Shown here one piece after another: positions 1 through 64,000 of a stretch of DNA of 64,000 nucleotides; position 1 is the first letter of the stretch; each line of letters starts with the position of its first letter. The translations under genes and the position numbers were made by a program. Where the stretch lies: contig NC_081186.1 in NCBI RefSeq assembly GCF_029867415.1, positions 16,314,930 to 16,378,929 on the forward strand, in the 5' to 3' direction. Below the pieces are notes generated by a model. That model saw nothing but the letters and a program-made list of their open reading frames with translations, had not been told where the DNA came from and made no database searches. The stretch is from Vicia villosa. Taxonomy: Eukaryota > Streptophyta > Magnoliopsida > Fabales > Fabaceae.

Positions 1-114
1 ATTTCATTTGCCACTCAACATAACATCACTCTCTATCAGATGGATGTTAAGAGTGCCTTCTTAAATGGTTATATAGATGAAGAAGTTTATGTCCATCAAC
101 CGCCTGGTTTTGAA
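1..114 (+). pseudogene. E2 pol: RT fragment left of the E1 insertion
   Basis: The 38 codons read from base 1 are open and contain the conserved copia RT stretch [13 protein letters not shown], followed by QPPGFE. The frame is cut at the GAA codon by the E1 LTR and resumes at 8384 in the corresponding codon after the TSD. The insertion is the only break seen in this reverse transcriptase. Confidence 0.93.
110..114. repeat. Target-site duplication TTGAA of E1 (partner 8379-8383)
   Basis: TTGAA directly precedes the E1 5' LTR and recurs directly after its 3' LTR. A perfect 5-bp duplication is the normal product of copia integrase and shows that both ends of E1 are original. Confidence 0.95.
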
Positions 115-694
115 TGTTAGAACAAGATTTGTTCTGATCAATTATCTTAGTTTTGATGATAACAATAATATGAATTTTGCTTAAGATAATATGGTACTCT
201 AATCCAATGCAATTTCCTTTTCAGGAAATATATATAAAGAGTATGCATAATTCAGCGCTCAGAAGCTTTGTCTCAAGGGTTCAGCATGCAACATCAGAAC
301 ATGGTCTGGCAAGACATCAGAAGATGGTCGAAGCAGAATCAGAACATGGGTCTATGGAAGCATCAGAAGATCATGAGATCAGAAGCACTGAAGTTCTGAT
401 GGTATCACGCTCAGAAGCACTTCAAGGTCAGAAGATCAGAAGATGCTATGCACCAAGCTGTTTGACTCTGATGATATTCAAACGTTGTATTCACAAACAT
501 CAGATCAGAAGGAAGTACAAGTGGCAGGCTACGCTGACTGACAAAAGGAACGTTAAAAGCTATTAAAGGCTACGTCAGTAGACACAGCGTGAACAAGGCT
601 CGAGGTAGTTGACAAAAGCGTATAACATTAAATGCGATGCTGTACGGAACACGCAAAGCATTAAATGCACTCAACGGTCATCTTCTCCAACGCC

Positions 695-702
695 TATAAA
701 TA
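695..702 (+). promoter_or_regulatory. E1 LTR TATA box (TATAAATA)
   Basis: This is a canonical plant TATA box in the context CGCCTATAAATATGAAG. It recurs at 7749-7756 in the 3' LTR and 12239-12246 in the E2 LTR. It should set the U3/R boundary about 30 bp downstream. Confidence 0.8.
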
Positions 703-942
703 TGAAGTTCTGATGAGAAGCAAGGTTAACGAATTCTACACCTATTCTGTGAATATCAACTTGCTGAAACGCTGTTCAAATCAAAGCTCAGAATCTTCAT
801 CTTCATCAAAGCTCACTACATTGCTGTTGTAATATATTAGTGAGATTAAGCTTAAACGTTAAGAGAAATATCACAGTTTGTGATTATAGCTTTTAAGAAG
901 CAATTGTAATACTCTTAGAATTGATTACATTAAGTTGTAAGG

Positions 943-1135
943 AACTAGAGTGATCGTGTGGATCAGTATACTCTAGGAAGTCTTAGAGGTTATCTAAGCA
1001 AGTTGTAACTAGAGTGATCGTGTGGATCAGAATACTCTAGAAAAGTCTTAGAGGGTATCTAAGCAGTTGTTCCTGGAGTGATCAGTGTGTGATCAGAAGA
1101 CTCTGGAAGACTTAGTTGCTGACTAAGTGGAGAAC
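943..1135 (+). repeat. Three tandem 63-64-bp units in E1 LTR
   Basis: Units begin near 943, 1007 and 1070 with CTAGAGTGATC-type starts and end in ATCTAAGCA-type sequence; the third copy is more diverged. The E4 LTR has a single equivalent unit (near 38755-38812), so this part of the LTR was multiplied in the E1/E2 subfamily. The same array is present in the E1 3' LTR and the E2 3' LTR. Confidence 0.85.
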
Positions 1136-1325
1136 CATTGTAATCCGTGCGATTAGTGGATTAAATCCTCAGTTGAGGTAAATCATCTCTGCGGGGGTGG
1201 ACTGGAGTAGTTTAGTTAACAACGAACCAGGATAAAAATAACTGTGCAATTTATTTTTATCTGTCAAGTTTTTAAAGCTACACTTATTCAAACCCCCCCT
1301 TTCTAAGTGTTTTTCTATCCTTCAA

Positions 1326-1338
1326 TTGGCATCAGAGC
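1326..1338 (+). promoter_or_regulatory. E1 primer binding site (initiator tRNA-Met type)
   Basis: TTGGCATCAGAGC lies one base after the LTR. It resembles the initiator-Met site TGGTATCAGAGC used by copia elements, with C for T at one position. The same sequence, followed by GCCGGTTCTA, is found in E4, and a close variant is found in E3. Confidence 0.85.
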
Positions 1339-1410
1339 GCCGGTTCTAAGGTGCAAGCACTTAACCGTGTTTAGAAAAGATTCAGGAAGAGAAAAACGCT
1401 TCAGTAAAAG

Positions 1411-3330
1411 ATGGTTGATGAAACTGCAAAGTCTACACCTGCATCTACATCTGGCTCTGCTGAGCAACACAACGGTAACAATGGTTATACTAGACCGCCG
1501 GTATTTGATGGTGAAAACTTTGAATACTGGAAAGATAAACTGGAAAGTTACTTTCTTGGTCTAGATGGTGATCTATGGGATCTTCTGATGGATGGTTACA
1601 AACATCCAGTAAATGCCAGTGGCGTAAAGCTGACAAGGCAAGAAATGAATGATGATCAGAAGAAGCTTTTCAGGAATCATCATAAATGCAGAACTGTTTT
1701 GCTGAATGCTATCTCTCATGCTGAGTATGAGAAGATATCTAACAGGGAAACGACCTATGACATATATGAGTCCTTGAAAATGACTCATGAAGGAAATGCT
1801 CAAGTCAAGGAGACTAAAACTCTCGCTTTAATCCAGAAGTATGAAGCCTTCAAGATGGAGGATGATGAAGACATTGAAAAGATGTTTTCAAGATTTCAAA
1901 CTCTTACTGCTGGATTGAGAGTTCTTGACAAGGGATACACCAAGGCTGATCACGTAAAGAAGATCATCAGAAGCTTACCGAGAAGATGGGGTCCTATGGT
2001 GACTGCATTCAAGATTGCAAAGAATCTGAATGAAGTTTCTCTGGAAGAGCTTATCAGTGCCTTGAGAAGCCATGAAATAGAGCTGGATGCAAACGAACCT
2101 CAAAAGAAAGGTAAGTCTATTGCATTAAAATCAAATATCAAGAAATGCACTAACGCTTTTCAGGCTAGAGAAGAAGATCCTGAAGAATCAGAATCTGAAG
2201 AAGAAGATGAACTGTCCTTGATCTCCAGAAGGCTAAATCAACTCTGGAAGAACAAGCAAAGGAAGTTCAGAGGCGTCAGAAGTTCAAAGAAATTTGAACG
2301 TGGAGAATCTTCTGATGACAGAAGATTTGACAAGAAGAAGGTCATGTGCTATGAATGCAATGAGCCTGGACACTTCAAGAATGAATGTCCAAAACTTCAG
2401 AAGGAAAATCCCAAGAAGAAGTTTCATAAGAAGAAAGGTCTTATGGCAACCTGGGATGAGTCAGAAGATGATTCAGACTCTGAAGATGAGCAGGCTAACT
2501 GTGCGCTGATGGCGACAGAAGATGACGGATCAGAATCTACATCAGAATCAGATTCTGAAGAGGTATTTTCTGAACTTACTAGAGATGAGTTAGTTTCTGG
2601 TCTAACAGAACTTCTGGAATTCAAGTCTCAGATTAGTCTCAAATACAAAAAGCTGAAAAAGCTATTTGAATTTGAAACAAAGAAGCTTGAGTTGGAAAAT
2701 TCTGAATTAAAAGAAAAACTTTTAAAATTATCCAATAATGTTGGATCTCCTTCTGATTCAGAAAAATCCACTCCTAGTCTAAACCATATTCTGAAAGAAT
2801 ATGATTTAAGTTTCAGGAAGTTCTTATCTAGAAGTATTGGCAGAAGTCAGCTAGCTTCTATGATATATGCTGTGTCTGGAAACAAAAGAGTTGGCATTGG
2901 TTTTGAGGGTGAAACCCCATACAAACTTGAACCTGTTGATGAAATGAAATTCACATACAAGCCATTGTATGATCAGTTCAAGTATGGCCACTCCCATGAT
3001 ATTAGGCACACTTCACATGCTCAAAGTTTTCACATAACACACACCAAAAAGCATGTGACACAACCTAGGAAATATCATGAAACTCACATTAAGAATTATC
3101 ATGCTGTTCCTCCTATTGCTTACAATGTTAAACCCAAGTTCAATCAGAACTTGAGAAAATCTAACAAGAAAGGACCCAAGAAGATGTGGGTACCTAAGGA
3201 TAAGATTATTCCTATTGCAGATATCCTTGGCTGCAAAAAGGACAAAGCACAACATGTCATGGTACCTGGACTCTGGATGCTCACGACACATGACAGGAAG
3301 AAGGTCTATGTTCCAAGACCTGGTGCTTAA
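1411..3330 (+). CDS. gag: E1 Gag (Sirevirus nucleocapsid/capsid protein)
   Basis: This is an intact 639-codon frame. The N-terminal half (about residues 30-230) matches the plant copia Gag capsid domain, including MFSRFQTLTAGLRVLDKGYT. A CCHC zinc knuckle, CYECNEPGHFKNEC, lies at about 313-326 for RNA packaging. It is followed by an Asp/Glu/Ser-rich acidic stretch and a Lys/Leu/Glu-rich, probably coiled-coil, segment near 395-445. I take the start as the first in-frame ATG after the leader. The frame runs past the point where protease begins in the +1 frame, so the last about 25 codons overlap pol. The same arrangement occurs in E3 and E4. Gag forms virus-like particles in the cytoplasm. Confidence 0.93.
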   Translation: MVDETAKSTPASTSGSAEQHNGNNGYTRPPVFDGENFEYWKDKLESYFLGLDGDLWDLLMDGYKHPVNASGVKLTRQEMNDDQKKLFRNHHKCRTVLLNAISHAEYEKISNRETTYDIYESLKMTHEGNAQVKETKTLALIQKYEAFKMEDDEDIEKMFSRFQTLTAGLRVLDKGYTKADHVKKIIRSLPRRWGPMVTAFKIAKNLNEVSLEELISALRSHEIELDANEPQKKGKSIALKSNIKKCTNAFQAREEDPEESESEEEDELSLISRRLNQLWKNKQRKFRGVRSSKKFERGESSDDRRFDKKKVMCYECNEPGHFKNECPKLQKENPKKKFHKKKGLMATWDESEDDSDSEDEQANCALMATEDDGSESTSESDSEEVFSELTRDELVSGLTELLEFKSQISLKYKKLKKLFEFETKKLELENSELKEKLLKLSNNVGSPSDSEKSTPSLNHILKEYDLSFRKFLSRSIGRSQLASMIYAVSGNKRVGIGFEGETPYKLEPVDEMKFTYKPLYDQFKYGHSHDIRHTSHAQSFHITHTKKHVTQPRKYHETHIKNYHAVPPIAYNVKPKFNQNLRKSNKKGPKKMWVPKDKIIPIADILGCKKDKAQHVMVPGLWMLTTHDRKKVYVPRPGA

Positions 3331-4993
3331 GTCTGGAGGAGAAGTCAAGTTTGGAGGAGATCAGAAGGGCAAGATAATTGGCTCTGGAACTATAAGGTCT
3401 GGTAACTCTCCTTCCATTTCTAATGTACTTCTTGTAGAAGGATTAACACATAACCTCTTATCTATCAGTCAATTGAGTGACAATGGTTATGATATAATCT
3501 TTAATCAAAAGTCTTGCAAGGCTGTAAATCAGAAGGATGGCTCAATCCTATTTACAGGCAAGAGGAAGAACAACATTTATAAGACAGATCTGCAAGATCT
3601 TATGAGTCAGAAGGTGACTTGTCTTATATCTGTTTCTGAAGAGCAGTGGGTCTGGCACAGAAGATTAGGTCATGCTAGTTTGAGAAAGATTTCTCAAATT
3701 AACAAACTAGATCTTGTCAGAGGACTCCCTAATCTAAAATTCAAATCAGATGCTCTTTGTGAAGCATGTCAGAAGGGCAAGTTCTCCAAACCTGCATTCA
3801 AGTCCAAGAATGTTGTTTCTACCTCAAGGCCATTAGAACTCTTGCACATTGATCTGTTTGGCCCAGTCAAAACAGCATCTGTCAGAGGGAAGAAATATGG
3901 ATTAGTCATCGTAGATGATTATAGCCGCTGGACGTGGGTAAAATTCTTGAAACACAAGGATGAGACTCATTCAGTGTTCTTTGATTTCTGCATTCAGATT
4001 CAATATGAAAAAGAGTGTAAAATCATAAAGGTCAGAAGTGATCATGGTGGTGAATTTGAGAACAGATCCTTTGAAGAATTCTTCAAAGAAAATGGTATTG
4101 CCCATGATTTCTCTTGTCCTAGAACTCCACAGCAAAATGGAGTTGTAGAACGAAAGAATAGGACTCTGCAAGAAATGGCCAGAACCATGATCAATGAAAC
4201 CAATATGGCTAAGCATTTCTGGGCAGAAGCAATAAACACTGCATGCTATATTCAGAATAGAATCTCTATCAGACCTATTCTAAATAAGACTCCTTATGAA
4301 TTGTGGAAGAATAAAAAGCCCAACATTTCATATTTCCATCCTTTTGGATGTGTATGCTTTATTCTGAACACTAAAGATCATCTTGGTAAGTTTGATTCCA
4401 AAGCACAAAAATGTTTCCTTCTTGGATATTCTGAACGCTCAAAAGGCTACAGAGTATACAATACTGAAACATTGATTGTAGAAGAATCAATCAATATCAG
4501 GTTTGATGATAAGCTTGGTTCTGAAAAACCAAAGCAGTTTGATAATTTTGCAGATTGTGATATTGATATATCAGAAGTTGTTGAGCCAAGAAGCAACGCA
4601 TCAGAAGCAGAGCTTCTCAGAAGCAAAGAATCTGAAGATCAAGTATCAGCTTCTCTGGACAATCTAAGCATTTCTGAAGAACCATCTGTCAGAAGATCAT
4701 CCAGACTCATCTCTGGTCATTCAGAAGATGTCATTCTTGGGAAGAAGGATGATCCAATCAGAACAAGAGCATTCCTTAAGAACAATGCAGACTGTCAATT
4801 AGGTCTTGTATCTTTGATCGAGCCAACTTCTGTTGATCATGCTCTAGAAGATCCAGACTGGATAATTGCTATGCAAGAAGAACTGAATCAGTTTACAAGG
4901 AATGATGTTTGGGATCTTGTTCCTAGACCAGATGGATTCAATATAATAGGTACAAAATGGGTCTTCAGAAACAAGCCCAGAATGAGAAGATGA
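3215..4993 (+). CDS. pol: E1 Pol, truncated: protease + integrase, RT/RNase H deleted
   Basis: This 592-codon frame lies +1 relative to gag and overlaps it by 116 bp. The aspartic protease motif DSGCSRHMTG is at residues 19-28. The integrase zinc finger is H148, H153, C182, C185, and the catalytic triad is D213, D276, E312 (D,D35E spacing). The Pseudoviridae integrase C-terminal motif GYSERSKGYRVYN is near 404-416. An acidic/Ser-rich linker follows. The frame then enters RT at [19 protein letters not shown] and, after RNK, joins sequence that in E2 spans the RNase H stop codon. The junction shows only 2 bp of microhomology (GC). The protein would process particles and integrate cDNA but cannot copy RNA. 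A Met directly before SWYLDSG is conserved in three copies and could be an alternative start. Confidence 0.92.
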   Translation: MQISLAAKRTKHNMSWYLDSGCSRHMTGRRSMFQDLVLKSGGEVKFGGDQKGKIIGSGTIRSGNSPSISNVLLVEGLTHNLLSISQLSDNGYDIIFNQKSCKAVNQKDGSILFTGKRKNNIYKTDLQDLMSQKVTCLISVSEEQWVWHRRLGHASLRKISQINKLDLVRGLPNLKFKSDALCEACQKGKFSKPAFKSKNVVSTSRPLELLHIDLFGPVKTASVRGKKYGLVIVDDYSRWTWVKFLKHKDETHSVFFDFCIQIQYEKECKIIKVRSDHGGEFENRSFEEFFKENGIAHDFSCPRTPQQNGVVERKNRTLQEMARTMINETNMAKHFWAEAINTACYIQNRISIRPILNKTPYELWKNKKPNISYFHPFGCVCFILNTKDHLGKFDSKAQKCFLLGYSERSKGYRVYNTETLIVEESINIRFDDKLGSEKPKQFDNFADCDIDISEVVEPRSNASEAELLRSKESEDQVSASLDNLSISEEPSVRRSSRLISGHSEDVILGKKDDPIRTRAFLKNNADCQLGLVSLIEPTSVDHALEDPDWIIAMQEELNQFTRNDVWDLVPRPDGFNIIGTKWVFRNKPRMRR

Positions 4994-5436
4994 GAAGTTC
5001 TTATGTATGAGTATCTTCTGAAATAAAATTTGTTTTAAGAAGTTCTGATTGAAATCAATTAGAAATTTGTGATTCAGTTATTACTAACGTTTCATTGTCT
5101 AAGTTGATTCAGAATCTCTTTAAAAGCAAAACAGCTGTAACTGGCTATCCAGATGGTAAACACGTGTTCACTATTCCTGGACAAGCGTGCGTGCAGTTGA
5201 GGGGACGTCTACTTAGGTAACTGTGCAAATCACGTCTTTTGTCATTATTATCTCTCCTCACGTCACGTAACATTAAATGCTTTTCATCATTTACTCTCTT
5301 TCAGTTTTCTTTTTATATTCTTCAAACGTTTCTTTTCCCTCTTATATTTCTCTCACTTTGCATTCAGTTTCTTTTTTTCGCTCTCTCTCTTTGCATTCAT
5401 ATCAAACCCTAGCTGTTCATTATCTGCAAAACCATC
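4994..5436 (+). other. E1 post-pol spacer
   Basis: This non-coding sequence follows the truncated pol and is alignable to 9515-10040 of E2. It includes a pyrimidine-rich stretch near 5280-5400. In Sireviruses this interval leads to the extra ORF. I see no other feature. Confidence 0.7.
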
Positions 5437-5835
5437 ATGAACTCTTCATCAAGCCCAGGGAACCATGAAAATGATCAAAACAAAAAGAGAAAAGCTGTTG
5501 AATCATCTTCGTCCAAACCCAAAAAGATAAAGATCACCTATGACCCTCTCAAGGTGAATCCATTCGAAGCAAAGTTGTCTGGAAACTATTCTAGACGTGT
5601 GTTTCAACCCCCTGGTGAAAGCCCTCCATCATCTCCATCTTCTTCCTCATCTTTTTACCTTCAAGACTCAACTTCCTCTTCATCTAACCTGTCCTCTCCC
5701 TCAACCCATTCCAAAGAAATCTCTTCATCTTCACCTGCTGAGAATGTTGTTTCTGATAGAGATTGTGGAAGATCTGCATCAGAATCAAGTCTCCCTGACC
5801 CCTCGCCTGGAAGCCCAAGAAGCAGCAAATTATGA
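5437..5835 (+). CDS. E1 post-pol ORF (132 residues, probably N-terminal part of a Sirevirus extra ORF)
   Basis: This is a small open frame at the position where Sireviruses carry an additional, so-called env-like, ORF. It has a basic patch (KKRK, KPKKIKI) that could be a nuclear signal, then YDPLKVNPFEAKLSG, then a long Ser/Pro-rich low-complexity tail. I see no signal peptide or membrane helix, so an envelope role is not supported by sequence. Its neighbours are shared with E2, but E2 has a different frame here (10045-10365). Both are therefore likely deletion remnants of a longer gene. The function is unknown. Confidence 0.6.
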   Translation: MNSSSSPGNHENDQNKKRKAVESSSSKPKKIKITYDPLKVNPFEAKLSGNYSRRVFQPPGESPPSSPSSSSSFYLQDSTSSSSNLSSPSTHSKEISSSSPAENVVSDRDCGRSASESSLPDPSPGSPRSSKL

Positions 5836-6058
5836 CAGGGTTCAAGACACGCTGGCGCAGATTTTGTCTTAGCTAGGGTCTTAGTCCTTTGGTCTATGTA
5901 GTTTTTCTTTCCTTGGTGCATCTGTTTTCCTGCATTCATCTTTTGTAATCCTTCTTGTTGATTATCAATGAAAAATTTCTTTGGTTTTACATTCCAGTGG
6001 TTTTATTTGTCGTTTTATTCATCTGAATCTTTTGAAATATTCTTTTTGATGTTATGAC

Positions 6059-6074
6059 AAAAAAGGGGGAGAAG
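6059..6074 (+). promoter_or_regulatory. E1 upstream polypurine tract copy
   Basis: AAAAAAGGGGGAGAAG lies 1.1 kb before the 3' LTR and matches the terminal tract at 7155-7168. E2 (10573-10590) and E4 (37278-37291) have the equivalent. Multiplied polypurine tracts are a known Sirevirus trait and could act as extra plus-strand primers. Confidence 0.7.
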
Positions 6075-6593
6075 ATAAATGATAAATGATTTGATTAATC
6101 TATCAGTTGCTGGGTAAAGCTCCCACACATTTTCTAACAAGAACTGCAAGTTCTATATGGTTTAAGTGTTTTACAGGAACAAAGAAGTGAAGAGAATCTT
6201 CAAAGCAAACACAAGAAGCAAAACCATAAGAAGTGTTATTCTGTAAAAAGAATAAACTCATGGAAACTGAAGCAAGCTGAGTGCTGTCAAGCTTCAGAAA
6301 TCAGAAGCAAGAAAGAAGAATGAATCAGAAGCACTGATAATAGAATTTGATCCATATTTGTCTATTTGATCTGACAAAATTCTATTTGCTCTGATAACAT
6401 TATTTTAGCCTATACGGCTCTGATACATATCATGTGTTCTAATATACATTTTATGTTCTGACTCGTTCATGCTGACTTTTGTCGTTTAGTTTTTGTTCTG
6501 TAACATTTCAGGATGTAGAGATGCTCTGATGATGCTCTGGTACATTCAACAATGTTCTGATACAAATCTAGCATGAAGTGATGTTGGTAGAAA

Positions 6594-6930
6594 CTCAAGC
6601 TCTGAAGCTATCCGAGGAAAGCAGAAATCAGAAGCTGTGAATGTTCTAAAGATCCAGAAAACTCAAGTTCTGAAGCTGTCCTAAATGGAAGCAGAAATCA
6701 GAAGCTGTGAATGTTCTGAAGATCAAAGAAATTCAAGTTCTGAAGCTGTCCTAAATGGAAGCAGAAATCAGAAGCTGTGAATGTTCTGAAGATCAAAGAA
6801 ATTCAAGTTCTGAAGCTGTCCTAAATGGAAGCAGGAATCAGAAGCTGTGAGTGTTCTAGGGATCTAAAGAAATTCTAGTTCTGAAGCTGTCCAATGGAAG
6901 CAGAAGTCAGAAGCTATGAATTCTCTGAAG
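6594..6930 (+). repeat. Five-copy array of about 70-bp units (TCAGAAGC-rich) in E1
   Basis: Units start near 6596, 6664, 6734, 6804 and 6875 (period 68-71). Each contains TCTGAAGCT, GGAAGCAG and TCAGAAGCTGTGA-type words. The outer copies are more diverged than the middle ones. E2 carries the same array at 11082-11420. Confidence 0.88.
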
Positions 6931-7004
6931 ACAGAAGCTTATGTGATCGTCTCTACCGAAATAATCAGGGAAGTCTTTTATTAAAGTTCTTCGAGTATTT
7001 ATTT

Positions 7005-7055
7005 CAGGGGGAGATTATTTATCTCAGGGGGAGATTGTTAATCTCAGGGGGAGAC
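7005..7055 (+). promoter_or_regulatory. Cluster of three CAGGGGGAGA tracts, 20 bp apart
   Basis: CAGGGGGAGA occurs at 7005, 7025 and 7045, each preceded by TTT or ATCT. It is part of the multiplied polypurine tract region. The same cluster occurs in E2 (11495, 11515, 11535) and a shorter version in E4 (about 37774). Confidence 0.75.
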
Positions 7056-7154
7056 ATATTCATATGCTTATGCTATAGCTGTGTAATTTGTCTTTTGCCG
7101 TCTGCTCTTTCTGATCGCAAATTCATATCATTTATATATGTTTTTGTCATCATC

Positions 7155-7168
7155 AAAAAGGGGGAGAT
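7155..7168 (+). promoter_or_regulatory. E1 terminal polypurine tract
   Basis: AAAAAGGGGGAGAT abuts the 3' LTR. This is the expected plus-strand primer site. Confidence 0.9.
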
Positions 7169-8378
7169 TGTTAGAACAAGATTTGTTCTATTCAGTTATC
7201 TTAGTTTTGATGATAACAATAATATGAATTTTGCTTAAGATAATATGGTACTCTAATCCAATGCAATTTCCTTTTCAGGAAATATATATAAAGAGTATGC
7301 ATAATTCAGCGCTCAGAAGCTTTGTCTCAAGGGTTCAGCATGCAACATCAGAACATGGTCTGGCAAGACATCAGAAGATGGTCGAAGCAGAATCAGAACA
7401 TGGGTCTATGGAAGCATCAGAAGAACATGAGATCAGAAGCACTGAAGTTCTGATGGTATCACGCTCAGAAGCACTTCAAGGTCAGAAGATCAGAAGATGC
7501 TATGCACCAAGCTGTTTGACTCTGATGATATTCAAACGTTGTATTCACAAACATCAGATCAGAAGGAAGTACAAGTGGCAGGCTACGCTGACTGACAAAA
7601 GGAACGTTAAAAGCTATTAAAGGCTACGTCAGTAGACACAGCGTGAACAAGGCTCGAGGTAGTTGACAAAAGCGTATAACATTAAATGCGATGCTGTACG
7701 GAACACGCAAAGCATTAAATGCACTCAACGGTCATCTTCTCCAACGCCTATAAATATGAAGTTCTGATGAGAAGCAAGGTTAACGAATTCTACACCTATT
7801 CTGTGAATATCAACTTGCTGAAACGCTGTTCAAATCAAAGCTCAGAATCTTCATCTTCATCAAAGCTCACTACATTGCTGTTGTAATATATTAGTGAGAT
7901 TAAGCTTAAACGTTAAGAGAAATATCACAGTTTGTGATTATAGCTTTTAAGAAGCAATTGTAATACTCTTAGAATTGATTACATTAAGTTGTAAGGAACT
8001 AGAGTGATCGTGTGGATCAGTATACTCTAGGAAGTCTTAGAGGTTATCTAAGCAAGTTGTAACTAGAGTGATCGTGTGGATCAGAATACTCTAGAAAAGT
8101 CTTAGAGGGTATCTAAGCAGTTGTTCCTGGAGTGATCAGTGTGTGATCAGAAGACTCTGGAAGACTTAGTTGCTGACTAAGTGGAGAACCATTGTAATCC
8201 GTGCGATTAGTGGATTAAATCCTCAGTTGAGGTAAATCATCTCTGCGGGGGTGGACTGGAGTAGTTTAGTTAACAACGAACCAGGATAAAAATAACTGTG
8301 CAATTTATTTTTATCTGTCAAGTTTTTAAAGCTACACTTATTCAAACCCCCCCTTTCTAAGTGTTTTTCTATCCTTCA
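7169..8378 (+). repeat. E1 3' LTR
   Basis: This 1210-bp LTR has the same length as the 5' LTR, with about four differences seen: three within the first 30 bp after the conserved start and one GAT/GAA difference 255 bp in. It is followed by TTGAA, the TSD. Confidence 0.96.
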
Positions 8379-8383
8379 TTGAA

Positions 8384-9514
8384 GACTCCATGTCTCCTAA
8401 TCATGTTTTTAAACTAAAGAAATCGTTGTATGGATTGAAACAAGCTCCCAGAGCTTGGTATGAACGCTTAAGTTCTTTCCTTCTGGATTATGGTTTCACT
8501 AGAGGAAAAGTGGACACTACTCTCTTTTGTAAAACTTTTAAAAGGGATTTTTTAATTTGTCAAATATATGTAGATGATATTATTTTTGGAACATCTAATG
8601 CTACACTTGGAAAGGAGTTTGCTGAGTCTATGCAGGCTGAGTTTGAAATGAGCATGATGGGAGAACTCAAGTATTTCCTTGGAATACAAATAAATCAAAC
8701 ATCAGAAGGAACGTATGTTCACCAAACCAAGTATGTGAAGGAACTTCTGAAGAAGTTTAATCTTCTAGACTGCAAAGAAGCCAAAACTCCTATGCATCCA
8801 ACATGCATCCTAGGTAAGGATGAGGTAAGTAAGAAGGTAGATCAGAAGTTATACAGAGGTATGATTGGATCTCTTCTATATTTGACTGCTTCTAGACCTG
8901 ACATTCTGTTCAGTGTTTGTTTGTGTGCTAGATTCCAATCAGATCCTAGAGAATCTTATTTAACTGCTGTTAAGAGAATTCTAAGGTATCTGAAAGGTAC
9001 TACTAATGTTGGCTTAGTTTACAGAAAATCTAAAGAATACAACTTAGTAGGATTCTGCGATGCTGACTATGCTGGAGACAGAATTGAAAGAAAGAGTACT
9101 TCAGGAAGTTGCCAATTTCTTGGAAGTCATTTGATCTCCTGGTATAGCAAGAAGCAAGCAACTATTGCTCTATCAACAACAGAAGCAGAATATGTCGCTG
9201 CTGCTGGTTGCAGTACACAGATGCTCTGGATGAAGAGTCAGCTAGAAGATTATCAGATATATGAGAGTAACATTCCTATATTCTGTGATAATACTTCTGC
9301 TATATGTTTATCTAAGAATCCTATTCTTCATTCAAAAGCTAAACATATTGAGATTAAACATCATTTCATAAGGGACTATGTTCAGAAGGGTGTTCTATCT
9401 TTAAACTTTGTGGATACAGACCATCAATGGGCTGATATCTTTACAAAACCCCTGGCTGAAGATAGGTTTAAGTTCATTCTGAAGAACATCAGTATGGATT
9501 TATGCCCAGAATGA
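8384..9514 (+). CDS. pol: E2 Pol: reverse transcriptase and RNase H, right part
   Basis: This open frame continues the codons at 1-114. It has the RT palm motif [16 protein letters not shown] and catalytic YVDD (8567-8578). RNase H follows with CDADYAGD, STTEAEY and CDNTSAICL carrying the acidic residues, and then the [13 protein letters not shown] tail. It ends in the usual copia context (ADIFTKPL, then a stop at 9512-9514). No stop or frameshift is visible, so E2 had an intact RT-RH until E1 landed in it. A relative of this kind could supply in trans the activity missing from E1. I see no promoter of its own. Confidence 0.93.
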   Translation, partial: DSMSPNHVFKLKKSLYGLKQAPRAWYERLSSFLLDYGFTRGKVDTTLFCKTFKRDFLICQIYVDDIIFGTSNATLGKEFAESMQAEFEMSMMGELKYFLGIQINQTSEGTYVHQTKYVKELLKKFNLLDCKEAKTPMHPTCILGKDEVSKKVDQKLYRGMIGSLLYLTASRPDILFSVCLCARFQSDPRESYLTAVKRILRYLKGTTNVGLVYRKSKEYNLVGFCDADYAGDRIERKSTSGSCQFLGSHLISWYSKKQATIALSTTEAEYVAAAGCSTQMLWMKSQLEDYQIYESNIPIFCDNTSAICLSKNPILHSKAKHIEIKHHFIRDYVQKGVLSLNFVDTDHQWADIFTKPLAEDRFKFILKNISMDLCPE

Positions 9515-10044
9515 GAAGATGAGAAGTTCTTATGTATGAGTATCTTCTGAAATGAAAGTGGATTAGTTTTTAATCAGAAGTTCTGATTAAAATCTTTTAG
9601 AAATTATGATTCGGTTATTACTAACGTTTCATTGTCTAAGTTGATTCAGAACCTCTTTTAAAGCAAAACAACTGTAACGTTTTATCTCGGATGGTAAACC
9701 TGTCTTTACTGTTCATGGATAAGCGCGCGTGCAGTTAAAGGGACGCCGACCATAGGTAACTGTGCGTATCTTATTCTTTGTCAAAATCTCTCTCCCGTCT
9801 TGTCATGTAACATTAATTGTTTTTCACCATTTTCTTTATTGTACTTTTTCATTTTTTTTGTCTATTTAAATCCTCCGTTCCTTTGCATTCCTCATCACGT
9901 TTTCTCTCTCTCTCTCTCTCTCCTATTTTTTCTCTTGCTCAAACAAAGTTTTTCCTTCTTTAAAAAATCCTAGTTCAAACCTAGCGTTCATCTTGAATCC
10001 TTTGTCTGGATCTCTTAATCATGCTCTAAGTCTGTTGAAGATCT
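9515..10044 (+). other. E2 post-pol spacer
   Basis: This non-coding interval is homologous to 4994-5436 of E1. It contains a (CT)n tract near 9904-9925. No further gene is visible. Confidence 0.65.
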
Positions 10045-10365
10045 ATGACTCAAAGGCGGCAGATCTATGCATATCTCGGGATGGCTCTCCTAATACCTCT
10101 CAAGTCAGACCTCTTCTTTGATGTTGTTATCAACTTTCACCCAAAGACAAAAGACTTTCTTGAGTTATGGGAAGAGGTTAAGAATGATATTCTTAACTTC
10201 TATGTTAAGAGAAAGCCCCGTTTGCAACAGCAGTTCTCTGTCTGTGAACTGTCCCTCTCTTCCTCTTTGGTCTCTTGGATCTCTCCTACAGTGGAGGTTC
10301 TAGTCTGGAAAGACAAGAAGACCACAGGGATTCTTGATGGGTTGACACAGAATGTGTCTTGCTAG
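10045..10365 (+). CDS. E2 post-pol ORF remnant (106 residues)
   Basis: This small open frame contains LWEEVKNDILNFYV, RKPRLQQQFSVCELSLSSS and a C-terminal KDKKTTGILDGLTQ. It sits in the same place as the 5437-5835 frame of E1 but does not resemble it. Flanking sequence downstream (GCTAGGGT and a poly-T-rich stretch ending in the polypurine tract) is shared. It is probably an internal or C-terminal piece of the Sirevirus extra ORF left after deletion. The function is unknown. Confidence 0.5.
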   Translation: MTQRRQIYAYLGMALLIPLKSDLFFDVVINFHPKTKDFLELWEEVKNDILNFYVKRKPRLQQQFSVCELSLSSSLVSWISPTVEVLVWKDKKTTGILDGLTQNVSC

Positions 10366-11644
10366 GGTTTTGTTTTTAATTTTTGTAGTCATTTCCTCTT
10401 GGGATGACTTTTTATGTATTTTCTAGGAATGTTTCTCATCTTGTTAAACATAAGAACCTTTTTGTAATATCTTTTGATTATCAATGAAAAGTTTCTTTGT
10501 TTTTACATTCCAGTGATTTTATTTGTCATTTTATACATCTGAATCTTTTGATATATTCTTTTTGATGTTATGACAAAAAGGGGGAGAAGATAAATGATAA
10601 ATGATTTGATTAATCTATCAGTTGCTGGGTAAAGCTCCCACACATTTACTAACAAGAACTGCAAGTTCTATATGGTTTAAGTGTTTTGCAGGTATAAAGA
10701 AGTGAAGAGAATCTTCAAAGCAAACACAAGAAGCAAAACCATAAGAAGCGTTATTCTGTAAAAAGAATAAGCTTATGGAAACTGAAGCAAGCTGAGTGCT
10801 GTCAAGCTTCAGAATCAGAAGCACTGATAATAGAATTTGATCCATATTTGTCTATTTGCTCTGACAAAATTCTATTTGCTCTGATACATTATTTTAGCCT
10901 ATATGGCTCTGATACATATCATGTGTTCTAATACACATTTTATGTTCTGACTCGTTCATGCTGACTTTTGTCGTTTAGTTTTTGTTCTGTAACATTTCAG
11001 GATGTAGAGATGCTCTGATGATGCTCTGGTACATTCAACAATGTTCTGATACAAATCTAGAATGAAGTGATGTTGGTAGAAATTCAAAGCTCTGAAGCTA
11101 TCCGAGGGAAGCAGAAATCAGAAGCTGTGAATGTTCTAAAGATCCAGAAAACTCAAGCTCTGAAGCTGTCCTAAATGGAAGCAGAAATCAGAAGCTGTGA
11201 AAGTTCTGAAGATCAAAGAAATTCAAGTTCTGAAGCTGTCCTAGATGGAAGCAGGAATCAGAAGTTGTGAATGTTCTGATGATCAAAGAAATTCAAGTTC
11301 TGAAGCTGTCCTAAACGGAAGCAGGAATCAGAAGCTGTGAGTGTTCTAAGGATCTAAAGAAATTCTAGTTCTGAAGCTGTCCAATGGAAGCAGAAGTCAG
11401 AAGCTATGAATTCTCTGAAGACAGAAGCTTATGTGATCGTCTCTACCGAAATAATCAGGGAAGTCTTTTATTAAAGTTCTTCGAGTATTTATTTCAGGGG
11501 GAGATTATTTATCTCAGGGGGAGATTGTTAATCTCAGGGGGAGACATATTCACATGCTTATGCTATAGCTGTGTAATTTGTCTTTTGCCGTCTGCTCTTT
11601 CTGATCGCAAATTCATATCATTTATATATGTTTTTGTCATCATC
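10366..11644 (+). other. E2 3' untranslated region
   Basis: This region is collinear with 5836-7154 of E1. It has an upstream polypurine tract at 10573-10590, the about 70-bp array and the triple CAGGGGGAGA cluster at 11495-11545. No gene is visible. Confidence 0.8.
11082..11420 (+). repeat. Five-copy about 70-bp array in E2
   Basis: This is the same TCAGAAGC-rich array as at 6594-6930, with unit starts near 11085, 11154, 11222, 11292 and 11365. The copies of E1 and E2 correspond one to one, so the array predates their split. Confidence 0.85.
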
Positions 11645-11658
11645 AAAAAGGGGGAGAT
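11645..11658 (+). promoter_or_regulatory. E2 terminal polypurine tract
   Basis: AAAAAGGGGGAGAT lies immediately before the LTR and is identical to that of E1. Confidence 0.9.
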
Positions 11659-12865
11659 TGTTAGAACAAGATTTGTTCTGATCAATTATCTTAGTTTTGA
11701 TGATAACAATAATACGAATTTTGCTTAAGATAATATGGTACTCTAATCCAATGCAATTTCCTTTTCAGGAAATATATAAAGAGTATGCATAATTCAGCGC
11801 TCAGAAGCTTTGTCTCTCAAGGGTTCAGCATGCAACATCAGAACATGGTCTGGCAAGACATCAGAAGATGGTCAAAGCAGAATCAGAACATGGGTCTATG
11901 GAAGCATCAGAAGAACATGAGATCAGAAGCACTGAAGTTCTGATGGTATCACGCACAGAAGCACTTCAAGGTCAGAAGATCAGAAGATGCTTTGCACCAA
12001 GCTGTTTGACTCTGATGATATTCAAACGTTGTATTCACAAACATCAGATCAGAAGGAAGTACAAGTGGCAGGCTACGCTGACTGACAAAAGGAACGTTAG
12101 AAGCTATTAAAGGCAACGTCAGTAGACACAGCGTGAACAAGGCTCGAGGTAGTTGACAAAAGCGTATAACATTAAATGCGATGCTGTACGGAACACGCAA
12201 AGCATTAAATGCACTCAACGGTCATCTTCTCCAGCGCCTATAAATATGAAGTTCTGATGAGAAGCAAGGTTAACGATTCTGAACAAAACAACTCATATTA
12301 ACTTGCTGAAACTCTGTTCTATTCAAAGCTCAGAATCTTCATCTTCATCAAAGCTCACTACATTGCTGTTGTAATATATTAGTGAGATTAAGCTTAAACG
12401 TTAAGAGAAATATCACAGTTTGTGATTATAGCTTTTAAGAAGCAATTGTAATACTCTTAGAATTGATTACATTAAGTTGTAAGGAACTAGAGTGATCGTG
12501 TGGATCAGAATACTCTAGGAAGTCTTAGAGGTTATCTAAGCAGGTTGTAACTAGAGTGATCGTGTGGATCAGAATACTCTAGAAAGTCTTAGAGGGTATC
12601 TAAGCAGTTGTTCCTGGAGTGATCAGTGTGTGATCAGAAGACTCTGGAAGACTTAGTTGCTGACTAAGTGGAGAACCATTGTAATCCGTGCGATTAGTGG
12701 ATTAAATCCTCAGTTGAGGTAAATCATCTCTGCGGGGGTGGACTGGAGTAGTTTAGTTAACAACGAACCAGGATAAAAATAACTGTGCAATTTATTTTTA
12801 TCGGTCAAGTTTTTAAAGCTACACTTATTCAAACCCCCCCTTTCTAAGTGTTTTTCTATCCTTCA
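11659..12865 (+). repeat. E2 3' LTR
   Basis: The 1207-bp LTR runs from TGTTAGAACAAG to CCTTCA and is clearly the same subfamily as the E1 LTRs. It has a few substitutions and small indels, for example near 11780, 11815 and 12275-12325. Its TATA box is at 12239-12246. It is followed directly by E3 RT sequence. Confidence 0.95.
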
Positions 12866-15273
12866 ATCCTTACCTAAAACGCAAGTTGGATGCATTGGAG
12901 TTTTTGCTTCTTTGCTATCAGATAGTCTGAACTTCTTCAGAAGTTCTTTGACATACTTAGTCTGATGAACATAGGTTCCTTCAGAGGTTTGGTTGATCTG
13001 AATTCTTAGAAAATATTTGAGTTCTCCCATCATGCTCATCTTAAATTCTGCCTGCATAGACTTAGCAAACTCCTTTCCAAGTGTAGCATTAGATGTTCCA
13101 AAAATAATATCATCTACATAAATTTGACAAATTAACATATCCTTTTTATAAGTTTTACAGAAGAGAGTTGTGTCTACTTTTCCTCTTGTGAAACCATTAT
13201 TCAGAAGGAAAGAACTTAAGCTTTCATACCAAGCTCTGGGAGCTTGCTTCAAAACGTATAATGATTTATTTAGTTTAAAAACATTTTTTGGAGACTTAGA
13301 GTCTTCAAAACTAGGAGGTTGGTGAACATAAACTTGATCATCTATATAACCATTTAAAAAGGCACTCTTAACATCCATCTGATACAGAGTGATGTTATTC
13401 TGAGTGGCAAAAGAAACTAATAATCTAATAGATTCTAACCTGGCCACTGGTGCAAAGGTTTCAGTGTAGTTAATACCTTCTTGTTGACTATAGCCTTGAG
13501 CAACCAGTCTGGCTTTGTTTCTGATAACTTCTCCTTTCTCACTCAGCTTGTTTTTGAAAACCCATTTTGTTCCAATAATATTGAATCCTTTAGGTCTTGG
13601 AACCAGATCCCAAACATCATTCCTTGTAAACTGATTTAACTCTCCTTGCATAGCAATTATCCAGTCAGCATCTTCCAGAGCTTGATCAACAGAAATTGGC
13701 TCAATCAAAGACACTAACCCAAATTAACATTCTGCAATGTTGTTTAGGAATGCTCTTGTTCTGATGGGATCATCTTTCTTTCCAATTATAACATCTTCTG
13801 GATGGGCAGAGTTGATTCTTGAGGATCTTCTAAGTGTTGGCTCTTCAGATATTATGAGATTCTCTAAAGAAGCTGCAACTTGATCTTCTGACACTTCCTT
13901 TCCTCTGATCTCTTCATGATTTGGATCAGAAATGTCTATATCTGCAAAATTCTCATTCTGCTTTGGCTTTTCAATGCCAAGCTTATCATCAAATCTGATA
14001 TTGATTGATTCCTCAACTATCAGAGTTTCAGTATTGTATACTTTGTAGCCCTTAGAGCGTTCAGATATCCAAGAAAGAAACACTTCTGAGCTTTGGAATC
14101 AAACTTGTTCAGATGATCCGTAGTATTCAGAATATAACAAACACATCCAAATGGATGGAAATATGAAATGTTGGGCTTTCTGTTCTTCCACAATTCATAA
14201 GGAGTCTTATTTAGAATATGCCTAATGGAGATTCTATTCTGAATATAACATGCTGTGTTAATTGCTTCTGCCCAGAAATGCTTTGCCATATTAGTTTCTT
14301 TGATCATGGTTCTGGCCATTTCTTGGAGAGTCCTATTCTTTCGTTCTACAACTCCATTTTGTTATGGAATTCTTGGATAAGAGAAATCATGGGCAATACC
14401 ATTTTCTTTGAATTAAATTTCAAAGAATCTGTTCTCAAATTCACCACCATGATCACTTCTGACTTTTATGATTTTACATTCCTTTTTAGATTGAATCTGA
14501 TTACAGAAGTCAAAGAACACAAAATATGACTCATCCTTGTGTTTTAAGAACTTTACCCAAGTCCATCTGCTGTAGTCATCTACAATGACCAATCCATATT
14601 TCTTGCCTCTGATTGATGCTGTTTTGACTTGGCCAAACAGATCAATGTGCAGAAGTTCTAAGGGCCTAGAGGAAGAGACAACATTTTTAGATTTAAATGC
14701 GAGTTTTGAAAACTTCCTTTTATGACATGCTTCACAAAGAGCATCTAATTTATATTTCAGATTAGGGAGTCCTCTAACCAAATTGAGTTTGTTAATCCGA
14801 GAAATCTTTCTCAAACTAGCATGACCCAATCTTCTGTGCCAGACCCACTGCTCTTTATTAACAGACATAAGACAAGTAACCTGTTGGTTCTTTAGATCTA
14901 AAAGATCAATCTTATAAATGTTGTTCTTTCTTTTGCCTATAAATAGGATTGAGCCATCCTTCTGACTAACAGTTTTACAAGACTTTTGATTAAAGATTAT
15001 GTCATAACCATTGTAACTTAATTGACTTATGGACAATAAGTTATGAGCTAATCCATCTACTAAAAGAACATTAGTTATAGAGGGAGAATTACCAATACAT
15101 ATGGTTCCAGAGCCTATGATTTTGCCCTTCTGGTTCCCTCTAAACTTCACTTCTCCCACAGATTTAAGTTCCAGACTTTGGAACATAGACCTTCTTCCCG
15201 TCATGTGACGTGAGCACCCAGAGTCCAGGTACCATGACATGTTTGTCTTTTGCGACGTGAAGGAGATCTGCAA
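12866..15273 (-). pseudogene. pol: E3 pol: PR, IN and first part of RT (decayed)
   Basis: Read on the minus strand, it starts with the protease motif DSGCSRHMTG in the +1 frame relative to gag. The integrase zinc finger and the first catalytic Asp (HIDLFGQVK) and second (RSDHGGEF) are open from 15273 to 14413. Stops then follow near 14411 and 14360. The integrase C-terminal region is open at 14319-14020 and the linker to RT at 14083-13724. RT is open from 13714 with [19 protein letters not shown] and YVDD. It is cut after MHPTC by E2, and the remaining RT and RNase H are outside the window. Confidence 0.9.
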
Positions 15274-15660
15274 CAGGAATTATCTTTTCCTTAGGTACCC
15301 ACATTCTTTTGGGTCCTTTGGGGTTAGTCCTTCTCACGTTCTGATTGAACTGAGATTTTACATAAGTTTTTTCCAGAATGTGCAACAACATGTTTCTTTG
15401 TGTGTGTGAGATGGAAACTATTAGAGTGTGATGTGTGTTTGATATCATGAGAATGACCATACTTAAACTGTCCATACATAGGTTTATATTCAATGATCAT
15501 TTTATCAACAGGTCAAGTCTATATGGGATTTCTCCCTCAAAGCTTATACCTATCCTTTTGTTTCCACTAACACCATATATCATAGTGGCTAAATGACTTC
15601 TGCCTATACCTCTAGATAAGAACTTTCTGAAGCTCAAGTCATATTCTTTCAGAATATTGT
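15164..15660 (-). pseudogene. gag: E3 gag, C-terminal piece
   Basis: On the minus strand this begins at the E4 junction with NILKEYDLSFRKFLSRGIGR. There is a frameshift near 15500. The conserved C-terminus includes KGPKRMWVPKEKI and stops after KKVYVPKSGT, overlapping pol. The piece upstream is at 39006-39621. Confidence 0.9.
15656..15660. repeat. Target-site duplication ATTGT of E4 (partner 39006-39010)
   Basis: ATTGT flanks both outer ends of E4. Removing E4 with one copy restores a continuous E3 gag alignment, which proves that the 896-bp LTR at 15661 and the 1076-bp LTR at 37930 belong to one element. Confidence 0.95.
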
Positions 15661-16111
15661 TGTTAGAACAAGAAATGTTCTGATCAATATTCTTAGTTTT
15701 GATGATAACATTAAGTATGAATTTTGTATAAGACAATGTGGTACTCAGAACATGAACTGGAAAGCATCAGAAGATGGCAGTCAGAAGTATAAGCTCTGAA
15801 GCTCTGATGGTATCACGCTCAAAGCTCTTCAAAGTCAGAAGACAGAAGATGCTCTGCACCAAAGCTGGAGACTCTAAAATTCAAATGTCTATTCAACACA
15901 TTCTGAGTCCAGAAGAAAGTACAAAATGAAAAAGCTATAACGTCAAATCTCTGATTGATAAAAGGAACGTTAGAAGCTACAAAAGGATAAGTCAGTAATA
16001 GCAGCAAAAGCATGGCTCGAGGTAGTTGACAATAGTGTGAAACATTAAATGCAACATTGTATTATTCACGCAAAGCATTAAATGCTCCCAACGACCATTT
16101 CCTCTCAAGCG

Positions 16112-16205
<94 letters not shown>

Positions 16206-16217
16206 TGTATATATACA

Positions 16218-16265
<48 letters not shown>

Positions 16266-16556
16266 TTCATTCAGAAGAAGCAATAGAATTCTTGCGTAAA
16301 CTTACAAAATCGCTGTCAAACTGAAAAGCAAAATAACTTCATCTTCAACCTCACATCTAAGTGGAAAACCATTGTAATCAGTTGGATTAGTGGATTAAAT
16401 CCTCAGTTGAGGTAAATCATCTTGTCAGGGGTGGACTGGAGTAGTTTGGTTAACAACGAACTAGGATAAAAAGAATTGTGTTCATTGTTTTTATCTTCCA
16501 AGTTTTTGAGTTACACTTATTCAATCCCCCCTTTCTAAGTGTATTTCACTCCTTCA
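15661..16556 (+). repeat. E4 5' LTR (with two deletions and a TA expansion)
   Basis: This runs from TGTTAGAACAAG to CCTTCA, 896 bp. Compared with the 3' LTR (37930-39005) it lacks an internal block after GTGGTACTC (near 15745) and another before AAGTGGAAAACC (near 16360). The TATA-box region has expanded into about 150 bp of TA repeats. Confidence 0.93.
16114..16264. repeat. (TA)n microsatellite grown from the E4 LTR TATA box
   Basis: About 150 bp of alternating TA with four interspersed GTATATATAC/CATATATG interruptions, themselves palindromic. In the 3' LTR the same place reads CTATATATATAGAAG. Long open frames of alternating Ile and Tyr on both strands are artefacts of the repeat. Confidence 0.97.
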
Positions 16557-16557
16557 A

Positions 16558-16570
16558 TTGGCATCAGAGC
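16558..16570 (+). promoter_or_regulatory. E4 primer binding site
   Basis: TTGGCATCAGAGC, followed by GCCGGTTCTAGG, starts one base after the LTR and is identical to that of E1. Confidence 0.85.
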
Positions 16571-16638
16571 GCCGGTTCTAGGTGCAAGCACTTAAACGTG
16601 TTAGAAAAAAGATTCAGGGAGAAAAACACAAAGTCAAA

Positions 16639-18534
16639 ATGGTTGAAACAACTTCATCTACTCCTACTCCTGAACAGAACAACAATGGTAACAATGGAAG
16701 CAGTAGCTTCAATGGTTACAATAGACCACCTATCTTTGATGTTGAAAATTTTGAGTATTGGAAGGATAGACTTGAAAGTTACTTTCTTTGTCAAGATGGT
16801 GACTTATGGGACTTAGTGTTGGATGGTTACACACATCCTGTAAACACTCGTGGAGTCAAGATTCCAAGACAAGCTTTGAGTGATGACCAAAAGAAAGAAT
16901 TCAAGAATCATCACAAGTCAAGGACCATATTGTTAAATGTTATCTCTCATGCTGAGTATGAGAAGATAACAAATAGAGAAACAACTCATGATATTTTTGA
17001 ATCTCTAAAGATGACTCATGAGGGAAATGCTCAAGTAAAGGAGACAAAGGCTCTAGCTCTAGTCCAGAAATATGAAGCATTCAAGATGGAGGAAGATGAG
17101 AACATTGAAGCAATGTTTTCAAGGTTCCAGACTCTGACTGCTGGATTGAGAGTGCTAGATAAAGGCTACACCAAAGCTGATCATGTAAAGAGGATCATCA
17201 GAAACTTACCCAGAAGATGGGGCCCCATGGTGACTGCATTCAAGATTGCCAAGAATCTGAATGAAGTGTCTCTTGAGGAGCTGATCAGTGCCCTGAAGAG
17301 TCATGAGATTGAGTTGGATGCAAATGAACCTCAGAAGAAAGGTAAGTCTATTGCATTAAAATCTAATAATAAAAAATGCACTAACGCTTTTCACGCAGAA
17401 GAAGAAGAATCTGACCAGTCAGAGTCAGAAGAAGAAGAAGATGAAATGTCTCTAATATCCAGAAGAGTAAATCAACTCTAGAAAAGCAAGCAGAGAAAGT
17501 TCAAGAACTTCAAGAACTTCAAAAGACCTGAAAAGGGAGAATCTTCTGAACACAGAAGATCTAGCAAAAAGAAGTTGACGTGCTATGAATGTAAAGAGCC
17601 TGTACACTACAAAAATGAATGTCCAAAGCTTCATAGGGAAATGCTCAAGAAAAGATTTGAAAATAAGAAAGGTCTAATGGCTACATGGGATGACTCAGAT
17701 TCTTCTGATCAAGAGTCAGACTCTGAAGATAAGCAGGCTAACATAGCACTTATGGCAACAGTTGAAGCTGGTAAAGAGTCTACTTCTGATTCAGACTCTG
17801 ATGAGGTATTTTCTGAACTCACTAGAGATGATTTAGTTTCCAGCTTATCTAAACTTCTAGAAGTCAAGAGTCATCTTAGTATCAAATAAAAAAAGTTGAA
17901 AAAGCTCTTTGAATCTGAAACTAAGAGACTTGAAATAGAAAATTCTGAACTGAAAGAAAAAGTTTTAAAATTAACTAAAGATGTTGAATCATCTTCAAGT
18001 TCGAAAATGTCTATTCCAAGCACTAACAATATTCTGAAAGAATATGACTTGAGCTTCAGGAAGTTCTTATCTAGAGGTATAGGCAGAAGTCAGCTAGCCT
18101 CTATGATATATGGTGTAAGTGGAAAAAAAAGAATAGGCATAGGCTTTGAGGGTGAAACCCCATATAAACTTGAACCTGGTGATGAGATGATTATGACATA
18201 CAAACCTTTGTATGATCAGTTCAAGTATGGCCATTCCCATGATATTAAACACACATCACACTCTCAGAGTTTCCATATAACACACACAAAGAAATATGTT
18301 GCTACACAATCTAGAAAAGCTTATGTGAAACCTCATGCTAAATCTCAGTTCAATTAGAACTTGAGAAGGACTAACCCTAAAGGTCCCAAAAGAATGTGGG
18401 TACCTAAGGATGAGATAATTCCTGTTGCAGATCTCCTCCATAGTGCAAAAGACAAACATGTCATGGTACCTAGACTCTGGGTGCTCACGACACATGACGG
18501 GAAGAAGGTCTATGTTCCAAGATTTGGAACTTAA
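16639..18534 (+). pseudogene. gag: E4 gag (in frame throughout, three premature stops)
   Basis: This aligns with E1 Gag from MVE onward with no frameshift. Stops interrupt it: TAG at 17479-17481 (Trp codon in E1), TAA at 17887-17889 (Tyr codon in E1) and TAG at 18355-18357 (Gln codon in E1 and E3). The zinc knuckle is kept as CYECKEPVHYKNEC, with Val in place of the usual Gly. The C-terminus overlaps pol in the same +1 relation, ending KKVYVPRFGT. Confidence 0.93.
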
Positions 18535-21361
18535 AATCTGCTAGAGAAGTAAAGTTTGGAGGGAACCAGAAGGGCAAAATCATTGGCTCTGGAACCATAT
18601 GAGTTGGTAACTCTCCCTCTATAACTAATGTTCTTTTAGTAGATGGATTAGCTCATAACTTATTGTCCATAAGTCAATTAAGTGACAATGCTTATGACAT
18701 AATCTTCAATAAAAAGTCTTGTAAAGCTATTAGTCAGAAGGATGGCTCAATCCTATTTACAGGCAAGAGAAAGAACAACATTTATAAGATTGATCTTTCA
18801 GATCTTAAGAATCAAAAGGTTACTTGCCTTATGTCTGTTAGTGAAGAGAAGTGGGTCTGGCACAGAATATTGGGTCATGCTAATTTGAGAAAGATCTCAG
18901 ATTAACAAACTCAATCTGGTCAGAGGACTCCCTAATCAGAAATATAAATCAGACGCTCTTTGCGAAGCATGTCAGAAAGGGAAGTTTTCAAAACCTGCAT
19001 TCAAGTCTAAAAATGTTGTCTCTTCCTCTAGGCCGCTAGAACTTCTGCACATTGATCTTTTTGGCCCAGTCAAAACAACATCAATCAGAAGGAAGAAATA
19101 TGGATTAGTCATTGTAGACGACTATAGCAGATGGACATGGGTAAAGTTCTTGAAACACAAGGATGAGTCACATACTGTGTTCTTTGACTTCTGCACTCAA
19201 ATTCAATCTGAGAAGGAATGCAAAATCATAAAGGTCAGAAGTAATCATGGTGGTGAATTTGAGAACAGATTCTTTGAAATTTATTTCAAAGAAAATGGTA
19301 TTGCCCATGATTTCTCTTGTCCTAGAACTCCACAGCAAAATGGAGTTGTAGAACGAAAGAATAGGACTCTACAAAAACTGGCCAGAACCATGATCAATGA
19401 AACCAATATGACCTATTCTAAATAAGACTCCTTATGAGTTGTGGAAGAACAGAAGTGTTTTGAATACTAAAGATCATCTGCATAAGTTTGATTCTAAAGC
19501 TCAGAAGTGTTTTCTACTTGGATATTCTGAACGCTCAAAAGGCTACAGAGTATAAAATACTGAAACTCTGGGAGTTAAAGAATCAATCAATAACAAATTT
19601 TATGATAAGTTAGGTCTTGAAAAGCCAAAGCAGTTTGAGAATTTTGCAGATTTAGATATACCTAACTCAGATCATGAAGAACCCAAGAGTAAAGAGGTAT
19701 CAGAAGATCAAGTTGCAGCCTCTTTTGAGAATCTTAGAATATATGAAGAGCCAACACTCAGAAGGTCTTCTAGACTTAACTCTGCTCATCCAGAAGATGT
19801 TATCATTAGATAGAAAGATGATCCCATCAGAACTAGAGCATTCCTGAAAAACAATGCAGAATGTCAATTTGGTCTAGTGTCTTTGATTGAGCCAACTTCT
19901 GTTGATCAAGCTCTGGAAGATGCTGACTGGATAATTGCCATGCAAGAAGAGTTAAATTAGTTTACAAGGAATGATGTTTGGGATCTGGTTCCAAGACCAA
20001 AAGGATTTAACATCATTGGAACTAAGTGGGTCTTCAGAAACAAGCTGAGTGAGAAAGGTGCAGTCATCAGAAACAAAGCCAGACTGGTTTCTAAGGGCTA
20101 TAGTCAGCAAGAAGGTATTGACTATACAGAAACCTTTGTACCAGTGGCCAGGTTAGAATCTATTTGCTTATTAATTTCATTTGCCACTCAGAATAACATC
20201 ACTCTGTATCAGATGGATGTTAAGAGTGCCTTCTTAAATGGTTATATAGATGAAGAAGTTTATGTCAACCAACCTCCTGGTTTTGAAGACTCTAAGTCTC
20301 AAGAACATATTTTTAAACTAAAGAAATCACTATACAGATTGAAGCAAGCTCCCAGAGCTTGGTATGAAAGATTAAGTTCTTTCCTTCTGGATAATGGTTT
20401 CACAAAAGGAAAAGTAGACACAACTCTCTTCTGTAAAACCTTTAAAAAAGATATTTTAATTTGTCAAATATATGTTGATGATATTATATTTGGAACATCT
20501 AATGCTACACTTGGAAAGGAGTTTGCTAAGTCTATGCAGGCAGAATTTGAAATGAGCATGATGGGAGAACTCAAGTACTTCCTAGGCATTCAGATTAATC
20601 AAACTTTTAAAGGAACTTATGTTCATCAGACCAAGTATGTCAAAGAGCTTCTGGAGAAGTTCAATCTGTCTGAAAGCAAAGAAGCAAAGACTCCAATGCA
20701 TCCAACATGTGTATTAGGTAAGGATGAGGTAAGCAAGAAGGTAGATCAGAAGATCTATAGAGGTATGATAGGATCTCTTCTATATCTTATTGCTTCTAGG
20801 CCTGATATTTTATTCAGCGTATGCTTGTGTGCTAGATTCCAATCAGATCCTAGAGAATCTCACTTAACAGCTGTTAAGACAATTCTTACGTATCTGAAAG
20901 GTACTACTAATGTTGGTTTAGTCTACAGAAGATCTGAAGAATACAACTTAGTAGGATACTATGATGCTGATTACGCTGAAGATGGAGTTGAAAGGAAAAG
21001 TAATTCTGGAAGTTGTCAGTTTCTGGGTAGTCACCTGATCTCCTGGTACAGCAAGAAGCAAGCTACCATTGCACTCTCAACTACAGAAGCAGAATATGTT
21101 GCTGCTGCTGGATGTAGTACACATATGCTCTGGATGAAAAGTCAGCTAGAAGACTATCAGATATATGAGAGTAACATTCCTATATTCTGTGATAATACTT
21201 CTGCTATTTGTTTATCTAAGAATCCTATCTTACATTCTAAAGCTAAACATATTGAGATTAAACATCACTTCATTAGGGACTATGTTCAGAAGGGTGTTCT
21301 TTCTTTAAACATCATTGATACAGAACATCAGTGGTTCTTTCTTTCATGTTATCTCTCCTAA
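18458..21361 (+). pseudogene. pol: E4 pol (PR, IN, RT, truncated RNase H)
   Basis: Protease DSGCSRHMTG is intact at the start, in the +1 frame. Stops or frameshifts follow near 18534 and 18903. Two deletions of several tens of bases occur in integrase near 19410 and 19455 relative to E1, and further stops lie near 19552, 19810 and 19958. RT-RH is open from 20144, with [23 protein letters not shown] (around 20473) and TTEAEY. RNase H ends abruptly after DTEHQW (about 21330), where the sequence jumps into post-pol spacer. This copy cannot encode a working polyprotein. Confidence 0.92.
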
Positions 21362-21378
21362 CTTCATGCAACATTAAT

Positions 21379-21960
21379 TGTGATTGATTCAAATTCTATA
21401 ACTGTTCATGCTCAGAATTTCATTGCATTTTTTTCATAACTGGACCAAGTGAGGGAAACTCACTGGTCTTCTGTTTGTAAACATCTGAACTGAAACATAT
21501 TATCCAGCTAGAAACAAATTCAGTGGGGATTTTCAAGGAAAGTGAGCTTTTTCTGCTTAAGACACTCTAAATGAAAGAGCAATCTGTTTGACAGTAAACT
21601 TCATGATAGCAAATGTGAATGTATGACTGTTTTTGATGCATGTTAATGATGCATATGCTGCCAAAACTTAGCACAAGGAGTAAATCAAGAGATAGAGTAC
21701 GAGGATAACATAATCAAGCATGTCTCAAGCTGAACACCAGAGCAAAAACTGCTATAACAATCTTTTGATGGCATCAGAATAAATGCTACCCAACACTGTG
21801 GAAACATTGGAGCTGAGAAAACAAAATAACCGAGTTCTACATCATCTTCGAACCAGGCCAAAAGTACATTAAGTGGGCTATATTCTTCCCCTTTTGCATA
21901 TGAATACATCAACATATCCATTCCTTTTAATGCACTCATGAATCAAACAAAACTTCTTTT
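21379..21960. other. Unassigned island between E4 and E6
   Basis: E4 post-pol sequence is recognisable to about 21378 (ACATTAATTG). E6 3' sequence is recognisable from roughly 21961 rightward. The about 580 bp between do not match any LTR or internal region in this window. A minus-strand frame at 21939-21685 gives 84 residues (includes WFEDDVELGYFVFSA) that I do not recognise. It may be a remnant of another insertion, a captured host fragment or rearranged E6 3' sequence. Boundaries are approximate. Confidence 0.4.
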
Positions 21961-22497
21961 ATATTTTTCAAAAAAGGATTTTGTTGAGATCAATTTTCTT
22001 TTTGTTTCAAAAATTACTATCAACAATAAATGACATTCTGAGAGATATGAAAGAAATAAGATTGCCAATAAAGGGTAAAGGCTCAAACTTTTTTAATAGA
22101 ATGGTAGCTTGCAAAAGGCAAGACCCCATAGATGATTACAAAGTTTGGAAAGTGGTAATTTTGTGGAAAAGGTACATTGAAATGTAATGACCCTATCCTC
22201 TCTCTCAACTTGGAATTCCTAGGCAAAGGCTTCCGTTGAAATGTGTTGAACTTCTTCATGATAAACAGATGACTGCTGATGATCAAGTCTTGTCTGATGT
22301 AGTTACTTGCCATAAATCCCTAACTTTTGCCTGGACCGCCCTTTCGGGTTTTCAGTCCACCAGGTATTTTATTCTGTTTATGTCTCTAATTTTTGCCTGG
22401 ACCGCCCTTTCGGGTTTTCAATCCACCGAGACGCTCTTTTTTGCCTAAGTCGCCCTTTCGGGTTTTCAACTTAGCGAGCTGTTCTTTTATTATTTTT
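21961..22497 (-). other. E6 3' untranslated region remnant
   Basis: About 540 bp after the pol stop. It contains three hairpins (22332-22474) and a stretch with GAAGTTCAACACATTTCAAC that resembles the matching place in E5 (near 54330). Beyond about 21961 no similarity is seen. Confidence 0.6.
22332..22474 (-). other. Three tandem GNRA-capped hairpins after E6 pol
   Basis: On the minus strand, hairpins at 22474-22445, 22425-22398 and 22359-22332 all read stem, AAAA, CCC, GAAA, GGG, stem. Stems are CTAAGTTG/CGACTTAG, TGGATTG/CGGTCCA and TGGACTG/CGGTCCA, closed with G-U pairs where bases differ. The first lies 23 bp beyond the pol stop. E5 has the same three units at 54133-54272 with compensatory changes. 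Confidence 0.85.
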
Positions 22498-25400
22498 TTA
22501 GGCGAAGTATTTCTTGACTACATCAGCATTTACGGGACGTGGGAGCTCCTCTCCATCCATAGTTGCAAGAATTAATGCACCGCCAGAGAAGGCTTTCTTA
22601 ACAACATATGGTCCTTCGAAATTAGGAGTCCACTTGCCCCTTGAATCGGAGGTGAACGACAAGATCCTTTTGAGCACGAGGTCGCCTTCTCTGAATACAC
22701 GAGGTCGAACCTTCTTATCAAAAGCTTTCTTCATTCTTTTCTGGTATAACTGACCATGGCATAAAGCCGTCATTCTCTTTTCTTCTATCAAATTCAATTG
22801 ATCAAACCTGCTCTGACACCATTCAGCCTCAGATAATTTGGTTTCCATTAAAACTCTCAGTGATGGAATCTCAACCTCAATAGGGAGCACTGATTCCATA
22901 CCATAAACCAAAGAAAAGGGAGTTGCCCCTGTTGAAGTACGAACAGATGTATGGTACCCATGCAAAGCAAATGGGAGCATCTCATGCCAGTCCTTGTACG
23001 TAACAACCATCTTTTGCACAATCTTCTTAATATTCTTATTGCTGCTTCAACAGCTCCATTCATCTTTGGCCTATAAGGCGAAGAGTTGTGATGTTCAATT
23101 TTAAAACTTTCACACAGTTCTCTCATCATACTGTTATTCAGATTAGAGCCATTATCAGTAATGATCTTGCTCGGTACACCATATCTGCAGATGATGTTGT
23201 TCTTGATAAATCTGACCACAACTTGCTTTGTCACATTAGCATATGAAGCAGCTTCTACCCACTTGGTAAAGTAATCGATTGCTACCAGGATGAATCGATG
23301 TCCGTTCGAAGCTTTGGGTTCAATCATGCCAATCATATCGATACCCCACATAGAGAAAGGCCATGGAGAAGAAATAACATTGAGAAGTGTCGGAGGCACA
23401 TGAATCTTGTCAGCATACACTTGACACTTGTGACACTTCTTTACAAACTTGTAGCAATCAGATTCCATTGTAAGCCAATAGTAACCTGCTCTAAGCATCT
23501 TTTCAGCCATCGAATGTCCATTGGCATGGGTACCAAAAGAACCTTCATGGATTTCATGCATCAACATGTCTGCTTCGTGTCTATCCACGCATCTGAGCAA
23601 AACCATGTCATAATTTCTCTTATACAAAACATCAGCATTGATGAAGAAACTACCAGCCAGTCTCCTCAAAGTTTTCTTATCCTTATTTGATGCCCCAAGT
23701 GGGTATTCTTGAGTCTGAAGGAAGTGCTTAATATCGAAATACCAAGGCTTTTCATCTGTTGATTCCTCAACTGCAAATACATGAGTAGGTCTATCAAGAC
23801 GCCTGATTGTAATCTGAGGTTCCTCATTATGGAAGTTCACTTTGTACATGGAGGACAATGTGGCTAATGTATCAGCCATCTGATTCTCATCTCGAGGGAT
23901 GTGGTGGAATTCAACTTTGTTAAAGAACGTCAATAGCCTTCTGGCGTAATCTTTGTAAGGGATCAAACCAGGATGACGAGTTTCCCATTCTCCTTTAATC
24001 TGATTAATCACAAGCGCAGAATCTCCATAAACATCAAGAATCTTAATTCTCAGATTAATGGCCTCTTCAAGTCCCATGATGCAAGCTTCATACTCAGCAA
24101 TATTGTTTGTACAGTCAAAACATATCCTTGCAGTGAAAGGTACATGTGACCCATGCGGAGTGACAATAATGGCGCCAATTCCATGGCCATGAACATTAGA
24201 AGCTCCATCAAAAATTAAGCCCCACTTGGATTCAGGATCTGGCCCTTCTTCTGGCAACGGTTCATCCCAATATTTAGCTCTCAAATACAATATATCTTCA
24301 TCTGGGAAGTTCATTCTGATAGATTGATGATCATCAATTGGTTGGTGAGTGAGGTACTCCACCAACACACTTCCTTTCACAGCTTTCTGAGCTCGATATT
24401 CAATATCATATTCTGATAACAACATTTGCCAGCGAGCGATCCTTCTAGTTAATGCAGGTTTCTCAAATACATACTTAATTGGATCCATTTTGGAAATCAA
24501 TAGGGTGGTGTGGTTCAACATATACTGTCTCAGTCGGCGAGCAGCCCACACCAAAGCACAGCAAGTTTTCTCAAGCAGCGAGTATCTTGTTTCGCACTCG
24601 GTAAACTTTTTGCTAAGGTAGTATATTGCATACTCTTTTCGACCAGACTCGTCATGCTGTCCCAACACACATCCCATTGAATTTTCAAGCACTGTGAGGT
24701 ACATAATCAAAGGCCTTCCCTCAGTTGGAGGGAGCAAAATGGGAGGTTCAAGCAGATATTCTTTGATGTTGTCAAAAGCTTTTTGACAATCTTCATTCCA
24801 CATACATCCCTGATTTTTCTTTAACAACTTGAAGATTGGCTCACAGGTAGCAGTCATATTGGAAATGAACCTGGAGATATAATTCAAACGTCCGAGGAAA
24901 CCTCTCACTTGTTTCTCAGTCTTTGGTACTGGCATTTCCTGAATTGCTTTGACTTTATCAGGATCTACTTCAATTCCTCTCTGACTGACAATGAAACCCA
25001 ATAATTTTCCAGAACGGACACCAAAAGTACATTTGTTTGGATTTAGGCGGAGACGATACTTTCTCAAAGGCTGAAACAACTTCAAAAGATCCTCCATGTG
25101 CCCTTCCTCTGACTGGGACTTGGCAATCATGTCATCCATATAAACCTCAATTTCCTTGTGCATCATATCATGGAAAAGAGTGGTCATGGCCCTCTGATAT
25201 GTCGCGCCAGCATTCTTCAGCCCAAAAGGCATTACTTTGTAACAAAATGTCCCCCATGGCGTAATAAAGGTTGTCTTTTCCATGTCTTCAGGTGCCATCT
25301 TAATCTGATTATATCCTGAAAAACCATCCATGAAGGAGAAAACCTCAAACTTTGCCGTGCTATCTACCAACATATCAATGTGAGGTAGAGGAAAATCATC

Positions 25401-25959
25401 TTTCGGATTGGCTTTGTTCAAATCTCTATAATCAACGCACATGTGAACTTTTCCGTCTTTCTTCGGAACAGGCACAATATTAGTAATCCAGTGAGGATAC
25501 ACAGAAGTGACAAGGAAACCTGCGTCAATCTGCTTCAAGACCTCATTCTTAATCTTTTCCGCCATATCGGGATGACTCCTTCTTAGCTTTTGCTTGACAG
25601 GAGGACATTCAGGTTTCAATGGCAAACGATGCTCCACAATATCTGTGTCCAACCCAGGCATGTCTTGGTAGGACCACGCAAAAATGTCAACATACTCTTT
25701 AAGAAGCTCTACCATCCTCTTCTTAACATCTTGACCAAGCAGTGCCCCAATCTTGACTTCCTTCTTATCTTCTTCAGAACCCAAGTTGATGACTTCTAAC
25801 GGCTCTTTATATGGCTGAATGGTGTCTTCCTCGTGCTCAAGCAGTCGGGAAATCTCATCAGGAATACATTCATCACTCTCTTCTTCCGCCTCATACACAG
25901 GACACTCGAAGTTAGGAGAGGGTGCAGGGTCATTACTTTCAACGATTTTATTGATTAAT
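22498..25959 (-). pseudogene. pol: E6 pol: RT, RNase H, aRNase H, integrase (one frameshift)
   Basis: This is a nearly intact Ogre-type pol exon. Domains in order: an acidic N-terminal part; RT with VPVPKKDGKV, FMDGFSGYNQI and catalytic YMDD; Ty3-type RNase H (LGQHDESGRKEYAIYYLSKK); the plant Tat-specific second, archaeal-type RNase H (IFDGASNVHGHGIGAI, YGDSALV, PRDENQMADTLA); and integrase with the HHCC finger (CHKCQ), MWGIDMIG, ITDNGSNL and NGAVEAA. A 1-bp deletion near 23041, just after the catalytic Glu region, shifts the frame. The rest reads in another frame to the stop at 22498-22500. The reading frame enters by splicing at 25960. Confidence 0.92.
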
Positions 25960-26225
25960 CTGCACAAGTGATTATTATTTCAGAAAAAAAGAAAGATATA
26001 TGCAAACATGTAATCGTGCAAATTATGGCAAATGAAAACATTTTTTAAGGTTTTTTGTGTTACCACTTTCCAGAAAAAGCAAAAAGATAAAAAGCATGTA
26101 TATGCAGAAACAAAATGACTTTTATTGATGATTTTAATGTTTAAAACAAACAGAAAATGGCCCAGCAACTTCACTTTCATCTTGGGCAGAATGAAAGGAT
26201 TTTGAAAAACATAAAAGCAAATTAC
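25960..26225 (-). other. E6 predicted intron between PR and RT (266 bp)
   Basis: On the minus strand the donor GTAATTTGC follows TCAAA at the end of the gag-PR frame, and the acceptor is TTGTGCAG. Removal joins codon AA|A and continues into LINKIVESN without a shift. Ogre elements are known to carry an intron at this place. The GT is part of an AAG-TAA stop context, so unspliced RNA ends after the protease region. Confidence 0.8.
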
Positions 26226-29200
26226 TTTGAAGCATGAGTACACTCAGGAATGTCCATGGTGATCCAGTTCTTAATCGTCTTTCCATGGGTCAGAAAGTTT
26301 GGCACTTCTGGCTCTGGTTTATCTTCAATAACAGCGTTCACTTCTGGAAGAGTCGGATGTAGAAACCCAGCACTATGGAACATCTCCTGATAAGGACGAA
26401 AAGCAGATTCCGGTTTCATCACAGACTTGTCTGAAGCAGAAAATCCCAGACCAGCTCTATTCTTGTTCTCTTGCAGACTCACCACTTGTCCCCAGACTCC
26501 TGAATGTCCATTCTGAACCACCAGTTGAGCATCTTTGAAGGAGGCAATGGAAGCTTCATCCTTTTTGAATTCATCATTAACAGACAGGGCTTGTAATGCA
26601 GTTCCAATGACCACTTCATCAGCCTCTATGGTACGGAGCGAAGAGAGATGACTAATCAGCAAAGCTTGTTCTCCATTCACAACAACCATCTTTCCATCTT
26701 TCACAAATTTCAACTTTTGGTGGAGAGTCAAAGTAACTGCCCCAGCCTCATGGATCCATGGGCGTCCCAATAAACAACTATATGCAGGGAAAATGTCCAT
26801 CACTTGAAAAGTAATCTTGAAGACAAATGGTCCAATACCAATAGGCAAATCAACCTCTCCAACCACTGATTTCTTCGATCCATCAAAAGCCTTGAAAATC
26901 ACATTACTAAATTTCATTGGTGTGCCACCATAAGACAGCTTAGCAAGAGTGGATTTCGGCATGACATTTAGCGATGAACCAGTATCGATCAACACATTAG
27001 ACATGGAGTCCCCTTTGCAATTGACAGAGATGTGCAAAGCCAAATTATGATTTCTTCCTTCCTCAGGCAAATCTTCATCACTGAAGCTCAGATTGTTACA
27101 CGCAGTGAGATTACTCACAACCCCATTAAACTGATCCAGCGTCACATCATGATCCACAAAGGCTTGATCAAGTATTTTCATCAAAGAATCCCTATGAGCA
27201 GGAGAACTTGTCAGCAGCTCCATTATAGAGATCTTATACGGGGTACGGTGTAGCCGATCCACGATCTTATAATCACTCATCTTGATAAGCTTCAAAATCT
27301 CATCCATCTCCTTTCCTGAAGATGATCCAACATTCACTTTTGTTGCATCATTATTGTTCACAGGCACTTGAGTAGGATTCCTCTGGACATCCACAACTGT
27401 TTGGGGCTGAGTAAAAACTCGTCCACTTCTAGTCACTCTACTAACATCTGCTATATTCTCAACAGAAGACAGAGGCTTAATCTCAACTTCTTTTTCAGCT
27501 TCCAACATGGTGGCATTGTATCTGTAGGGTACAGCTTTGTCAGGACTATAAGGTACAGACCCAAGCAAACATATCACAAGAGGTTCTACGACATCTTTGC
27601 CATAATAACCAATCTCTACACATTTCGGGATTTCAAAGCATGGTTCAATCACATTGACATCATCTCCATCTCTATCCCTCAGAATCTCAATGAGCCTTTG
27701 ATCTATCATCTCTTGTAAATCTCTTCTCACAATATACCATCCTCGAGGATTAACTAAACAGATCCTACAAGCAGCATGATTATGCTCATAATGACTGTAT
27801 TCACACAGAGTGGCATGCATCTCTACCAATGACCCTCTGATGTGTTCCACACGGTAAATCTTATACTTCCCAGGGCACCCATACACCATATTCACAGCAG
27901 ACGCTTCATGAGTTGGCAACGGATTGTTCTTCACATTAGGGCCAATATCACGGAAAGAAAGCATTCCAGAACGAACCAATCTCTGAACTTCATTCTTCAA
28001 AGGCCAGCAATTCTCTAAGTCATGCCCAGGAGCATTCTGATGAAAAGCACAAGTGGCATCAGCTTTGTACCACCAAGGGAGTTTCTCTGGAACAGGAGGT
28101 GGTGACCTTGGTTGAACCAACTTCTTATGAATTAGAGCAGGATACAGTTCAGTGTACGTCATGGGGATAGGATCAATATTAACTCGAGGATACGGATTCC
28201 GCTTTGCTGGTTGTTGATTATCAGGAGCTACAGGCACTGAATTCACAACAGGAGTTACTGACGCCACTTGTTGAGATTGATTTCTGAATCGACTATTCCT
28301 CCCATGAGAAACATCATTAGCATCTGATTCCTTCTTCTTCTAGAATGAAGAACCATACTTGTTTGCACCACCAGACGAATTGTCATTCCGAACCAGACGA
28401 CCTTCTCGCACAACTTCTTCTAACCTGACACCCATACCCACCATTTCGGTGAAGTCTACAGGAGCACTCGCAATCATTTTCTCATAATAAAACGGACCAA
28501 GAGTCTTAAGGAAAATCTTAGTCATCTCTTTCTCTTCCATCGGAGGAATCACTTGGGCGGCAACCTCACGCCATCTCTGAGCATATTCCTTGAAGGATTC
28601 TTTCTCTTTCTGCATCATAGCTCGCAATTGATCCCTATCAGGAGCCATGTCCACATTATATTTGTATTGCTTCACAAACGCTTCAGCTAAGTCATTAAAA
28701 GTGCGAATATGAGTGCTATCAAGGCCCATATACCACTTAGAAGCAGCTCTAGTCAAACTGTTTTGGAAATAATGGATCAACAGACGTTGATCATTAGTGT
28801 GAGTGGACATTTTCCTTACATACATCACCAGATGTGCCTGAGGGCAGGAGTTTCCCTTATACTTCTCAAATTCAGGTAATTTGAACTTAGCAGGTACTTT
28901 CACGTTGGGAACAAGGCAAAGATCATGCACATTCTTTCCAAACAGTTCTTTCCCACGCAAGGCTTTCATTTCTTTCTGCAGTTCTTCAAACTGATCTTGG
29001 AAACCATCCATTCTGTCTTGAATTTCACTTGGAGCAGCATCATAAATGGGCTCTGGGACAAAAGGACCAGTATGAACAATAGGAGATGTGTTGACCATAA
29101 CAGGAGTCAACGGACGAGTCATCTCAAGAATAGACAAATAACCTTCAGGCATGCCCCAGGGATAGCCATTAGGCATACGTTGCTGAGTAGCACCAACAGG

Positions 29201-29404
29201 AACAGCAGGAATGGTTGTAGCAGCAATTTCAGAAATCACAGTGGCCTGACCCTGAGCTTGGGCGTTGGGAGGAGGAACCTGATTCTGATTCTGATTCTGA
29301 GTAGCCATCAATGTCTCAACCAGAGCAGTGAGACGATCCACACCAGATCTCAAAGTAACAACCTCTTCGCGTAGCTCACGATTCTCTTGTTCAAGACCTT
29401 CCAT
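26226..29404 (-). pseudogene. gag-pro: E6 gag-PR (single in-frame stop)
   Basis: I place the start at the Met of MEGLEQENRELREE (29404), which aligns with the E5 gag start. The Gag capsid domain spans about 28880-28400 (SLTRAASKWYMGLD, KESFKEYAQRWREVA). A TAG stop at 28342-28340 interrupts an otherwise continuous frame. A CHHC-type zinc knuckle (CAFHQNAPGHDLENC) lies near 28040. The aspartic protease motif is LIDTGSSLNVMPKSTL near 26985, followed by CLLGRPWIHEAGAV. The frame ends at the intron donor. The stop would leave a capsid-only product unless read through. Confidence 0.9.
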
Positions 29405-29586
29405 CTTCTTCTTGCAGTTAGCTCGACTGTTATACCGGTGAGACAGCTTGATTCTGTATGAAGAACACTGAATAAGACCTCGGGAATACTCTCGGAAGCA
29501 AGACCAAAATGCAGAATGATGCATGAAATGCAATGCAAATGATTTTTATTGGTTTTCAAGGAACTTTAAGACATTGATTGTAAACA

Positions 29587-30175
29587 TTAGCAAAAACAAC
29601 ATAAAACATAACAATATTCTTCATTAGAAATGGAAAAGCTTACAAAAAGATTCAAAGATCCAAAATTACAAAACAAAGGAAAAGCTAGAAACTTAGAAGG
29701 GAACACTTCTGATGAAGATTCAACTCCTCTCTGCAGCTTCCTACGGAGCTTCTCCAACTCATCTTCATAAAAGGCCTTCAAATGAGCATTCTCGACCATC
29801 AACTTATCAGCAACTTCCTTCCATGCAACTGAATCTTCATGACTACTAGAGGAAAATAAATCCTCTTGTTGTCTCTTTCTCTAGACCACTAAACGGTATA
29901 TCATTCATAACTGGCAAACCAATCCAATAAGAATACTCCTCCAAAGTGGGCATAAGTTGGTAATCCGGAAAGGTGAAACAATGATAAACCGGGTCATAAA
30001 ACTGCACAAGAGTCTCAAGAATCCCCTTTTCTACTTTGGTCTTCAAGATAGAGATCAATTTCCCATAACGGCTTTTGAAGTTGTCAAGATTAGGAACCAA
30101 AGTTGCTAGCTCTTTCAATTCCTTTGCACTTGAATTCCTGAAAGTGTACTTCTTGATGCTTCTCTTTTGATCCAT
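29587..30175 (-). pseudogene. E6 ORF1, internally deleted
   Basis: The N-terminus, from MDQKRSIKKY (30175), matches the Ogre ORF1 family, including HCFTFPDYQLMPTLEE and WIGLPV. It is open to about 29890 and then runs out of frame. The frame with the C-terminal coiled-coil part (ENAHLKAFYEDELEKLRRKLQ) resumes from about 29867. Compared with E5 ORF1 about 300 residues of the middle are missing, and the join is out of frame. ORF1 lies upstream of gag only in Ogre-like elements; its role is unknown. Confidence 0.8.
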
Positions 30176-30943
30176 GGTACCTGTGATGTTTGCAAAAAAT
30201 GTCTCTAAGTTCCTTGAAAACCATTTGTGAATGTCATTTTTATGAATGCATGAATGCATGGTTTATGCATCAATCACAATCAAGAGCACACAAGATCACA
30301 ACAAGTCACACAAAATCACACAATCTAGGTTCAAAGGTTCGACGTCACGAGCATGGAGCCATGGGTCTACCCATCCCACAAGGCGTGATCTAAGGAGTTT
30401 TGTACCTGCCAATCGGGTTCTACAAAGGTTCCCAGAGTTTTCAATCTTCTATCGGATATTACCGGCACACACAATTGCTCATGGGCGCCAATAATATGCC
30501 TAAAAAGACCTCGTCTGAGCGTAGTATCGCATGACAACAAGCTCAAATTGGTACTTGATCTTGTTTCTGCACTACATCTTAAAAAGGCTTAGATGGGTTA
30601 AAAAGGTTCTAGGCCACTCAGCTTCTACGGACACTCACTATTGAAAGTAATAGCGTTATCACGATGGTTCGTAACAACATCTACTACCTTCCATGAGGCC
30701 TCCACTGATTGGGGTTCCACCATATGACGCTCATGGTAAGGATTGCTCCTGACATGCGACTATTGGTCTTACCACCTCCTATCTCAAGTTACTCACCAAA
30801 GTTCGGGTTAGAACTTTATCTCATCACAGAGGAACCATCGAGCACCAAAAAGAAAAAGAAAATAAACAAACAAAGCACACAACAATATATACAGATAAAG
30901 CACACAGATAAACAAAAATAGGCTTAACACACTTAAAATTGGA
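30176..30943 (-). other. E6 leader between primer site and ORF1
   Basis: This is an about 770-bp untranslated leader. It has no long open frame on the transcribed strand. It probably holds packaging signals, but none can be recognised from sequence alone. Confidence 0.6.
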
Positions 30944-30961
30944 TCCCCAGTGAAGTCGCCA
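30944..30961 (-). promoter_or_regulatory. E6 primer binding site
   Basis: On the minus strand TGGCGACTTCACTGGGGA starts six bases after the LTR end. E5 has TGGCGACTCTGCTGGGGA at the same place. Ogre elements are reported to use tRNA-Arg; I could not check the tRNA match here. Confidence 0.8.
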
Positions 30962-32186
30962 TTTTTCTGTAGCGGGGAAAATCTGATATCGAAGCCATAG
31001 GATTGACTCGAATCAATATTTCATTTGAAATCGCCACCGCGCTTTATTTTTTCAAAGGAAAAGGGAAAAGAACGAAAAACCCAAAGTTTTGTTTTTAAAA
31101 CAAGGAAGAGAACTCAGGTTCGGGTGTTGATTATATGAGGGGAAGGTTTTAAGCACCCCTCATATCTGTGGTATTCCACAGGAACCTTTTTGAAAATCTG
31201 TGTCGTGTGTGCTAAAAAAGGGTTTGTTTTATTTTTAAAATAAGCTCGGCAAAGCGTTAAGCTTTGTGCCTACATACCTCCTCGGTGCAATGGAGAAGTC
31301 AGAGCTAATGTAGTTCCGCTTAAAAGGGAAAAACGTTTAAAAAAACGAATAAACACTTTATCGTCGTTGGAGAGAAATACTCAGCCATTGATCTTGAGCA
31401 TGAGAACAAATGAGTTCTTTGCATCGCAAATGAAAGAAGGGCTCCAACTCGGATAAAATCAACGAGTATGCCACTAGCTCTCTCACGCGGAAAAGATCTC
31501 ATTATATCAATCAATTTCAAAATCGTGGGGTATAACCACTCGTTTCGACGATTAATAGTGTCTAAACTTTTGAAGAAAAAAGGCCACTAAGGGCAAAAGA
31601 TATTTTTAAAGAGAACGTTTTGAAAATGATTGTAAACATAAGAAGGTTTTTGAAAAAGGGAGAAGATTTTGAAAATTTAAGAATGGGAGGAGATGAAGAG
31701 GCTAACCTAGTGCATAAAATAAAAGCTAAGGAAAGAAACGGTCTAACCGAAATAAGAAGCCAACACTTGACATTAAGAGTCAAGGTAGATTTCCCATCCT
31801 TTGGACTATCAATACCAACACATTATCACTTGGGGATCCAGATGAACTTATTGTCTTAGCACCACTTTGCATTAAGCACATTAAAATTCTGACAAAAATC
31901 GGGCAGAGTAATAGCTGTTTTCGGGTAAAATCCTTATCTCAATGCCTTGGAATTAACCATCAAGGGCTTTCAAGGAAATACCTGCACACATAAACAGACA
32001 ACAATCCAATGCCAGACAGACAGAACAATCACAGAGTAATAACAGAATAGGGGGTCCAGAGGCATTAAGTCCATAAGTCCGAGTCTCCAGAATGCTAGGG
32101 ATAGTAACCAATAGTCCAAAAGAGAGCCTTAAATGTTTTTTAGATTTTTGTTATTTATTAGTGTTTTAGCATAAAAGTAAAGTATG

Positions 32187-32345
32187 GTCCAAGTGGACAA
32201 AGAGAAAATAGCGGAAACATAAACATATGTCCAAATGGACAAAGAGAAAATAGCGGAAACATAAACATATATCCAAATGGACAAAGAGAAAATAGCGGAA
32301 TATAAACGTCCAAATGGACAAAGGAAAAAATAGCGGAATGTAAAT
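32187..32345 (-). repeat. Four tandem about 42-bp units in E6 LTR
   Basis: Units start at 32187, 32229, 32271 and 32308 (+ strand). Each has GTCCAAATGGAC, which is itself an imperfect palindrome, then AAAGAGAAAATAGCGGAA. The last unit is shortened. Confidence 0.9.
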
Positions 32346-32895
32346 ATGATGAAATGATAAAATAAAGCGATAAAGCGAGAAATATAAAGAGCGGTATAAT
32401 AAAGTGCGGAAATTAAAGTTAGTTGTTAGATGTTAAAGATAACCATCTTGAAACTTGTCAAGTATGTTATCAAAGTTAGTAAGAAAGATCGATGGTGAGT
32501 GAAGGATGTTCTCAGATTTAAATTCAATGGAACTTTATCAGAAGCTTGATAAAATCATAGCGACTACACGATAAATTTCCATAAGTCTTAAATCAACCTC
32601 ATACAATTCTCTTCCATATTTGATCTTTTTTGTTCGGGACACGAAATATTGCGCTATGTTAAGCAGATCGCCAAGTGATTTATGTAGAAATCACCCTACA
32701 ACGAGGCCGGTCAAAACTTTATGTGCTAATGCATGCGAGAGAAATGATATGTAGATCATTCTCCGAAAGCAATACCGCACGAAAAGAAAATAGGTAACGA
32801 TCTAGTCTTTACTAAGAATCCATAAGAATTCTCAAAGTATTAAGACTTTCATCGATCAAAAGAAAAAAAGGAGAAGAAGAATGAAAATCATAAAA

Positions 32896-33136
32896 GATAA
32901 TCAACTCACACTATCATTAATATCATTCATCTAATATTATGGATTTGGTCCTTTCAAACCTATCAACATCCTAGATCCAATGATATTAATGAAATGGAGG
33001 AAGAAGAATAAGATTCACAAAAGATAATCAACTCACACTATCATTAATATCATTCATCTAATATTATGGATTAGGTCATTTCAAACCTATCAACATCCTA
33101 GATCCAATGATATTAATGAAATGGAGGAAGAAGGAA
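32896..33136 (-). repeat. 127-bp tandem duplication in E6 LTR
   Basis: The two copies start at 32896 and 33023 and are nearly identical through ATCAACTCACACTATCATTA to ATGAAATGGAGGAAGAAG. The high identity points to a recent local duplication. Confidence 0.88.
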
Positions 33137-33183
33137 GCCAAAACAAGCATAAAAAAGGCAAAAAAACCACATTCTGCCAGCAG

Positions 33184-33289
33184 GAAATCGATTTCATGCA
33201 GGGGGAAATCGATTTCCATAGTGCAGTTTTCAAAAAAAACAGGTTACGTTCAGCAGGAAATCGATTCCAGCCTTAAGGAAATCGATTTC
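33184..33289. promoter_or_regulatory. Palindrome cluster 1: two pairs of GAAATCGATTTC
   Basis: 12-bp palindromes start at 33184, 33205, 33256 and 33278 (one has GATTCC at its end). Partners in a pair are 21-22 bp apart, and the pairs are 72 bp apart. The cluster lies in the transcribed part of the E6 LTR, downstream of the TATA box. Confidence 0.85.
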
Positions 33290-33738
33290 ATCAGTGTAAA
33301 TTTCAGCAAAAACATCATTTAAAGGCATGAAACTTGATTTGAACAAATATACAAACACCTTATGATCACACATCAACTTGAGCACGAAATTTCCATCACA
33401 AAACCAGCAAATATCATCAATATAGCATCAAAGATGCATTGAACACAAGCAATAAAGATCTACATCATGGATCTAGCAAATTACCACTTCTTGAACAAAA
33501 GTCTTGGAGTAGCTTCAAGAGCAAGCACAAAGTGTATAGATCCTTCAAATTTGGAGATGAACAACCAAAGAAAAGAGAGAAATGTAGGAGGTTTAGTTCA
33601 AAATTAGCAAGATTCAATGTGAATCTCACTAATCTTATGAAAATGAACTTTGGGTGAGGGTTTTGGAAAGGGTGAGAAATGAATTTTCAAGCAATTTTTT
33701 GGCTCTCCAAGCTTGAGAAATGAGAGAGTAGTGGCCTC

Positions 33739-33746
33739 TATTTATA
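33739..33746 (-). promoter_or_regulatory. E6 LTR TATA box
   Basis: On the minus strand this reads CCTATAAATAGAGGCC, a good plant TATA box. It lies between the two palindrome clusters, so cluster 2 is in U3 and cluster 1 is transcribed. Confidence 0.75.
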
Positions 33747-33977
33747 GGATGAGAGCAAGAGTAGTGGCAATTTGGTCATTTGCTCTTGGTTAATTAACTT
33801 GTGTTTAATTGGTGATTAAAGTGGCATTTAAATGGTAAAAAGGGTAAAATGAGGTTAAAATGGGATTAATGAAGGGAATTATTTTGATGAGGTGGAAAAT
33901 TGGTAAAATGATCAAATAAAAAGGTGCCAAAATGATGTCAAGCTTCCCTCCTTATATTTTTTGAATTTCGCTTTAAG

Positions 33978-34156
33978 GAAATCGATTTCCCCCAGGAGTG
34001 AAATCGATTTCACTCTGTTCCAAAAGAGAATTTGGCGCAAAATACACTAGGGAAATCGATTTGCCTAGGAGGGAAATCGATTTCATGCTGTCCAGAATGT
34101 GATTTTGTTGAAAATTGTTGTAGGGAAATCGATTTACCCAAGAGGGAAATCGATTT
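33978..34156. promoter_or_regulatory. Palindrome cluster 2: three pairs of GAAATCGATTTC
   Basis: Palindromes start at 33978, 34000, 34052, 34073, 34125 and 34145. Pairs are 20-22 bp apart and repeat every 73-74 bp. The right half varies slightly in two copies (TTTG, TTTA). The cluster lies about 230-420 bp upstream of the TATA box, where enhancer sites would be expected. Confidence 0.87.
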
Positions 34157-34449
34157 CATCAGTCCAAAATGTGGAAAATGCCTTGTTTATTGCATGTCTT
34201 GGCTTGGTACCTACAAAACAAAAGCCTACAAAGAAACAAAGCAATATTTTTGGTATTTGGGTTAGTATAATATGCATACAAGATAAACAATCATTGGTGC
34301 TTGACGGTCCCTCTTATTGATGAGGTGAGTGCAACACCACGAACAAAACTTCCAAGTGAAGCTCTTGATTAATGATTGGGATATGAATGATATATGATCT
34401 TAGGGTAAAAAATTGGGGTATGACACCTAGAAATCTCAGTTGTGCTTCA

Positions 34450-37119
34450 ATGGCTTCTTCATCTAAGTAACAAGTTGGTCCATCTTCTCAACCTCAAAAT
34501 CAAGATCAACAGCAACAACAACTTGTTCCACAAAAGACTTGTTCGATTCCGTTAAAAGAACTAGAAGTTATCTGTGAAATGATGGTCGACTTTAACAATC
34601 TTGAAGAACATGACATTCATCTGAAGGATAACATGATTTTTCAAGGATGGCAAGCTTTCTTCTATGGTTTGTGTGGACCAGTTTATCCAGATTTGGTGAA
34701 AGAATTATGGGTTCATGCAACTGTCATGCCTAAAGCTATTTTGTCTATTGTTCATGGTGAACTGTTCTCCATTACTGAAAATATTCTAAGGAAACTGTTT
34801 GGGTTGGAAATCGTTGAAGGTGTTTCTGGAGCAGTTGTAGGAAGAACAAAGTGGAATGATGTGTATAAAGAAATCTACAAGTCTGGGAAAGAGTCAACAG
34901 AAATCAAGGAACTGAAGACTCCTTACAGAATTTGGGCTAAGATTCTTCTGGGTTGCATCTATCATAGAAAGGCAACTGTTTCCCCCAACTATGTCAACAA
35001 GGATCAATAATACATTCTGTATTGTACTGGTAAACAGGAAAAAGTGGATCTTCCCTTCATCATCTTCAACCACATGTGGAATCATGTGAAGGAATCTAGA
35101 GATGAATCCAGATTGAAGAACCCTAAGTACAAGAGAAACATTATTCCCTTTGGAAGAATCATCACAGATCTTCTGGTTCAAACAAAGATAGTTGAGGATC
35201 TGGAGAAAGCTGGCATTATCAAGGATCCTTATACAACGATTAGAAGCACCATGAACGCTAACAATTTGAAGAAAATGGGCTTAATTGAGACCATTGGTGC
35301 TACTCCCCAAGTGGACACTGAAGTTCTGACCAGAAAAGCTCCTGCTCTGGAAAACTTTGAGTTGTTCTTCAGAAATGAACATCCAAATGTTGTTGTTCGT
35401 TACATAGCTATGCACAAGGTGGAAGGCTCTGACTATGATCCTATATGGATAAGCAAGCAAAATCTTGCCACCACTGCTGATCAAGTTCCGGAGTTAGTAG
35501 TGCAAGAGAAAGAAAGAAGGACGAAAAGAAAGCTAGACCTACCAGAAATGAGGAAAGATAAGAAGGAGAAGAAAGAAGACAAGAAAGAAGAAAAGAAGGA
35601 AGAACAGAAGGAAGAAAGGAAGGAAGAGATGAAGAAGGAAGAGAAGAAGGAAAAGAAGAAGGTAGAACAGAAGGAAGAGAAACAGAAGGATAAGCAGAAG
35701 GAGAAGAAAAGGAAGACTGTTGGAGAAGGTCCTGCTAGGCCTCAGAAGAAGAAAAGATCTTCAGGTATTGTAATTTCTGAACCTGTTTCTGGTCTTATTT
35801 TAATTTCAAATATTGTATCAACAGAAGCTCCACCAAATATTTCACCAGAAAAAGCCCCAGCAAATCCACCTCCAAACACCAAAATTTCTAACCCTCCATC
35901 TTCCCCTAAGTCTAAAGGCAAAAAGCATATTCTTGATTCTGAACCTCCTGTTTTCGAACCAATTCTTGAACCCACACCTTTAAACACCATTAATCCTCCT
36001 CACGCCATAATCTCCACTTCTCAACCTCCACATTCTAACTATGAACCTGTTGACACTGTTGTGTTCTTTCACCTCCCCTCATCGGAATCCTCTCTTTCTG
36101 ATTCTTTCATCCACCTCATGCAATCCTATAATCGTCAAAACAAACCATCTTCTGACCCTGTTGTCGTAGTCTTAGACTCAGAAAATGAAGCTGAATCCTC
36201 TCGTCAACCATCGTCTTCAGAAACATTGTTTGTTCTTGTTAAAGTATCTCAACCTTATGCTTTCTTTCACCCAGAAAAACCAATCTCATCTCTCAATCCA
36301 AAAACTCCAATCTCTCCTCCCAGAACAAACCTCCCTAAACCTTCGGTTGATGCACGTTTTGATTTGTTAAATAACAAGGTCAGGACAGGTTTAGAACTTC
36401 TGAAGGTTGCTCATGATTCCAAGTTGGATCATGTAGCTGCTGGAAAGCTCTGGGGAGCTTTTGGTGAGGAAATACAGGCTGAGTTTATGGATCTCTAGAA
36501 AGACTGTTTGGCTGCTGCTCCTGGTCCTGCTTGACTCTTTTTGGAGTATGATGATGGAAAGTACCATCATCCTATCACCAACTGGAAGCCTCTAGAAGAG
36601 AAGCCGTTTGTTGATGAGTTAGAAGAAGAAAACCCTCTGGCAAAAGTGGTATGGAAGCCACATCCTTACAAGGTTCTGACTGGAGATTTTCAAATGCTGT
36701 TCAACTGGTTCAGGGAGAATCCTCTGGAAAAGGATCCTGATATGGTCTACCCAGAAGTTGAGTACCCTCCAGAACCTGAAACTCCAGTTTTCAAAGGGCT
36801 TCCTACTGAAGAAACTCCTGTTGAGGAACATCATGAAGATGTTCAAATGGTTAAAGCTGATGCTGCTCATCCTGTTTTGGATAATAGCTTTGATACTTCT
36901 TCTGCTGGTCCTTCTACCTCTGTTCTGCTAAACACTCTGAAGGAACTCCAACAGAATCAAGCTACCTTGGCTAGTCGTCTGGACAAGCAAGATGACACCA
37001 ATGCAGAGTTCAAAACTTGGATGAAAAACCAAGAAGAAACTTCCAAGAAGCAAGCTAAAGACAATTCTGAGATTAAGAACCTTCTGGCCGCCTTAGCTTC
37101 TAAGTTTAGCCAGTCGTAG
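34450..37119 (+). pseudogene. E4 post-pol ORF (Sirevirus extra, 'env-like' ORF), four premature stops
   Basis: This single frame of about 890 codons has no frameshift. It is interrupted by TAA at 34468 and 35008, TAG at 36496 and TGA at 36532. The first part (about residues 45-340) is a globular region seen in legume Sireviruses, with GWQAFFYGLCGPVYPDLVKE and YHRKATVSPNYVNKDQ. Then comes a long Lys/Glu-only stretch (about 35550-35720), a Pro/Ser-rich region, and a C-terminal coiled-coil-like part (LKELQQNQATLASRLDKQ). No signal peptide or clear membrane span is visible, so 'env-like' rests on position only. The frames at this place in E1 and E2 look unrelated to it. Confidence 0.8.
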
Positions 37120-37915
37120 TCTGTCTTGTGTCTTAGTTGGTTTTTCTTTGTTTTTGCATCTGTTTGCTGCATCTGCTTTGTATTCTCTTTTTCTGATTAT
37201 CAATTAAATATTATCTTTTCTCTCTTCATTTTATTGTGTCTTTCATCTTAATCTTTTATACTTTTTGATGTTATGACAAAAAGGGGGGAAAACGTGCTAA
37301 TTGAATTGATTTATAATATCAGTAGCTGGGCTTAAGTCTCAACATTTCTAACAACTATTTGCAAGTTTTCTGTCTTTGATAGTTTTTGCAGGAATGTGAT
37401 ATTCTAGACAAGCTCAATATGAGAAGCAAATACATGGGGAAAAGCAATTCTAAAGAAAAGCTCTTAAAGAATTGAAGCAAGCTTTGTGCTCTGAAGCTTC
37501 AAGATCAGAAGCAAGAAATGTTGTGATCAAACCTAAAAGCTCTGATACAAGAAGTCTCAAGATCTGATAGCTCAGATATATTGCAGACTAAAGATATAGA
37601 GCTCAAATACAAGTGATCTCAAAGAGAAATTCAAAGCTCTGAATCTGTCCAATGGAAGCTCGGAAGAGAAGCTCTGAATGTTCTGAAGTTTAAAGTTCAA
37701 CGTGAAAGTCTCAACTGAAATGGAAAAATACTCAGGGAAGTCTTTTATTTATAAATTCTTCTAGTATTAATTTCAGGGGGAGATTGTTAATCTCAAGGGG
37801 AGACATATTCACACACTCTAAATTATATGCTTATGCTATGTCTGTGTAATTGTCTTTGTTCATCTTATATTCTGGATACAAATTCAGATCAATTGTGTAT
37901 GTTTTTGTCATCATC
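37120..37915 (+). other. E4 3' untranslated region
   Basis: The 3' region has an upstream polypurine tract (37278-37291, ACAAAAAGGGGGG type), TCAGAAGC-type words near 37490-37680 without a regular array, and CAGGGGGAGA copies near 37774. No gene is visible. Confidence 0.75.
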
Positions 37916-37929
37916 AAAGAGGGGGAGAT
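37916..37929 (+). promoter_or_regulatory. E4 terminal polypurine tract
   Basis: AAAGAGGGGGAGAT abuts the 3' LTR. It has one interruption compared with E1. Confidence 0.88.
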
Positions 37930-39005
37930 TGTTAGAACAAGAAATGTTCTGATACATATTCTTAGTTTTGATGATAACATTAAGTATGAATTTTTTATAT
38001 GATAATGTGGTACTCTAATCCTTTACGTTTTCCATTTCAGGAAAAGTATAAAAGACTATGCACAAATCAGCATTCAGAAGCACTGACCCAAAAGTTCTGG
38101 ATGGCTTCATCAGAACATGGTCTGGTAAGACATCAGAAGATGGTCCCGCACAATCAGAACATGAATTGGAAAGCATCAGAAGATGACAGTCAGAAGTACA
38201 AGCTCTGAAGCTCTGATGGTATCACGCTCAAAGCTCTTCAAAGTCAGAAGATAGAAGATGCTCTGCACCAAAGCTGGAGACTCTGAAATTCAAATGTCTA
38301 TTCAACACATTCTGAGTCCAGAAGAAAGTACAAAATGAAAAAGCTATAATGTCAAATCTCTGACTGACAAAAGGAACGTTAGAAGCTACAAAAGGCAAAG
38401 TCAGTAATAGCAGCAAAAGCATGGCTCGAGGTAGTTGACAAAAGTGTGAAACATTAAATGCAGTGTTGTACTATTCATGCAAAGAATTAAATGCTCCCAA
38501 CGGTCATTTCCTCTCAAGCGTCTATATATATAGAAGTTCATTCAAAAGCAGCAATAGAACTCTTGGGCAAACTTACAGAATCGCTATCAAACTGAAAAGC
38601 AAAAGAACTTCATCTTCAACCTCACATCTTTGTAATATCTTATTGAGTGTTAAGAATTAGAACTTAAGAGAAATATCACTGTTGTGATTACAGCTTTATT
38701 AGAAGCAAGTTATACTCTTGTAAACATTTATTTTACATTGATATTAAAAGGATTTCCTAGAGTGATCAAGTTGTGATCTGTAGACTCTAGAAGACTTAGA
38801 GGGTATCTAAGTGGAAAACCATTGTAATCAGTTGGATTAGTGAATTAAATCCTCAGTTGAGGTAAATCACCTTGTCAGGGGTGGATTGGAGTATTTTGGT
38901 TAACAACGAACCAGGATAAAAATAATTGTGTTCATTGTTTTTATCTTCCAAGTTTTTGAGTTACACTTATTCAATCCCCCCTTTCTAAGTGTTTTCACTC
39001 CTTCA
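37930..39005 (+). repeat. E4 3' LTR
   Basis: The 1076-bp LTR runs from TGTTAGAACAAGAAATG to CCTTCA and is followed by the ATTGT TSD. It retains the short ancestral TATA region (CTATATATATAG near 38521-38533) and one TAGAGTGATC unit. Confidence 0.95.
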
Positions 39006-39621
39006 ATTGTTAGTGCTTGGAATAGACGTGTCTGAACTAGAAGATGTTTTCAGAGATTCAACATCTTTAGTTAATTTTAAAACTTTTTCTTTTAGTTCAG
39101 ATTTTTTTATTTCAAATCTCTTAGTTTCAGATGCAAAAATCTCTTTGAGCTTTTTGTATTTGAGACTAAGTTTACTCTTGACTTCCAGAAGTTCTAATAA
39201 GCTGGAAATTAAATCTTCTCTAGTGAGTTCAGAAAATACCTCATCAGAGTCTGAAGTAGAAGTAGATTCTTATTCAGCATCAACTGTTGCCATGAGTGTT
39301 ATGTTGGCTTGCTCATCTTCAGAGTCTGACTCTTAATCAGATGAATCAGAGTCATCCCATGTAGCCATCATGCCTTTATTCTTTTCAAACTTCTTTCTGG
39401 GCTTTTCCCTCTAAAGCTTAGGACATTCATTCTTGTAGTGTCCAGGTTCTTTGCATTCATATCACACTACCTTCTTCTTGCCAGATCTTTTGTGTTCAGA
39501 AGATTCTCCCTTTTCAGGTTTCTTGAAGTTCTTGAATCTTCTCTGCTTACTCTTCCAGAGTTGATTCACCCTTCAGAATAAGAGAGACAATTCATCTTCT
39601 TCTTCTTTTGACTCTAACTGG
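39006..39621 (-). pseudogene. gag: E3 gag, middle piece
   Basis: On the minus strand this follows 60756 and precedes 15660. It holds the acidic region after Gag capsid and the zinc knuckle. Here the first Cys codon of the knuckle reads TGA, while the rest (YECKEPGHYKNEC) is kept. There are further stops, including TAG at 39413-39411 where E1 has CAG. The Lys/Glu coiled-coil region ends at the E4 junction. Confidence 0.9.
39617..39621. repeat. Target-site duplication ACTGG of E5 (partner 60751-60755)
   Basis: ACTGG precedes TGTTATACC and follows GCGCGACA. Removing E5 with one copy makes E3 gag contiguous at the codons after FQAAEEGSDQ. Confidence 0.95.
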
Positions 39622-40172
39622 TGTTATACCCCAAAATTTGCCCACATCTTTTTTCAAGAAAACTCCAATTTAAAAATTAGGAGTTTCATATAATCATGGA
39701 TTTTTATTTCATAAATATCCTGACATATGAAATACTTAGTTTTTAGAATTTTTCTTATACAGTATTTTGGCTCGCTGTTGAATTTATTCTTACGCAAACG
39801 CCAGTTACTGTTTATTACTTCACACACGATATTTATTTGATATTTATTTACAGATAAGTAGTACTGACGCAATTGGTACAGAGATAAATCTTTTGCAGGC
39901 GCAGAGTCCGGGATTCAGACTGTACTGGTAACAAGTAAATTATTACTAATTTTTTTGTTTCCCACTAACTTTTGTACTATATTCCATTATTTTCAACATC
40001 TTTTCCTTTCTTTTCAAATCTCTTTTTCAAAAATCAAATCTTAACTTTATTCTACACATCTCTCTTTTTTCCAACACTATCATACACTTTCTTTCAAATC
40101 TTACTTCCACTCAAATTTTCCTTTTGTACGGAATCACTTCATTCCCCAACGTCTCTATCCTTCTTTTCATTC

Positions 40173-40180
40173 TATAAATA
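40173..40180 (+). promoter_or_regulatory. E5 LTR TATA box
   Basis: TATAAATA in the context TTCTATAAATACCTCTC, preceded by a pyrimidine-rich stretch. The same box is at 56573-56580 in the 3' LTR. It fits a transcription start roughly 30 bp downstream. Confidence 0.8.
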
Positions 40181-40271
40181 CCTCTCATTTTTTCCATAAA
40201 ATCTCACATCAAATTCTAACTCATCTCTCAAATTTCTACTTCATATTCATTCTCTCTTCCTCCCCGGCAAA

Positions 40272-40439
40272 ATGGCGAAGCGGATGGAAACGTGTTTTCT
40301 TATGGTCATCACCATTGCTACGGTGATCATGTCCTTCTTCTGTCTGCATAGTCCTGAAAAATGTAGACCTGCGATGGTTACACTCCCGATCATCTATTTT
40401 CTGTTGGTCATAGCATGGGTTATTAATCGTCATTCTTAA
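40272..40439 (+). CDS. LTR-encoded two-helix membrane microprotein (55 residues)
   Basis: This is the first ATG after the TATA box, about 92 bp downstream and in the favourable context CAAAATGGCG. The product starts MAKRMET and has two hydrophobic spans (about residues 8-25 and 34-51) separated by a short loop with HSPEKC, and it ends NRHS. This predicts a hairpin of two membrane helices with a basic N-terminus. The 3' LTR copy (56672-56839) is intact and differs by a single Arg/Gly change at residue 32. I do not recognise the family. It could be a real protein or a uORF controlling translation of the long leader. Confidence 0.5.
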   Translation: MAKRMETCFLMVITIATVIMSFFCLHSPEKCRPAMVTLPIIYFLLVIAWVINRHS

Positions 40440-43400
40440 AGTTTGTCGTATCTCTTATTTTCTTAAATGTACCATTTACTCGTCGTACTGTTCATTATAG
40501 TATGTAATATTTGTACTGTTAGTATTAAATGTTGTACTATTTGTCATACTGTTGCTTAATTATTCAGATAATATTTTGTGTAACAGTCAAATATTTTTTT
40601 TTCTGTGCATTAAATGATTTTCAGGGTTATCGGTAATTTTGCTCGCGTACAGTAAATATTAGTTATTTATTATGTCTGTGTTTTTTAACAAGTCAAGTAG
40701 ATAAACTTTCGTCTTCCACATAAAACAAAAACAACCAAAAGAAAATTAACTTTAACTGTTGATTTTTCACTCTAACTGCTACATTAATACCTGAACAGTC
40801 AGTTGACAGTCAAAACTGCTGACAGTACAATTCTCCGTGTCTTGTACCATCAATCAAATCAAACTTTTGCATTTCAAAATTCCAAGATTTTTGTCCTAGA
40901 AGTCTTCTGAATATCACATGATTAGCAGAGACTTAGCACTGCACAAAAAATCAGGTACGCTTAACTGTCTCCTACACAAACAGTCCCTAATTAGGGTTTA
41001 TTGTTTTTTCAGGAGAAACAAGTTTTTGAGACCTCAAATGGATTTCATGGACCTCCATATATCTCAAAGTACCACCATACCAATTTTCAAACTTCAATTC
41101 GCTCAGACGCACAGTCAGCAGCTCAAACAGTCAACAGACGACCCGTTTGACCAAAAAAAGTCAACAGACAGTCAAAAATGAATTTTTTTGTCAACATCCA
41201 TATTTTGTCAAAGGATTCATCATTTTATCATTGGATGATCATAATTCATCAAGGAAAGATCAAAAGTCAACAAAACCCTAAGATTCAAAATTAGGGTTTT
41301 CTCCTAAAATATCAACTGAACTTTGACTGGTCATAACTCTCTCATCCTTCATTCAAAAAATTCAAACCAAAGCTCATTGTGAAGGAAATTCAATTATCTT
41401 TCAAATGCAATTGGTCCCATGACCATTTGATTCACCATTTGAAAAATATGAACCAAAACATTACAGGTCATTTTCAAAGTCAACAAAAAGAAACTTTTTT
41501 CAAAAGGACACACAAGGAGCATGGAAAATCATTTTGACATGAGACCAAAGAAATTGGTTAGAGGACTCTTTGTGGTTTCCAAAAAGTGCAAGATCTCCTT
41601 CATATCATAAATATTGAGGGATTTACACCTTGTTGAAGTTGGCTAAATTTTGGGAAAATGCATAAAACCAACATTGATCAAAAATGTATTTTTTCCAAAT
41701 GGGGCCAAGTTTTCATAGTTCAAACATGTTTACCATGATATAATGGGCATCCCACGACCAAGACAAAGCCCACATCATTTTTGTTCCATTTTTGATTTAA
41801 TTTTATCATAATTAAGATTAAATTGAAAAAGGAAAATGGAAGGATAATGCATAGCTTAATTTCTAAGCATGACTCACCAAAGAATCTTCAATTTTCTGCA
41901 ACAAGAGGAAGTACAAGGAAAGAGAAGTGAAGAAGAGCAAGACTTGGTCAAATTTTCAAAGATTTTTAATATTTAAAAATCAAAGTTTCAACAAAGCTCA
42001 TCAATGCTTTTAGCTTAGTTTTTAAGCACCATGTAGCTTATAAATTAGGTAGCATACTTCATCAATGTAAGAGAGAGACACGAAATAGAGCAAGATATAG
42101 CATAAACTCATTGCATATTTCAAAAATAATCAAAGAAACTTCAAAATTCGTATTTAAATTTGCAGCTAGTTTCAAAGCAAACTAAGTCCATAAATCACTT
42201 CCTGAAACTTATTTGAGCAAGTTCAGATCCATAACCAAGTTCATAGAGGCATGAAACTCGAGTTCTCTCACTCTCCGATTCGGTAAACTTTCATTGATTT
42301 CAAACTCTCATTTTATGTGTTGTTATCATGTCTAATGGTTATGGTTGAGTTTGTAATAATCATTAGGTCAGGTTTGAACCCTAGCATGAGAGTTCTAACG
42401 TCCAGAACGTAGGTTGCCATTGTCAACCGTGAGTTTATGTTTCTCTTCGAATCTCTTAACACAAGCACTTTCAGTCCAAACTAACCTAACCATTGGATTC
42501 CCAGACCTCGATTTAGGGGGGTAGGGTCTTCATTTGGTGTTTAGCTAACGTATTTTTTGCAGTTGAAGGTTGACCTCGCCGGAGAAGACAACCGGAAAAC
42601 ACTGTTCTGGTGGTCAGCAAGGCTAGGGCGTGGTTGACTGCATGCGTGGCTTCCTCCCTCTCTCCTATTGGCTAGTCAACAAGTCCATGGCTCGCGTGGC
42701 AAAATGATAAAACATGATTGGTTCTGGTTTAAAAAACGTGGACCCCACATAACTTAAATTCACAAAAAAATAGAAACAAGTGAACTGGGCCTATGCGAAT
42801 TGATTTCTACACCCCTGGTTTCTGGCCCAAATACACCACTTGAACTGAAATCAGTTCTTTTCCAGATTTACTTAATACACCCCCTGCATATTTTAATTAA
42901 TAATCTCTATATTTTGCATTTTAATTAAAATCAACCAATCACAAAACACCAAAAATATTTTATTTTTTAGTTTTAATCTGATAAAATATTTACTTATTTT
43001 TAGACATAAAAATATTAATATTTTATTTAAATTAAGGCTATTTTGCATAATTAATTAGTATATATTTATATATTTGCTTTTTAATTATCTTAACCAATCA
43101 AAAAATCATAAAAAAATTTTGTTCTTTATATTAAATATTGTTTATATATTATAAACTAATTTTGTACATATTTAGAATAATTTTCTCTTTAAGTTTTAAT
43201 TATTTGTGTAATTATTTGTATAATTATGTGTTAATTAACTTAATCAATTTCAAATCAATTTCAAAAATTCCAAAAAAATTAATTTTGTTTTAAAATTAAT
43301 TGACAAGTATTTTGAACATATTTTAAACTTAATTTTTAGGTTTAAATTTTATTTCCATCTTTTCCTCATTTTAATTAAATTAATCATGCATTAATTATAA

Positions 43401-44348
43401 TTAAAATCAATCATAAAAATCCAAAAAACACTTCTTTTATTTTCTTGCACTTTAAATTCCTAGATCAAGTGTATAGGTTGTCAAATCCATGTAAATAGCG
43501 TAGTTTACATTTCCTGCACAATCAATGTAATAGCGTAGATTTACTTTCCGCATTTTACATTTCCGCATTTTAAATTCCAGCACATATAAACTGCGTGTAT
43601 GTCAAAGATGAAAATTGAATCGTTAGATCACTAACTTCAAAGATAAAATATCTGAATCTAAACACAATCACACTTGCACCTCTTAAGGTAATCCCTTTTC
43701 TCATTCTTTTCAAAATCAAAAAATCAAATTCTACTGTTTCGAGTACAAAATCGAACTTTTGTTTATATCCGGTGAAAGGATAGATTTTTAAAGGAAATAG
43801 GATAAAGACCTTATAACTCAGGGTAGACCTCCTAATTTGCTTGCTCAAATCAAAACAAACAAATCTCTCATATATCATTGTTTTTCAAAATAAAACTTTC
43901 AAAAAGACAATACTTTGTATACATCCAAACAAGGATCATTACGAAGTTAATGTTCTTTTTTCAAAACATCTTTTGAAAGATAAAAACACTTTGTATACAT
44001 CCGCACAAGGATCATTACAAAGTCAATTTACAAAGGTATTTGAAACCATATACGAGCATTTCAAGGCAATAGAAAAGTAATTGAAAACAAGTGAGCTAAG
44101 CAAATTAAAGAGCCCATGGATAACCATGGATACAAAGGGTGCTAACACCTTCCCTTTGTATAACCTACCCCCTTACCCAGAATTTCTTAAAGGTCTTTTT
44201 TCTGTTTCTTTTATAAACCTTTCCTTAATTGGATAAAATAAAAGGTTGGTGGCGACTCTCTGATTTTCAAATACAAAAGCAGAAACAAAAAAGAGTCAGT
44301 TCGCGTATCTCTCCGCGAGAGGTATGGCAAAAAACCGAGGGCGCGACA

Positions 44349-45048
44349 GAACTGGCGACTCTGCTGGGGATTTACTTTCTAAAAACAAAATGTTTTCAAA
44401 AGGGGTTACCTTTAGAGAATAGATCACTTCGATGTTTTCAATTGTTTGGCTTGATTGCTCTATTTTTCAAAGGTTTGTTTGGGTATTTTGCTTGTGTGAA
44501 AGATTCTAACCCGAATCTCGAGATACCTTAAGTATGTGACAATAGATCAAGGAAACTGTACGGCATGTACCGATACGGTTGATCTGGTAGTCACCGTTAA
44601 TGCGATACTTTGGTTTATACTGATGTCCCTTGAAAATGATCAAGGAGTATATTAGGCTTCCGAAATGTCATTAAACACTAATTTGTCTTAGAACCTTTTA
44701 GTTGAACTTGACTTGTGGCCTATTAAGTGGCTAGCTTTGAAGTTGATCGAAGTTAGTTATCCTCGAGGAATATTTTGATCGGCCGTCCGAGCGTCGTATT
44801 GAGATGTTACCTCCAAGGATCATAGAACCCAAATACTATTCTAGGACAGGTTTTAACCATCTCAACTTCAGTGGGGAGGGTATCACCTATCAGCTTCATG
44901 CAAGCGTTTAAACTTAAGGCTATTGTTTGATTTGTTTTTGTGTGCCACATGTTTGACATCATAACATCATAAGCATCATAAGCATATCATTTTCTCACTA
45001 ATCATTTCAAGGATCAAAGAGTTTACCTTTGTTTTGTTATTGCAGGTA
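44349..45048 (+). other. E5 leader (primer site to ORF1)
   Basis: This is the untranslated region after the 5' LTR. The primer site is at 44353-44370. The remainder has no long frame and probably includes packaging signals. Confidence 0.65.
44353..44370 (+). promoter_or_regulatory. E5 primer binding site
   Basis: TGGCGACTCTGCTGGGGA lies four bases after the LTR and differs from the E6 site at a few inner positions. Ogre is reported to prime with tRNA-Arg. Confidence 0.85.
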
Positions 45049-46392
45049 ATGGCTCCCGCCACCAGAGATTACATCCGAATCAACATCTCAACGGTGCCAT
45101 CTGAACTGAAAAACGTAGTATCAGAATTCCCCAGGAATGTTCAATTCACCGAAAAGCACGGTCACCTACTCCATTTGGTTACCTCAAAATTTGAAGAAGA
45201 CATGATACGGGTCCTGTTCCAGTTCTTTGACCCCGAACATCATTGCTTTACCTTTCCTGATTACCAGTTAGTACCCACCTTGGAAGAGTTTTCTGAACTA
45301 ATTGGGTTACCTGTTCGAGATCAACTACCTTTCACTGGTTTAGAAAGGATTCCAAAACCTGAAATCATTGCTGCTGCTTTACATTTGCGAAAGTCAGAAA
45401 TCGAGTCCAATTGGGAAACAAAGAGTGGAATCCAGGGTTTGCTTGCTAAGTTCTTAATGGAAAAGGCTCGATTACTACTAGAAAACAAAAGTTACCCAGC
45501 TTTTGAGGAGGTTGTGGCTCTTTTGATCTATGGGTTGGTTTTATTCCCTAATCCCGACCAATTCATAAGTGTGCACATCATCAACCTTTTCCTAACCCGT
45601 AACCCGGTACCAACATTGCTGGGAGACATTCTACATTCTCTACACACTCGTACCATGAAGAAACGAGGAACTCTTATGTGCTGTATACCACTACTAGCTA
45701 GATGGTTTACATTTCATCTTCCCCGATCAGTGTTGAGGACTGAACAAAGAATGCAATGGTCTCGCAGGATTATGTCTTTGTCTCATTCAGATATCCGGTG
45801 GAACAACTTCTTTCAAAGAGACATTACTATCATTGATCATTGTGAAGAGTACCCTAATGTGCCACTACTTGGCATCAAAGGGGGCATCACTTACAATCCC
45901 TCTTTAGCTTTACGCCAATTCGGATATGCAAGGAGAAACGGTCCTCACGACATGATTATCCGTGGCATTGTGTTTGATTACGAGGATGATTCCCATAGAC
46001 ACCGACGAAGGTTCATACATGCATGGGGCAGTGTCTATAGAATAGAAAGCAAAACTTTGGGGCAATGGAATTCTATTCCTATGGAACCTTACCTCAGATG
46101 GGTGCGGGATCATGCTCAGAAACTCATCATGCCATATCCCGCTATTCTACCTGTGACTATTGAGCCAGAAGTCGAAGGAGACGAACCTCAAGTTATTCTA
46201 CATCCGGATATGCCAACTGACCTGGAAGAATTGCAGAAATCTTGGGTTCAACTAAAAGAGGAAAGAGACACCTTCAAAGCACACTGTCAAGACTATGAGA
46301 GAAGATTATTGGAGCTCACCGGACAACTCCAAGAAGAACAGCTGATCAACACATTCCTGGGTGCAAAGAGAAAGCGTCCATGGGAGACCTGA
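45049..46392 (+). CDS. E5 ORF1 (Ogre-specific protein upstream of gag)
   Basis: This is an intact frame of 447 residues. I chose the Met of MAPATRDYI, which has a good context (TAATGGCT) and follows the leader; an in-frame Met lies five codons upstream. Residues about 60-130 hold the family signature HCFTFPDYQLVPTLEEFS and IGLPV. A charged C-terminal coiled coil (about 390-440) includes LKEERDTFKAHCQDYE. As far as I recall, plant annotations label this family as a domain of unknown function found in Ogre ORF1 and in host genes. It is the only large E5 frame without a stop. Its role in the element is unknown. Confidence 0.85.
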   Translation: MAPATRDYIRINISTVPSELKNVVSEFPRNVQFTEKHGHLLHLVTSKFEEDMIRVLFQFFDPEHHCFTFPDYQLVPTLEEFSELIGLPVRDQLPFTGLERIPKPEIIAAALHLRKSEIESNWETKSGIQGLLAKFLMEKARLLLENKSYPAFEEVVALLIYGLVLFPNPDQFISVHIINLFLTRNPVPTLLGDILHSLHTRTMKKRGTLMCCIPLLARWFTFHLPRSVLRTEQRMQWSRRIMSLSHSDIRWNNFFQRDITIIDHCEEYPNVPLLGIKGGITYNPSLALRQFGYARRNGPHDMIIRGIVFDYEDDSHRHRRRFIHAWGSVYRIESKTLGQWNSIPMEPYLRWVRDHAQKLIMPYPAILPVTIEPEVEGDEPQVILHPDMPTDLEELQKSWVQLKEERDTFKAHCQDYERRLLELTGQLQEEQLINTFLGAKRKRPWET

Positions 46393-46654
46393 GGGATCCT
46401 TCATTTTCTTTATTTATTTCTGTTTTGTAAGCCCGAATGAGGCAAAGAAAAAAGAAAAAAAAAGAAAAAAATTGTTTAACTAATGTTTGTTTCTCCTTTG
46501 TTTTAACAAACCTAAACTCTAAGATCCTTGAAAATATTGCATATACATTTCATTCATAAGCATTGCATATGCATTTCATTCATTCATACACATTGCATAA
46601 CAGGTTCACATGACAGATTTCTCATCTCCTCGCTGTTTATTTCAGTTAGAAGAG
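46393..46654 (+). other. E5 ORF1-gag spacer
   Basis: 262 bp with a purine-rich stretch (AAAGAAAAAA) and GCATATGCATTTCATTCAT-type short repeats at about 46535-46600. TTTATTTCAG just before the gag ATG looks like a splice acceptor but no partner can be assigned with confidence. Confidence 0.5.
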
Positions 46655-49600
46655 ATGGAATCTGAAACAAGAATCAAGAATCTCGAAGCATAGAACGCCC
46701 AAGTTCAAGTGGCAATTCTGGAGCTGGCAAAGGGGCAACAAGAACTGAAAGCCCTGATAATCAAAAAGAAAAAGAAGCCCAAAGGATCTGTAGGCTTAAG
46801 TCACCTGAAAAGGAAGATCAAAATCCCAGTCAAAAAGTTCAAAAAGCCACCGATCCCTGAAATAGTCGGTGATAGTGAACAAGGAGACAATCACAGCAAC
46901 CAGGGTTCTGCCAAACCCTCTCTCTCTTCTAATGAAGAGGATTATCATTCTGGAGACGAACAGGATGATGACAAATACCAGCAGTTGGAAGAACGCATGA
47001 AAGCTATGGAGATACAAAAAATACCTGGCTTAGATTTCAATGATCTGGGACTCGTCTGAGATGTTGTTATCCCTCCAAAGTTCAAAGTTCATGTCTTTGC
47101 AAAATATGATGGAGTTTCTTGCCCAAAACTACATCTGAGGTCCTATGTAAGGAAGATACAACCTCACACAACAGATAACAAATTGTGGATTCACTTCTTC
47201 CAAGAAAGTCTGTCGGGTACACAACTCGAGTGGTACTACCAGCTGGAAAGTACCAAAGTTCATACCTGGGAAGATTTAGCTGCTGCTTTTTACAAACAGT
47301 ATCAATACAATGCTGATCTTGCACCAACCCGTACTCAACTAAGGGGCATGTCCATGGCACCAAAAGAAAGTTTCAAAGGATATGCGCAAAAGTGGAGAGA
47401 TATGGCTGGAAGGGTTCAACCACCCTTATCTGATCGCGAGCTGGTCGACATGTTCATGGGCACTTTAACTGGCCCTTTCTATAGTCATTTGCTGGGAAGC
47501 TCATCATCAGGTTTCACTGACCTAATATTGACTGGAGAACGTGTCGAAAGTGGCATTCAAAATGGAAAAATTCAAATAGGCTCTTCCTCTGGTACTACAA
47601 AAAGGCCCATTAGTGGGAGAAATGAGGTCAATACAATGCAAATTTAGAAAGGTCGCAAAAGTGAGCAGCACCAATCTGTAAGGGCAGTTCTGATCTCTGC
47701 ATCTGCACCTCAAAAAGATCAACAACCAAAATATACGCGTCGACCAAATGCACCAAGAAGAAATTTCACCAGAATCAATATGCCGATCTCTCAGGCATTG
47801 CAGCATTTGCTAAAAGCAGATCTGATCACATTAAAAGATCCTCCAAAGAATGTCAACACTTCCTCTCCGAGTTATCGCCCCGATGCAACGTGTGCGTATC
47901 ACTCAAACTGTCCAGGACATGACGCAGATCACTGTTGGGCCCTAAAAAATAAAATACAAGACATGATAGATGCTGGGGAAATTGAGTTCGATCCTCCAGA
48001 AACTCCAAATGTCATCACGACACCCATGCCGAAGCATGACAAAACTGTTAACGCTATCCTAGACACTGTTTACATCTATGATGTGACTGAATTGTCAACT
48101 CCGCTCCTCGAAGTCAAAGAAAAGCTAATCCAAGCTGGTTACTTTCCAGGTTGTGACCCTGATTGCTTTTATTGCTCATACCTGCCCAATGGTTGTGAAA
48201 ATCTGAGAATGGGAATTCAAAAATGGATGGATCGCCGTATCATTATGTTTGAGAGGCTCCCTTCTATGGACGTTTTGTGCGATGTCTTTGCAAACGGGAT
48301 GAGAATAGAGGATGTCTCAGTGGTTTCCAACTTACCATTCAAAATCTCTGCCAAGGCTCCTTTCAAAATTTCTGATACACTCAAAGTGGCATCAGTAATC
48401 ATTGCTAGTCCAACTCCATTTCCATACTCCTCAGACAAATCTGTCCCGTGGGGTTACGACACTAATGTTTATGTCCATGGAGTTAAGCAGGATACCTCGA
48501 CTGAAGAGGCCACGAAGTTAACTACTCCAACTGTGGATAATATTGTGGGTACCAGCAAGATCACGAGAAGTGGAAGGATCTTTTCACCAGAAATTTCTCC
48601 AAATGTTGCTACTGGTCCAGTCCAAGTCCCAGTTCCTAATCAAGATGACAACGCTCAAGGCAAAGAGCCACAAGTTGAGCCAGTTCAAATACCGGTGGAG
48701 GTCACTGTTGAAGATCCATCGAAGCAAGAAATGGAGGAAATATTGAAAATCATCTGCAAGAGTGATTACAATATTGCCGAACAACTGGGGCACACTGCTT
48801 CAAAAATCTCAATGCTGTCTCTGCTAAAGTATTCAGAAGCTCATGCCAAAGCTCTGATGAAGTTCCTAAAAGCTGCGCATGTGCCTCAAGAGATTTCAGT
48901 CGATCAATTTGAGAATCGTGTTGCCAATCTAACCACGAATAACAGCCTCGGTTTCTCTGATGTTGATCTAACCCCTGCTGGAAAGAATCACAATAAAGCC
49001 CTACATATCTCCATTGAATGTAATGGCACCACTCTATCTCATGTGCTGGTAGATAACGGTTCTTCTTTGAACGTGTTACCAAAAATAGTACTAGAAAAGC
49101 TTGACTTCGAAGGAATTATGTTACAACCGAGCGATGTTGTGGTAAGAGCCTTCGATGGGTCAACAAGAACAGTGTACAGAAAGGTGAATCTCCCAATCAG
49201 AGTGGGATTTTAGATCTTTGATTCTACCTTTTACGTAATGGAAATTCACCCAGCATATTCCTGTTTACTTGGACGCCCTTGGATACATGGGGCAAATGCT
49301 GTAACTTCTACCGTGCATCAGAAGTTGAAATATCCAGTAAAAGGAAAGATTGTCACAGTTTATGGCGAAGAGGAATATGTGGTTAGTCACCTGAGCAATT
49401 CCAAATATGTTGAGTTGGATGACGAATTCATCGAAACTCCCTGCCAATCTTTTGAGGTGGTCTCTCCAGATGTCTCTACTACCAAGCATATTTCTGCTAC
49501 TCCAACTACAACTATGGCTTCTCTCAAAGATGCCAAAGCTGTGATCGAAAAAGGTGATTGCACAGTATGGGGACAGCTCCTCGATATACCTTACAAGTCT

Positions 49601-50391
49601 GACAAGCTAGGCCTGGGCTATGATAGTGGAAATCAAAAGAATGATCAAATTCCTTGTTCTAGAGGACTAATGTCACATTTCATCAGCCAAGGAGTGAATG
49701 CTATTGAAGACGATGGAGTGTTCTTGAACCATATCATTCAGCCATATCCAGATGAAATTCCACCCCTTCCCATGGGAATGTGGGATACTTTGGGAGAACC
49801 AAGCAGCGGGTATAATTATCAATATACCGCACCTCAGAATTCTTTTATTGCTATGGAAGATATTACCCCAACTGGATGGGGTAATCAATTTGAAAATGAC
49901 AAAAGTCTCACAAGTCCCAGCACTCAGCAAAATCAAAATCCACCTAAAGAAGTGTGGGATACGCTAGGAGAGCCAAGTGGCAAATATGACTTTATGGTGA
50001 AATATTCCGCTCATCCGAGCTCACAAATCGCCATGGAAGACATTTTCCCAACTGGATGGGATGAACATTACGACGACAATTTCACTCTCGAAGAAGCCAG
50101 GGAAACACCAAATAACGAGGGTTACTTTCTGTCAGAATACACCCTTCACCAGGATACACAAGTCTCTATCCAAAACATCATCCCGACTGGATGGGACGGC
50201 CTTATCAAGCATCTCGCTCAGCCAACAGAGATATCTCAGCCCGGGCTCTCGTATCCAGCAGAGTATATCACTTATCCCGAAAGATCACCGGCTCATTTCC
50301 CCACTAATGAAATCAATGCTGTGGGAGATGAAGAAGACAACTGCAACTGGAGCAGCTGGAAAACTGAGGATGTGATCTCCTTTGATCAGGA
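46655..50391 (+). pseudogene. gag-pro: E5 gag-PR (one frame, four nonsense codons)
   Basis: The frame from MESETRIKNLEA to the intron is uninterrupted by indels but carries TAG at 46691, TGA at 47057, TAG at 47645 and TAG at 49211. Order: N-terminal coiled coil with a Lys-rich segment; Gag capsid domain (about 47080-47560; KESFKGYAQKWRDMAG); a CHHC-type zinc knuckle (CAYHSNCPGHDADHC) near 47891-47935; and the aspartic protease at about 49045-49300 with VDNGSSLNVLPK (Asn where E6 has Thr) and LLGRPWIHGANAV. A long tail with three PTGW-containing repeats (about 49855-50205) follows. Splicing at 50392 would join it to pol. Confidence 0.9.
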
Positions 50392-50649
50392 GTAAATGCA
50401 ATTTCCTGTTTTCGTTGTTTATATTGTTCAAAGATAAAAATGGTTCCTGTACTATCGAACCATGAACTCGAAAACCGTGTGCCTTGCCCGAAGCACACTG
50501 GTCCTTTTATAAGGGTTTGTCATATCATGAGCATGTGCATTCAATAAAATCATGGGACGTTTGCATATTCAAATTTTGTGATCCTTTTTCTTTCTTTGCT
50601 TTTCAAAATAGCTATGTTTTCTTACACAAACCCACATAAATAAATGCAG
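50392..50649 (+). other. E5 predicted intron between PR and RT (258 bp)
   Basis: The donor is GA|GTAAATGC, the acceptor AAATGCAG|ATTC. Removal makes a GAA codon and continues through FTFTLDPVNN in the RT frame. Unspliced RNA terminates at the TAA inside the donor. E6 has the same design with unrelated intron sequence. Confidence 0.82.
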
Positions 50650-53600
50650 ATTCACATTCACTTTGGATCCAGTCAATAACGATTCTGCTATTTCCCGTCA
50701 TGACTTTGAAAATCCGATCTACCAAACTGAGGACGAAAGTGAGGAAGATTGTGAAGTACCAAGAGAACTTGCAAGGCTGCTAGAACAAGAAGAGAAGGCT
50801 ATACAGCCTCATGAGGAACCAGTTGAGGTTATCAACTTGGGCAGCAACGAAGAAAAGAAAGAAGTCAAAATAGGGGCTGATTTAGAAAACTGTGTCAAGC
50901 AAAGACTGATTCAAATGTTGCAAGACTACATCGAGATATTCGCCTGGTCCTATGAAGATATGCCAGGCCTTGACACGGACATTGTGGTTCATCGCCTGCC
51001 AATCAAAGAAGGTAGCACTCCAGTCAAGCAGAAACTACGAAGGAGTAGGCCTGATATGTCAAAAAAGATCAAAGACGAGGTTGAAAAGCAATTCAATGCC
51101 GGCTTCCTAAAAGTTGTAAGTTATCCTCCTTGGATAGCTAACATCGTGCCCGTACCTAAAAAAGACGGGAAAGTCAGAATGTGTGTAGACTACAGAGATC
51201 TGAACCGGGCAAGCCCCAAAGATGATTTCCCTTTACCTCACATCGATGTACTGGTTGATAATACCGCACAATGCAAGGTATTCTCCTTTATGGATGGATT
51301 CTCAGGGTACTATCAAATCAAGATGGCACCCGAAGACATGGAAAAAACAACCTTCACAACACCCTAGGGAACCTTTTGTTACAAAGTAATGCCCTTTGGT
51401 TTAAAGAACGCAGGAGCAACCTATCAACGTGCAATGGTAGCTCTATTTCATGATATGATTCATCAGGAGATAGAGGTGTATGTCGATGATATGATTGCAA
51501 AGTCCAACACCGAAGAAGAACATCTGGGTCATCTACACAAGCTATTTGACAGACTCAAGAAATACATGTTGCGACTGAATCCAAATAAGTGTACCTTTGG
51601 AGTAAGATCCGGCAAACTCTTAGGTTTCATCGTCAGTAGCAAAGGTATTGAGGTTGATCCTGCCAAGGTCAAAGCCATTCAAGAAATGCCTATACCCCGT
51701 ACCGAGAAACAAGTCAGAGGATTCTTGGGACGTCTGAATTACATCGCCCGATTTATTGCCCACATGACTACTACTTGTGTGCCGATCTTCAAACTGTTGA
51801 AGAAAGATCAAGTGGAAAGGTGGAATGACAAATGCCAGTTAGCCTTTGACAAAATCAAAGAGTATCTCCAAAAACCGCCAATTTTGTTACCACCTGTGGA
51901 AGGAAGACCTCTGATAATGTACCTAACTGTGTTAGAAGATTCAATGGGGTGTGTACTGGGGCAACATGACGAGTCCGGCCGAAAGGAGCATGCAATCTAC
52001 TATCTTAGCAAAAAGTTTACCGATTGTGAAACAAGATACTCACTACTCGAAAAAACTTGTTGTGCCTTAGCATGGGCGGCTCGCCGACTAAGACAGTATA
52101 TGCTAAATCATACCACTTTCCTAATCTCCAAAATGGATCCTATCAAGTATGTGTTCGAAAAACCTGCTCTCTCTGGAAGAATAGCAAGATGGCAAATGAT
52201 CTTAACAGAATATGACATTCAATACACTTCACAAAAAGCAATCAAAGGAAGTGTGGTAGCTGATCATCTGGCTCATCAAGCAGTGGATGATTATCAAACA
52301 TTGAACTTTGACTTCCCAGACGAGGACATTATGCTAGTCAATGACTACAAACAACCAGGACCAGAAGTAGGACCCGAGCCAGGATCCCGGTGGACTATGG
52401 TTTTTGACGGAGCTTCTAACGCACTTGGCAATGGCATCGGAGCTGTGATCATTTCTCCTGCAGGAGGTTATACACCATTCACTTCCAGATTATGCTTCAA
52501 CTGCAATAACAATATAGCCGAGTACGAAGCATGTATTCTGGGTCTCAAAGCTGCAATCGATCTAAGAATCAAGTTCCTGAAGGTCTACGGAGACTCGGCC
52601 TTGGTAATTTACCAAGTCAAAGAGGAATGGGACACGAAGCACCCGAATCTAATTCCTTACAAAGAATATGTGCTGAGTCTGATTCCTTATTTCGAAGAAA
52701 TCACTTTTGAACACATCCCACGCGAGGAAAATCAACTAGCTGATGCCTTAGCTACCATGTCATCCATGTTCAAAGTCAGGTGGGACAATGAGGCGCCGAT
52801 GATCACCATTTACAGACAAGATGAACCATCCTATTGCAATGAGATCGATGCCGAAGGAACGGAAGAAAAACCATGGTTCCATGAAGTAAAAAGTTATCTC
52901 GAAGCTCAGGAGTACCCTGAAGGGGCGTCCATTAACGACAGAAAGTTTCTAAGGAGGTTTGCTTCCAATTTCTTTCTAAGTAATGGGACCCTATACAAAC
53001 GCAACCATGACTCGACTTTACTTCGTTGTGTAAACAAGAAGGAAGCAGAACAGATTATGGAAGACATACACGATGGTGCCTTTGGTACTCATTCAAGTGG
53101 ACACACAATGGCTAAAAAGATCCTCAGAGCAGGTTATTACTGGTCTACCATGGAGACAGACTGTCATCATCATTCCAGAACCTGTCACAAAGGTCAGATA
53201 TATGCTGACAAAGTACATGTACCTCCAGTTCCGTTAAACGTCCTGACGGCTCCTTGGCCTTTTGCAATGTGGGGTATTGATATGATTGGAGAAATAAAGC
53301 CTACTGCCTCCAACGGACATCGCTTTATCCTGGTCGCTATCGACTACTTCACTAAAGGGGTACAAGCAGCTTCTTTTGCTTCTATCACCAAAAATGTTGT
53401 GGCCCGATTTATTAAGCACAATCTCATTTGTCGTTATGGCATCCCTGAACGGATCATCACAGACAATGGCACAAATCTAAACAACAGAATGATTACTGAA
53501 CTTTGCACACAGTTTAAGATCAAACATCATAATTCTTCTCCATATCGACCAAAGATGAATGGCGCAGTGGAAGCTGCCAATAAAAACATCAAGAAAATCA

Positions 53601-54121
53601 TACAAAAGATGACAGTAACCTACAAAGACTGGCATGAGATGTTACCTTTTGCTCTTCATGGTTATCGCACATCTGCGCGTACTTCAACAGGGGCAACTCC
53701 ATTCTCCTTAGTCTATGGTATGGAGGCAGTTCTTCCAATTGAAATTCAGATTCCTTCCCTAAGGATTATGAAAGAAGCCGATCTAGACGAAGACGATTGG
53801 ATTCAGACCCGGTTGGACCAGATAAACTTGATTGATGAGAAAAGGCTCGCAACTATTTGTCATGGTCAATTGTACCAAAAGCGTATGATTAAAGCCTTCA
53901 ACAAAAAAGTCAAAAGTCAGGCATATCAAACTGGTGGCTTGGTTGTCAAACGCATCATCTTACCACAAGGTGATCCCAGAGGCAAGTGGACTCCCACTTA
54001 TGAGGGACCATTTGTAATCAAGAAAATATTCTCCGGCGGTGCCATGTTGCTTACCACTATGGATGGCGAGGATTTCCCACACCCTGTAAATGCGGACATA
54101 GTCAAAAAATACTTCGCTTGA
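50650..54121 (+). pseudogene. pol: E5 pol: RT, RNase H, aRNase H, integrase (one nonsense codon)
   Basis: This 1157-codon exon has a single TAG at 51365 where E6 has Trp. RT carries VPVPKKDGKV, FMDGFSGYYQI and YVDDMIAKS (51479-). RNase H: LGQHDESGRKEHAIYYLSKK. The archaeal-type second RNase H is at about 52391-52780 with VFDGASNALGNG, YGDSALV and PREENQLADALA. Integrase spans about 53060-54000. Its zinc finger has H..H but reads CHKG in place of CHKC. The catalytic region has MWGIDMIG, ITDNGTNL and NGAVEAANK. The E6 motif YFTKWVEAA is YFTKGVQAA here. Loss of the finger Cys and the nonsense codon suggest it is inactive. Confidence 0.93.
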
Positions 54122-54132
54122 AGAAAAGCTCG

Positions 54133-54272
54133 CTAAGTTGAAAACCTGAAAGGGCAACTTAGGCAAAAAATGAGCGTCTCGGTGGATCGAAAACCCGAAA
54201 GGGCGATCCGGGCAAAAATTAGACACTAAATAATACTATCCCGGTAGGCTGAAAACCTGAAAAGGCAGCCTA
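54133..54272 (+). other. Three tandem GNRA-capped hairpins after E5 pol
   Basis: Hairpins at 54133-54162, 54184-54209 and 54245-54272 share one plan: outer stem, AAAA on the 5' side only, a 3-bp inner stem, GAAA loop. Outer stems are CTAAGTTG/CAACTTAG, GGATCG/CGATCC and TAGGCTG/CAGCCTA, all perfect though unlike in sequence. Inner stems are CCT/GGG, CCC/GGG and CCT/AGG. Each is followed by GGCAAAA. The first starts 12 bp beyond the pol stop. E6 has the same three units. Confidence 0.88.
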
Positions 54273-55124
54273 GGCAAAAGTTAGGGAATAAAGCGTACAA
54301 CTATGTTTCGTTCAGTTGCCTACTCACCTTCAAGATTCAACACATCAAAGACACCGATCAGTCGAATTACTTTCTTCCAACAAGTGAGGGATGAGATGCT
54401 CGAAGACAGATTGGTAATAGCAGAATTGAAACTTGACTGGATTGTTTTCACATAGCTATTTATCTTTATAAACTCTTTTCAAAACTTTATGACAATTTCC
54501 TGCTACTAGGATTGTTGTCTCCCTGTACTAATCAGCCTATCATGGCTCTTTTTCAAAAATCAATGCATCTTATGCTCAAAATCAACATTTTCACTTTTTG
54601 TGTTTTGAATACGTAAACGTCCCAATGATAATTTTGAATGAACATGTGCATTTGAATATGATTGATGTTTACCAGGAAAAACAGGAATAGCATTCAAGTA
54701 ATGTCCCGATCATTTGGACATCATCCCGAAGCCAGCATCTGAAGAAAAATCTCCAACAGAGATGCATTTCTCAGCAAAATCCTCGATAAGATTTTTCTCT
54801 CCAAGCAAAGTGATTCGAGAAATCTTATCCCCCAGCAGGGCTGTTCCAGATTACTATCTCCAGAAGGCGTGGTCTCCACACCAGGACTTGGTCAAATAGT
54901 GCATCGGAGGATTATGCATCTTCCTCATTCCCACTTTAAAGGGCATCAAAATCAGAACTTTCAAATTACCTTTCATCCCTGAACAGTAGTCGAAGATCCT
55001 TTAACAGAGTACCATGGTTCTCAAAGAAGGTTCCCAGCCGAGGGTACTCAAACAAGACGGCAAAAATCATCAACGATCACAATGCCTTCACGTCCAGATG
55101 ACTAGCTGGGATTTATTTTCCCAA

Positions 55125-55222
55125 CCATACATCATACATCATACATCATATATCATACATCATACATCATACATCATACATCGTACATCATACATCATAC
55201 ATCATACATCATACGTCATACA
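55125..55222 (+). repeat. (TCATACA)n microsatellite in E5 3' UTR
   Basis: About 14 copies of a 7-bp unit with a few point changes. Confidence 0.95.
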
Positions 55223-55510
55223 CATATTGATACACAACATATAATGTTTCATGACAAACGCATACATAACATGCATATTTCTCCTTTAGTTAGAGAATCT
55301 CATGCATTACATACATCATGCCATTGCATATCACTAACTTGATTTTTTAGGCATACGGATGTCTTCAACAAAGATGTTCTCAATCACATACAGTGTTCCC
55401 CTTGAACTCTATTCAAATAAGCAGTCCTCTCAGATATAATCAAGCCAAGGATTCATTCTGAAGAGATCTCTCCTTTCAAATCACTTATCAACTCAAAAAA
55501 CAAGTAACAC

Positions 55511-55745
55511 AGATCAAAGCTGATACCTCAGACGGTTCCAGAACGATCTACCATCGAAGATCTAAAGCTGATACCTCAGACGGTTCCAGAACGATCTACC
55601 ATCGAAGATCTAAAGCTGATACTTCAGACGGTTCCACAACGATCAACTTTCAAAATCTAAAGCGGAAAAACTTTGGACGGTTCCATAACGATCATCCTCC
55701 TAGACTTAAAGCGGTAACCTTGGACGGTTCCGGAACAGTCAACGC
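55511..55745 (+). repeat. Five tandem 48-bp units in E5 3' UTR
   Basis: AAAGC(T/G)G starts at 55516, 55564, 55612, 55659 and 55708 (period 47-49). All share GACGGTTCC followed by AACGATC-type sequence. Units 1 and 2 are nearly identical and 3-5 are progressively diverged. Confidence 0.9.
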
Positions 55746-56009
55746 AGAGGTTTTCAAATCCATCATCAAGATATAATCAATGGATTCATTCTGGTGAACA
55801 AACCATCAAATACATTTGCCAGATGGCATCTGGAAAGCCCATCTCAGGTAATGTTTCAATCTGCCAACAACATTTCTCAGACAACGTTCAAAGACAAGCT
55901 TCCAACATCTCTTCCGATCAAGGTAAGTGCAAATTTTCAGGGCATCTAAAATATTCAATCATCTTCCACCTTCAAATTTCAGACAATCTCTTCAGGTTTA
56001 AGAATATTG

Positions 56010-56021
56010 AATAGGGGCAAC
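56010..56021 (+). promoter_or_regulatory. E5 polypurine tract
   Basis: AATAGGGGCAAC lies directly before the 3' LTR. It is short and has C interruptions, as expected for the GGGGCAAC type in this lineage. Confidence 0.75.
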
Positions 56022-59000
56022 TGTTATACCCCAAAATTTGCCCGCATCTTTTTTCAAGAAAACTCCAATTTAAAAATTAGGAGTTTCATATAATCATGGA
56101 TTTTTATTTCATAAATATCCTTACATATGAAATACTTAGTTTTTAGAATTTTTCTTATACAGTATTTTGGCTCGCTGTTGAATTTATTCTTACGCAAACA
56201 CCAGTTACTGTTTATTACTTCACACACGCTATTTATTTGATATTTATTTACAGATAAGTAGTACTGACGCAATTGGTACAGAGATAAATCTTTTGCAGGC
56301 GCAGAGTCCGGGATTCAGACTGTACTGGTAACAAGTAAATTATTACTAATTTTTTTGTTTCCCACTAACTTTTGTACTATATTCCATTATTTTCAACATC
56401 TTTTCCTTTCTTTTCAAATCTCTTTTTCAAAAATCAAATCTTAACTTTATTCTACACATCTCTCTTTTTTCCAACACTATCATACACTTTCTTTCAAATC
56501 TTACTTCCACTCAAATTTTCCTTTTGTACGGAATCACTTCATTCCCCAACGTCTCTATCCTTCTTTTCATTCTATAAATACCTCTCATTTTTTCCATAAA
56601 ATCTCACATCAAATTCTAACTCATCTCTCAAATTTCTACTTCATATTCATTCTCTCTTCCTCCCAGGCAAAATGGCGAAGCGGATGGAAACGTGTTTTCT
56701 TATGGTCATCACCATTGCTACGGTGATCATGTCCTTCTTCTGTCTGCATAGTCCTGAAAAATGTGGACCTGCGATGGTTACACTCCCGATCATCTATTTT
56801 CTGTTGGTCATAGCATGGGTTATTAATCGTCATTCTTAAAGTTTGTCGTATCTCTTATTTTCTTAAATGTACCGTTTACTCGTCGTACTGTTCATTATAG
56901 TATGTAATATTTGTACTGTAAGTATTAAATGTTGTACTATTTGTCATACTGTTGCTTAATTATTCAGATAATATTTTGTGTAAAAGTCAAATATTTATTT
57001 TTCTGTGCATTAAATGATTTTCAGGGTTATCGGTAATTTTGCTCGCGTATAGTAAATATTAGTTATTTAGTATGTCTGTGTTTTTTAACAAGTCAAGTAG
57101 ATAAACTTTCGTCTTCCACATAAAACAAAAACAACAAAAAGAAAATTAACTTTGACTGTTGATTTTTCACTCTAACTGCTACATTAATACTTGAACAGTC
57201 AGTTGACAGTCAAAACTGCTGACAATACAATTCTCCGTGTCTTGTACCATCAATCAAATCAAACTTTTGCATTTCAAAATTCCAATATTTTTGTCCTAGA
57301 AGTCTTCTGAATATCACATGATTAGCAGAGACTCAGCACTGCACAAAAATCAGGTACGCTTAACTGTCTCCTACACAAACAGTCCCAAATTAGGGTTTAT
57401 TGTTTTTTCAGGAGAAACAAGTTTTTGAGACCTCAAATGGATTTCATGGACCTCCATATATCTCAAAGTACCACCATACAAATTTTCAAACTTCAATTCG
57501 CTCAGACGCACAGTCAGCAGCTCAAACAGTCAACAGACGACCCGTTTGACCAAAAAAAGTCAACAGACAGTCAAAAATGAAATTTTTTATCAACATCCAT
57601 ATTTTGTCAAAGGATTCATCATTTGATCATTGGATGATCATAATTCTTCAAGGAAAGATCAAAAATCAACAAAACCCTAAGATTCAAAATTAGGGTTTTC
57701 TCCTAAAAAGTCAACTGAACTTTGACTGGTCATAACTCTCTCATCCTTCATCCAAAAAGTTCAAACCAAAGCTCATTGTGAAGGAAATTCAATTATCTTT
57801 CAAATGCAATTGGTACCATGACCATTTGATCACCATTTGAAAAATATGAACCAAAACATTACAGGTCATTTTCAAAGTCAACAAAAAGACACTTTTTTCA
57901 AAAGGACACACAAGGAGCATGGAAAATCATTTTGAAATGATACCAAAGACATTGGTTAAAGGACTCTTTGAGGTTTCCAAAAAGTTCAAGATCTCCTTCA
58001 TATGATAAATATTGAGGGATTTACACCTTGTTGAAGTTGGCTAAATTTTGGGAAAATGCATAAAACCAACATTGATCAAAAATGTATTTTTTCCAAATGG
58101 GGCCAAGTTTTCATAGTTCAAACATGTTTACCATGATATAATGGGTCTCCCACGACCAAGACAAAGCCCACATCATTTTTGTTCCATTTTTGATTTAATT
58201 TTATCATAATTAAGATTAAATTGAAAAAGGAAAATGGAAGGATAATGCATAGCTTAATTTCTAAGCATGACTCACCAAAGAATCTTCAATTTTCTGCAAC
58301 AAGAGGAAGTACAAGGCAAGAGAAGTGAAGAAGAGCAAGACTTGGTCAAATTTTCAAAGATTTTTAATATTTAAAAATCAAAGTTTCAACAAAGCTCATG
58401 AATGCTTTTAGCTTAGTTTTTAAGCACCATGTAGCTTATAAATTAGGTAGCATACTCCATCAATGTAAGAGAGAGACACGAAATAGAGCAAGATATAGCA
58501 TAAACTCACTTCATATTTCAAAAATAATCAAAGAAACTTCAAAATTCGTATTTAAATTTGCAGCTAGTTTCAAAGCAAACTAAGTCCATAAATCACTTCC
58601 TGGAACTTATTTGAGCAAGTTCAGATCCATAACCAAGTTCATAGAGGCCTGAAACTCGAGTTCTCTCACTCTCCGATTTGGTAAACTTTCATTGATTTCA
58701 AACTCTCATTTTATGTGTTGTTATCATGTCTAATGGTTATGGTTGAGTTTGTAATAATCATTAGGTCAGGTTTGAACCCTAGCATGAGAGTTCTAACGTC
58801 CAGAACGTAGGTTGCCATTGTCAACCGTGAGTTTATGTTTCTCTTCGAATCTCTTAACACAAGCACTTTCAGTCCAAACTAACCTCACCATTGGATTCCC
58901 AGACCTCGATTTAGGGGGGTAGGGTCTTCATTTGGTGTTTAGCTAACGTATTTTTTGCAATTGAAGGTTGACCTCGCCAGAGAAGACAACCGGAAAACAC

Positions 59001-60750
59001 TGTTCCCGTGGTCAGCAAGGCTAGGGCGTGGTTGACTGCATGCGTGGCTTCCTCTCTCTCTCCTATTGGCTAGTCAACAAGTCCATGGCCGCGTGGCAAA
59101 ATGATAAAACATGATTGGTTCTGGTTTAAAAAACGTGGACCCCACATAACTTAAATTCAGAAGAAAAAAAATAGAAACAAGTGAACTGGGCCTATGCGAA
59201 TTGATTTCTACACCCCTGGTTTCTGGCCCAAATACACCTCTTGAACTGAAATCAGTTCTTTTCCAGATTTACTTAATACACCCCCTGCATATTTTAATTA
59301 ATAATCTCTATATTTTGCATTTTAATTAAAATCAACCAATCACAAAACACCAAAAATATTTTATTTTTTAGTTTTAATCTGATAAAATATTTACTTATTT
59401 TTAGACATAAAAATATTAATATTTTATTTAAATTAAGGCTATTTTGCATAATTAATTAGTATATATTTATATATTTGCTTTTTAATTATCTTAACCAATC
59501 AAAAAATCATAAAAAAATTTTGTTCTTTATATTAAATATTGTTTATATATTATAAACTAATTTTGTACATATTTAGAATAATTTTCTCTTTAAGTTTTAA
59601 TTATTTGTGTAATTATTTGTATAATTATGTGTTAATTAACTTAATCAATTTCAAATCAATTTCAAAAAATCCAAAAAAATTAGTTTTGTTTTAAAATTAA
59701 TTGACAAGTATTTTGAACATATTTTAAACTTAATTTTTAGGTTTAAATTTTATTTCCATCTTTTCCTCATTTTAATTAAATTAATCATGCATTAATTATA
59801 ATTAAAATCAATCATAAAAATCCAAAAAACACTTCTTTTATTTTCTTGCACTTTAAATTCCTAGATCAAGTGTATAGGTTGTCAAATCCATGTAAATAGC
59901 GTAGTTTACATTTCCTGCACAATCGATGTAATAGCGTAGATTTACTTTCCGCATTTTACATTTCCGCATTTTAAATTCCAGCACATATAAACTGCGTGTA
60001 TGTCAAAGATGAAAATTGAATCGTTAGATCACTAACTTCAAAGATAAAATATCTGAATCTAAACACAATCACACTTGCACCTCTTAAGGTAATCCCTTTT
60101 CTCATTCTTTTCAAAATCAAAAAAATCAAATTCTACTATTTCGAGTACAAAATCGAACTTTTGTTTATATACGGTGAAAGGATAGATTTTTAAGGGAAAT
60201 AGGATAAAGACCTTATAACTCAGGGTAGACCTCCTCATTTGCTTGCTCAAATCAAAACAAACAAATCTCTCATATATCATTGTTTTTCAAAATAAAACTT
60301 TCAAAAAGACAATACTTTGTATACATCCAAACAATGATCATTACGAAGTTAACGTTCTTTTTTCAAAACATCTTTTGAAAGATAAAAACACTTTGTATAC
60401 ATCCGCACAAGGATCATTACAAAGTCAATTTACAAAGGTATTTGAAACCACATACGAGCATTTCAAGGCAATAGAAAAGTAATTGAAAACAAGTGAGCTA
60501 AGCAAATTAAAGAGCCCATGGATAACCATGGATACAAAGGGTGCTAACACCTTCCCTTTGTATAACCTACCCCCTTACCCAGAATTTCTTAAAGGTCTTT
60601 TTTCTGTTTCTTTTATAAACCTTTCCTTAATTGGATAAAATATAAGGTCGGTGGCGACTCTCTGATTTTCAAATACAAAAGCAGAAACAAAAAAGAGTCA
60701 GTTCGCGTATCTCTCCGCGAGAGGTATGGTAAAAAACCGAGGGCGCGACA
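56022..60750 (+). repeat. E5 3' LTR (4729 bp)
   Basis: This second copy of the Ogre LTR is collinear over its length with the 5' copy and differs by scattered substitutions and 1-4-bp indels. It is followed by the ACTGG TSD. It includes the TATA box at 56573-56580 and the microprotein ORF. Confidence 0.95.
56672..56839 (+). CDS. LTR-encoded two-helix microprotein, 3' LTR copy
   Basis: This 55-codon frame is the same as at 40272-40439, with one substitution (Gly for Arg at residue 32). It is intact here, with the same start context and the same position relative to the TATA box. From this LTR, transcription would run into E3 sequence. Confidence 0.5.
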   Translation: MAKRMETCFLMVITIATVIMSFFCLHSPEKCGPAMVTLPIIYFLLVIAWVINRHS

Positions 60751-60755
60751 ACTGG

Positions 60756-61523
60756 TCAGATCCTTCTTCTGCTGCCTGAAAAGCGTTAGCATAGTGTTTA
60801 TTTTTAGATTTTAAAGCAATAGACTTACCTTTCTTCAGACGCTCATTTGCATCTAGCTCAATCTCATGACTCCTTAGAGCACTTATACGCTCCTCAAGAG
60901 ATACTTCATTCAAGTTCTTTGCAATCTTAAATGCTGTAACCATTGGCCCCCATCTTCTGGGTAAACTTCTGATTATCTTCTTAACATGATCAGCTTTTGT
61001 GTATCTCTTGTCAAGAACTCTCAATCCAGCAGTCAGAGTCTGGAATCTGGAGAACATTGCTTCAATGTTTTCATCATCTTTCATTCTGAAAGCTTTATAC
61101 TTCTGGATGAGAGCCAGAGCTTTTTGTCACCTTGACTTGTGCATTTCCTTCACGAGTCATCTTCAGAGATTCAAAGATGTCATTAGCAGTTTCTCTGTTT
61201 GTGATCTTTTCATACTCTGCATGTGAAATGGCATTTAACAATATAGTTCTTGCTTTGTGGTGACTTTTGTACTCTTTCTTTTGATCATCACTCATAGCCT
61301 GTCTAGTGAGCATAACTCCTTGAGCAGTTACTGGATGTTTGTAACCATCCAACACTAGATCCCATAAATCACCATCTTGACATAGAAAGTAACTTTCAAG
61401 TCTATCTTTCCAATATTCAAAGTTTTCACCATCAAAGTCTGGTGGTCTATTGAATCCATTAAAGCTAGAGTTACCATTGTTGCTTTGTTCAGTAACAGTT
61501 GGTGTTGGAGTAGAATTTGTCAT
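60756..61523 (-). pseudogene. gag: E3 gag, N-terminal piece (one frameshift)
   Basis: On the minus strand it starts MTNSTPTPTVTEQ at 61523 and includes FEYWKDRLESYFLCQDGD. A frameshift occurs near 61110, and the frame resumes at 61084 with DENIEAMFSRFQTLTAGL and LPRRWGPMVTAF. It is cut at the E5 TSD after FQAAEEGSDQ. It aligns with E1 and E4 Gag. Confidence 0.92.
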
Positions 61524-61585
61524 AGCGTGTTTTTCTTCCTGAATCTTTTCTCTAACATGGTTAAGTGTTTGCACCTAGAACCGGC

Positions 61586-61598
61586 GCTCAGATACCAA
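61586..61598 (-). promoter_or_regulatory. E3 primer binding site
   Basis: On the minus strand TTGGTATCTGAGC follows the LTR by one base. It is a variant of the initiator-Met site, with one change from TTGGTATCAGAGC. Confidence 0.83.
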
Positions 61599-61599
61599 T

Positions 61600-62696
61600 T
61601 GAAGGAGTGAAAAATACTTAGAAAGGGGGGGATTGAATAAGGGTTGTTTCTAAAAAATGGCATATAAAAATAATCACACAGTTATTTTTATCCTGGTTCG
61701 TTGTTAATCAAACTACTCCAGTCCACCCCTGACAGAGTGATTTACATCAACTGAGGATTTAATCCACTAATCAATCTTGATTACACTGGTTTTCCACTTA
61801 GACAACTTCTAAGTCTTCTAGAGTATACAGATCACAACTTGATCACTCTAGGTATTCCTTTTACAAAAGTAAACAATATTACAAGAGTTTAATGTGCTTC
61901 TTAATAAGCTATAATCACCAAGTGATTTTTCTCTCAAGATTAAGTTCTAAACACTCACTAAGATATTACAATGTTTGTGAGGTTGAAGATGAAGTTTCTT
62001 TGCTGTTTTTGTGTGATAACGTTAAGAGATCAATTTGGCAGCGTAAGGTTACTTGGAGCAAGAGTTGTTAGCTGCTTCAGCATCAGAACTTCTCTTATAT
62101 AGGCAGTGATAAATGTGACCGTTGAGTAGCATTTAATTCTTTGCGTGAATAGTACACTGCTGCATTTAATGTTTCACTCTTTTGTCAACTACCTCGAGCC
62201 ATGCTTCAACTGCTTTTGCTGACGTTGCCTTTTGTAGCTTCTAACGTTCCTTTTGTCAGTCAGACAGATTTGACGTTGTAGCCTTTTCATCTTGTACTTG
62301 CTTCTGGACTCAGACTATTAAAATAACGTTTGAATATCAGAGTCTTCACCGTTGGTACAGATGCAACTTCAGTCATCAGACTTTGGAAGTGCCTTGTAGC
62401 GTGATACCATCAGAGCTTTAGAGCCTTGCTTTTGACTTCCATCTTTTGATGCTTTCCATATCATGTTCTGATTTTCTCAAGACCATCTTCTGATGTCTTC
62501 CAGACCATGTTCTGATGAAGTCATCCAGATCTTCTGGGTCAGAGCTTCTGAATGCTGATTTTGTGCATACTCTTTTAGACTTTTCCTGAAATGGAAAACG
62601 TGAATAATTAGAGTACCACATTGTCTTATACAAAATTCATATATAATGCTATCATCAAAACTAGAAATATTGATCAGAACATTTCATGTTCTAACA
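61600..62696 (-). repeat. E3 5' LTR (1097 bp)
   Basis: On the minus strand this runs from TGTTAGAACATGAAATG (62696) to CTCCTTCA (61600). It is closest to the E4 LTR subtype. A TATATAAG box lies at 62101-62094. It carries one TAGAGTGATC unit and many TCAGAAG words. It is intact, but its partner lies outside the window. Confidence 0.93.
62094..62101 (-). promoter_or_regulatory. E3 LTR TATA box
   Basis: TATATAAG on the minus strand, in the same position relative to the LTR ends as in E4. Confidence 0.7.
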
Positions 62697-63660
62697 CTTG
62701 TGAAATGATGAATTACTATAAAAGTAGTGATATTTATTCGATGCTTGTGATGTGTGTTGTGTTTGTATGGATGTTGCCTTCATTGAGTCACATCCATTGC
62801 ATAATGAGACAATGGCCTTATTGGCAAAAAGCGACGGTGGCCTTAATGGCAAATAGTGATGGTGTGCCCAATGGCAAATTTTGAGACAGTGGGAGTTTTA
62901 CTCCATATGGTACCACATGCATTTGCATAAGTCGAGTCGCATTTGAATTGCATTTAAATTGCATTGATTTATGTTTGAATTTTTTAGATGATGAGATGTT
63001 TGTTGTGACGAGATGATGAGATGTTATTGTGATGCATTAATATTATAATTGGGAACTAGGTATGTCGTCATAATTGATTATTAACATGGTTTCCGTTTTG
63101 TAAGATGTTATGTGATGAGAAGTGGTGATATATGTATGATATTTACCATGCTTTGAATATTATCATACATTTCTTTATAATGAATGATATCTCACCCCTT
63201 CTGTTTGAATGTTACCCTTTGTTGGAAACGTGCAGGTAATGACGTGATGTAGCCGTTTACCTTATAGCTCGAGTCGGCGTGTCGATGCTCTGATACGTAG
63301 CACTCGAGGGGATGTTTGCGATACTTGCTTGTGTCTTGCTTTATGTTGATTATCTCTTGTTGGATTTTGTTGTTATGTCTTGTTGAGACATGATGGATAC
63401 ATTGGGCCATGTTTGCAAAGATATATGATTTGGATTTATGTTGTTATTTGGATTCTGCTGGGATGTTATAAAATTGTTTGGATTTAACTGTTTAATGAAC
63501 TATGAGTTTCCTCCGATATAAGTGTTATGTATCCATGTTTTATGAGCATGATTTGTGATTTGTTTAAGTTGAATATGTGACGCCTCAAATTTGTTGCTTA
63601 TTTCGACGTATTGAACTCTGATTTCTCTTATGAATTGCGGGGTAGATTTTGGATGTTACA
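62697..63660 (+). repeat. E7 5' LTR, right part
   Basis: 964 bp ending GGATGTTACA at 63660, immediately before the primer site. It includes short ATGGC(C/A)-type repeats at 62810-62880. The left part of the LTR should lie on the far side of E3. I see no gene here. Confidence 0.75.
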
Positions 63661-63664
63661 ATAA

Positions 63665-63676
63665 TGGTATTAGAGC
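63665..63676 (+). promoter_or_regulatory. E7 primer binding site
   Basis: TGGTATTAGAGC lies four bases after the LTR. It is one change from the initiator-Met site TGGTATCAGAGC. Confidence 0.85.
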
Positions 63677-63775
63677 AGGTCGCTCTGTCCGGCCAAGTGT
63701 CGAGTCGTAGTTAGTCTAACAATCGTGAATTGTTATTTTGTGCTGATTGCTTTTGTGTTGTAGTGAAGAATTGAG

Positions 63776-64000
63776 ATGGTTGGAAGGAATGATGCTGCGA
63801 TTGCTACTGCCTTGGAAGCGATGGCTCAGGCTATGCAACATTAACCGAATGTCGGTGAGAATGCTACTTCTCACAACTTGGCTACCTTCCAAAGGGAGAA
63901 ACCTTCCAAAGGGAGAATCCACCTGTTTTCAAGGGAACTCATGATCTTGATGGCGCATTGACATGGCTAAAGGAGATTTAGAGAATCTTCTGTGTGATGG
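63776..64000 (+). pseudogene. gag: E7 gag start, broken
   Basis: The frame begins MVGRNDAAIATALEAMAQAM and has a TAA at 63842-63844. A 17-bp tandem duplication (ACCTTCCAAAGGGAGAA twice, about 63890-63924) shifts the frame. The recognisable PPVFKG and ALTWLKEI follow, and then another stop near 63978. It is partial at the window edge. Confidence 0.82.

Follow-up and report, generated by a model that had tools for sequence, protein, structure and literature searches.

A tandem array of structured RNA modules behind the pol stop codon points to an undescribed control element in Ogre retrotransposon RNA

Does the short region behind the last open reading frame of a plant LTR retrotransposon encode an RNA structure that the element maintains, and if so, what might this structure do? 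The question arises from the window, i.e. the whole 64,000-nt stretch of Vicia villosa DNA analysed here, in which an initial annotation pointed out three tandem hairpin units at 54133-54272 and interpreted them as a selected RNA structure. The units are indeed present in the order described, namely outer stem, AAAA, 3-bp inner stem, GAAA and GGCAAAA. They belong to E6, an element whose domain order on 51389-54121 (RVT_1, RT_RNaseH, RVT_3, rve) is the Ogre order of RT, RNase H, archaeal-type RNase H and integrase (PMC6317226). E6 also has the extra ORF1 before gag and the very long LTRs (about 4.7 kb) of Ogre, a member of the Tat lineage of Ty3/gypsy elements; in the ORF map its ORFs are separated by a gap at 50395-50663, and its 3' UTR extends over about 1.9 kb from the stop codon to the 3' LTR. 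Among the matches listed, the best integrase relative is from pea (89% identity), and faba bean reaches 80%. A second Ogre copy, E5, lies on the minus strand; its pol, in two frames, has about 69% protein identity to that of E6. Elsewhere in the window, positions 1-20000 hold Ty1/copia-type ORFs (gag, integrase, RT) in blocks repeated three times directly, along with further inverted ones; several copia elements, either nested or lying side by side, may be present here.

With the basal stems counted, the E6 array spans 54128-54287 (160 nt; Table 1), and units 1 and 2 abut, the basal stem of unit 2 starting right after the last basal-stem base of unit 1. Folding recovers the outer and inner stems in all six units of E5 and E6, and the fold energy is moderately below that of shuffled sequences (z -2.68 for E6, -3.10 for E5). 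The initial annotation correctly placed GGCAAAA after the hairpin, but had it as a tail; the folds predicted for five of the six units in the window make it a 3' bulge, closed by a basal stem that had been overlooked. The minimum-energy fold of E6 unit 2 pairs GUCU with GGGC of the bulge rather than with AGAC. The array does begin just after the stop codon, the gap to the first outer stem being 11 nt rather than the 12 reported, and the outer stems, said to differ completely between units, are in fact partly related. Unit spacing varies by family: units 2 and 3 are 62 and 66 nt apart in the two window copies (22338-22467, minus strand; 54140-54266, plus strand), compared with 48 nt for the last two units of element L205.

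Table 1. Positions of the array, its parts and its host elements in the window.
Feature	Position	Strand	Sequence or remark	Basis
E6 unit 1	54128..54175	+		Sequence, fold; covariance-model match on outer part
E6 unit 1, basal stem	54128-54131/54172-54175	+	GCUC/GAGC; possible extra pair G54132-U54171	
E6 unit 1, outer stem	54133-54140/54155-54162	+		
E6 unit 1, 5' bulge	54141-54144	+	AAAA	
E6 unit 1, inner stem	54145-54147/54152-54154	+		
E6 unit 1, loop	54148-54151	+	GAAA	
E6 unit 1, 3' bulge	54163-54171	+	GCAAAAAA(U)	
E6 unit 2	54176..54224	+		Sequence, model match
E6 unit 2, proposed basal stem	54176-54179/54221-54224	+	GUCU/AGAC	Covaries across families; predicted in E5
E6 unit 2, outer stem	54184-54189/54204-54209	+		
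E6 unit 2, 5' bulge	54190-54193	+	AAAA	
E6 unit 2, inner stem		+	CCC/GGG	
E6 unit 2, loop	54197-54200	+	GAAA	
E6 unit 2, 3' bulge		+	Contains GGCAAAAA	
E6 unit 3	54239..54287	+		Sequence, fold, model match
E6 unit 3, basal stem	54239-54242/54284-54287	+	UCCC/GGGA	
E6 unit 3, outer stem	54245-54251/54266-54272	+		
E6 unit 3, 5' bulge	54252-54255	+	AAAA	
E6 unit 3, inner stem		+	CCU/AGG	
E6 unit 3, loop	54259-54262	+	GAAA	
E6 unit 3, 3' bulge	54273-54283	+	GGCAAAAGUUA	
E5 three-unit array	22313..22480	-	Same as that of E6	Sequence, fold, model matches
E6 5' LTR	39622..44348	+	98.4% identity to 3' LTR	
E6 ORF1	45034..46392	+	DUF7745; at Ogre ORF1 position	
E6 pol ORF	51389..54121	+	RT part, RNase H, RVT_3/archaeal-type RNase H, integrase; stop codon just 5' of array	
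E6 3' UTR tandem repeat, 7 bp x 14.6	55126-55226	+	Separate from array	
E6 3' UTR tandem repeat, 48 bp x about 4	55511-55731	+	Separate from array	
E6 3' LTR	56022..60750	+		

The core of the module, GAAAACCYGAAARGGC, has six exact matches within the window and 23,188 in the 2.03-Gb genome, as opposed to a single match for the reversed pattern. The window lies on contig C7. From 100 of the core sites, none of them beyond the first 19 Mb of contig C1, 55 elements were grouped by eye and combined with E5 and E6 into a set of 57. The elements were chosen by the exact core, which includes one outer-stem pair, so that a conserved core proves nothing by itself; neither the basal stem nor the remaining outer-stem pairs had a part in the selection. 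An integrase tail and stop codon lie upstream of the array in 57/57 elements, which represent nine integrase clusters, and the A-bulge of the first core-matched unit is always found 19-117 nt past the integrase stop codon. A covariance model built from 32 units recovered 166 units at E ≤ 0.1 and one at 0.58 from 159 kb of elements, all inside arrays, with three model-matching units in 54/57 elements, two in L221 and one each in L207 and L214; in the window it found the six units plus one further weak match (E = 1.5). Matches of the core pattern in viral and prokaryotic contigs served as a control for chance: 162 of the 194 listed have an outer stem of 0-2 bp and 3 reach 7 bp, whereas 15 of 19 plant matches (overlapping loci from 4 elements) have one of 7-8 bp. 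Each listed viral or prokaryotic stretch holds a single core match and none an array, and a search for integrase relatives in viral contigs found none.

Across this set the modules follow a common plan: on the 5' side a basal stem (4-5 bp, carried by most units), a G, an outer stem (7-8 bp), the AAAA bulge, a 3-bp stem and a GAAA loop, and on the 3' side the return strands and the one-sided bulge GGCAAAA(NUUA), after which the basal stem closes. A simple string search of the 166 model-matched units gave GGCAAAA in 147, CGCAAAA in 10, GGAAAAA in 5, AGCAAAA in 2 and GGUAAAA in 1, with one unit unparsed; in L243 and L244 the A-run following GGC is longer. Some modules have diverged. L206-type elements have CUC/GAG inner stems and GYAAA loops, the L202 type has a GCAAA loop, and in L207, L214 and L221 a long A-rich loop caps a stem. 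In the L205, L240 and L241 types one unit lacks the inner stem (CAAACC-AAAA-GGGUUUG in L205 and L241), and an additional small unit is situated close to the stop codon. Since the apex can simplify while the stem and GGCAAAA (or a one-base variant of it) persist, we read the stem plus GGCAAAA as the near-invariant part. As an aside, the loop of the small extra module contains a short palindrome (ACGU or UCGA) in L205, L240 and L241, three of the six elements read for it, and could be a dimerisation loop. Unpaired bases of the array are 66% A, 10% U and 7% C in 42 elements, compared with 31% A in the next 300 nt, and the longest U run in the array is 2-3 nt in 42/42 of them.

The Ogre 3' UTR thus opens with structured RNA modules, about three in tandem, on which selection acts at the RNA level in the sense transcript. 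Between E5 and E6, unit 3 changes from UAGGCUG/CAGCCUA to UGGACUG/CGGUCCA, which amounts to two complete double substitutions, and G-U wobble accounts for the differences in units 1 and 2; both points agree with the initial annotation. The same pattern emerges on a larger scale from two alignments. Pairing extends to 97.1% of the 480 cells in A2, a gap-free alignment of 32 units, against a mean of 89.5% in shuffles and a maximum of 51.7% when the strands are slid; double changes occur at 7 of the 15 pairs, in 63 cells versus at most 8 in slid versions. Alignment A3 (61 distinct units) is also 97.1% paired, with double changes at 10 of the 15 pairs and in 138 cells versus at most 22 in slid versions. 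Over both alignments the slid controls reach at most 55% pairing, compared with 97% in place, and the number of pair types is below that of the shuffles, as expected if mixed combinations are avoided. A count of ten pairs with double changes, as in A3, is also reached in 36 of 500 shuffles. Because A3 had been fitted to the structure of the model, it is A2 and a test on an integrase tree that carry the argument.

That tree was built from integrase DNA and is independent of the array. The test on it was confined to outer-stem and inner-stem pairs and drew on 154 of the 156 units defined by a regex, with each element contributing one unit per class; simplified units were omitted, and the shifted unit 3 of the L206 type was scored as partly broken. 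Of 72 changes at stem pairs, 59 end paired and 13 broken, a paired fraction above the null (mean 0.65, maximum 0.755), and there are 11 double compensations, compared with a null mean of 1.16 and a maximum of 5 in 200 runs. A tree-aware test of all column pairs, which has limited power, places two of the 15 structure pairs at E ≤ 0.05 and a third at 0.07, with the other 12 not significant; no pair outside the structure reaches E ≤ 0.05. Both tree-aware tests used custom scripts in the style of R-scape. The covariation proposed from two copies is significant, also when the null takes a tree into account. Non-Watson-Crick pairs in the distinct A3 units comprise 83 G-U, 3 A-C and 21 of other kinds, and the excess of G-U over A-C points to the sense RNA as the folded strand.

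Conservation relative to the surroundings provides a separate line of evidence. Between E5 and E6, 25 of 48 fourfold sites at the integrase end differ, while 166 nt of the array align at 86% and the compared remainder of the 3' UTR gives no significant match. In the 36 pairs formed by nine family representatives, divergence at fourfold sites is 0.42-0.71, placing silent integrase sites near saturation, and identity, gaps included, is 0.68-0.92 from the stop codon to the array end and 0.53-0.76 in the following 300 nt. As the raw identities of the most distant pairs overlap those of shuffles, alignment scores were compared instead: the score exceeds all 20 shuffles in 36/36 family pairs for the array and in 21/36 for the flank, and, per base, the array has the larger excess score in every one of the 36 pairs (mean 0.66 versus 0.17 for the flank). 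The stems are thus kept in other Ogre families despite near-saturated silent sites, and do not decay like neutral sequence. A coding tail can be dismissed, given that spacing and indels are not multiples of three and that stops occur in 27/27 frames of the nine representatives. Nor is the array a tandem repeat of the usual Ogre kind, as Tandem Repeats Finder fails to report it even at a score of 30. The hypervariable repeats of Tat/Ogre elements share the same 3' UTR with it, but consist of similar monomers and vary from element to element (E6 55126-55731; PMC7004042), whereas the array is conserved across families; the two E6 repeats are of the hypervariable-region kind from which satellites can arise. 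The pairing in the Ogre array is under selection; covariation and conserved stems within one genome bear out the selected RNA structure first suggested, and a function at the RNA level is, in our judgement, very probable.

Indirect evidence, from translations rather than DNA, places the array in a second species, Medicago truncatula, and again beside integrase. With two translated array frames as query, matches at E ≤ 10 comprised 51 small predicted proteins; 22 of these were made into a profile, which gave at least 651 matches at the same threshold. Among 144 distinct listed proteins, a loose regular expression detected two or more unit translations in 128 and one in 16. The organism is named for 12 of the best 120 profile matches, and in all cases it is M. 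truncatula, with locus tags on several chromosomes (P0133, P0163, P0189, P0192, P0201, P0202, P0207, P0220, P0226, P0233, P0243 and P0245). These twelve proteins, one of them annotated as a putative transmembrane protein, hold translated stretches of the array and are therefore probably annotation artefacts. Four ORFs from other sources run from the integrase tail (VKKYF) into the array.

The annotators knew of no description of such a structure, which holds for Rfam and for open-licence papers: Rfam gave no match in the window, the best at a low threshold scoring 20.1 bits against a gathering threshold of 41.3, and no account of the Ogre hairpin array, including its literal motif, was found in the papers. 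The poly(A)-binding loops of the ENE are U-rich, and identity with this element was rejected on account of the A-rich bulges of the array, in which no U run exceeds 3 nt (42 elements). The ENE of Arabidopsis Copia93/Evade, a stability element, resembles the array in being structured and in lying within the 3' UTR of an LTR retrotransposon of plants, but differs in that it binds the poly(A) tail (PMC12501189).

What, then, could the array be for? Long 3' UTRs trigger decay in plants, and that of Ogre measures 1.9 kb plus LTR sequence. Our best guess, tentative and short of probable, is a stop-proximal protein-binding platform that would protect Ogre RNA from decay: the repeated A-rich bulges would be docking sites for a protein, of the host or Gag, and several bound copies by the last stop codon could shield the RNA from nonsense-mediated or other decay. 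Such a role would fit the sense RNA, the stop-proximity, the approximately three modules, the A-rich GGCAAAA bulges and the long 3' UTR. The array might thus be the functional counterpart, with a different sequence, of the Rous sarcoma virus (RSV) RNA stability element, which likewise lies directly behind a stop codon and before a long downstream region of retroelement RNA, and whose minimal form is similar in size (155 nt versus the 160 nt of the E6 array; PMC2925335). The RSV element is reported to become inactive once it is shifted further along the UTR, at a distance from the stop codon; its full form measures 400 nt, is located behind gag and acts through pyrimidine-rich PTBP1 sites (PMC4764554). 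The Ogre array, known here from its sequence, differs in having A-rich bulges in repeated hairpins behind pol. CU-rich PTBP1 sites were not encountered in it (unpaired bases, 42 elements), so a protein partner would have to differ from PTBP1. The distance from stop codon to array, which varies by about 100 nt, speaks against the decay shield. Moreover, the place near the stop codon may be no more than a consequence of the UTR beginning upstream of the hypervariable repeats, and as to the integrase preceding all 57 sampled arrays, pol-less derivatives may just be rare in the sample.

Nearly as plausible as protection from decay, if on the unlikely side when taken by itself, is an element resembling constitutive transport elements, which would recruit host export factors for the unspliced, intron-containing genomic RNA. 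The retroviral constitutive transport element has a 3' position, as has the Ogre array, and the transport elements of retroviruses are also structured cis elements for unspliced retroelement RNA. Its repetition, fixed orientation and abundance of unpaired A would suit the array to such a role, but it differs from retroviral and IAP/musD transport elements in its repeated short modules and the lack of an Rfam match. Export owes its near-equal standing to the partial splicing of the Ogre intron (PMC6317226) and to the fact that export of LTR-element RNA, according to PMC12786077, has not been directly studied in plants. The latter source names Ogre as an exception to the general lack of introns in plant LTR elements and describes structured RNA transport elements in the animal elements IAP and musD (PMC12786077). 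The NXF1-type receptor pathway is that of the animal cases, and for plant LTR elements it would be putative, which counts against this reading. In addition, export leaves the position right behind the stop codon unexplained.

Somewhat less likely still is a packaging or assembly signal, in which Gag would bind to the GGCAAAA bulges and genomic RNA would thereby be marked out for virus-like particles. Tandem unpaired GGCAAAA next to stems (147/166 units) would be a plausible recognition format, and the array is present in 57/57 sampled elements; packaging signals, however, are usually found at the 5' end, the 3' UTR would be common to spliced and unspliced RNA and thus could not select the latter, and the GAAA loops are not self-complementary, which argues against loop-loop dimerisation. 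We consider it improbable that the array is a 3' translation element that aids initiation on the long Ogre leader in the manner of the 3' cap-independent elements of plant RNA viruses. Its position directly after the last ORF, with gag-pol behind a long ORF1, is compatible with this role; 3' cap-independent elements, however, generally use a loop to pair with the 5' UTR, whereas the loops of the array are mostly GAAA, and there is no Rfam match. That the array has no RNA function and is a DNA motif, a coding tail or a neutral tandem duplication is very improbable: the units are related to each other and tandem repeats are known in Ogre 3' UTRs (PMC7004042), but compensatory changes, the wobble bias of the sense strand, non-triplet indels, stops in all frames examined and the silence of Tandem Repeats Finder at score 30 all contradict it.

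The sequence of the array has changed but its shape has been maintained, and this points to a control element of Ogre RNA not described before. Ogre elements make up a large part of several legume genomes, and the export, protection and packaging of plant LTR-element RNA are poorly known; a compact and strongly conserved element at a fixed place offers a direct handle on these processes, through reporters, probing and as bait for a protein partner. The array also marks the 3' ends of Ogre and is the probable source of a group of spurious gene models. In a wider perspective, and with a confidence slightly below even, we suggest that it may represent a new modular class of cis-acting RNA, a 'stem plus GGCAAAA bulge' in about three copies at the terminal stop codon of plant Ty3/gypsy elements, by which these elements would escape RNA decay or nuclear retention. 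Such a class would count about 23,000 core copies in a single legume genome and date back far enough for Medicago to have it as well.
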